Positions 1 to 39,002 of a DNA stretch of 39,002 bases are shown here, in pieces (within the stretch, counting starts at the first letter, position 1; each line of letters starts with the position of its first letter). Source of the DNA: a virus. The stretch covers positions 1-39,002 of the IMG/VR virus record IMGVR_UViG_3300035670_000578; one strand, written 5' to 3'. The notes beneath the pieces are model-generated. The model was not told where the DNA came from and searched no databases. It saw only the letters and a program-made list of their open reading frames with translations. The translations under genes were made by a program, and so were the position numbers.

Positions 1-1627
1 TTCCAGTACCGTTACTTGGATATTTACATTCTACACCTTTGTACTTCCAAGGACAAGTATTTTTATAAAACTTTCTCCTAGGAAGCTCTTTATTTATTTG
101 TGAAGTTCTTTCAGATAAGTTAAATACGACTTTAGTCTCATCATAGCTAATCATTTTAGAGACAATAAATTTATGATCTAAATAAGCATAAGGATCATAA
201 TTAGCATTTCTTATGTATATCTTATCACCGGAAGTAATACCACTTACAGAGGCAGAATCCACTATTATATTATTGTTAGAGATAAAAACTACAGATCCAG
301 CTACAGTTCCATTATTACTTTGTATAGAGTCACCTACTCTATAGGGAGAAGTATCAGTGACAGTTAGTACGTTTCCTTGTATAGTAGATAATAAAGAGTA
401 CTCAGGCCAGTACTCTAAATGGTTAGCATAAATAGATTTTATCTCAACTACTGCACCTAGTAGATCTCTACTGTCTTTTACTAAAGAAATCCACTCTTCG
501 CCTAGAGAGCGAGTACTATCAAAGCTAAAAGCAGAATTAACTTGGCCTAGTGCTGTAACTACGTTTGCGTCATAAGCAGGATTTCCTGGTACAGTTCTAG
601 GGTCAATATTTGAGACTAGTTCTCCGTTAACCGTAGCGCTAACCGCAGAAGTATTATTAAATCCTAGTATATACGGATTCTCAACTAGAGTAGAGAAGTA
701 ATAGTCTGTGTTAGCTAGTTCTAAGCTAATTTCTCCTATACTACCATCAGAAGATATAGAAATACCAGGATAGTTTATAGGAAACGCTTTATATCTATTG
801 CCTTCATGCTCAATTGAGTAGTCTGGAATATTAAAATCATCCCCAAACACTTCTGCATATCTAAGAGGAAATGGGTAAGGCCAAGTATACCCTACTCCAT
901 CTCCTGATGGATTACCATTAGCATTAGGAGGGTACCATTCTCCAGGATAATATATAGTATAAAGTCTTACGATAGGTTCTTGTTCAAAAGAGTTGTTAGT
1001 AAGGATATAATTAGAAGGTCTAACGTCTACAACAATATCTGATGCTAGTATGCTCTGAGTAGTAGGAGTATTAGCAGCTACAAAATAGTAACTTTCTTTT
1101 AAACCTCGAGACACCTCAACCTTTAGAGAGTCTAGTCCAGCAGGAGGGTAAGCAGACTCACCATATATAGATATTTGATCATTACTAATAGGAGTGATAA
1201 ATATAGCTATATTATTAAAGTCTATTCCTCTATCATTTAAAGTAAGACTTGGAAACTCGTATTGATCTTGTGATACGATAATATTATTTGCGTAAATTTG
1301 AATCTCATGTTTGTAGTCTGCGCTAATAGGTAGAGCAAAGGTATTAGTACTTCCGTCTATAGCATAAGTATTGCCATCTACTACTATACCTGTACTAGAA
1401 TATGTAACACTGGTAGAAAATACATTTATGTCTGTACGCTTAGACTGAACAGTCTCACCAATTTCAAAGTAGTGAGAAATATTAGCTACTTTTACTTTTA
1501 AGTTAGAGCCGTCAACAGCTACTATTTCTGCAAAAGCATTTGAGTTAGCCCCGAACAAAGAATTGCTGGCTACGAAAGTATTAGTGTTAGCAACTTGTAC
1601 TATATAGTCATAAAATCTAGATGACAT
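1..1627 (-). CDS. Minor tail protein, lambda gpL-like (partial, C-terminus beyond window)
   Basis: Reading down from the ATG at 1627 gives an open frame of 542 codons that reaches base 1 without a stop. Its last visible part holds C-P-W-K-Y-K-G-V-E-C (Cys525 and Cys534), resembling the start of the cysteine motif of lambda gpL-type tail-tip proteins, which hold an iron-sulfur cluster near the C-terminus. In that family gpL sits at the tail tip and works with gpM, and the preceding gene here is gpM-like. The part before the cysteines (about 520 residues) is much longer than lambda gpL (232 residues in total) and is rich in beta-type sequence, so the N-terminal half may be an added tip domain that I do not recognise. 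The start is fixed by a TAATG junction with the upstream gene. Further cysteines would lie outside the window. Confidence 0.72.
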   Translation of the reverse strand, partial: MSSRFYDYIVQVANTNTFVASNSLFGANSNAFAEIVAVDGSNLKVKVANISHYFEIGETVQSKRTDINVFSTSVTYSSTGIVVDGNTYAIDGSTNTFALPISADYKHEIQIYANNIIVSQDQYEFPSLTLNDRGIDFNNIAIFITPISNDQISIYGESAYPPAGLDSLKVEVSRGLKESYYFVAANTPTTQSILASDIVVDVRPSNYILTNNSFEQEPIVRLYTIYYPGEWYPPNANGNPSGDGVGYTWPYPFPLRYAEVFGDDFNIPDYSIEHEGNRYKAFPINYPGISISSDGSIGEISLELANTDYYFSTLVENPYILGFNNTSAVSATVNGELVSNIDPRTVPGNPAYDANVVTALGQVNSAFSFDSTRSLGEEWISLVKDSRDLLGAVVEIKSIYANHLEYWPEYSLLSTIQGNVLTVTDTSPYRVGDSIQSNNGTVAGSVVFISNNNIIVDSASVSGITSGDKIYIRNANYDPYAYLDHKFIVSKMISYDETKVVFNLSERTSQINKELPRRKFYKNTCPWKYKGVECKYPSNGTG

Positions 1628-1998
1628 TATACCTCTACCATTACTAAAGATACATTATACCAAGAATTATTATTACCGTCTACTACGTGCTCTCGGACTA
1701 AATCTCCTTCAAATTTAACTACAGTAGACCCAGTAAGACCAAAATGAGTTAAGTCTAAAGAAAAAGACTCAAAATTACCTCCTCTAGCGTTAAAGAAAGA
1801 CTCAATATTATTCATACGAGTTTCATCAATACTAGTGTAGCTAAAAGTATAGGTGCGCAAAAGCCTTCTTGAGCGCAGTTTTCTTCGCTCATACCCATTT
1901 ATAGAACTAAAAGTATTCATATTAGTTCTTGTGGATATCTGAAAGCCTCTGTCTGGCAATCTATCAGTCATACTAGCATTATCTGGATAAGTAGCCAT
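1627..1998 (-). CDS. Minor tail protein, lambda gpM-like
   Basis: This 123-residue protein has the pattern of gpM-like minor tail proteins: an early 'LPDRGFQIST' segment, an arginine-rich stretch (YERRKLRSRRLLRTY) followed by a beta strand, then 'FFNARGG.FESFSLD'. Family members sit at the distal tail end and help join the tape measure and tube to the tip. The position directly after the tape measure and before the gpL-like gene is the lambda H-M-L order. The ATG at 1998 has AAGGA just upstream, and the stop overlaps the next start (TAATG). The fold assignment is from pattern and gene order only. Confidence 0.7.
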   Translation of the reverse strand: MATYPDNASMTDRLPDRGFQISTRTNMNTFSSINGYERRKLRSRRLLRTYTFSYTSIDETRMNNIESFFNARGGNFESFSLDLTHFGLTGSTVVKFEGDLVREHVVDGNNNSWYNVSLVMVEV

Positions 1999-2006
1999 TA
2001 TTTTCC

Positions 2007-5000
2007 TTACTTAATTTTTTTCAGTGTTCTCTTGATCGGACCATTAGTTCTAAGGTCTTTAAGAACGACATCTACCACAATCTTTTCACCGTCAAATCTT
2101 ACTTGAGGATCGCCCTCAACATCTACAGGTTGACCATTATTTGTGATATTTATTTCTACAGTGGTGTCGCCTCGTGGCAGCTCCCCAGTTCTATTCATAT
2201 AGTCTAAGGTAGGAACCCCCAGATTGTCAACAGAAGAATTTCTAAATACGTACTCTCCGTCAGACAATCTAGCTAGCATAGAGTCGCTGATATTACTACC
2301 CTCTCCAGAGATATAACCTCCCTCTGCGTAACCAGGAATACTAAACTGCTGTGCTAGTGCACGACCCTCTGGGGTAATTGTGCTATTGTTAACACCCCAA
2401 GTGCTCCAAATACGGGAAGCTAGAGTGTCCCAATCATTTCTTCCATAAGTACCTTGTAGACTAGAAGGGTTACCCATCCAAGAAGTAGCATCAATACTAC
2501 TATTCCAATCATTCCAGTCATATCCAAATTCAGAATAATTGCTAGGGTTAGTAGAACGAGCACCCCAATAGTAATCACCAATTCTGTGCCAGTTCTTATG
2601 CTCATAGATTAGTCCCTTACCTTTTGCATAGCTTGCACCTCTAATTAAGGCTGAGATAGCATATCCAACAGTGCTATTTGCATTGTAGCCGTTTGTATAG
2701 CTAGAAGCATTGTTGCTATATAGCCACTGAGGATAACCATCGCTCTTACTAAATACGTTAGTATATCCTGCTTGAGAATCAGTAATAGTATTCTGCGCAG
2801 CTGTACTCGCCTGATTAGGTCTTCCGTCAAAGAAGAACTGCTTTAGGCCTGTCATAGTGTTTACAGAGCCAGAACCGCCAAGAGACTTTAGTAGGGCTGC
2901 TTCTGCGTCATTAATATGCGCTACCTGACTATCACCTTTGATACCGAAAGAACGTAGAGCACTATTGAGATCACCTGTCTGATTAAGTGCATTTAAGAAA
3001 TCGGTACCTAGGTTAGCAACAGTGCTCGCAGTTAGTACAAATTCTCCATCCGATAGGCGAGCAGGAATAGAGTCACTTGTACCTGTACCTGGACCTTCTA
3101 CTAAACCACCAGTCTTAAATCCTGGAACTGTTACAGCAGATGCCCCACTATAGATATATCTATACTTGTTAACGTTAATTAGGTCTTTGAATGCGCGTAG
3201 ATAGATAGATTCACGAAGAACCTTCTCAACGTCATCGATATAATCAGTACCTACTTTAATTCCAAATAGAGTAAGATCAATACTGTCTAGAAGACCTTTC
3301 ATCTCGTTGAAGATGCCTGCTTCTGGTTGGAGATCTCTAATCTCTCTTAGTAGAGTATTAGAAGTATCTGTCTTAGCGTTGGCTGCTACAGTTAAGCTCT
3401 CAATTGAGTTAGCAGTAGTTTCAATAGCGTTTAACCAGCTATTAGTTGTGTCTATCTTACCATTTGCGGTTACTGTTAAACTCTCAATAGAGTTAGCAGT
3501 TGTTTCGATAGCACTTAGCCAATTATTAAGTGCATCTGTTTTAGCATTAGCTTCTGTTAGTAGAGTAATAATAGCATCTACTTTTGGATCATAGGTGTTT
3601 ATAGTCCAATCCCAAAGAGCGTTGAGAGTATCACGCATTTCTTTTACTATTTCTACCATAGTAGCAACAGACATAGCAATATCAGCTAGTTTGGCAATCT
3701 TTGGGGTCCACTGATTATAGTAACCAGCTAAGAAAGTATCTTGATAGTACTTCCAAATTTGATTATAAAAAGCTACTGCAGAGTCTACAGGCTGGCTCTT
3801 AAGATTATCATCCATTCTTTGTAGATATGGTATAGCGTTTGCTTCAAGAGCCTTAATAGCATTTACCATTTCCATAAAGTCTGATTTAAATGTAGCTGTT
3901 ACGTCTATTGGAACCTTTTCTGAAATAATAAATAGGTCATTAGCGTTAATCGCAGTTGCAATAGGTGTAAAGAAAGCAGAACCTGCTAGAGCAGATTGAG
4001 TAGGCTTAAAGAATCTATCCCCTGTTAAGGAAGTTGCAGTAGGACTAAATAGTGCACTACCTACTATGTTAGAAGGAACTGGATTCACTAAGCTATTAAC
4101 ATCTACATTTATTTTATCAGTTATTGATAGAAGTTCTGATACAGGCTTCTTTAATACCTCTGTAACAAATATAAGTTCATCTGCTCCAAATTTTGCTGGA
4201 TTTGCACGAACATAGCTTGCATCTAGAAGATCAGACACAGTAACCTTCCACTGATCAAATTCAATGAACTGAGCTGCATCATAAACAGAAGCCTCAATCA
4301 AGAAGGCATCAGCAGATCTAACTTTTATTTTAGTGGCTGCGTCAAAGTTTAATGCTTGATCCCAGTTAGCAGGTTTGATAGCGGTAGCATTACTAAAATT
4401 AAATACGTTTCTATAGTCTAGCGGAACAGTGTTGTTTACTAGCATATTTAAATCTAACTTAGAAGCGTCTCCCATATAGAACCAATCAGCAAAAGTAGTA
4501 AATAGCTTAGTTGCGCTAAACCATGTATAGTAGTTGCTGTCTAGCTTCTTAATTGGATTAAATAGAGAATTATAGTCTATATCGCCTCTATTAGTTAACT
4601 GGAAAGTACCACTACTGAAGTTCTCTACTAAATCTTCTACCGATAGAGTCACCTTATCTCTTAACCCAGAAGTAGTTAGCACAGTAAGATCAATAACATC
4701 TTCAACTGCTAGAGTATACTTAACCCAAGTAAATCCACTACCAGTACTATAGTTTTGGAATATGTCTCCAAGACTTAGTTGTTTTGTTAACGGTGCAAAT
4801 ACGTCACTGAACTGATACTGAATCTTTCTGTTCTGATCTACTCCAATAAATGTAGAGGCTGGTAGGGCAGTAGGCGCACTTATAGAGTAGAATGAAGATC
4901 CTGGTAAGGCAGTTGGGCTAGAAATAGTAAACACTTCTTCGGATAGATAATCAGTAGCAATTATATTTAGTAAGTCTGCTCCGTAGAAAGTGCTCTTATC

Positions 5001-8000
5001 TACTTGTATTAGCTCATTAGCTTTGTACATAGCTTTAGATGTGATCTCAATGTACTCATTGAAATCAAGTTGTAGCTTATTAACTACATCAAGGACATCT
5101 GCAGCTACTAATAGATAAGGATTAGTTTTAATATAGCTAAAGTCAATAACTTCGCTAGCTAGAATCTTGTAAGGCTGGAAGGTAAATACTTCATTACCAT
5201 TTACTACATACTTAGCACCGATATCAAATACTTGAGAAGCCTGCACCACTGTTGGGTTTGGGGATATAGTGAACACTTGGCTAGGCGCTAGAGCCTCTCT
5301 AGTGTTAGAAATATCAAATACATTTAGAAGGTCTAGAGGAATAGGATCAAATACCTCAAATACGTTTGAGATATTAATCTTACCTGGTACGTCAAACCAT
5401 TGATAGAAATTAGTATCTACCTTGTTCTTATTAAAGAAGTAGTCAAATGGATTATCTAATGGATCAAAGTTAAAGAAAGTATTAGCTGTCACTCTAATCT
5501 TTTCTCTGTCACTTAGACTCCATACACCATTATCATCTACACCTTCAAAAATGTCTGGAGCGCTTAGTAGCAGCTTAGTTTTAAATCCGTAATTATTGAA
5601 GTTTTGCACATCAAATAGTTGAGAACTATCAATAGTAGCTTTAGTAAACTCAAAACCACCATTTACTGTATAGTTGTCAAACATATCTGTTAAATGAAGT
5701 CTAACAGTTTGAGGATCAAATACTTCTGTATAGTTTACAGGTATTCTAGTCATTTCATTGATCTTGACTAGTTCATCTGCAGCGACAGATAGAGGAGCTG
5801 CAAGATTATATATCTCAGAGCCTGAAATATCATCAGGGATTAAGTTATAGAATGCCTTAGCACCTAGAGTAATAGGCTTATCAACTACATATAACTCATT
5901 AGGCTGAATAAGTTTAGGAGAGTCAACAGTAAACCAGTCTGCAAAAGCAGTCATACCTTTAGAAATACCCATAAAGAAGTCATTAAAGGTAAGGGCGGCT
6001 AGAGGAGCTACATAGAACCACTCATCAAAAGTAGTTGCGCTAGTATTGATGTTAAATAGATCTGAACCATTGATAGCAGTAGGAGCTATAAACTCATTAA
6101 TGTCTAGAGTCTGAGAAACATTGAAGAAATCGATATAGCGAATATCTTTAGGCTCTAGAGTGAACCAATCATAGGCGTCAGTATCCCACTTAGTAGTTGG
6201 AGGCCAAGAGAACCAATCAGCAAATCCAGTTTCAGTTAGAGTAGGAGGAGCAAACCAGGCACCCCAACTGGTTTCTTCCTGAGTAGGAATAAACCATTTT
6301 AAGTAGTTAGTAGGCATAGGTGTTGGCTGGTGGAACCACATTCTGTAGTCCATATCCTGCTTAACAATATTGATAAAATCATCAAAGCTCTTGTCTAGCT
6401 TGATAATATTATAGAAGTCTTCAATAGTTCTATCCAGTGCAGATATAGTAAACCATTCTTCAAAAGAAGTAGCTCTTTGTGCTACGTTCATCCACATATC
6501 AATACTGCTCTCTTCCTTAACAATAGTGATAAGGTCATTTAGAGCAATCTCGTTATCAATAACTTCAATAATGTCTTGAAGCTTAATTACTTGAGGAACG
6601 ATAATGTAGAAGTAATCAGCAGGCATGGCAATAGGTTCAGTTACAGAGAATAACTGTCCAGTTAGCCCACTTAGGTTATTCATCATTGGTCCTGCATACA
6701 TAGTACCTCCAGTTGTGGTACTGGTTGTTGCAGAAGCAATAGGTGCTGCAATATCATTAAGAGCAGGAACTACTCCGCCGCTAACAATTAGCATTTCAGA
6801 AAGAATAGATCTAATATCTTCTAGATATAGATTAGTATAGTATAGGTAACCAGGAGACTGAACCCCTAAACCTTGAGTTAAGATAGCCTGTAAAATAGAG
6901 TTAGTAGCACTAGTACCAAAACCTACTGCATTAGCAGGATTAGTATTAGTAGCTACAGTATAGTTAGCTAGGGCACTAGTACCTCTAGGCTCAGCAATAT
7001 CTAATTGAATAGGTGTTTCTAATAATGAGATAGCATCTAACACAAAAGTTCTAAATACCGAGTCTAGAGTATCTAGGTTAGTGATAGTGGGATCCATATT
7101 TCTAGCTACAGCAAGTAGCTGGGACTCTAGAGATACTAATTCAGCATTTAGTTCGTTAAACTCGTCTATAGGCAGAGTGGCTGCTGTGATATCTAAAGCA
7201 CCATACAGAGCTTCATATGCAGCTTTTGCATTAAGAATATTTTGATACTCTGATATAGCTGTGGTTAGCTCTGCTAGTACTTTACTTGAGTCAGAGAAAG
7301 GTTGCACATCAATATTATATGCGTCAGTGTTAAAAACAATATTGTCTAGTGCTTGGGTTAATCCTGCAGCAGTTACATTAGAGATAGCAGTTTGTACGTT
7401 TAAGAACTCTGCACTTGCATCAGAAAGTCGGCTAGTAAAGTTAGCAATGTTCTCAGATACGCTAGGTACTACATCTGCTAGACCTTTTATAAATACAGTA
7501 TTAGTAGCAAGAGCCGCATTATAACCATCTAGAACTGCATTGGCATCATTATATGCTGCACGAGCGTCTACTGCTCTCTTTACTAAATCTTCTTGAATCT
7601 CAGTTAAAGTAAGATCAACATTTGTTAATCCCGCAGTAGTATTATTAAGGTTAAGCTCCTTCTCAACACCAACTAGCTGTAATGCAGCTTCTTTTAAGTT
7701 GTCTACGGCATCAGTTGAAGATGCAATTTGGCTCTCTAGGTCTGTAATTCTGGATAGAGCTCTACTGATTCTAACAAACTTGTCGGCAGAATCAGGTAGT
7801 GCTTGCAGAGCAGTTAAGCTAGCAAGTTCTTGGGCTAAGTTATCTTTTAAGGTAGCTAGAGGTATCTTAGTATCAATATTACCTATTTCTGCAGTACCTG
7901 CAACTATATCGTTCTTTAGGTCAACTAAATATTGATCAAGTCCAGCATATCCAGTATATTGTGGATCAAGGCCTGCAACAATGTCATTAATTCTATCTAC

Positions 8001-11000
8001 GTGACCCGATAGATTACCCCCAGCAGCTGCAAAAGCTTTTTGAGCATCAAATAGAGTATTATATAGTTCTTCTTCCGCACTTGCCTGCTGAGAAACTGCA
8101 GAGTCGAATAGACCTTTTAAGTTCTCAAAATTAGAACGATAGTTAGATACCATTCCTTCTACAATACCAGTAATATCTTCTTGAATAGTGTTGAAAGAGT
8201 CAAGTAGAGAAGAGCGGAAGCTTTCCATAGAGTCTTTAGTAGTGTCTAGGGCGCCACGCATCTCTTGGAAAGTGCTAATAAAGTCCATAAATGAAGTTTG
8301 TAGTATAGAGATACCTGTTTGGTATGTCTCAATATCAATTTCTTCACTCTGTATAAGTTGATAGTTTAGCTCATTAATAGCTTGTTCTAAATTACCTAAA
8401 CCTATTAATCCTTGTTGTGCTGCAACAGCAAAATTACCAACAGAACCATAGAAAGTTCCTAGAGCATCATCAAACTCCATGCCTGCTTCTAAGAAAATAG
8501 ACTCAACAGATTTAGTCATTCTAGAACCAAATCCAGTTGAAGTTTGTAGAGTAGAGTTATAAAAGTCTACTAGAGATACTTCGAACTTACTAAAGCTAAC
8601 ACTAGCAGCTTGTAGCTGTCTAGCAACAAGCTCCATAGCAGCGCCTGCCTGATAAGTAAAGTCTACTATGGTAGCAACACCTGCACCGTAGTCTTCTGCA
8701 GTGTTAGCTGCATCTCTAAGAACTTTTAACTGTTCTTCGTTCGCACTTTGAACTAGTTCTAAACGCTTTTGGTTATAGAGTCTATTAAGTTCTATAGTTT
8801 TATCGCTAGCTTCTCTAGTGCTAATAACTCCATCCTCTACTGCATAATTAATTTTATCAAGACTGCTAACATACATGTTTACAGTCTCTCTAACTGCCGA
8901 TAGAGCACCAGTATTATCTAGGCTATCATTTAAATCAATAAAGAAGTCGTTGTATTCTTTTACAAGCTCAATAGAATCGTTATAAGCATTATTTAAAGAG
9001 TCAATTGCGCTGTTATATTCATCTGTAGAAATAGTACCTTGAGCTAGGAGTTTATTTAGCTCATTAGTAGCAGCGTATAGCTTTTTATACAGACCTTGAG
9101 ACTGAATTAAATAGTCTTGAGGTTGCTGAACAGCTAGGTAGAAAGCATCAGATGCTTTTACAAAATTATCTATTTCATCTATAGAAGCTATTAAGCCTGC
9201 TGCACGTAGTGCTTCTTGGGTTCTGCTTTCTGCTACAATTTGATTTAGTGCATCAGTAGAACTTACTGCTGCACGCACATTAGTAGCGTACTCAAAAGTA
9301 GCTCTAGCTTGTAACACATTTCCTTCAGCTAGTTGATCTTGCACAAACTGAAGAGCGGGTACTAGGTTAGAGTTAATAGATTTAAATATATTTAGGTAAG
9401 AATCATACAGATCTTCATTAGCATCTGTTAGAATATTAGCTGCTTCGGCAAAAGAGATGAAGGCTGTGTTTGCATCTATTTCATATGCTGCAAAATCAGA
9501 ACGAGCACTACTTAGAGTAGCAGTAGTACCTCCGGTTAACCCAGTCTGTACTGCACCGCCAGCAGCCATCTGTACGAAGTTACCAGAGTTTAGAGCAAAT
9601 AGAGTATCATACCCAATTTTCTGGGCTGATTCTTTGTTAAGAACAAATTCACCTGGCATTAGCATTGCTGGTACAGAATCTTTATTTTGTTGTGCCCCAC
9701 TGCCAGAAACCATACCGCCAGTAGCTAGGCCTACAGACGCATAGTTAAAGGCTAGGCGAGCCTCAGAACGTCTAGCAGACTTTTGTATTTCTGAAGTATT
9801 AAAGGCTGCTAGTAGCGTACGAGATGCGATCTCGGCTTGTACAGCAGCTTGTACTGTTGCATCTGCAAACTCACCAGTCACGCTAGTAAGAAGTCTGATA
9901 GCCTTCAGTTGTTCATCAGTTCCTTCGGCTACTAGGCGTAGACGTTGAATAAGTGCGAGCTCTTCAGCTTTTGCTACTGCATCTGAGAACTTAGAAGGGA
10001 ACTTGTTTTGAATAGTTTGGGCATCTCTAACTATATCTTTTTGATAGTTTAGAATCTTTTCAATGTTTTCATATACAGAAGGATCTATACCTTTTGCCAC
10101 TTCGGTGGCACGACTTACAGCTTGATAGAAATCTTCTGCGATCTTTAGCATCTTTAGATCTGCGGCTTCTCTTAGAATTCTATCTGCTTGAGCAGCGCTC
10201 ATACCAGTTTCTACTAGAGCGTCTTTAAAGCCTAGCATCTCACCTTCGGTTTGTGCGAAAATAAGAGCCATGTTGTTTAGAGATGCAGATTGCTTTTCAA
10301 TAAGTCTTACTACGCCTCCAGCACTAACTGTGATGCCTGCAACAGTTAGCAGAGCCTTTTGCACAGAGTCATCTAGCTCTTTTACTTGAGAAGAGGTTTC
10401 CCCAAATACTTGCTCAGCCTCAGTTCTTAAGTCCCTGAAGTTGCGCATTAGTCCGCCAGTTAATTGATCTAAGTTTTGAGCCGCAGCAGCAGCTATTAAC
10501 TCTACTTCTTCCGCTATTGTTACGAAAGAACCTGTTAATCTAGATTGTAGGTTATTGATAACACCTCTAAATCCTGCAGCAAAGTCAATGGCCTTTAAGT
10601 TATCTTCTACGGCTCTATCAAAGTCTAAACGGCTAATGGCAAGTCTAACATCAGCGTTACCTACACTAGTAAAGCCTTTTACGATTAGCTCGAACATATC
10701 TTTACCTAGCTGTTCTGCATCATCAGAAATTTGCTTAGTAAATGTCTCTCCAGCTACAGTAATTTGTAGTTCTTTTTGTTTTACTTTAGAACCTTTACGA
10801 GAAAATACAGCTTGGAAGTTGCTTGCACGAGTGCCCGCACCAATAATATCTTCTATTAAATCATTTATCGCATTTGCAGATTTTGCTAGAGGAGCTAGCT
10901 CTCCGCCTTTTTCACCAGAACTAGAAACAGCACCTGTTTGAAGGTTTACACTACCAACGCTAGTCTTAGTACGTGCAAATAAATCTCCTAGGAAACTGCC

Positions 11001-14000
11001 TAGTAAGCCGCCAAGTAATCCACCTATAGGTCCAAGAGCCCATCCTAAAGCCGCGCCAAAAGAAGAGCCTGCAATGGCTCCAGCCACCAGACCCCCAATG
11101 TAGGTACCTAAAATACCGCCAAGAGCTCCACCAACATAGTTAGCAGTAGTAGGTTGATCCCCTAAAATACCTATTTTTTGTGCTATGCCTACGCTTGCGA
11201 TACCAAGACTAAACCCAGTAGATAGAGTTTGAGCTAAGCCAGAAAGACCTTTTACAGTGTTTGTCACAGAAGTTGCAGCTTCTGCAGTCTTAGCAGCTGT
11301 TTCTGCGCTCTTTCCTGCATTAAGCTGGAAAGGTATTGCAATAGCATTAGCTATCATCTTAGGCAGACTCTTAAGAGCTTTGAAGTCTAGTCCAAATCCT
11401 TTTAAGATGTTACCAAAAATACCACCTTGACCAGAGGCAGCAGTTAATCCACTAACTAAAGATCCTATACTGATTAGGGCATTACCAAACTCGCCTAGCT
11501 TTCTAATAAAACCGCCAATAGAGCCTATAGTCTTGATGATACTATTGTTCAGCTTTGCTTCAGCTTCTGTACGTGCTCTATCTGCTGCCACTACTTCCAT
11601 CTCAGCCATACTTAGTTGTAGGGTCTGTAAAGTACGTTCTCTAGCTAAAGTACCGTAGTCAGCAGATTGTGCTGCAGCTTGGTTTATATTATCTAAGTAT
11701 TCTCTTTGTAAGTCATAGTAAGCATTAGCGCCTTCAATACCTAGTCCAACAGTTTCTATATACTTTTGTTCTATTTCTCTGCGCTTATCCATAAGCTCCA
11801 TACTACGAGAAAGAACATCATTCTCTTTTTCTCTAATAGTCTTTAGCTTTTCAAGCTCAGCAGAGCGTTTCTCCATAGCAGAGTTATACTCTTCTTCTGC
11901 TTTAGTTAAAGCATCTTTTGCTTTTGTAGTAGTAATTGACTCTAAGAATCCCCCAAACTTAGAAAGACCTTGGAAAGTGGCCTGAGCTTCTCTTAGTTTT
12001 AGCAGTTTAAGCTGACGTTCGGCTTGACGCTCTTCTTCTTGTGCAGCCATCTTGTCACGTCTTGCTCTGGCAGAAGCATTTTGAGACTCTTGATCCCAAT
12101 AAGACTCACTTACATTACCAGCGGCCCTAGCCGCATCTAGAGCAGCTCTAGCGCCCGAAACTTCTTCTCTATTTATATCTGTGCGCAGCTCACGTTGTCT
12201 CTCTAATGAAGACTCTTGAGCATCTAAAGTTGCTAATTGAGAGTTATAAACTGCATCGTTACCATTCTTAATGGTAGTGTAATAATCATCAACACCTTCA
12301 GCTAGCCTATTTATATCATTTGTGCTCTTACTTAGGTCTAGTCCCCCAGCTGCTGGAGTAGGAGTATTCTCTAATCTATCGGCAAAATTATCTAGTCCTG
12401 ATAAGAAAACTTCCTGTTCTTGTCTACGACGATTTGCTAAAGAAGCTTCAATTCTTTGATTATCAGAAGCAACGTTAGTGTACAGTAACATAGCCTCAGC
12501 AATTTGCTGGTTATTTCTAGTACCCTGAGCAGTTAACTGCTCTAATGCGCCTTCCCCTAGATTATATGCAAAACTTGTTAGAGCTGTTTTTTGAGATTCA
12601 TTCCAGTTATACCCATATTTGCTGCTAATATCTTCGACAGCACCTGTGAATCTACTTAGCTCAGCACTAAAGCGAGCTGAAGCTTCTGCCTCAGTTATAA
12701 CCTCGTCAGGACTATTAGCTTTAGTTCCATAGCCAATAGCGTATTGACGTTGATCTGGATAAGCTCTATTAGAGAATCCTTCAAAAGTTTTTATAAAGTC
12801 TGCTACTCCGTCAGAAAAGCCACTAGAAACTCCAGTGGATACTCTATCAGATATATCTTGCGGGTTATCTATTGTAACGGGCAGAGGTGTTCTGCTAGCG
12901 GCCGCAGCTGCTAAACGTGGATCTATAGCACCCGCACCATATCCAACAGGTGCACGGCTTTGATTAGCGCCATAACTAGGAGCATCAGACCCAGCAGCGG
13001 CTGCTCCGCCTCTTGTTGCACCTCTAGCTGCACCAGCAGCGCCACCACCATTTGCAGCAGCGGCAGCTATAGTAGCAGCAGCAGCCTCTAGTGCATCAAT
13101 TAGTTTTTGCTGGGTTACATCTAGATCGCCAATAAAATTAATATTCTGACTTTGATAGTTAGCAATAAACTCTTGCATACCTAGAATTAGCCTATTTGCT
13201 TCTTCTATTCTTGCTTGCATTAGCTGTATTTCAGTCTTTAGATTCTCTTGCTCTAAAGCCATTTGAGCATCTGCAATAGTCTTTCTAATTTCTAAAATCT
13301 GGCGCTCAGTATCAATTTGTGCTGCGCGATCCGCTAATACTTCCATATCTTTTTCAAATTGATATTCAATATTAACTATTTCTTGCTCAAGCGCAGCTAG
13401 ACGCTGCTCATGTTCAATGGCAGCAATTTGTCTTCTATTCTCAATACTTTGTTGCTCTATAGCAGCTAGTTGATCAAGATTTTCAATCTTTAATTGTTTT
13501 TTAGTTAGCTCATCTTCGGCTATGCCAATATCTAGATTCATAGCACCTAGATCAGCAATAACACCAATAATCTCTTTAAAATCGTCTCCAAATAGAGAAG
13601 ATGCTTCAATACCAGACTTACCAATTTCTAATAGAGATTTAGCCGCCTCTTTTTCATTTTGGGCAGCAGTAATTTTTAACTCAGCAATTTCTTGTTGAAT
13701 TTGAAGTTGTTCTTTTTGGGAGTTTAATAGTTGATCTTGAGCACGTAGTTGCTCTACGGCTCCTTGTCTTTGAGCATTGATAGTGCTTAATCTAGCTTGA
13801 TTTAGTCTTCTCTGTAGATCAGACTCTTCTCTTCTTAGCTGAACTGCAGTTTGAGTAGACTTTAGCTCTTGCTGAAGGGTAGAGATTCTGTTCTCTCCTA
13901 AAGCGGTAAGCTGGCTAACTTGTTGCTGTCTAGCAAATCTCTCTGCTTCTGTTGCCAAGGCTCTAAGAGCTGGTAGTTGTTGAATAAATGTGCCTAGTAC

Positions 14001-16964
14001 TATTTCAGCTTCTGTTTTTAGAAGTTGCTCATTCGCAAGTACCTTGGCTACTTCTCCTGCAAGTTGCTGGTTAGCAATTTTTGCACCTTCAATACGTTGA
14101 ATAAATTGTACGACAGTTTCTTTTGAGGCATTAAAGCCTTCTACAATTTCTCCTGTAGCAAGAGTTACTCTATCTCCAAGTTCTGCTTGAAGTCTAGCAC
14201 CTAGATTGGCAAACTCTGCCTCTGTAGTAGCTCCATACTCAGATACTTTACTTCTTAAAGAGGCAAGTTGATTGTTAAGTCTTTCAAACTCATTAGATGC
14301 TATCTTAATGCCATCTGCGCCAAAACTAAATTCGCCAGATAAATCAGCCCCTTTAAAAGCTTCAAGCTGAGAAGAGAACTTCTTTAAGATGTTATCATAT
14401 AGAACTTCTTGTTTAGCTAATTCATCTGTTATCTTTTTTATTTCTTCTAAACGTTCATTTTCACGTCTAGTAACAGCACTAACACCTCTTAAAGTTTCTA
14501 CTAGTCTATCTCTTTCTAGAGTAGCTAGTACAGATCTAGTCATAGCTGCTTTAGCTGCCTCTCTATCCCCGCGGGCAAGAGCTGCTCTAGCAGTAGCGTC
14601 TTCTTGACGAATTACTTCGTAGTAATCAGCTACTCTAGCTCTAGTTTCTGCTATTACATTATTTAAATTAGACTGAGAGTTAGTTAGCTGTTCTCCAATA
14701 GCTATAAGCTCTTTAGTAGGAGTGCCTATAGTAGCTAGTGCGTCATTAGCATTACTTATAACACTGCTGAAACCTACAAACTGAGTAATAAGCTCAGCCG
14801 CATTTTGATTGGCTATAGCAAAAGATTGCCCTAGATTATCTCTAGTAGCTACTACAACCCCATTTATACTTACTGCTAACTGATCAGAAGACTCTGTTAA
14901 AGTATCTAGGATATTTGATGCTTGTAGCCCTGTTAAACTAGCAAGTATACCTGCAAACTCTCTAACTCTAAAATTAGTATCACCAAAAGCATCTCTCATA
15001 GCCTCTAGAGATTCTAAAGTTTGTCTTAAATTAAGAGCTTCTGCAGGATTTAAGTTAGAAGATGCAAGAGTGCTTTGAAGCTCTTGAATTTTAGAATCTA
15101 AACCTTCTAATACTTGTAGATTTATATTATCTTGACCTGGTACACCAAAGATAGCTTCTTTAAGTGCAGTACCAAAGCCAGGAAGAATATTTAAAGTAGC
15201 TTCTATCAGACCAGGTGCTGCAGCCTCTTCAGCTAGTTTATTTAATATCTCAATAGCGTTTTGTTGGTTCTTAGCAGCTTCTTCTGCGGCTAATCCAAGA
15301 GTTCTAAATTTTTCTGTGATTTTATCTATGTTAGCGTCACTAGCTATAGTAGCTACGCCTGTTCTTACAGAATCGATAGATAACTTATAATCATTAAATG
15401 CCCTAGTAACATTTTCTACTATACCATTTAGTATTTCTACTTGTCCTACTAGCTTTAATATGATAGGACCAAAAGAAGCAAGTAGTAAGAATATATTAAA
15501 GGCTCTCATTAATAAGCCTAAAGTTGCTGCAGTAACTCTAGCTGCTGCATTAAAGAATGTTAAAGCTCTTGCGCCTGCAAGAGTGGTTTTGGTTTGTGTT
15601 TCCTGCGCCGCAGTAACTGCTATAAGAGCATTGTCGTATTGAACAAGGTCAGCTTTTGCTTGAGTGATGCTACGGTTAAGTTGAGCGTATAGCTTAGTGT
15701 TCTGCTTACCTTGAGACTCTAGGCGTGCAAGTTCTTGAGTATTTTGATCAATTGCAGAATTAGAGTTTTTAATTTGTTGCTCTAGCACTCTTTGAGCATC
15801 TTTCAGTTGAGTTACAGTAATAGTACCTTCTCTCATCTGAGTAAACATAGCATTAGCTTGATTTACGTCTCCTAAGCTTCCACGAGCATAAGTACGTCCT
15901 AACTCAGTTAGGGCTTCATTCATAGCATTAATAGAAGCTTGAGCTCTTTGATTAGATGCAGTTGTTGATAGAGTTGTTGCCGCCCAAGCATTTAAATTTG
16001 CCCCAGCTCTTGTTGCTGCCTCACCAATTTGTGTAAAGGCAACAGCCCCTACTTGTCTCACTATTAACGCAAATGCAGAAATAGCTAGTGATAAATCTTC
16101 AGTAAAGAAATTTGCAACAGGCACAAGAGCATTAGCTAGGAGAATACCAAACTTGGTTCCTAGGTCAGAGATAGTAGTTGATAATTGTTCAAGGGATTTT
16201 TGTGCAGAAGGCGCAGTAGTATCAATAGCGCTAAACTTGCGCTCACCTTCTTCAATAACAGCATTAACGAATGCTTGACGACGTTCAAATTGTGTTAAAT
16301 CTTTAGCAGCTTTTCCAAGTTGTTTAGCATATGCTTCTACTGCAGGGTCTAGTCTAGTAAAAATACCAAGTTCGTCTAAAAGTTCTGGTTCTAGTTTTGC
16401 AGAACCACGTACTAGACGTTCAAAAGCTTCGTTAAGATTTCTACCCAAGGCACGAGAAGCTTTTAATGCTACATTAGTTAAGCGTTCTATCTGACTGGTA
16501 TTAAAGCCAGAAGCTAGGGCCATGTTGGCTTTTTCTGCTGCTTCAACCATAGATAGCTGACCCTCAGTGATTCCTTGTAGCGAAGAAATAATCTTGTTAC
16601 CACTCTCACCAATCTGAGCGGCTAGAGTTTGAGTACCACGAATAATTGTTTCAGCTTGTGCGGCACGGTTTAGTGCAGAAAATGCTTGCTGCAAAGCAAA
16701 AATGGTGGCAGCGGCGCCTGCATAGGCACCAACTAAACCACCAAGTCCTGCAGCTTGAGAGCTGAACTGTCTTCCAGTAGAAGCAGAGGCTTGTCCTAAT
16801 CTTGTTTGTGTACGAGTAAGCTTTGTAGTGCTCTCTGTAGTAGTCTCTGCATTATTGCCTAGCTTACGTAGAGCTGCTCCAACTGCTCCAACTTCTGATG
16901 CTGCTCTTTTAGCACCATTAGTTTTAACGTTGACACCAACATTAGTAGTAACATTTCTCGCCAA
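2007..16964 (-). CDS. Giant tail tape measure protein with embedded lysozyme domain
   Basis: A single 4985-residue frame. Tape measure proteins set tail length during assembly, are packed in the tube lumen and are ejected with the DNA. Visible parts in order: a hydrophobic segment near residues 70-95; an alpha-helical tape-measure-like region; a membrane-like stretch near 465-511; long coiled coils near 800-1390; a GH24-type lysozyme domain near 1385-1522; a glycine-zipper hydrophobic segment near 1941-1994; a first 'GG.V.G.G...DS.PA.L..GEFVLN' motif near 2415; about 915 residues of aromatic repeats (3441-4357); 28-residue tandem coiled-coil repeats (about 4472-4543); and two more GEFV/GEYV motifs near 4618 and 4880. 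The position after the frameshifted chaperones is typical. The start is TTG, directly after the in-frame TGA that ends the chaperone frame, with only a weak ribosome site (AAGG/GAAG). The next in-frame ATG lies far inside conserved-looking sequence, so I keep the TTG. Confidence 0.95.
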   Translation of the reverse strand: MARNVTTNVGVNVKTNGAKRAASEVGAVGAALRKLGNNAETTTESTTKLTRTQTRLGQASASTGRQFSSQAAGLGGLVGAYAGAAATIFALQQAFSALNRAAQAETIIRGTQTLAAQIGESGNKIISSLQGITEGQLSMVEAAEKANMALASGFNTSQIERLTNVALKASRALGRNLNEAFERLVRGSAKLEPELLDELGIFTRLDPAVEAYAKQLGKAAKDLTQFERRQAFVNAVIEEGERKFSAIDTTAPSAQKSLEQLSTTISDLGTKFGILLANALVPVANFFTEDLSLAISAFALIVRQVGAVAFTQIGEAATRAGANLNAWAATTLSTTASNQRAQASINAMNEALTELGRTYARGSLGDVNQANAMFTQMREGTITVTQLKDAQRVLEQQIKNSNSAIDQNTQELARLESQGKQNTKLYAQLNRSITQAKADLVQYDNALIAVTAAQETQTKTTLAGARALTFFNAAARVTAATLGLLMRAFNIFLLLASFGPIILKLVGQVEILNGIVENVTRAFNDYKLSIDSVRTGVATIASDANIDKITEKFRTLGLAAEEAAKNQQNAIEILNKLAEEAAAPGLIEATLNILPGFGTALKEAIFGVPGQDNINLQVLEGLDSKIQELQSTLASSNLNPAEALNLRQTLESLEAMRDAFGDTNFRVREFAGILASLTGLQASNILDTLTESSDQLAVSINGVVVATRDNLGQSFAIANQNAAELITQFVGFSSVISNANDALATIGTPTKELIAIGEQLTNSQSNLNNVIAETRARVADYYEVIRQEDATARAALARGDREAAKAAMTRSVLATLERDRLVETLRGVSAVTRRENERLEEIKKITDELAKQEVLYDNILKKFSSQLEAFKGADLSGEFSFGADGIKIASNEFERLNNQLASLRSKVSEYGATTEAEFANLGARLQAELGDRVTLATGEIVEGFNASKETVVQFIQRIEGAKIANQQLAGEVAKVLANEQLLKTEAEIVLGTFIQQLPALRALATEAERFARQQQVSQLTALGENRISTLQQELKSTQTAVQLRREESDLQRRLNQARLSTINAQRQGAVEQLRAQDQLLNSQKEQLQIQQEIAELKITAAQNEKEAAKSLLEIGKSGIEASSLFGDDFKEIIGVIADLGAMNLDIGIAEDELTKKQLKIENLDQLAAIEQQSIENRRQIAAIEHEQRLAALEQEIVNIEYQFEKDMEVLADRAAQIDTERQILEIRKTIADAQMALEQENLKTEIQLMQARIEEANRLILGMQEFIANYQSQNINFIGDLDVTQQKLIDALEAAAATIAAAAANGGGAAGAARGATRGGAAAAGSDAPSYGANQSRAPVGYGAGAIDPRLAAAAASRTPLPVTIDNPQDISDRVSTGVSSGFSDGVADFIKTFEGFSNRAYPDQRQYAIGYGTKANSPDEVITEAEASARFSAELSRFTGAVEDISSKYGYNWNESQKTALTSFAYNLGEGALEQLTAQGTRNNQQIAEAMLLYTNVASDNQRIEASLANRRRQEQEVFLSGLDNFADRLENTPTPAAGGLDLSKSTNDINRLAEGVDDYYTTIKNGNDAVYNSQLATLDAQESSLERQRELRTDINREEVSGARAALDAARAAGNVSESYWDQESQNASARARRDKMAAQEEERQAERQLKLLKLREAQATFQGLSKFGGFLESITTTKAKDALTKAEEEYNSAMEKRSAELEKLKTIREKENDVLSRSMELMDKRREIEQKYIETVGLGIEGANAYYDLQREYLDNINQAAAQSADYGTLARERTLQTLQLSMAEMEVVAADRARTEAEAKLNNSIIKTIGSIGGFIRKLGEFGNALISIGSLVSGLTAASGQGGIFGNILKGFGLDFKALKSLPKMIANAIAIPFQLNAGKSAETAAKTAEAATSVTNTVKGLSGLAQTLSTGFSLGIASVGIAQKIGILGDQPTTANYVGGALGGILGTYIGGLVAGAIAGSSFGAALGWALGPIGGLLGGLLGSFLGDLFARTKTSVGSVNLQTGAVSSSGEKGGELAPLAKSANAINDLIEDIIGAGTRASNFQAVFSRKGSKVKQKELQITVAGETFTKQISDDAEQLGKDMFELIVKGFTSVGNADVRLAISRLDFDRAVEDNLKAIDFAAGFRGVINNLQSRLTGSFVTIAEEVELIAAAAAQNLDQLTGGLMRNFRDLRTEAEQVFGETSSQVKELDDSVQKALLTVAGITVSAGGVVRLIEKQSASLNNMALIFAQTEGEMLGFKDALVETGMSAAQADRILREAADLKMLKIAEDFYQAVSRATEVAKGIDPSVYENIEKILNYQKDIVRDAQTIQNKFPSKFSDAVAKAEELALIQRLRLVAEGTDEQLKAIRLLTSVTGEFADATVQAAVQAEIASRTLLAAFNTSEIQKSARRSEARLAFNYASVGLATGGMVSGSGAQQNKDSVPAMLMPGEFVLNKESAQKIGYDTLFALNSGNFVQMAAGGAVQTGLTGGTTATLSSARSDFAAYEIDANTAFISFAEAANILTDANEDLYDSYLNIFKSINSNLVPALQFVQDQLAEGNVLQARATFEYATNVRAAVSSTDALNQIVAESRTQEALRAAGLIASIDEIDNFVKASDAFYLAVQQPQDYLIQSQGLYKKLYAATNELNKLLAQGTISTDEYNSAIDSLNNAYNDSIELVKEYNDFFIDLNDSLDNTGALSAVRETVNMYVSSLDKINYAVEDGVISTREASDKTIELNRLYNQKRLELVQSANEEQLKVLRDAANTAEDYGAGVATIVDFTYQAGAAMELVARQLQAASVSFSKFEVSLVDFYNSTLQTSTGFGSRMTKSVESIFLEAGMEFDDALGTFYGSVGNFAVAAQQGLIGLGNLEQAINELNYQLIQSEEIDIETYQTGISILQTSFMDFISTFQEMRGALDTTKDSMESFRSSLLDSFNTIQEDITGIVEGMVSNYRSNFENLKGLFDSAVSQQASAEEELYNTLFDAQKAFAAAGGNLSGHVDRINDIVAGLDPQYTGYAGLDQYLVDLKNDIVAGTAEIGNIDTKIPLATLKDNLAQELASLTALQALPDSADKFVRISRALSRITDLESQIASSTDAVDNLKEAALQLVGVEKELNLNNTTAGLTNVDLTLTEIQEDLVKRAVDARAAYNDANAVLDGYNAALATNTVFIKGLADVVPSVSENIANFTSRLSDASAEFLNVQTAISNVTAAGLTQALDNIVFNTDAYNIDVQPFSDSSKVLAELTTAISEYQNILNAKAAYEALYGALDITAATLPIDEFNELNAELVSLESQLLAVARNMDPTITNLDTLDSVFRTFVLDAISLLETPIQLDIAEPRGTSALANYTVATNTNPANAVGFGTSATNSILQAILTQGLGVQSPGYLYYTNLYLEDIRSILSEMLIVSGGVVPALNDIAAPIASATTSTTTGGTMYAGPMMNNLSGLTGQLFSVTEPIAMPADYFYIIVPQVIKLQDIIEVIDNEIALNDLITIVKEESSIDMWMNVAQRATSFEEWFTISALDRTIEDFYNIIKLDKSFDDFINIVKQDMDYRMWFHQPTPMPTNYLKWFIPTQEETSWGAWFAPPTLTETGFADWFSWPPTTKWDTDAYDWFTLEPKDIRYIDFFNVSQTLDINEFIAPTAINGSDLFNINTSATTFDEWFYVAPLAALTFNDFFMGISKGMTAFADWFTVDSPKLIQPNELYVVDKPITLGAKAFYNLIPDDISGSEIYNLAAPLSVAADELVKINEMTRIPVNYTEVFDPQTVRLHLTDMFDNYTVNGGFEFTKATIDSSQLFDVQNFNNYGFKTKLLLSAPDIFEGVDDNGVWSLSDREKIRVTANTFFNFDPLDNPFDYFFNKNKVDTNFYQWFDVPGKINISNVFEVFDPIPLDLLNVFDISNTREALAPSQVFTISPNPTVVQASQVFDIGAKYVVNGNEVFTFQPYKILASEVIDFSYIKTNPYLLVAADVLDVVNKLQLDFNEYIEITSKAMYKANELIQVDKSTFYGADLLNIIATDYLSEEVFTISSPTALPGSSFYSISAPTALPASTFIGVDQNRKIQYQFSDVFAPLTKQLSLGDIFQNYSTGSGFTWVKYTLAVEDVIDLTVLTTSGLRDKVTLSVEDLVENFSSGTFQLTNRGDIDYNSLFNPIKKLDSNYYTWFSATKLFTTFADWFYMGDASKLDLNMLVNNTVPLDYRNVFNFSNATAIKPANWDQALNFDAATKIKVRSADAFLIEASVYDAAQFIEFDQWKVTVSDLLDASYVRANPAKFGADELIFVTEVLKKPVSELLSITDKINVDVNSLVNPVPSNIVGSALFSPTATSLTGDRFFKPTQSALAGSAFFTPIATAINANDLFIISEKVPIDVTATFKSDFMEMVNAIKALEANAIPYLQRMDDNLKSQPVDSAVAFYNQIWKYYQDTFLAGYYNQWTPKIAKLADIAMSVATMVEIVKEMRDTLNALWDWTINTYDPKVDAIITLLTEANAKTDALNNWLSAIETTANSIESLTVTANGKIDTTNSWLNAIETTANSIESLTVAANAKTDTSNTLLREIRDLQPEAGIFNEMKGLLDSIDLTLFGIKVGTDYIDDVEKVLRESIYLRAFKDLINVNKYRYIYSGASAVTVPGFKTGGLVEGPGTGTSDSIPARLSDGEFVLTASTVANLGTDFLNALNQTGDLNSALRSFGIKGDSQVAHINDAEAALLKSLGGSGSVNTMTGLKQFFFDGRPNQASTAAQNTITDSQAGYTNVFSKSDGYPQWLYSNNASSYTNGYNANSTVGYAISALIRGASYAKGKGLIYEHKNWHRIGDYYWGARSTNPSNYSEFGYDWNDWNSSIDATSWMGNPSSLQGTYGRNDWDTLASRIWSTWGVNNSTITPEGRALAQQFSIPGYAEGGYISGEGSNISDSMLARLSDGEYVFRNSSVDNLGVPTLDYMNRTGELPRGDTTVEINITNNGQPVDVEGDPQVRFDGEKIVVDVVLKDLRTNGPIKRTLKKIK
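3336..3560 (-). repeat. 28-residue tandem coiled-coil repeat in the tape measure
   Basis: Two near-identical 28-residue units (four heptads each) and a partial third occur in the tape measure C-terminal region. Both full units contain the identical segment AIETTANSIESLTV, followed by T/A-A-N-x-K. The heptad length suggests an added coiled-coil spacer, probably from recent duplication because the protein sequence is nearly unchanged. Confidence 0.85.
3895..6640 (-). repeat. Array of degenerate 13-14-residue aromatic repeats in the tape measure
   Basis: Residues about 3441-4357 of the tape measure are built from a short unit with a core (D/E)-x-(W/F/L)-(F/Y)-x-(I/V), spaced mostly 13 or 14 residues apart. 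Successive cores include EEWFTI, EDFYNI, DDFINI, RMWFHQ, LKWFIP, GAWFAP, ADWFSW, IDFFNV, DLFNIN, DEWFYV, NDFFMG and ADWFTV. I count roughly 60 units by eye. A few units are longer, with inserted 7-9-residue segments. The units diverge at DNA level, so this is an old protein repeat and not a recent tandem duplication. Confidence 0.85.
10983..11142 (-). other. Glycine-zipper hydrophobic segment of the tape measure
   Basis: Tape measure residues about 1941-1994 are almost wholly Gly, Ala, Leu, Ile and Phe, with glycines repeating every three to four positions (for example GGALGGILGTYIGGLVAGAI), and are followed by a charged residue-rich end (FLGDLFARTK). This is the glycine-zipper pattern of tightly packed membrane helices. 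It is a reasonable candidate for the part that enters or spans the host membrane during DNA entry; this role is inferred. Confidence 0.7.
12400..12812 (-). other. GH24 (T4-lysozyme-type) domain inside the tape measure
   Basis: Tape measure residues about 1385-1522 read FIKTFEG....AYPD....YAIGYGTK, the active-site face of GH24 lysozymes. Glu1395 and Asp1404 are nine residues apart, as are Glu11 and Asp20 in T4 lysozyme. The usual threonine of the 'YTIGIG/YTIGYG' motif is alanine here. The later part (WNESQKTALTSFAYNLG, then AN.RRQEQEVFLSG) matches the C-terminal lobe pattern 'Q..AL.SF.FN.G...'. The likely role is local peptidoglycan cutting during genome entry, as known for muralytic domains in other tape measures. 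Activity with the alanine is unproven. Confidence 0.85.
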
Positions 16965-17330
16965 TCATCTTCTACCTTTTGATTTTTTAGAATTTTGTTG
17001 TTTTTGTTGCCGTCTATGATGCTCTGCTGTAGCAGTAATTAAGACGGTTAATAACTCCATAAACTGTTGTTTATCGTCTATTTCGTATATATCTATTAAA
17101 GTACCTAACCCAGCAAAGTCTTTTCCTAACCAAGTACCGCCCATACCTTCAATATTATCAGGTAAAAGATTAAAAACTTTAAGGGCTAACTGGCACTCAT
17201 AGTCTAAATCACTGTACTCTAAAGGGATCTCTTCTGGATTAGGTTCTGTCCCCATTAGTTCGCACATCAGAAAGTATTGATCTTTGGTAACTCCGCCGCT
17301 CTGTAGACTTTCTGATATGAATCTATTTAG
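16965..17330 (-). CDS. Tail assembly chaperone, downstream frame (gpT-like part of the G-T fusion)
   Basis: This frame is read after a -1 shift at the slippery site 17330-17336. The shifted reading adds 121 residues (starting L-N-R-F-I-S-E-S) to the 143-residue upstream product, giving a 264-residue fusion. In lambda and many siphoviruses such G and G-T products coat and fold the tape measure during tail assembly and are absent from the virion. The C-terminus is very basic and glutamine-rich (RRQQKQQNSKKSKGRR). An ATG at 17267 lies in this frame, but it sits inside the 3' arm of the frameshift stem and has no clear ribosome site, so separate translation is less likely. The TGA stop is followed directly by the TTG of the tape measure in the same frame. 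Confidence 0.88.
   Translation of the reverse strand, partial: LNRFISESLQSGGVTKDQYFLMCELMGTEPNPEEIPLEYSDLDYECQLALKVFNLLPDNIEGMGGTWLGKDFAGLGTLIDIYEIDDKQQFMELLTVLITATAEHHRRQQKQQNSKKSKGRR
17263..17319 (-). promoter_or_regulatory. Stem-loop stimulating the -1 frameshift
   Basis: On the minus strand CATATCAGAAAGT (17319-17307) pairs with ACTTTCTGATGTG (17275-17263): 13 pairs including one G-U, with a 31-base loop. It begins 10 bases after the slippery heptamer, close to the usual spacing for stimulatory structures. The 3' arm also covers the ATG at 17267. Confidence 0.8.
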
Positions 17331-17758
17331 TTTTTTACTTGGGCGTCCGCTTTTTCGCGCTCAAATAGCTCGAAGTCATTCATACAATCTGTAACAAACT
17401 GATCAAAAATTGGCGAACCCTGTAGAAGTGCTAGCGCATCTTCTTCTGTATAAGGAACTTGTTGATCTAAGTTTGCCCCATTTGTCTCGATTGGCATGAT
17501 ACGTGCTAGTTCACGAATCGTCAAGCCTCTCCAGCCTTTAATAACTTCTCTTGAATATTCTTCTAGGAACTTTTCGTTATCAACTTCTTCTTCGCGCTGA
17601 CGAGAACGCTTATTGAATTTAACAACTAAAGAACGGTTACGGATTTTTACTAGTTTGTCTCTAGATAGATATGCAAGATTTACAAAGAAACCGTTGCTAT
17701 CTGGAAATTCTACTTCAATGATTTTATCACTAATCATTAAGTTTTTAATCATACTCAT
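17327..17758 (-). CDS. Tail assembly chaperone, upstream frame (gpG-like)
   Basis: A 143-residue protein between the major tail protein and the tape measure, the place of lambda gpG. It is charged, with a basic patch (KFNKRSRQREEE) and a helical C-terminus (FVTDCMNDFELFEREKADAQVKN). It ends at a TAA directly after the slippery heptamer, so most ribosomes would make this short form and a fraction the longer fusion. The start ATG at 17758 has AGAGGGG at 17769-17775; a second ATG two codons later is possible. The 150-base leader in front of it is structured (see 17769-17900), which suggests control of its translation. No sequence family was recognised; identity rests on position, size and the frameshift. 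Confidence 0.88.
   Translation of the reverse strand: MSMIKNLMISDKIIEVEFPDSNGFFVNLAYLSRDKLVKIRNRSLVVKFNKRSRQREEEVDNEKFLEEYSREVIKGWRGLTIRELARIMPIETNGANLDQQVPYTEEDALALLQGSPIFDQFVTDCMNDFELFEREKADAQVKN
17330..17336 (-). promoter_or_regulatory. Programmed -1 frameshift slippery heptamer A AAA AAC
   Basis: In the frame of the upstream chaperone the last codons are GTA AAA AAC TAA, so the heptamer A AAA AAC is in the phase needed for a -1 shift. After slippage reading continues CTA AAT AGA and stays open into the downstream chaperone frame. A stem-loop follows after 10 bases. Confidence 0.93.
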
Positions 17759-17768
17759 AGTTTATTAT

Positions 17769-17900
17769 CCCCTCTATGATAATTAAGAAGAGGCAGCTAT
17801 TCGATCTAACTTACAACAATTGAGGGGGTGTTTGTTGCTTGTTAAGAATAGCTGCCTCCCAGTGAAGACTAAAATTCATGAACCCCCTCATCATGAATTT
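17769..17900 (-). promoter_or_regulatory. Structured leader between major tail and chaperone genes with loop-loop complement
   Basis: Two inverted repeats lie in this gap. Hairpin B: AAATTCATGA (17872-17881) with TCATGAATTT (17891-17900), 10 pairs, 9-base loop. Stem A: GAGGCAGCTATTC (17790-17802) with GAATAGCTGCCTC (17846-17858), 13 pairs, 43-base loop. The entire loop of hairpin B (17882-17890) is the exact reverse complement of 17821-17829, inside the loop of stem A, so a kissing or pseudoknot contact of 9 pairs is possible. The same 17821-17829 segment can instead pair over six bases with the ribosome site of the chaperone gene (17769-17775). Neither stem has a good run of U after it on the minus strand, so a simple terminator is less likely. 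Confidence 0.65.
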
Positions 17901-17908
17901 ATATTATA

Positions 17909-19201
17909 TTAGTTGGTTGAGCCAACAAAGAATGTGAATTCGTCACCACAAGTTGGTTCTGTTTCTTGTGCTAAGAAGTCAACAGTGATTCCAACTACGT
18001 CATCAATAGAATGTGATGGGAAGTCGAACTGAACAGTTGGCATATTAATAGCTAAGAATGGAGCTGTTGTGCCACCGATCTGTAGGTTTGCACTTGCACC
18101 TGTAGTTTGAGTTGCTGTGTTGGTAACGATATCACGTAAGAATTCTGCAGACTGATTGCCTCCTGCACGTAGATATGCAGTGAAGTTACCAGTTACAGTA
18201 CGAGAACCTGTAAACTGACCAATAGGTGTGTTTAGAGATGCTAGTTCTTCTGGTGTTAGGTAGGTAGCATTGTTATTGTAAGACCAGCTTAGACCTGTAA
18301 CAGGGAAAGTATAAGACTTTGCACTACCAGATGCTGCAGAAACAACAGAAATAGAACTTAGACGGTTCTTAATGAAGTCTGCAGTTGCAGAAGATCCACC
18401 TACGTTTGCAGTACCAAATGGGTGATAGTGCTGAGCAGCATTTCCGCCTACGTCAATAGTAGAGTTAGCAGCTACAGTAGTACCATTGTTTAGAGTACCT
18501 CCAAATACAGAGATAGCTTCGTTTCTGCTAGTACCAGTTAGTTCGTATAGATTGGTACCAAAACCGCTCCAGCTAGTAGTTGCGATAGAGTCAATAGCTG
18601 CGTCAACAGAAGCTTCATTAACTGCTGCCTTACCTACCTGGTAAACAACGTTGTCAACTTTAAAGTATAGAGAATACTCTTCCATCTGTGGGAAGTTAGA
18701 GCTGTGGGCAGAAACGTTTGCATTAGATGCTGCAACGATATCTGCGTTGTCAGAGAAGCCACGGTGCTTAAGGTGGAAAATACCGTTATTTTCCCAAACG
18801 CTGCTCTCAGCTCCAGCAGCTGCTGGACGAGTGTTAGAAAGCATAGCTTGCCACAGGAACCAGTCTGCTACAGGCTTAGAGTTACCTGTAATAGAATCAG
18901 TTCCGTCTGTTTTAGCCATACCAGTTGGACGTACGTAAGTACTTAGGCTCCATTCAACTGGGTTAACAGCAGTGTTAAATCTCTGAGTTGAACGGTCTGG
19001 AGTATTACCAGATTCTAAAGTTGTAATGTCTTGGTTAGTAGCACTCTGATTGAATGCATAACCTGCTAGCACTTCAATCCTCCAAGTGTTCTGAGGATTC
19101 ATGCTAGAAGATGCGCCACCGCCGTTTAGGTCGATTGTGGACATGAACACTTCAGTATTTCTCTGAAGGTTAATCTGTGTATTAGGACCGCAATTAGCCA
19201 T
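17909..19201 (-). CDS. Major tail (tube) protein
   Basis: A 430-residue protein placed between the tail terminator candidate and the frameshifted chaperones, which is the position of the major tail tube protein. It is rich in Ser, Thr, Asn and beta-type sequence, with no membrane segment. Its C-terminal part (INMPTVQFDFPSHSIDDVVGI, then VDFLAQETE) looks like the final strands of tube proteins that end in a 'target shape plus full-length fold' comment. It is about twice the length of lambda gpV, so extra surface domains are likely in the middle (for example residues 150-300). AAGGAG lies just before the ATG. The structured gap after the stop may separate its high expression from that of the chaperones. 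Confidence 0.82.
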   Translation of the reverse strand: MANCGPNTQINLQRNTEVFMSTIDLNGGGASSSMNPQNTWRIEVLAGYAFNQSATNQDITTLESGNTPDRSTQRFNTAVNPVEWSLSTYVRPTGMAKTDGTDSITGNSKPVADWFLWQAMLSNTRPAAAGAESSVWENNGIFHLKHRGFSDNADIVAASNANVSAHSSNFPQMEEYSLYFKVDNVVYQVGKAAVNEASVDAAIDSIATTSWSGFGTNLYELTGTSRNEAISVFGGTLNNGTTVAANSTIDVGGNAAQHYHPFGTANVGGSSATADFIKNRLSSISVVSAASGSAKSYTFPVTGLSWSYNNNATYLTPEELASLNTPIGQFTGSRTVTGNFTAYLRAGGNQSAEFLRDIVTNTATQTTGASANLQIGGTTAPFLAINMPTVQFDFPSHSIDDVVGITVDFLAQETEPTCGDEFTFFVGSTN

Positions 19202-19214
19202 TTATTTTATCTCC

Positions 19215-19670
19215 TTATAAGGTGACTTCATAACTTACTTGAACTTGTAATTCTACAATTCCATAGGGGGTTAGAAGTCCTTCGTCAGTATTTATAGATG
19301 CAATAGTTATATCTAAAATCTCTAAATCGCTGTAAGTTCTAGGTAAGTTATATATAATATGCTCAATATCTTGAACTATATCATTTATATGTTCGCTTAC
19401 TAAATTATCTTCTTCGTCATAGGTGTATACTCTAAGCATTAAGGACAACGAAGATTGTGTAGTTCCGGTAGTATTGTAACGTCTTACTTCTGGACCAGCT
19501 GTAATATAAATAGAGGGAAAGTCATTAATTTCTTCTATAGTCTTATAACCTCTAAACACATTTTCATGTATATCTGTTTTAAAAGTATAAGAATCTAAAG
19601 GAGACCTAGTGCCGTCTATAAGTCGTAAGTTGTCTACTAAAAATTTAATTATATTTCTTCTTTGAGACAT
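19215..19670 (-). CDS. Probable tail terminator / tail completion protein
   Basis: A 151-residue protein directly before the major tail protein. It begins with a helix (RRNIIKFLVDNLRLI), has 'FPSIYITAGPE' and 'LSLMLRVYTYDEEDNLVSEHINDIVQDIEHII', and ends in a strand (VELQVQVSYEV). This order of a helix, a 'P.i.i..g.E' strand, a 'l.l.l.vy' strand, a helix and a final strand is that of gpU/gp10-like tail terminators, which cap the tube and fix its final length. The family call is by pattern and place. The gene has its own likely promoter (19694-19722) and an AGGTG ribosome site. Confidence 0.65.
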   Translation of the reverse strand: MSQRRNIIKFLVDNLRLIDGTRSPLDSYTFKTDIHENVFRGYKTIEEINDFPSIYITAGPEVRRYNTTGTTQSSLSLMLRVYTYDEEDNLVSEHINDIVQDIEHIIYNLPRTYSDLEILDITIASINTDEGLLTPYGIVELQVQVSYEVTL

Positions 19671-19693
19671 CCTTTTTCACCTAACTTGATAAG

Positions 19694-19722
19694 AGTATAA
19701 CACAGGAAAATAATTACGGCAA
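19694..19722 (-). promoter_or_regulatory. Likely sigma70-type promoter with extended -10, upstream of tail terminator and major tail genes
   Basis: On the minus strand TTGCCG (19722-19717), 17 bases, then TATACT (19699-19694), preceded by TG at the extended -10 position (TGTTATACT). It falls in one of the few non-coding gaps, about 24 bases before the ATG at 19670. The same nine-base TGTTATACT occurs in the promoter at 37251-37278. Confidence 0.65.
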
Positions 19723-19738
19723 TTATAAATTTTTAAAG

Positions 19739-21175
19739 TTAAGCACGTACTAAATTAAATTGACGAGAGTATAGTTTCTGGGTTACAGCTCTTAAGCTAC
19801 CTTCTATGAGGTCAGTTACCTCATAGTCATATTTCTCCAAAGAGTAATAAAGTGGTAGAGAGTAATAATTAATTATGTTATTTCTATAATTGACTTGAGC
19901 TACTTCTAAATTCTCTATAAATCTTCCAGACCTATTAGTCATAATAGGAGGGGCAGCCTTACCTGCTTTTTTCATTCTAGAATATACCTCAAGTCTTAAT
20001 AGAGAGGTTAATTGAGGGGCAGAAGCGAATCTACCTTTTTGTACAGTTTTAGCTACATTATAATTAGTAGCTAATATTTTAGGAAGTCGTGTATTTAGAG
20101 TATTAAGCAGATTAGAAGCATCTACTCCAAAGTTAAGAGGTATAGAACCTCCAGTAGGTATACCTACTTCAAATTGATTAAATGATAAAGAATTAACTAG
20201 ATCCTCTACATTTTGAGTAGTTTGTAGAATTTGTTGTAGCCCCGTCTTACCTGAAAGGTTAAAGGATAGAGCGTTATCTACTCTTGAGTTAATGACTCCC
20301 ACAGCATTAGCTAATAGTTTTTCTCTAGTAGAGGCTATTAATTTTCTTTCAAAAGCGCTACTTAAATAAAACTTGTATGCGTCGCCGTCTCTCTTACTAA
20401 CAATATCTGAAATACTAAACTGTAGATTAATAAAAGTTTGAAAGAATCTTAGCGTTCTACCGTTAGGAGCTTTAGCATTTATCTGTACTGTTAAGTTTTT
20501 AACTTTATCAGTAACTAGTTTTCCAAAGGGTCCTGCCATAAACTTCTTAAACTTTGCAGGATTAGACATTATTGTAGTGTAGGCGTTTTGAATGTCTTCT
20601 TTAGATACTATAGCGTATATTTGTTTTTCAATCTCTCTAATATTCTCAGTAGTATAACTACCATCTACATCTATTTTTAAAGAATCAAATATCTTACTTA
20701 TAGAAGAAGTACTAACACCTGTCATGCCTAACTCAACAAGTTCTAAAATTAGAGTTTTCTGTCTAGCGACGTAATCTGGATCAGTCTTAGTTATAGAAGG
20801 AGTAGCTTGAGTAACTTTTAAAGTACCTCTTTGACTACCCCTATATCCGCCTAAGAACCCAGCAGTGGCTTTGGCTTCAATACTTATTGCATCTACTCCC
20901 ATAGATTCTCGTATCATAGCATTTAAACTAGTTATTACAGGGCTATTTTTACCTTCTATCTGTGCTAACACATTCTTAATGTTTTGAATAGGTATGTCTA
21001 CAATATCTGCTTTACCACTAGCAGTAGTAGCCTCTCTAGAGCTTTTAAATAGGCCTTTTGTAATCTCTTCGCCAATCTTACCTAGTGCAGCACTTTTTTG
21101 CTTATTGGTTTTTGAAGCAGCAGAAAAAGCTCTATCAAAAGTTTTATCATCAATAAACACTAAAGCTGATATCAT
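19739..21175 (-). CDS. Unknown neck-region protein (478 residues)
   Basis: I do not recognise this protein. It lies between the neck connector and the tail terminator, where most siphoviruses encode a head-tail stopper or tail completion protein of about 100-150 residues; this one is three to four times as long. It is basic, mostly helical in look, with no membrane segment. The first part (residues about 20-110) holds LGKIGEEITKGLF and, later, ISIEAKATAG; the middle is Lys/Ile rich; the end (YSRMKKAGKAAPPIMTNRSGRFIENLEVAQV) recalls the C-terminal part of HK97 gp10-like neck proteins, with 'P....R.G.f..s'. A fusion of a neck protein to an unknown N-terminal domain is possible. It starts by TAATG overlap with the connector gene and ends just before the promoter at 19694. 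Confidence 0.8.
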   Translation of the reverse strand: MISALVFIDDKTFDRAFSAASKTNKQKSAALGKIGEEITKGLFKSSREATTASGKADIVDIPIQNIKNVLAQIEGKNSPVITSLNAMIRESMGVDAISIEAKATAGFLGGYRGSQRGTLKVTQATPSITKTDPDYVARQKTLILELVELGMTGVSTSSISKIFDSLKIDVDGSYTTENIREIEKQIYAIVSKEDIQNAYTTIMSNPAKFKKFMAGPFGKLVTDKVKNLTVQINAKAPNGRTLRFFQTFINLQFSISDIVSKRDGDAYKFYLSSAFERKLIASTREKLLANAVGVINSRVDNALSFNLSGKTGLQQILQTTQNVEDLVNSLSFNQFEVGIPTGGSIPLNFGVDASNLLNTLNTRLPKILATNYNVAKTVQKGRFASAPQLTSLLRLEVYSRMKKAGKAAPPIMTNRSGRFIENLEVAQVNYRNNIINYYSLPLYYSLEKYDYEVTDLIEGSLRAVTQKLYSRQFNLVRA

Positions 21176-22440
21176 TATAACGGCAACCTATAAAGACTTA
21201 AAACTCTACGTACTTGTGGGGGAAACCCATCTAAACTTAAATCTTGAGTAGTGCTATCCTCTCCTTGAAGTCTCACAGTCTTAGCACCTTCTCTACCTTT
21301 ATATAGTATCTTAATCATTTCTAATGCAGCTAATTTTATATCTGCAGGTACTGAGTCATATCCTCCATTATAAATAACTTTTACCCCATTAGTATAGTTT
21401 AATGACTTTCTAGGATTGAAGAAACCTAATTTTGGTGTTCCACTGCCTAATCCTGTATCAAAAGTAATTTCTCCAGTATCTTTATACCATATATAGTCAT
21501 TTACTTTTCTTGAGAAATCTTCAATAGAAGTCTTATCTTGACCTTCGTTAAAGTGAAGTAATAATTTAGTGTCTTCGTCGGAAGACAATGGGTTAATGTA
21601 GCTAGTAAAGTTAGATGAATATCTATCTATCCAAGAAATTCGTAGTTCATCTAATTGACCGTTAAAATCTCTGCTAGGAGATTGATTAATAGCACCAATC
21701 TGTAGAGTGCTAGTAAGGGTTGGTAAAGAGTTAGCGGATACTAAGGTGCTACCACTCTGAGTACCGTTTTTAAATAGTTTTAAATCAGAATCGCTTTTAA
21801 CTACAGCAACATGAGTAAATGTATTGGCAGTTAGGGTATCTCCAGAGATAAATGTTGTTTCAACACCCCCTTCTACGCTTTTAAAATATAGTCCATCAGA
21901 GTTACTATACCCTAACTCCCAATAATTAGAAGAATCATCACTTCTAGATACTAATGATGCATCTGCTAAATCTTTAGATCTTACATATAGTTCTATTGTA
22001 AAAGGATCCCCTCCAAAATTAAAATCATTTGAAGAAGGAATAGATAAGTAAGAGCCGTTACCATCTAATGTTAAGCTAGAAGTACCAAATTTTTTTACTC
22101 GATTAGTAGTCTTAGCATTACCGATAGTGTTTACCGTATGAGATACGCCTTCAACTTCTAGTTGCTGCCCAAACGCTCCTGGGCCTCCTAGTTGTTGATA
22201 GGTTTTACCATTATAGTAAGCAACCTCAGATACGGCATTAATAGGAGGGTTCTTAATAAATACTGAAGCGACTCCGCCGTTGTAATACTCTGTATATGTG
22301 TTAGATTTTAATACTCTACCACAATAAGAATCTATTAGACTAGATACGTAAGAGTTTATAGAAGATAATCTATCATCCTCTGAATCGTTATCTAGCTTAA
22401 TCTTTAAAAACTCTTTTATTTCTAATAGTGTGACCAGCAT
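21175..22440 (-). CDS. Head-tail connector (HK97 gp6-like) with inserted LamG/lectin-like domain
   Basis: Residues 1-100 look like the start of HK97 gp6-like adaptor proteins: a helical repeat (LLEIKEFLKI, then DDRLSSINSYVSSLIDSYCGR) and a strand region 'LKSNTYTEYYNGG'. Residues about 350-421 look like the end of the same fold (VKVIYNGGYDSVPADIKLAALEMIKILYK). Between them, residues about 115-290 form a concanavalin A-like/LamG-type domain, with 'SLTLDGNGSYLSIPSSNDFNF', then 'FTIELYVR', 'FTHVAVVKSDSDLKLFKNGT' and 'FNGQLDELRIS'. The connector part docks under the portal; the inserted domain would project outside at the neck and could bind sugars. AGGAGG lies five bases before the ATG at 22440. 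The gene follows a hairpin after the capsid gene. Confidence 0.85.
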   Translation of the reverse strand: MLVTLLEIKEFLKIKLDNDSEDDRLSSINSYVSSLIDSYCGRVLKSNTYTEYYNGGVASVFIKNPPINAVSEVAYYNGKTYQQLGGPGAFGQQLEVEGVSHTVNTIGNAKTTNRVKKFGTSSLTLDGNGSYLSIPSSNDFNFGGDPFTIELYVRSKDLADASLVSRSDDSSNYWELGYSNSDGLYFKSVEGGVETTFISGDTLTANTFTHVAVVKSDSDLKLFKNGTQSGSTLVSANSLPTLTSTLQIGAINQSPSRDFNGQLDELRISWIDRYSSNFTSYINPLSSDEDTKLLLHFNEGQDKTSIEDFSRKVNDYIWYKDTGEITFDTGLGSGTPKLGFFNPRKSLNYTNGVKVIYNGGYDSVPADIKLAALEMIKILYKGREGAKTVRLQGEDSTTQDLSLDGFPPQVRRVLSLYRLPL

Positions 22441-22459
22441 TTATGCCTCCTAAGTAAGA

Positions 22460-22492
22460 AAGGGGATGGGGGCTGGGAGCCCACATCCCCTT
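22460..22492 (-). terminator. Strong hairpin after the capsid gene (terminator or attenuator)
   Basis: On the minus strand AAGGGGATG pairs with CATCCCCTT (nine pairs), and after one mismatch GGGCT/AGCCC adds five more pairs around a three-base loop. It is followed by TCTTACTT, a weak U-rich tract. It lies between the capsid stop (22518) and the AGGAGG of the connector gene. The likely role is partial termination or 3'-end protection, so that capsid mRNA exceeds neck mRNA. Confidence 0.75.
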
Positions 22493-22517
22493 ATCAGTTT
22501 TTATATTGCAGCGTTAA

Positions 22518-25172
22518 TTATGCGCCGCTTACTCCGCTTAGGATGTTTAGAGCATATGCGTAAGTAGAGCTTAGAGCTGCACTAGACTCAGTAGTTAGAG
22601 CCTTCATGTCGAAACGAGTAGACATGTACATTGCAGTTACTTGACGCTCTGGAAGATATTCGCTCTCTACTTCCATTGCACGACGCTCACCGATTAAGAA
22701 TCCAGGCTTATATAGCATAGTTGCTAGAACGCGGTTATTTGCAGTGCTAGAAACAGTGTCCATAAATTCAGAGATATATAGCGGAATGCCATAGATCGCA
22801 CCTAGAGATCCTGTTAGGTAAGTAGCTTGTGCGCCGAACTTATCTACAGTTTGGAAATCGCTTTCAGTTACGAATGCGTTATACCCTTCTACAGATGTTA
22901 GAAGTACTAGGTTTTCACCTAGAGATAGACCGTACTTACCCATTGCAGCACGTGCGCTTGCAACAGTAGCAGCATTTGCCTTAGCAGTATTTGCTGCAGT
23001 ACCAGTTAGTCCAGTACCTCTCCATAGGTTTAGAGCAGCTACAGCACCTGCGTGGTTAACAATACCCTTGATGGGAGATGCTACACCACCGATTCCAGAA
23101 GTAGAACCTGCAGATAGAGACTCAGTAGCGTCGAAGCCAGTTAGAGTACCAGTACCACGAAGAAGTACTTTATCAGTGAAACGTGCTAGACGACGAGTTG
23201 CAGCAGAGCGTAGGAAATCTACTAGAGGAAGAATAGTATCTTCTTCTTCATCTTTTGCAATGTGAGTCTTAACCATGAACTTATGAGGTGTTAGCTCAAC
23301 GCTCTTTAGAACGTGCTGGTTAGAAGTTGGTACAGAGCTGTTAGTATCAGTTGTATAAGTACCATTCTGGAACTGAGCGATTGCATCGTCAGTATCTTCG
23401 CTTGCTACTGGAACAGAGAATGCCTTAGCATTTACTTCGATACGGTTGAATAGAGGAGCAACAACAAGTTGTTGTCTCATTTCTTCGTATACGTTAGTGC
23501 TGAATGCGTTTTCGAACGCTTCAACGCTACCACCAGTTACAACGTCCTTCATACGGAAACCGTACTTAGTGTCTAGTGGGTTCTTGCGTAGAGCCTTAGA
23601 TAGGAAATATGCATTAGATAGGTCCTTCTGAGAGAACTGAGAGTGTCTACGAGTGCTCTCTTGGTAATGCATCTTGCTTGTAGTAAGCGAATCAATCTGC
23701 TCACGGTAAGCTTTCATTTGGCCTCTTAGTTCAGCTAGTTCTTCAGCTAAACGACCATTTTCATAGTCTTCATTTCCAGCCTTGATTTTTGCCTCAGACT
23801 GTTCCATGATTTTTGCACCAGTCTTTTCGACTAGCTCTGCTACTCTTGGCTCAGAAACGTGAGCAGAAACTTTTTTCTCCTCAACTGCTGGAGCTGTAGC
23901 TTGTGTATTAACAGTGATGGTATCACCAATGTCCTGTTCTGCCATCTCTTTATTCTCCTTATTTTCGGTATAATAACCGTTTATTTTTAATGCGAAATTT
24001 CTATCTTCTTCTTCAGGAAGTTCGATAAGAGCTTTAATAGTATTAACAAATCTCTGAGCTAAGCTATAATGGGTGTCACTCCAAGAATCTAGAGTCATGC
24101 TCTTTAAATTCATCAAGTTATTCAGAGTTTGCTGGTGTTGATCAGTGGTTGTTTTAGATTTTAGAGTAAATAAATCTAATTCAGATGCCTTTACTAAATC
24201 ATTAAATTGACTTCTGATCTCTTTTCTATCTCCATCAGTTAATGACTTTGATGTTTGTTGTTCGATTAATAAAATATCGAATTTAGTATTTAGATCCCAA
24301 GTATTGACTACAGATAGGTTTTGTGCATCAATCTTGATAGTATTATCGCTTGAAACCCCGTTAATGTCAACCTCTTTAAATATGAAATATGGGGATTCGG
24401 CTGTCGCAATTTTTTTAATTTTATAGCGATTGCCCTTTAAACGCACGTGGTCACCATTATTTAAACTTGCGGTTTCTGCGCTTAACATGTTGTAGAAAGG
24501 AATAGGAGTGTTAGGATCAGTTTCCACAAACTCTTCTTCTACCTCTTTTTCCGAAGTTTCTTCTACTACAGACTTTTCTTCTACAGCTTCTAAGGACTTT
24601 TCTGCAGTTTCTTCTACAGCAGCTTTTTCTTCTACAACTACAGGTTCTTCCTCAGAGATAAATTGCTTTTTAAACTCTTCGTAACTAGCATCATCTTCAA
24701 AACTCTTTTTAATACTGAATAGAGATTCTTGATTAGCAGGAACACTAACAACACTAATTTCTAGTAGTTCAAGGTCTTTAATGTAGAAAGTATCAGAAGT
24801 GCGATCATAGTCTGCATCTTTTACTCTAAAACCTACGCTAAAGCTCTTAAGAGCTCCGTCTTTGATTAGAGTCTGTACTCCATGTAGGGTTTCTGCGGCA
24901 TCAGATACTGCGCCTTCTACAAAGATACCTTTTTTATCTACTCTAATAGATTCTGCTCTACCAATAGGCTTAGAATGGTCATGTTGGTATAGTAAAACTG
25001 GATTCTTTCTATAGTTTTCAATACCTTTTGCCCAAGCTTCTGGAGTTACAATGTCTCCAGATCTATCTTTAGTAGAAGTATTAGCATATCCTGCAATTCT
25101 AAAAGACTTTTTAGACGAGGCTGCTTTAATTTCTATATTATCGCTATGGATATAAAATTTTTTATCAGTCAT
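22518..25172 (-). CDS. Prohead protease fused to HK97-type major capsid protein
   Basis: An 884-residue frame with two known modules. Residues 1-155 are an S78/U35-type prohead protease: GYANT...DRSGDIV, then YQHDHSKPIGR (candidate catalytic His64 or His66), LKSFSVGF (candidate Ser112) and LELLEISVVSVPAN. Residues about 155-215 are acidic and repetitive (EE/VEE/EKS). Residues about 215-400 form a domain I do not recognise (starts TPIPFYNML). From Met410 the sequence is a capsid protein: a coiled-coil delta-like region (about 430-500), then FNRIEVNAKAFSVPV, TPHKFMVKTHIAKD and YGIPLYISE typical of the HK97 fold. A strong internal ribosome site precedes Met410, so free capsid protein (475 residues) is probably also made. 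The ATG overlaps the portal stop by eight bases. Confidence 0.9.
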   Translation of the reverse strand: MTDKKFYIHSDNIEIKAASSKKSFRIAGYANTSTKDRSGDIVTPEAWAKGIENYRKNPVLLYQHDHSKPIGRAESIRVDKKGIFVEGAVSDAAETLHGVQTLIKDGALKSFSVGFRVKDADYDRTSDTFYIKDLELLEISVVSVPANQESLFSIKKSFEDDASYEEFKKQFISEEEPVVVEEKAAVEETAEKSLEAVEEKSVVEETSEKEVEEEFVETDPNTPIPFYNMLSAETASLNNGDHVRLKGNRYKIKKIATAESPYFIFKEVDINGVSSDNTIKIDAQNLSVVNTWDLNTKFDILLIEQQTSKSLTDGDRKEIRSQFNDLVKASELDLFTLKSKTTTDQHQQTLNNLMNLKSMTLDSWSDTHYSLAQRFVNTIKALIELPEEEDRNFALKINGYYTENKENKEMAEQDIGDTITVNTQATAPAVEEKKVSAHVSEPRVAELVEKTGAKIMEQSEAKIKAGNEDYENGRLAEELAELRGQMKAYREQIDSLTTSKMHYQESTRRHSQFSQKDLSNAYFLSKALRKNPLDTKYGFRMKDVVTGGSVEAFENAFSTNVYEEMRQQLVVAPLFNRIEVNAKAFSVPVASEDTDDAIAQFQNGTYTTDTNSSVPTSNQHVLKSVELTPHKFMVKTHIAKDEEEDTILPLVDFLRSAATRRLARFTDKVLLRGTGTLTGFDATESLSAGSTSGIGGVASPIKGIVNHAGAVAALNLWRGTGLTGTAANTAKANAATVASARAAMGKYGLSLGENLVLLTSVEGYNAFVTESDFQTVDKFGAQATYLTGSLGAIYGIPLYISEFMDTVSSTANNRVLATMLYKPGFLIGERRAMEVESEYLPERQVTAMYMSTRFDMKALTTESSAALSSTYAYALNILSGVSGA
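23943..23960 (-). promoter_or_regulatory. Internal ribosome binding site and start for stand-alone capsid protein
   Basis: Inside the fused gene the minus strand reads AAGGAG (23960-23955), nine bases, then ATG (23945-23943), in frame at residue 410. The product M-A-E-Q-D-I-G-D would be a 475-residue capsid protein with its delta-like coiled coil, close to the size of a normal HK97-type capsid precursor. The site falls exactly at the boundary between the unknown linker domain and the capsid module. Confidence 0.8.
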
Positions 25173-26469
25173 TATTTAACTCCGTTTGTGTCGTACTCTC
25201 ATTATTATTATCGTCTTTGTTCGGCCTGCCGCCCAATTCTGGACTTACGGCGCTTCCAGCAATATTCTGAGGTACGCGAATATTTGAAGTAGATTCATTC
25301 CCAAGTGCAGGAAAATTAAGTTTTAGTCTAGCTTCATCTGGTGTTATAATACCCGCATTAACTAAAGAAGTGTAATACTGAGCTTGAGATTTTAAGTCAG
25401 GCTGCAAAGCAGGTATATGTACTAAATCAGGTCTAACTCTTACTGAGTTAAAAAAGTGTTCGAAGGCACTAGTAAACTGAAGAACTATAGGAATAATAGT
25501 ATGTTCATAAAATAGAACCTGATTTGATGATATGTTAGCGTTGTTACCACTCTTTAACAAAGTATAAGGTACGCCAAGTGCCTTAGCCATATCTTGCTGT
25601 AGACGCTCTACGCTGCTTTCAAAGTCTAAGCTTTGAAAATTAACGTCACTAAACTTATCAATCTTTAAACCGCCATCTAATATAGCAGGATTTCTAGCAC
25701 CATCAAAAATAGTGGTGTAAGAGTTTCTCCAGCTTTGAAGCAGTCTTTCTTTGACCTTAGAGCTTAGTACTGTTTCAGTGGTTAAAACTACTCCTGGAAT
25801 AGCGTTATTCTTAAAGAACTGCCTTTGGAATTTTAACAAAGCATAATATAGATTGATTAGGTCTGTTAAACTTCTTAAACGACTTCTACCTCTAAAAATA
25901 CTTTCATCACTATCATCTTTGACGTGAATAACTTCTGAAGCATCAAAGTAAATCTTGGTAGACTCTTTTACTCCTCCAGAAGGAGCTCTATTTCTAGAAG
26001 AAGACCCAATAAAAGGCTCAAAACCTGAATCATAACTAGAACCAGTACCTCCTACTAGATAGGTGTAACCCTTAACAAAGCGTTTAGAATCAGTTTCTAT
26101 CTCAATATCGTTAGCGGGAAGTAAGTAAAGATCTACACCATCATAGTAAAAGAATACGTTACCATCTAAAATAAAATCTAAAGCCGCGCGACGGATAAAT
26201 CTAGTTCTATCTTCAAAAGGATTAGGTCTACTATTTAAAAGTCTGCTGAGTTTCTTTACGGGACCGCCTTGAGGGCCATTCTCTACTGCAAAAGGCACTC
26301 CAGCTACAGCGTTAACTATCATCTCTACACAACGGTGTATAATTTCTACTTGATCGTACGCCGCTCTGTAATCTACATTACTTTCTGGTTGGATAAGCGG
26401 TTCTTGACTTTGTAGATAAGGCTGAATAGGATTTAGCTTTTCTCTTATCCAATTAAAGGGCCCTGCCAT
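25165..26469 (-). CDS. Portal protein (HK97 type)
   Basis: A 434-residue protein between the HNH gene and the protease-capsid gene, the usual place of an HK97-type portal. Family-like segments are an N-terminal 'YDQVEIIHRCVEMIVNAVAGVPF', 'RLLNSRPNPFEDRTRFIRRAALDFILDGNVFFYY', 'EVIHVKD', and the wing/crown region with 'FFKNNAIPGVVLTTE' and 'QDMAKALGVPYTLL'. Portals form the dodecameric ring through which DNA is packaged. I choose the ATG at 26469: GGAG lies six bases before it, while a TTG further up (26481) overlaps that ribosome site. It overlaps the HNH gene end by 17 bases and the capsid gene start by 8. Confidence 0.92.
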   Translation of the reverse strand: MAGPFNWIREKLNPIQPYLQSQEPLIQPESNVDYRAAYDQVEIIHRCVEMIVNAVAGVPFAVENGPQGGPVKKLSRLLNSRPNPFEDRTRFIRRAALDFILDGNVFFYYDGVDLYLLPANDIEIETDSKRFVKGYTYLVGGTGSSYDSGFEPFIGSSSRNRAPSGGVKESTKIYFDASEVIHVKDDSDESIFRGRSRLRSLTDLINLYYALLKFQRQFFKNNAIPGVVLTTETVLSSKVKERLLQSWRNSYTTIFDGARNPAILDGGLKIDKFSDVNFQSLDFESSVERLQQDMAKALGVPYTLLKSGNNANISSNQVLFYEHTIIPIVLQFTSAFEHFFNSVRVRPDLVHIPALQPDLKSQAQYYTSLVNAGIITPDEARLKLNFPALGNESTSNIRVPQNIAGSAVSPELGGRPNKDDNNNESTTQTELNND

Positions 26470-26851
26470 TCTGTTCTCCAAATTTGTCTTTTTGACTTTC
26501 TAACCAGCTTTTAACTTTTTCAGATCTCCAATTAGAGTAGCGGGCTCCGTAAATACTATGTAGTCTCAGATGATGAGTCTTACAGAGAGTATATAGGTTT
26601 TTTGGTCCTAATAAGTGTTTATGTTCTTCATAAAAAACTTCTCTGAGTGCCATTACTCGTTCTATCGTTAGGCGATCAGAATCAATTTTATATTTAGCTA
26701 ACCATTCATTCCAAAGTTCAGATATACTATACAAATGATGTAGCTCTAAACCTTGTTTTTCTCCACATATAAAGCATTCTGTGCCGTATACATAGTCTTT
26801 TTTTATAAAGTCACGAACGTATTTTACAGGAAGCCGTTTTAAATCTGACAT
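26453..26851 (-). CDS. HNH endonuclease-like protein between terminase and portal
   Basis: A 132-residue protein with a zinc-binding HNH pattern: Cys26-x2-Cys29, His38-His39 (LELHHL), Asn85 in GPKNLYTLC, Cys90 and His93-His94. In HK97-like phages a small HNH protein encoded next to the terminase is needed for cos cleavage and packaging; the position here between large terminase and portal fits that role, although a homing or free-standing endonuclease cannot be excluded. The gene has its own good promoter at 26859-26887, and the predicted transcript would begin at or within a few bases of its ATG. Confidence 0.8.
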   Translation of the reverse strand: MSDLKRLPVKYVRDFIKKDYVYGTECFICGEKQGLELHHLYSISELWNEWLAKYKIDSDRLTIERVMALREVFYEEHKHLLGPKNLYTLCKTHHLRLHSIYGARYSNWRSEKVKSWLESQKDKFGEQNGRAL

Positions 26852-26858
26852 TTTTTAA

Positions 26859-26887
26859 AGTATAAAGCTAATTTTGCTCACAGTCAA
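26859..26887 (-). promoter_or_regulatory. Likely sigma70-type promoter for HNH and portal genes
   Basis: On the minus strand TTGACT (26887-26882), 17 bases, TATACT (26864-26859): five of six consensus bases in each box and the ideal spacing. It lies in the 61-base gap between large terminase and HNH gene. Only eight bases separate the -10 box from the ATG, so the transcript would have almost no leader. Confidence 0.75.
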
Positions 26888-26912
26888 AATTTTATTTTCT
26901 ATCTTTTGATTT

Positions 26913-28181
26913 TTACGCATATATTCCTACCGCCGACGCTTTAGAATGCGAATAAATAGCATATCTTAAAGCATCACAGCAGTGCGAAGTCCAATCATGT
27001 AAAGGCTTAGCCTTTTCACCCTTAGTATTCCATCTATAACCGCTAACACTAGCATAGGTGCGTTCAGCGTTCTCGATATCAAAGAGTATTTGTTCATTCT
27101 CTACTAGTACTTGAATAAAGCTAATACCATCATTAACTGATTTTACTGCATTTTCACAGAAAATATCATAGTCGTAGGCTAAATCAGCTTTAGTTTGCGC
27201 AGCAGCAGAGTCGATGTAGATATTTTCTATCTGCCAATGCTCTGCCATCTCTTTTATAACTTCAGCATGAGATGACGTAGTGCCTTCTGCGGCCACATAC
27301 TCATCTACCACAAAAAAGTTTGTTCCATCTGTTGCGACGACAACAAAGGCAGTGTCGTCTCTGAATCCAATATCAAGACCACCAATAAATGTATATCTAG
27401 AATCGCCAGGTTCAATATACTTTTTAGTATCAATAAGATGAACTGAGTCATCTACTTTATAAATCTGACCTTCGAAGCTTACCCAATCGCAATAATATTC
27501 TTGCTGGAAGATAGTTGGAGGGAGAGTACGTTTTGCCTCTTCAATATCAGACTCTTTAAGAGCAGGATTAACATGCCAAGGGTACAAGCCAGATCCCCAA
27601 TCTGGGTAATTTTGATCTTCTCCACGACAATAATAGTTATAAAGATAGTTTTGCTTACCACGAGGAGTAGAAATAAATAGAGCTCTAGACCCTTCATACG
27701 TAGATAGCGCTGGACGCAAGTCTCTAGTAAAGTATTCATCATCCGGGATAATGGCAGCTTCGTCTACAATGAGGAGGTGTGCTGCACGACCAACTAAGCT
27801 TTCTCTGTTATTAGCTGATAAAAGTCTAAAAGTACTATCGTTTACGAGGCGTACAACTCTATCTTTTAAGTTAAGGCGCTTAGTTTCAATTCCAAAAGCT
27901 TGAATAAGCTCAGTAGTGTAGTCCCAAATAATAGAAGATAGATTATAGTTAGGCGCTACAACAACTACCTGCTGATTAGGCTCTAGTAGCTTAGCAAGCG
28001 CTAGCACAGATGCGGCACTAGACTTTCCTGTTCTTCGTGCCGATATATGTACCCAGAATCTATGTTCTTCTAATCCTTCAAGCATAGCAACTTGACTAGG
28101 ATTAAACTCAGTGAATCCAAATTTAGCAGGAAGTCTTGCAGCTAATTTCTCTACAGGTACTTTAAAATAGGGTGAAGACAT
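26913..28181 (-). CDS. terL: Terminase large subunit
   Basis: A 422-residue packaging motor protein. The ATPase part has Walker A SARRTGKS (47-54), Walker B LLIVDEAA (136-143, with Asp140-Glu141) and the coupling motif FISTPRG (169-175). The nuclease part has the three acidic positions of the RNase H-like fold: Asp270 (GLDIGFRDD), Asp324 (IYIDSAA) and Asp403 (CCDALRYA). It drives DNA into the prohead through the portal and cuts the concatemer. The start is by TAATG overlap with the S74 fibre gene. I see no classic small terminase next to it; the 310-residue protein at 30465-31397 is one candidate by position only. Confidence 0.95.
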   Translation of the reverse strand: MSSPYFKVPVEKLAARLPAKFGFTEFNPSQVAMLEGLEEHRFWVHISARRTGKSSAASVLALAKLLEPNQQVVVVAPNYNLSSIIWDYTTELIQAFGIETKRLNLKDRVVRLVNDSTFRLLSANNRESLVGRAAHLLIVDEAAIIPDDEYFTRDLRPALSTYEGSRALFISTPRGKQNYLYNYYCRGEDQNYPDWGSGLYPWHVNPALKESDIEEAKRTLPPTIFQQEYYCDWVSFEGQIYKVDDSVHLIDTKKYIEPGDSRYTFIGGLDIGFRDDTAFVVVATDGTNFFVVDEYVAAEGTTSSHAEVIKEMAEHWQIENIYIDSAAAQTKADLAYDYDIFCENAVKSVNDGISFIQVLVENEQILFDIENAERTYASVSGYRWNTKGEKAKPLHDWTSHCCDALRYAIYSHSKASAVGIYA

Positions 28182-30133
28182 TATTTACTTTCTAACTTAT
28201 TTACTTTTTCTGTTAATTCTTGTATAGCTTTGATTAAAGGAGGAATTAATCTAGTGTATTGAATAGAAGTACTGCCCTCAGATACTACTTCTGGTATAAC
28301 ATTAGCTACTTCTTCTGCAATTAAGCCATATTCATGACTCTTAGAAGCTATTTTATCATACTCTACAGGACGTAGTAACATTAATTTACTTAATTGATCA
28401 TCTAAAGGAGTAATATTTTCTTTTAATCGTACAGACGAAGATTCTGTTAAGGTTCCACCAACTTCAAAATCACTAGAAACTTTCGCATTTCCACTCACAA
28501 AAAACTGTTCTGTTTGTGCGACGTTTGAGTTTACTACTACTTTACCGACATAATAAGCTCTGCCAGTATCCTCAGTCCACACTCCTCCGCTAAAGGAGTT
28601 AAGGTTACTTTGAACTGTATCAATTAATCCGTTAAGAGTAACATACGTATTATAGTCATTAGATCTAGCCGTTAAAACAGTAGATCCATCATTAGAATAA
28701 GCACTTAATAAGGTGTTATAGTCATTTGCACGAGCTGTGAGCAGTGTGGCACCGTCATTAGCTGCCAAAGTAGATATAGCAGAAGTTAAGTTGCTTTGAA
28801 CAGTATTAACACGTCCATTTAAAGTGGTATACGTATTATATGTATTGGCTACTCCAGTAGCAACATTGTCTTGTACAATATTAATACGAGTATTTAGAGT
28901 AGTATAAGTAGTATAATCATTTGCACGAGCGCTTAAAAGAGTTATACCATCATTCGCAAGAACATTTACAGAGTTAACAGTGGCCACAGTAGCTACTAGA
29001 TTACCAATAAAATTATTTGCTTGAATACTAGCTAGAGTAAAAGAACTATGACTGGTATTTATGTAAGGAGAGACATCAGGTTCAAGAGTATACCCATCAA
29101 ATACCTTCCAATAACCATCAGTAGCATCACGGAAGAATCCTGCATGTTGGTAAACGCCATCATTATAATTACCTGCAAAACCTAAGTCAGGATTTGTAAC
29201 TGTTGAATTAGCGTTAAGATATATCATATTATCTTCAATTGCTAACTCAGTTACATTTATAGATACAACATTACCTGTAACAGTTAAGTTACCCTCTATA
29301 GTTACGCTACCTCCTACTGTTAATCCATTATCTATAGTCAAGTCAACAAAATGACCTGAAGACCAAGTATATAAAGTATTACCAACATATCCAGTCCCAT
29401 CATTGAGAGGTACTATGGCAGTAGAGGATACTCCTAATCCAATATTATCTTGAATAGAGTTTATACGTGTATTTAAAGTAGTATAAGTATTATAATCATT
29501 AGCGCTTAAAGTAGTATAAGTGCTATAATCGTTAGCAGCTGAATCTGGTAAGGCAGAAACATTATTTTGAACAGTATTAATACTTCCGCTAAGAGTAGTA
29601 TAAGTATTAAAAAGATTGGCTACACTAGCAGTTACATTATTTTGTACGGTATTAATATTTGTATTAGCACCTTCAAGTCCTGTAATTAAATCTGCCACAC
29701 TAGTATTTGAGCCAGCATCTATAGCATCTATACGAGCGTCTAAAGATACCCAGGTATTATATACGTTAGCTGTAACTGTTGTTATACTGTTGCTAAGAGT
29801 GCTATAAGTAGCATAGTCATTAGCTGCTGAATCAGGTAATGCAGTTAAGTTACTTTGAACAGTATCAATAGCTGTATTAACTGTTTTCCACGTATTATAT
29901 ACATTTTCAGTTGTTATAGCGTAAGATACATTTATAGAATTAGTAAGAGTTGCATAAGTATTATAGTCATTAGCATTCACCCAAACATTAGATGAATCCC
30001 CTGTTCCCGCTCCGACAGCAGCACCATTAAAATACAGATTACCGCCTACATTATATAGGCGGTTAGTATTATCTGCTAAATCAGAAATCTCTGGTATATA
30101 AGTTATACTATCTATAGAGCGTTTTAAATACAT
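28181..30133 (-). CDS. Tail fibre with C-terminal S74 intramolecular chaperone domain
   Basis: A 650-residue protein. The first 230 residues and residues about 400-520 consist of repeats of the type NDYNTYTTLNTRINxVQDNV, likely a trimeric coiled or beta shaft. The middle (about 245-385) has 'LTVGGSVTIEGNLTVTGNVVSI' and 'IYLNANST...DLGFAGNYNDG', a beta module common in phage fibres. The last 85 residues are an S74 domain: SSVRLKENI, then HEYGLIAEEVANVIPEVV, YTRLIPPLIKAIQEL and a final coiled coil. Such domains fold the trimer and then cut themselves off at a serine by the Ser/Lys pair, here within SSSVRLK. The gene lies directly in front of the large terminase, not near the other tail-tip genes. 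Start and end are both TAATG junctions. Confidence 0.88.
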   Translation of the reverse strand: MYLKRSIDSITYIPEISDLADNTNRLYNVGGNLYFNGAAVGAGTGDSSNVWVNANDYNTYATLTNSINVSYAITTENVYNTWKTVNTAIDTVQSNLTALPDSAANDYATYSTLSNSITTVTANVYNTWVSLDARIDAIDAGSNTSVADLITGLEGANTNINTVQNNVTASVANLFNTYTTLSGSINTVQNNVSALPDSAANDYSTYTTLSANDYNTYTTLNTRINSIQDNIGLGVSSTAIVPLNDGTGYVGNTLYTWSSGHFVDLTIDNGLTVGGSVTIEGNLTVTGNVVSINVTELAIEDNMIYLNANSTVTNPDLGFAGNYNDGVYQHAGFFRDATDGYWKVFDGYTLEPDVSPYINTSHSSFTLASIQANNFIGNLVATVATVNSVNVLANDGITLLSARANDYTTYTTLNTRINIVQDNVATGVANTYNTYTTLNGRVNTVQSNLTSAISTLAANDGATLLTARANDYNTLLSAYSNDGSTVLTARSNDYNTYVTLNGLIDTVQSNLNSFSGGVWTEDTGRAYYVGKVVVNSNVAQTEQFFVSGNAKVSSDFEVGGTLTESSSVRLKENITPLDDQLSKLMLLRPVEYDKIASKSHEYGLIAEEVANVIPEVVSEGSTSIQYTRLIPPLIKAIQELTEKVNKLESK

Positions 30134-30453
30134 TAACTAATCTCCAAAGCACTTACAGTAACTTCTAGATTAGCGCCTCTAACATAAAGCTTATCCCCAG
30201 ACTCTAAATTAAGAGGCTTGTCTAAGATAAGAGTATCTCCCATAGGGATAGGAGTTTTATACGCTACCTTAGTAGAAACTCCTGCGCTAGTATCCTCTAC
30301 TATAACATTAGCATATGTAGTGCTCTCTCCTGTATTTGTTAAATATACAGAATGTATAACTAAGGTAGTGCCAGTAGCTGCAGTATTAACTAAAGAATCA
30401 TTAGTACTACTTATAGTTGCTGAGGAGATAAGCTTAAAATTGTTATTGGCCAT
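30133..30453 (-). CDS. Small beta-rich structural protein (unknown)
   Basis: A 106-residue protein with alternating hydrophobic strands (TTLVIHSVYLTN, YANVIVEDTS, DTLILDKPLNLESGDKLYVRG), typical of small phage virion proteins such as head fibres, decoration proteins or fibre adaptors. It lies between the 310-residue unknown and the S74 fibre and overlaps the fibre start by TAATG, so a role with the fibre or as a decoration protein is plausible. No motif fixes the function. AAAGAG lies before the ATG. Confidence 0.75.
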   Translation of the reverse strand: MANNNFKLISSATISSTNDSLVNTAATGTTLVIHSVYLTNTGESTTYANVIVEDTSAGVSTKVAYKTPIPMGDTLILDKPLNLESGDKLYVRGANLEVTVSALEIS

Positions 30454-30464
30454 TTATTATCTCT

Positions 30465-31397
30465 TTATTCAGTAGGCGGTTCAGTTTCCGGGGCGCCTAT
30501 CATTTTAGTATATGTAATCTCTTCTAGAGGTGTAGAATCAAATCCCATTAAGTTCATTCTAACTTGATCTACTTTAGCTACGTCGATCAGCTCATTAGCT
30601 ACTTGATCAACAAAATCATGTAAGCCACTTACATCCCAGGACTGTTGAGTAGCTTCGTGCTGTACGTATTCACGAATTTTAATCATCATCTTCATCGGAT
30701 TTACACCGATCTGCTCAAGATATTCTTGCTCACCCTTAGAAATAGATCCAGATTGACGAACGTCACGAATACATTGAGTTACACTTCTCTTAATATGTGC
30801 TTTAGATTCAGCTTTCTCAATCTCAAGCTCACTAAACTCTTTTGTCTTACTCTTTAACTGTTCAAATAAACTGTTAAGAGCTAGAATATCTTTCATAGCG
30901 CCTTCAACATAGCTCATACCCTCAGCCAGCTTCTCTTGATGCTCAGCAAGACGAACTTTTAAATCTACTTCTGTCCAATAGTCAAGTTCTTGTGGGTTAG
31001 CCAGTTGTTCTTCGATCTTTCTAATTTTAACTTCAGTTTTAATCTGATTCCACTTAGCCTCATTTAGAGCTTGACGCTTACGAGCTACCTCTGCAGCAAT
31101 TTGTCTCATATTTTTATGAGGATCTAAATAAGAGAGATTTAAATGTTTCCACATCCACTGAGTATGGCTGCGATTCCAGATATTCTGTAAATCTTTAGTA
31201 TTAGCAATAGCTAAGTCTACTTTTTGAGCATTCTCTACTAGGCTATTACCTCCAAAAGATTCAGTTTTTGCTACTGTGCCTTTTCCAAATACTTTAGCTA
31301 AGGGCACAGTAAACTCAGAGCCATCTTTTACTACTAGATCGTTTCTAATCTCTTCAAAAATAGCAAGCTCATTTGCACGTAATGTTTCTTCTGTCAT
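30465..31397 (-). CDS. Unknown coiled-coil protein (310 residues)
   Basis: I do not recognise this protein. It is charged and mostly helical. Residues about 105-245 carry long heptad-like stretches (VARKRQALNEAKWNQIK, VRLAEHQEKLAEGMSYVEGA, FSELEIEKAESKAH). The N-terminus (residues 1-60) has a more globular look (DLVVKDGSEFTVPLAKVFGKG). It lies two genes before the large terminase. Its size, charge and helical nature would fit an unusual small terminase or a virion scaffold-like protein, but I see no DNA-binding helix-turn-helix that would decide it. The end leaves 11 bases before the next start. Confidence 0.8.
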   Translation of the reverse strand: MTEETLRANELAIFEEIRNDLVVKDGSEFTVPLAKVFGKGTVAKTESFGGNSLVENAQKVDLAIANTKDLQNIWNRSHTQWMWKHLNLSYLDPHKNMRQIAAEVARKRQALNEAKWNQIKTEVKIRKIEEQLANPQELDYWTEVDLKVRLAEHQEKLAEGMSYVEGAMKDILALNSLFEQLKSKTKEFSELEIEKAESKAHIKRSVTQCIRDVRQSGSISKGEQEYLEQIGVNPMKMMIKIREYVQHEATQQSWDVSGLHDFVDQVANELIDVAKVDQVRMNLMGFDSTPLEEITYTKMIGAPETEPPTE

Positions 31398-31407
31398 ATT
31401 CTAGCCT

Positions 31408-31539
31408 TTACACTATATCTTCTACTAATTCTTTTAAGGCGTTGAAGGCTTCTCTATCTTGCATAAGCAATTTACGAAGTACTTCTGTTAGCTCTGTTTT
31501 AGATAGTTCTTCTATCTTCTTAGCGAGCATAAGCTCCAT
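31408..31539 (-). CDS. Small 43-residue helical protein
   Basis: An ATG at 31539 overlaps the stop of the 109-residue gene (TAATG) and opens a 43-residue frame that ends with TAA at 31408, ten bases before the next start. The product (begins MELMLAKKIEELSKTELTEV, ends ALKELVEDIV) is a single amphipathic, charged helix or helical pair. The tight coupling on both sides, without it a 140-base gap in a region with no other gaps, is the main reason to call it real. Function unknown. Confidence 0.7.
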   Translation of the reverse strand: MELMLAKKIEELSKTELTEVLRKLLMQDREAFNALKELVEDIV

Positions 31540-31868
31540 TATGAATTCTCCGCCACAAAATTATCATACCAAGCTTCTACTAACGCTCTTACTTCAGCAT
31601 CGGTCATAGTGACACTTCCACTGCCAGGAGCCTCTTCGTTCATTTTTTGCATTGGAGTAGCGGCGTGGATAGTAAGCTGACGTTGTACTAAGTCTTCTTT
31701 AGTTAGTACGGTAAGAGAGTCAGGAACATAAAAGTCTCTAGAGTCTTTTACCCAACCAATGTAGGTCTCAGTAGCGGCGTCATACCAATGACCTCTGTTA
31801 TCAATGAAACCAGGAATAAAACGCTTTCCTTTATCATCAATGTTAAACATATATTCTACAACAGCCAT
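31539..31868 (-). CDS. Unknown protein (109 residues)
   Basis: A 109-residue acidic protein, not recognised. The first half has short aromatic strands (VEYMFNIDDKGKRF, GHWYDAATETYIGWVKDSRDFYVP), the second half is helical (LTKEDLVQRQLTIHAA, TDAEVRALVEAWYDNFV). It stands between the 2OG oxygenase and the 43-residue gene. AAAGGAG lies eight bases before the ATG at 31868. A virion or chaperone role is possible, but nothing in the sequence shows it. Confidence 0.75.
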   Translation of the reverse strand: MAVVEYMFNIDDKGKRFIPGFIDNRGHWYDAATETYIGWVKDSRDFYVPDSLTVLTKEDLVQRQLTIHAATPMQKMNEEAPGSGSVTMTDAEVRALVEAWYDNFVAENS

Positions 31869-31880
31869 TTGTTGTCTCCT

Positions 31881-32435
31881 TTATATTTGTATGTTATTAT
31901 TTATAACTATTCTTGGACTTAATGAGGGAGTAGAAGAGGCATGAAGTATAGAGCCATCGAATATTATTGCTCTGCCACGCTTTGGAGGAATTCTCTCTGC
32001 TATTCTACCACCTTCAAACATTATAGTATCACCATCTGTGTTATTAACGTAGTAAAGCAATACATGGTGAGGTGTGTTATAATCTACATGAGGATTATCA
32101 ATACGCTCAAGTTCGGTTAGCCTATCATTTGCTAGCGTCAGCCTAGCTCTGCTTCTAAATATTTTATCTGCCGATACATTTGGTAGCTCTGCTTTATAAA
32201 GAGCCTCAAGCAACATAGGTAACACATAATTATACTCTGGAGTATTAATTGTTTTTGGTTCTATATTGTTAAAATCGTGTCGTAGAAAAAAGTTAAAAGA
32301 AAAACCTGGGATACTTCTTTGTGCTGTACTTCCTAAAGATATATCTGGAACAAAAGTCCAAGGTAAACTAACACAGCGCTCAAATATCATCTCAGAGTAT
32401 CGAGGGCTTATAAAATTATCAATAACTCTTATCAT
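31881..32435 (-). CDS. 2-oxoglutarate/Fe(II)-dependent oxygenase, single domain
   Basis: A 184-residue protein with the full metal and cosubstrate set of prolyl-4-hydroxylase-like oxygenases: His116-x-Asp118 (PHVDYN), a following strand HHVLLYYVN, GGRIAERIPPKRGRAIIFDG, the distal His165 (ILHASS) and Arg175 (SPRIVIN) for 2-oxoglutarate. These enzymes hydroxylate side chains, sugars, bases or small molecules with O2 and 2-oxoglutarate. Its substrate is unknown. The start overlaps the methyltransferase stop by ATGA, which argues for joint action with the methyltransferase and the tandem oxygenase. It ends 12 bases before the 109-residue gene. Confidence 0.88.
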   Translation of the reverse strand: MIRVIDNFISPRYSEMIFERCVSLPWTFVPDISLGSTAQRSIPGFSFNFFLRHDFNNIEPKTINTPEYNYVLPMLLEALYKAELPNVSADKIFRSRARLTLANDRLTELERIDNPHVDYNTPHHVLLYYVNNTDGDTIMFEGGRIAERIPPKRGRAIIFDGSILHASSTPSLSPRIVINNNIQI

Positions 32436-33160
32436 CTGAATCTCATAGCGGTTAATGGGTACGGAAATACATCAACAGGTTGAATATATATGCAAGCAGT
32501 ACTATTCTGTGCCCTATTTTTAGATTCTACTACGTGTTGTAGAGTAAACTTAGAGCTAGATACTAACTGCTGTATCTCTTCTTTATTTTGCATAGAAGCA
32601 GGAACTTTACCATTATTAAACATATCAACAATAGCTTCTAAAGTATGATAGGAAGAATAGTATGTAGAAGCAGAATCAAACATAATAATGGATGTTTCAG
32701 ACATCTTAGGTAGTAGCTCAGAGAGTAAGTTTAGTATATCTGCTGGTCCGTGTGAAAAATCAGAAAATACTATGTCAATCTTTTCAGGAAGCCCTACAGC
32801 AGAAATATCACGATGTATAAATTTAATATACTGGTTGAGCTCAAATTTGTCAATCAAATTGTTAACATATTCCAAGTATTGCTCACGGAACATAGGGCCC
32901 ATTTGCGGTTTTGCTTGTTTTAAGTGATTCCACTCTGCACCGTTGTCAACTGTATAAATTTGTCCCGATCCATTTTCTTCAAGAGCTAGACCTGCCCAAA
33001 GAGCAATAGAGCCAAGCCCAGTGCCTAGCTCTACTACTGTTTCAGGTTTTCTCATTTTTATAAGTGAGTATAAAAATATAGAAAAGTCTTCTGTTCCGTA
33101 AATTGAACCTATACTATCCGTATACTGTTTAATAAAAAATAGTTTTTCATACTTATTCAT
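32432..33160 (-). CDS. Class I SAM-dependent methyltransferase-like protein
   Basis: A 242-residue protein. Motif I is VVELGTGLGS (residues 42-51), motif II is IYTVDNG (68-74) with Asp72 for the ribose, and KIDIVFSDFSHGPADI (about 126-142) corresponds to motif IV. The C-terminal part is unusual and holds an aromatic run (ASTYYSSYHTLEAIVDMF). There is no N6-adenine (DPPY) or cytosine-5 (PCQ) motif, so it is probably not a DNA base methyltransferase; an O- or N-methyltransferase acting on a sugar or protein is more likely. It lies between the two oxygenase genes with TAATG at its start and ATGA at its end. Confidence 0.82.
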   Translation of the reverse strand: MNKYEKLFFIKQYTDSIGSIYGTEDFSIFLYSLIKMRKPETVVELGTGLGSIALWAGLALEENGSGQIYTVDNGAEWNHLKQAKPQMGPMFREQYLEYVNNLIDKFELNQYIKFIHRDISAVGLPEKIDIVFSDFSHGPADILNLLSELLPKMSETSIIMFDSASTYYSSYHTLEAIVDMFNNGKVPASMQNKEEIQQLVSSSKFTLQHVVESKNRAQNSTACIYIQPVDVFPYPLTAMRFR

Positions 33161-34434
33161 TATTTAAACCTAGGACCATTAATCCAGATAACAATAACCC
33201 AACGCTCTCCAGCAGTAATAGGAGTCACTTGATGAAGAAGATAACTTGGGAACATATTGACGCACCCTTGTTCTTTTACAGTATTAATAATATTACCATT
33301 ATTATTAATAAGTAAATCACCGCCTTGATACTCTCTAGGATTCGTTAGAGGTACAGATACAGAAATTTTTCTAGTAGCACTGCTACCATTTCCACAATCT
33401 ACATGCCAATCATAGTGCCCGTGTTCCACATCTTTATAGTGAAGTAGCTGAAGTGCATGAGTAATACCATACAGATCATACTTATAATACTCGGCATTAG
33501 CTTTACCAACTGCTGCTGCAATCTTCTTAAAAATCCAAGCAGTTTCTTCACTATATTCAATATTATAAGTATCTACTGCACGAACAGAAGGGTCATATTT
33601 ACTATTATCTCCATCTCCGACTGTAGATTTAATTGGATATAGCTTGTCGCTTAGACGACGTACGGCCTCACACTCAGCGGGGCTAAATGTATATTCAGGA
33701 TTAAATCCAGAGTAGTAGCTAATAGCACCTGGGAATACATCGTCAGATGTTTTAATCATTAATCCGTGCTCAATAATCTTAGAGCGTAAAGGTGCTAAAT
33801 CTTGAGTCTGCGGTAAAACAGGTTTCTCTAGTACCAAGGGTTCTTGTTTTTTAGCAACTTGTTTATCTACTCCTAGAGAGGCGCGCTTATCATTAGCCCA
33901 ACTTGCGTGAGGGCCGTTAGCATCAACAAAATGAAAGAATACCTGTACTTGCCATTCACCTTTATAAGGAGGACGCCAGTGCCATAGCTCATTGCCATGA
34001 TACATAACAATATCGCCTATATTAATCTCCACAGACTGTCCGACGACATCATCTCGTTCCCCCGTGAAAAAGATAGGCCAAATACCAGACCCTGGATGGA
34101 ACCCTAGAGTCATAGTTCCTGAAATCTCACAAGCTTCACGATCAATATGACGGACTAGTGTTTCGCCAGGTCTATAGATACGAGCGTACGTATAAGTAGG
34201 AAGAAGATTAATCCCTAGCTGAGAAGATAAAGGCTTAGCTAGGGCCTGTAGAAGATTGTCTAGAACAGGATCTCCATATACACTATCAGATAAGGGACAT
34301 TGTTCATCTTTAGTGAGATTACCCTCTTCATATAGCTTAAACATATAGTTAGTTAAATCTTCACAAGTAGCTCTAGGAACTACGTTGCTTAGATAAATAT
34401 ACTTTTTTTCTTTAAAGTACTGTGCAGGCGTCAT
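33160..34434 (-). CDS. Tandem (two-domain) 2OG-Fe(II) oxygenase
   Basis: From the ATG at 34434 this is a 424-residue protein with two oxygenase domains. Domain 1 (about 1-172) has His96-x-Asp98 (VRHIDRE), GDIVMYHGNELWHWR with the distal histidine (His146 or His152) and a final FFHFVD strand. Domain 2 (about 235-424) has His344-x-Asp346 (YDWHVDCG), RKISVSVPLTNPREYQGGDLLI, His401 (LLHQVTPI) and Arg411 (GERWVIVIW), the PKHD-type hydroxylase pattern. A linker near 175-225 is rich in Lys and Pro. I prefer 34434 to a TTG at 34470: AGAGG lies seven bases upstream, and its ATGA overlaps the sulfotransferase stop. Both active sites look intact; domain 1 lacks an obvious arginine after the distal histidine, so I am less sure of it. 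Confidence 0.9.
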   Translation of the reverse strand: MTPAQYFKEKKYIYLSNVVPRATCEDLTNYMFKLYEEGNLTKDEQCPLSDSVYGDPVLDNLLQALAKPLSSQLGINLLPTYTYARIYRPGETLVRHIDREACEISGTMTLGFHPGSGIWPIFFTGERDDVVGQSVEINIGDIVMYHGNELWHWRPPYKGEWQVQVFFHFVDANGPHASWANDKRASLGVDKQVAKKQEPLVLEKPVLPQTQDLAPLRSKIIEHGLMIKTSDDVFPGAISYYSGFNPEYTFSPAECEAVRRLSDKLYPIKSTVGDGDNSKYDPSVRAVDTYNIEYSEETAWIFKKIAAAVGKANAEYYKYDLYGITHALQLLHYKDVEHGHYDWHVDCGNGSSATRKISVSVPLTNPREYQGGDLLINNNGNIINTVKEQGCVNMFPSYLLHQVTPITAGERWVIVIWINGPRFK

Positions 34435-35261
34435 TGTAAAACCTCTGGGTAGAATGAACGATAAAACCAACTATTATCTTTGATAACTTGCTGGTGAAAT
34501 TTTTCAGAAAGAACGCGAGTAGGCTCTTTCCATGGTTGTAAAACTGGGTTAGTTCGATGGTCTGTTTTTTCTCTAAAATAAGCATTATCATGCTCAAACA
34601 TTGCAGACTGATTAATATGAGCTAGATCGTGTTTATAAGTAGGAAGCTGTAAGAACTCATATATACGTTGTAACATATAGTGTGGATCTCTGAGAACATC
34701 TTCATATCTAATAAACTTTACACGAGAAGAATCACGCTTAAACAAATCAATATATTTAGGTATCTCATGCCGAAGAGTAGAAGAAAAAGCATTAGACTCT
34801 TTGAAATGATAGTGTAGTTTTTCTTCTTCGCTCATTGATGCGTATAGAGTGTGATCGTCACTGAAAGTATGTAGCGCTTTTATGCGAGAGTTTACACGGT
34901 CAAAGCTCTCTACAATATCTCGTAGATCACGAACAGTTACTAGAATCTTAGACTGAGGGAATAAATGATGAAGACCACTCCACTGACGAGCTTTTGAAAT
35001 TACTACAGGCTTTGAGGTTAAGCCTTCATACCATCCTCGAGTAGCACCAAGCGCCATACCATATACTGCATCATCAGCTTGTTCGCAGCTCATTGCTTGA
35101 AAAGCTTCAGTATATCTAGATTTAACTAAAATTTGCTCTTGAAGAATATGTGGAAAAGGGTCTGTTGCAGTAGTAAAGATAGATGGGTTTTGCTGTAGAA
35201 TATTCATCAGGACGGTAGATCCTGTGCGCGGAAGACCTCCGCAAAAATGTAGATAGTTCAT
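34431..35261 (-). CDS. Sulfotransferase (PAPS-dependent)
   Basis: A 276-residue protein. The 5'-phosphosulfate loop is GLPRTGSTVL (residues 9-18), and the 3'-phosphate site is ILVTVRDLRDIVESF, with Arg111 and Ser119 in the expected places. The C-terminal part has VKFIRYEDVLRDP and LPTYKHDL, as in the carbohydrate and tyrosylprotein sulfotransferase superfamily. These enzymes move sulfate from PAPS to a hydroxyl or amine of a sugar, protein or small molecule. It lies between the repeat adhesins and the tandem oxygenase and ends by ATGA overlap with the latter. Placement inside an adhesin/tail module suggests that the acceptor may be a virion protein or a surface sugar; this is an inference. 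Confidence 0.88.
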   Translation of the reverse strand: MNYLHFCGGLPRTGSTVLMNILQQNPSIFTTATDPFPHILQEQILVKSRYTEAFQAMSCEQADDAVYGMALGATRGWYEGLTSKPVVISKARQWSGLHHLFPQSKILVTVRDLRDIVESFDRVNSRIKALHTFSDDHTLYASMSEEEKLHYHFKESNAFSSTLRHEIPKYIDLFKRDSSRVKFIRYEDVLRDPHYMLQRIYEFLQLPTYKHDLAHINQSAMFEHDNAYFREKTDHRTNPVLQPWKEPTRVLSEKFHQQVIKDNSWFYRSFYPEVLQ

Positions 35262-35271
35262 ATATTACCTA

Positions 35272-36243
35272 TTAGTATTGTTGTCCTGCTGGACGAGCTC
35301 TTGCTTGGGTTAGATCTCCTACATCAGATGCGTTTACGTCTGCTGCGAATGGAAACTTTTCTATCACGTTAGTATTAGGACTTCCTCCAGAGGTATAACC
35401 AGATAACCAACTAGATTGCCCCGCACGTAAAGATCTAATTATAGTTAAATCTCCTACATCTGTGGCGTTTGCATCTGTGGCAAAAGAAAACTTATCTATT
35501 TCGTTTGTATCTACACTACCGAGCAATCTACCTCCAGATGCGTACCCATAAGTACTAGAGTTTTGAGGGGCTGTCCAGGCTTTAACATTATATAAGTTTC
35601 CTACATCAGTCGCGTTTGCATTTGTAGAAAAAGGAAATTTGTCTATAGTGTCAGTTAAAGTAGGTGTGAGCCCTCCAGAGGTATAACCGGAAATGCTAGA
35701 GCTTTGACCAGAAACCCCGCTTCTAGCCTGGGATAAATCTCCTACATCAGTAGAACTTGCATCGATAGAAAATGGAAATTTATCTATAGTATTACGTATT
35801 AAAGGAGTAGGAAGAGTCCCAGAGTCTCCCCCAGAGGTGTATCCACTTGTATCCGAGCTTTGACCTGCAGGAGTGTACCTAGCTTGTGTTAAATCACCCA
35901 CGTCTGTAGCATTACCGTCTGTAGAGAAAGAAAATTTATAAATCTCATTTCTAGAAGGAGGAATATTACCACCAGAGGTATACCCATGAGTAGCACTAGA
36001 ATGCCCTGCAAGTTCACGTAATGCAGATAATAAGTCTCCTACATCAGACGCATTTCCGTCTGCAGTAAAAGAAAATTTATCTATTGTATTTACGTTAACA
36101 CTAGTAAGCCCTCCAGAGGTATAACCGTTTATTGAACCTTGGTAAGAGTATTGAGGGGTCCAACTAAAATTATTACCATTAAACTGAAGAGTAGCATTTT
36201 TATATCTATCTTCTGGAGGGTCTATATTTGTTACATCAATCAT
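35272..36243 (-). CDS. Repeat adhesin A (six ~47-residue 'GYTSGG' repeats)
   Basis: A 323-residue protein. After about 30 residues (NIDPPEDRYKNATLQFNG) it consists of six units of about 47 residues: GYTSGG, a variable loop, N.IDKF.F..DANATDVGDL, then a short helix or turn ending AGQSS. The pattern is like that of kelch/beta-propeller proteins, and such repeats occur as fibre or adhesin domains in marine phages. The last unit stops at AGQQY, at the same repeat phase as in the two related genes. The variable loops between GYTSGG and IDKF differ most between units. A binding role at the tail or fibre tip is likely. It starts by ATGA overlap with the second repeat gene and precedes the sulfotransferase. 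Confidence 0.82.
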   Translation of the reverse strand: MIDVTNIDPPEDRYKNATLQFNGNNFSWTPQYSYQGSINGYTSGGLTSVNVNTIDKFSFTADGNASDVGDLLSALRELAGHSSATHGYTSGGNIPPSRNEIYKFSFSTDGNATDVGDLTQARYTPAGQSSDTSGYTSGGDSGTLPTPLIRNTIDKFPFSIDASSTDVGDLSQARSGVSGQSSSISGYTSGGLTPTLTDTIDKFPFSTNANATDVGNLYNVKAWTAPQNSSTYGYASGGRLLGSVDTNEIDKFSFATDANATDVGDLTIIRSLRAGQSSWLSGYTSGGSPNTNVIEKFPFAADVNASDVGDLTQARARPAGQQY

Positions 36244-37090
36244 ATTTGTTGTCCTGCAGCAGCCTGTCTTGCTTGAGTCAAGTTACCTACAAAAGTTGCA
36301 TTTCCATCTGCTGAGAAAGAAAACTTATCTATAGAAGCAGAATTAGCAGGGGAGGGAGTAACACCGCCTGCAGTATATCCAGAATCCGTACTAGACTGTC
36401 CTGCTCCCGCAGATCTAGTTTGATTTAAGCCTCCTACATCAGTAGCATTAGAGTCAGAAGCAAACGGAAACTTATCAATATTATTTACTGCAGCAGTTGT
36501 AAAACCTCCAGCAGTATATCCGTGAGTAGTGCTAGACTGTCCCGCAGTAGTACGTCTAGCTACTGTTAAGTCTCCTACATCGCTTGCACTACTATCAGAG
36601 GCAAAAGGAAACTTATCTATAACGTTAGTTACAGATGGAAAATACCCCCCAGAAGTATAGCCATGTGTATCGCTTGACTGTCCTGCAGCGCCAGCACGTG
36701 AGGTGGATAGACTACCTATAGAAGTTGCGCTCCCATCTGCAGCAAAAGTAAATTTATCTATGCGACTAGAGAAAAATCCAGTACTTCCACCAGATGTGTA
36801 CCCATAGTAGTCACTTGCTTGACCGGCAGGATTATACCTAGCCTGTGTTAAGTCTCCTACGTCTGTAGCGTTCGCATTTGTTGCAAATGGAAACTTATCT
36901 ATGACGTTAGAGGCTGTTGGAGTAGCCCCGCCAGACGTGTATCCTGAAGTAGAACTAGACTGCCCTGCAGCTGCATTTCTAACTTGAGTTAAATCCCCTA
37001 CATCAGTAGCATTAGCATTAGTAGGGAAAGGAAACTTATCTATAGTATTAACTCTAGCTCCTGGGGCAGTACCTCCAGAAGCATAGCCAC
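35290..37090 (-). repeat. Block of about twelve ~141-base repeats in adhesin genes A and B
   Basis: Two adjacent genes each carry six units of about 47 codons, with a conserved DNA core coding for ATDVGDL and IDKFPF; a further set begins at 38664. The unit boundaries coincide with AGQSS/GYTSGG. The repeat array spans the junction of two genes except for the ~48-codon and ~30-codon N-terminal parts. Confidence 0.8.
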
Positions 37091-37232
37091 TAGTAGTACC
37101 TTGAAAAGTTACAAGTGGTTGTAGGGCAGAAAATGTTATTCTCTGCTCTAAACTATCCCATACTACGTAGGAATCTTGTGCTGGAACTTCTACAGTAGAT
37201 AAAAGAGTTATAGGTAATTTATTTAATGGCAT
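36240..37232 (-). CDS. Repeat adhesin B (six ~47-residue repeats)
   Basis: A 330-residue protein. The first 48 residues (LPITLLSTVEVPAQDSYVVW, then SLEQRITFSAL) resemble a small beta module that may attach it to the virion. Six repeats follow with GYTSGG or GYTAGG, N.IDKFPFATNANATDVGDLTQAR and AGQSS, ending at AGQQI. Units 3 and 6 diverge at the DVGDL part (SIGSLSTSR, FVGNLTQAR). The gene has its own promoter-like sequence at 37251-37278. The DNA of the repeat cores is similar enough between units and genes for unequal recombination to be plausible. Confidence 0.82.
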   Translation of the reverse strand: MPLNKLPITLLSTVEVPAQDSYVVWDSLEQRITFSALQPLVTFQGTTSGYASGGTAPGARVNTIDKFPFPTNANATDVGDLTQVRNAAAGQSSSTSGYTSGGATPTASNVIDKFPFATNANATDVGDLTQARYNPAGQASDYYGYTSGGSTGFFSSRIDKFTFAADGSATSIGSLSTSRAGAAGQSSDTHGYTSGGYFPSVTNVIDKFPFASDSSASDVGDLTVARRTTAGQSSTTHGYTAGGFTTAAVNNIDKFPFASDSNATDVGGLNQTRSAGAGQSSTDSGYTAGGVTPSPANSASIDKFSFSADGNATFVGNLTQARQAAAGQQI

Positions 37233-37250
37233 TATATTTCTCTTACTACT

Positions 37251-37278
37251 AGTATAACATATTTGTAGTATAAAGCAA
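37251..37278 (-). promoter_or_regulatory. Likely sigma70-type promoter (extended -10) for repeat adhesin genes
   Basis: In the 61-base gap before 37232 the minus strand reads TTGCTT (37278-37273), 16 bases, TATACT (37256-37251) with TG at the extended -10 position (TGTTATACT). Only three bases of the -35 box match the consensus, so the extended -10 would carry it. The same TGTTATACT occurs at 19694-19702. Confidence 0.6.
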
Positions 37279-37293
37279 GAACAAAATAAATTT

Positions 37294-37560
37294 TTATCCT
37301 TTTAGTAAGTATCGTACTTCTAATGGAATACCGCTAGTTAAAGGCTCTGTATTAGCGAGCTGTAAAGTATTACTGGTAATAGTGTAGTTTAAAGTAGGCA
37401 CCTGTATTATGCCTCCTAGCGTAACAAACACATTAGCCTCATCAGTGATAGTACCTAGTGAAAAAGTATTAGAAGAAGCAGAAGTACTAAAACTTTCACT
37501 ATCTAGCCCCACCACAACAGTCTGGGCTCCTACTGTAGTATTTGTTTTTAAAATTGCCAT
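37294..37560 (-). CDS. Small beta-domain structural protein (88 residues)
   Basis: The 88-residue product matches, at pattern level, the first 90 residues of the glycine-rich adhesin encoded just upstream in the transcript: SESFSTSASSNTFSLG, a strand pair 'ANVFVTLGGIIQVPTLNYTI', and 'EVRYLLKG' at the end. The adhesin has SETFTANSSSNSFTLS, ALVSVGGLLLVPSNDYTV and EVRYIRAP. The module is therefore present once alone and once as the N-terminal domain of the adhesin, which suggests an anchor or adaptor domain of the fibre. GAGG lies before the ATG, and the upstream gene stops four bases before it. Confidence 0.8.
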   Translation of the reverse strand: MAILKTNTTVGAQTVVVGLDSESFSTSASSNTFSLGTITDEANVFVTLGGIIQVPTLNYTITSNTLQLANTEPLTSGIPLEVRYLLKG

Positions 37561-37563
37561 GAA

Positions 37564-38664
37564 TCACCTCTTAATAGTAGGGTCCGACTCTGCGCCCCAC
37601 TTAATTATAACTGCGCCCGACTTGCCGTTAATACCGCTTCTAGTAGCGGAAAAGTATGCAACTGTAGACCCGGGAGCTCCCCATCCATAAGAGCCATCAG
37701 ATCCATCTCCGCCATTTCCAGCAGTATAGTCTATACCAGAAGCGCCATAATCGACAATGGTAGTAGTACCTCCAGCACCGGAAGAGCCTAGCCCAAAGAC
37801 CCCTACTCCACCTCCGTAACCGCCTACAGATTCAGAGGATCCATAAAAATAATACTCAGCACTGGAACCGCCGCCGCCTCCGCCGCCAGAACCGTTAGAT
37901 CCACTATTTCTTCCTCCAGCACCGCCATTACCAAAATAGCCCCCAGCACCACCGCCACCACCAGCATCCCAAGAAGTTTCATAGTACCCTGAACCACCAG
38001 AACCTCCTCCATCACCTACGTAAGAACCTCCAGTTGCAGCACTTGTTTGGCCCCCAGAACCGCCGTATCCTACTACAGTGCTGGTATTAGCAAAATAAGA
38101 AGCACCTCCCGGCCCTCCATTAACTCTAGCTGTATTTTGAGTACCAGAAGTACCCGCTATACCTCCAGCACCTACAACTACTGTATAAGAAGCGCCTGGA
38201 GTAACAGGAAAGTCTTTGATCCAGCCTAAGCCTCCTCCTCCGCCCCCACCGGCAGATTGCATAGTTCCGCTACTGAATCCTCTAGATATCTGACCTGCCC
38301 CACCTCCTCCGACAGCTACCACGGAAACTTTTGTGACTCCTGTTGGTGCAGTCCAAGAATATGTACCTGCAGTTGTATATAGAGCTTGCCCCATCATTTC
38401 TGGGGCTCGAATATATCTAACCTCTACTAGCATATCTTCACTATATGTAGACTTTAAGGTTAAAGTTTGGGAAGCAGTATTTACAGTATAGTCATTACTT
38501 GGTACAAGAAGTAGACCTCCTACTGATACTAGCGCGTTCGCTTGAGTAACATAATAAGAAAGAGTAAAGCTGTTAGAAGATGAATTAGCAGTAAAAGTCT
38601 CTGAATAGAATCCAGAGATAGGAGCGTTATTAGCTATTAAAGTATTAAGTAGTAGCTGTGCCAT
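37564..38664 (-). CDS. Glycine-rich tail adhesin
   Basis: A 366-residue protein. Residues 1-90 are the beta module shared with the 88-residue protein. The rest starts with a pattern TTAGTYSWTAPTGVTKVSVVAVGGGGAG, then runs of glycine interrupted by short variable segments, 'VTPGASYTVVVGAGG', and ends with GINGKSGAVIIKWG. Glycine-rich domains of this kind occur in phage adhesins, where glycine stretches pack as polyglycine II helices and the connecting loops bind the receptor. It stands in the adhesin cluster and starts by TAATG overlap with repeat adhesin C. The first residues (AQLLLNTLIANNAPIS) may be the attachment end. Confidence 0.82.
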   Translation of the reverse strand: MAQLLLNTLIANNAPISGFYSETFTANSSSNSFTLSYYVTQANALVSVGGLLLVPSNDYTVNTASQTLTLKSTYSEDMLVEVRYIRAPEMMGQALYTTAGTYSWTAPTGVTKVSVVAVGGGGAGQISRGFSSGTMQSAGGGGGGGLGWIKDFPVTPGASYTVVVGAGGIAGTSGTQNTARVNGGPGGASYFANTSTVVGYGGSGGQTSAATGGSYVGDGGGSGGSGYYETSWDAGGGGGAGGYFGNGGAGGRNSGSNGSGGGGGGGSSAEYYFYGSSESVGGYGGGVGVFGLGSSGAGGTTTIVDYGASGIDYTAGNGGDGSDGSYGWGAPGSTVAYFSATRSGINGKSGAVIIKWGAESDPTIKR

Positions 38665-39002
38665 TAAACTTGCTGCCCTGTTACGGCATTCCTAGCCTGT
38701 GTTAAGTCTCCTACATCTGTAGCGTTGGCATTAGTAGAAAAAGGAAACTTATCTATAACATTTGTGAGAGGTGGAGCAAAACCTCCAGAACTATAACCAC
38801 TGACCATAGAACTTTGTCCAGCAGGAGTTGATCTACCTTGAGTTAAATCTCCCACATCTGTAGCATTGCCATCAGCTGCAAAGGGAAACTTTTCAATAAT
38901 ATTATAATTGGTGGGAAATACTGAACCCCCAGAGTTATAACCATGAGAATCACTAGACTGTCCCGCACCAGAGTTTCTACCCACTGTTAGATCTCCTACA
39001 TC
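38664..39002 (-). CDS. Repeat adhesin C (partial; N-terminus beyond window)
   Basis: The frame is open to the end of the window (the first visible codons read D-V-G-D-L-T-V-G-R). It shows the end of one repeat, two complete repeats with GYNSGG/GYSSGG, IIEKFPF/VIDKFPF and NATDVGDLTQ, and stops at TGQQV in the same phase as the other two repeat adhesins. The true start lies beyond base 39002; a GTG at 38984 is inside a repeat and is not a likely start. It is probably a paralogue of repeat adhesins A and B. Confidence 0.82.
   Translation of the reverse strand, partial: DVGDLTVGRNSGAGQSSDSHGYNSGGSVFPTNYNIIEKFPFAADGNATDVGDLTQGRSTPAGQSSMVSGYSSGGFAPPLTNVIDKFPFSTNANATDVGDLTQARNAVTGQQV

Follow-up and report, generated by a model that had tools for sequence, protein, structure and literature searches.

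Enzyme genes beside beta-propeller genes in many water-borne phages suggest that these viruses decorate their own surface proteins

A set of modifying enzymes is encoded beside beta-propeller genes in many water-borne phages. This suggests that the phages decorate their own surface proteins, and that the host surface is a less likely target. The best reading of our data is a mobile cassette that acts on virion propellers or fibres, and we lean, with modest confidence, towards a role in the post-translational modification of the phage's own surface proteins. The window, meaning the whole stretch of DNA analysed, is a complete IMG/VR record of 39,002 bases. The late structural genes that we examined are those of a siphovirus and lie on the minus strand. 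This module holds the large terminase, portal, protease-capsid fusion, tail terminator, major tail protein, chaperones and a giant tape measure, together with propeller, glycine-rich and fibre genes, a four-gene enzyme island, two uncharacterised genes (p109 and p310) and an S74 fibre. The features of interest are as follows.

28181..30133, minus strand: tail-fibre protein with S74 endosialidase-type chaperone (PF13884, 4.6e-12)
30465..31397, minus strand: p310, uncharacterised protein, 310 aa
31539..31868, minus strand: p109, uncharacterised protein, 109 aa, which travels with the cassette
31881..32435, minus strand: single-domain 2OG-Fe(II) oxygenase, 184 aa (phrog_274)
32432..33160, minus strand: SAM methyltransferase, 242 aa (Methyltransf_24)
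33160..34434, minus strand: two-domain 2OG-Fe(II) oxygenase, 424 aa (N-domain phrog_2954, C-domain 2OG-FeII_Oxy_3)
34431..35261, minus strand: sulfotransferase, 276 aa (PAPS-binding GLPRTGST and VRDLRDIVES motifs)
35272..36243, minus strand: REP1, predicted kelch-like beta-propeller, 323 aa (phrog_19111)
36240..37232, minus strand: REP2, predicted kelch-like beta-propeller, 330 aa (AF2 and Foldseek)
37564..38664, minus strand: glycine-rich (Gly_rich_2) surface protein, 366 aa (PF21722, 2.8e-14)
38664..39002, minus strand: third propeller gene, C-terminal part, clipped by the contig end

The four island genes are genuine, with coupled translation and strong purifying selection. Their junctions, read directly from the sequence, are ATGA between the sulfotransferase and the two-domain oxygenase, TAATG between that oxygenase and the methyltransferase, and ATGA between the methyltransferase and the single-domain oxygenase. 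The dN/dS values against relatives are 0.06-0.17 where dS is unsaturated, figures that are rough as dS is high in these comparisons. The original prediction had described four genes with exactly these positions and junctions, lying within a late structural module, and had named a sulfotransferase, two 2OG oxygenases and a methyltransferase with their nameable catalytic residues in place. All of this held: the genes are read on the minus strand, the enzymes are linked to the late structural module, the Pfam, motif and fold evidence supports the families, and the residues do not vary among relatives.

For the two-domain oxygenase the likeliest start codon is the ATG at 34434, rather than the TTG at 34470 given in the open reading frame list. 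Its C-domain matches 2OG-FeII_Oxy_3 (Pfam, 3.9e-14). The N-domain has no Pfam match; it was assigned to phrog_2954 (2e-42), carries an invariant HxD...H triad and has a 2OG-type fold in the model. Among 25 relatives, H96, D98 and H152 are invariant, as are H344, D346, H401 and R411. The 2OG anchor of the N-domain may be R154 or K158, an assignment that is not certain. Profile searches matched PKHD/PiuC hydroxylases and prolyl 4-hydroxylases, and the AF2 model (pLDDT 83) gave OGFOD1, Tpa1, P4H and PHD2 as the top Foldseek matches, so that by both profile and fold the protein prolyl hydroxylases (P4H/PHD/OGFOD1) are the closest relatives. The whole-length TM was only about 0.3, which means that single domains match and that the arrangement of the domains is uncertain. 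The island enzyme resembles OGFOD1 and Tpa1, the Rps23 prolyl hydroxylases, in having two tandem 2OG-type domains (Foldseek E about 1e-11), but identity is about 12% and the relative placement of the domains in the model is uncertain. Just one of the two domains of OGFOD1 and Tpa1 is known to be catalytic, whereas the island oxygenase keeps the iron triad in both.

The sulfotransferase matches Sulfotransfer_3 (Pfam, 6.5e-17), and the nearest entries to its profile in the PDB are protein-tyrosine sulfotransferases 1 and 2 (5e-9). The likeness to TPST1 and TPST2 covers the PAPS-binding loop and the second half of the fold. Both PAPS-binding motifs of the tyrosylprotein sulfotransferases, 5'-PSB and 3'-PB, are present in the island enzyme, and the PRTGS-type loop and the RDxRD...S motif are conserved in 20 relatives. 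The catalytic Glu of TPST (GEETR segment) has no counterpart, however, and relatives carry A, S, T or G there. We therefore did not assign the enzyme to the TPST family; tyrosine sulfation is not implied. Unlike TPST1 and TPST2, it has no N-terminal extension that could serve as a membrane anchor, and it has an invariant EHD motif of its own, followed by an invariant Tyr.

The methyltransferase matches Methyltransf_24 (Pfam, 1.9e-13), keeps its LGTGxG motif among relatives and has as its nearest PDB entry the O-methyltransferase 3r3h, a weak likeness (0.002). It had no match in named phages. The single-domain oxygenase matched 2OG-FeII_Oxy_3 at 5.7e-5, under the Pfam gathering score, and had no PDB match; H116, D118, H165 and R175 are invariant in nine relatives. 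Close homology of the oxygenases to nucleotide- or base-modifying enzymes, which would have counted against the original prediction, was looked for and not found, the nearest solved relatives of the two-domain oxygenase and the sulfotransferase being protein prolyl hydroxylases and tyrosylprotein sulfotransferase. The PHROG names "endonuclease V" and "ferrochelatase" attached to the island oxygenases are contradicted by the Pfam domain, the motifs and the fold.

REP1, encoded immediately upstream of the sulfotransferase, is 52% identical to REP2. These had been called repeat adhesins; their place as surface-protein neighbours stands, but the AF2 and Foldseek results change their identity to predicted six-bladed kelch beta-propellers. 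The REP2 model (pLDDT 92, pTM 0.87) has six four-stranded blades with the kelch fold, and Foldseek matched it to the kelch domains of KLHL12, Keap1 and the designed SAKe, with a TM of about 0.9 of the target. No Pfam kelch family matches the propellers, and their profile found one kelch protein in the PDB (E 0.043), so we call them kelch-like by predicted fold only. Among viral models, the kelch fold also appears in S-SKS1 proteins and in jumbo-phage entries named "virion structural protein". Two reports describe kelch and RCC1 proteins from purified phage particles (PMC5259590, PMC11370258). By analogy with CBB_552 and W70_237-239, the window propellers may be virion components too. The jumbo and Vequintavirinae phages CBB, GAP32 and W70 would resemble our phage in carrying beta-propellers on the virion, but modifying enzymes linked to them are not reported in the available portions of their descriptions. 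Within the propellers, the conserved proline of the motif IDKFPF is mostly replaced by Ser where it is replaced at all. This proline was considered as a hydroxylation target and found no support, as the degree of conservation is the same whether or not the record has the oxygenase (83% vs 85%).

We scanned viral contigs with the sulfotransferase, oxygenase, propeller, methyltransferase and p310, and called genes in the several hundred resulting loci, which were then searched with iterated profiles. Counts are given in clusters at 90% identity, which are not fully independent lineages, and pattern-based scans and fragmentary contigs bias them in both directions. The module-type oxygenase formed 42 clusters, with a propeller in the locus in 40 and a sulfotransferase in 29. 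One of the two clusters lacking a propeller in the locus has propellers elsewhere on the contig, and a propeller shares the contig with the two-domain oxygenase in 41/42. The methyltransferase (13 clusters) has p310 in every locus and a propeller in 12; the thirteenth cluster is the same exceptional contig with propellers elsewhere. Propellers accompany the sulfotransferase in 27 of its 37 clusters. At a strict cut-off, a kelch-type propeller lies directly upstream of it in 22/38 clusters, against 7.0 expected from local density. In six other clusters (L032, L228-L232) and in the isolate S-SRM01 that place is taken by an RCC1 propeller, and in L218 by a DUF5122 propeller. Clusters L004 and L016 have no propeller nearby but have some elsewhere on the contig, L033 has glycine-rich and fibre neighbours, and L100 is cut by the contig end. 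More distant sulfotransferases (about 27-30%) in several cases adjoin fibre-like, S74 or YadA-like genes (L234, L235, L237, L242, L245). An exception to the pattern is the distant sulfotransferase of S-SCSM1, which lies among replication genes and away from tail genes.

The p310 gene is the most constant partner of the oxygenase besides the enzymes and the propellers. It occurs in 34/42 module oxygenase clusters, compared with none of 34 clusters of a sister oxygenase family, and oxygenase domains occur in turn in 46-47 of the 52 p310 clusters. Some loci with p310 and oxygenase have ordinary fibre genes on a fragment without a propeller (L139, L143, L295, L299). p109 is present in 39 of the 52 p310 clusters and has no Pfam or PHROG match. 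p310 has no match in named phages, and the scan of 84,980 bacterial and archaeal genomes returned no relative of it, which leaves no prophage or host clue. The core unit is oxygenase, p310 and propeller; the sulfotransferase is frequent, and the methyltransferase and third oxygenase are optional. The four-gene set first proposed does recur bound to surface-protein genes, but it is not an invariant unit, and p109 and p310 also belong to it. Besides the siphovirus-type window, contigs with T4-type neck genes (L021) carry the cassette.

The dependence of enzymes on propellers is one-way: the enzymes occur with propellers, and propellers also occur without the enzymes. Several propeller records, of up to 65 kb, have no oxygenase, although they may be fragments. 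This one-way dependence is what an enzyme and its substrate would give. A set that varied independently of the adhesins had been named as grounds for doubt; the enzymes do not vary in this way, but the propellers do. A control comes from the same oxygenase scan, which also returned the sister family of tandem oxygenases (30-38% identical), in phages that differ from the cassette phages. None of its 34 clusters has a propeller in the locus (Fisher 1e-19 against the module clusters), and among loci of 9 kb or more the counts are 35/36 for the module and 0/21 for the sister family. Of 88 proteins around sister oxygenases, none matches any propeller family in Pfam at E 1e-4, and 23 have glycine-rich domains. 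A glycine-rich neighbour lies within three genes of 34 of the 40 sister oxygenases. Each oxygenase subfamily is therefore tied to a surface protein of a particular type.

In the mechanism that we propose, the tandem prolyl-hydroxylase-like oxygenase would hydroxylate a residue in one of the structural proteins whose genes adjoin its own. The array of kelch-like beta-propellers would be the likeliest substrate, with p310, p109 or the fibre as alternatives. The TPST-like sulfotransferase would then act on the hydroxylated or another side chain, and so would the O-methyltransferase and third oxygenase, where present. The propellers would already carry the modification when built into the virion, and this might alter host-surface binding or evasion, or stability. 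We infer proteins as the substrates from the nearest solved relatives of the oxygenase and sulfotransferase, which act on proteins, and from the co-occurrence with propellers, the RCC1 and DUF5122 propellers found at the same place, and the sister-family contrast. The order of the steps and the effect are proposed in the same conditional sense.

The main rival is that the enzymes alter a sugar of the host surface (LPS or exopolysaccharide), perhaps to block superinfection or to keep new virions off debris, and that the propellers adjoin them because they bind the same surface. Several relatives do carry sugar genes: in L019 the sulfotransferase is followed by GT25 glycosyltransferases and an FkbM methyltransferase, L005 has a GDP-mannose-dehydratase-type SDR gene, S-SRM01 a glycosyltransferase and a nucleotide-sugar epimerase, and L217 a CmcI-like methyltransferase. 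Such genes might just as well serve to glycosylate a virion protein, however, and no sugar gene of this type was identified in the window. The coupling of the enzymes to late structural genes and the protein substrates of their nearest relatives also argue against a sugar target, which we regard as unlikely while still taking it seriously.

It is also conceivable that the genes have no joint function, and that variable late adhesin loci gather unrelated genes that are held there by linkage. The varying gene order and content, the optional methyltransferase and third oxygenase, and the propellers that occur alone would all fit. We find this quite improbable given the near-absolute one-way dependence of oxygenase, methyltransferase and p310 on propellers across virion types, the replacement by other propellers, the family-specific partner of the sister oxygenase and the strong purifying selection. 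Least probable of all is a metabolic or DNA role, either in 2-oxoglutarate and nitrogen tuning or in DNA repair or modification. An earlier paper proposed nitrogen metabolism or DNA repair as the role of cyanophage 2OG oxygenases as a group (PMC3037559), and the S-SCSM1 sulfotransferase does sit among replication genes. The tandem active sites, the closeness of the folds to protein hydroxylases and the firm association with structural genes speak against it, and the PHROG names given to the oxygenases conflict with the domain, motif and fold evidence.

Modification of the phage's own surface proteins may be part of a wider pattern. We tentatively propose, and hold as plausible though short of probable, a widespread, horizontally moving phage pathway that hydroxylates virion beta-propellers from several unrelated families and then sulfates or methylates them, with oxygenase subfamilies matched to their partners (kelch; glycine-rich fibres). 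It would be the first in bacterial viruses. A hydroxylate-then-decorate route for fibre-like virion proteins exists in a eukaryotic virus: the Mimivirus collagen hydroxylase/glucosyltransferase L230 carries out Lys hydroxylation and glucosylation of collagen. The window differs in having no collagen and no identified glycosyltransferase, and in having a sulfotransferase. Our search of open-licence literature found no paper on a sulfotransferase, oxygenase and tail fibre together, none joining phage sulfotransferases or oxygenases with virion propellers, and no report of hydroxyproline in phage virions.

Few extra genes are commoner in cyanophages than those for 2OG-Fe(II) oxygenases, of which a single genome can have up to 24; the source of this figure states that they had received no specific study (PMC9602691). 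The function of phage sulfotransferases "remains unclear" according to another paper (PMC10580990). The accessible sections of these papers and of a third handle the two enzymes as separate auxiliary metabolic genes and do not mention a tie to propellers (PMC9602691, PMC10580990, PMC8557907). If our reading is true, chemically modified receptor-binding surfaces would be common to aquatic phages in general, and the "endonuclease V" and "ferrochelatase" annotations, probably wrong, would be accounted for. The cassette is also present in isolates with the same enzyme families as the window: S-SKS1 (kelch type) has the sulfotransferase, oxygenases and kelch-type propellers together, and in S-SRM01 (RCC1 type) the sulfotransferase directly follows the RCC1 propeller.

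Glycine-rich surface proteins lie within three genes of a sister oxygenase in 34 of 40 cases (L111-L155), and the two form a parallel oxygenase-adhesin pairing. The sister oxygenases are tandem 2OG enzymes and make up a second family, with 30-38% identity. The cassette itself adjoins further types of surface protein at three loci:
L218 4591-6723: DUF5122 propeller
L211 3645-4931: FG-GAP repeats
L004 1093-7675: lactonase/SGL-like propellers

At another cassette locus, the sulfotransferase is followed by a gene row:
L019 8831-16136: about eleven genes, each roughly 180-260 aa
Among the four tested, two were GT25 glycosyltransferases and one was an FkbM methyltransferase, and the row may be a glycosylation extension of the cassette.

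The PHROG names 'DNA endonuclease V' (phrog_274) and 'ferrochelatase' (phrog_2954) both attach to 2OG oxygenases (window 31881-32435, 33160-34434). They are probably misnomers that have spread through cyanophage annotation.

Three further structural genes of the window are the following:
22518-25172 (-): single 884-aa reading frame for both the head maturation protease and the major head protein
21175-22440 (-): composite structural protein
2007-16964 (-): tape-measure-like protein, 4,985 aa
The 884-aa frame matches phrog_80 at its N-terminal end and phrog_267 at its C-terminal end, and is apparently a fused protease-capsid gene. In the composite protein, a stretch (about 100-312) common to baseplate-wedge and virion structural proteins is joined to a head-tail adaptor-like C-terminal part. 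With about 1.5 angstrom of tail per residue, the 4,985 residues would specify a tail of roughly 750 nm, which would rank among the longest. An endolysin-like stretch lies close to residue 1450 of this protein.
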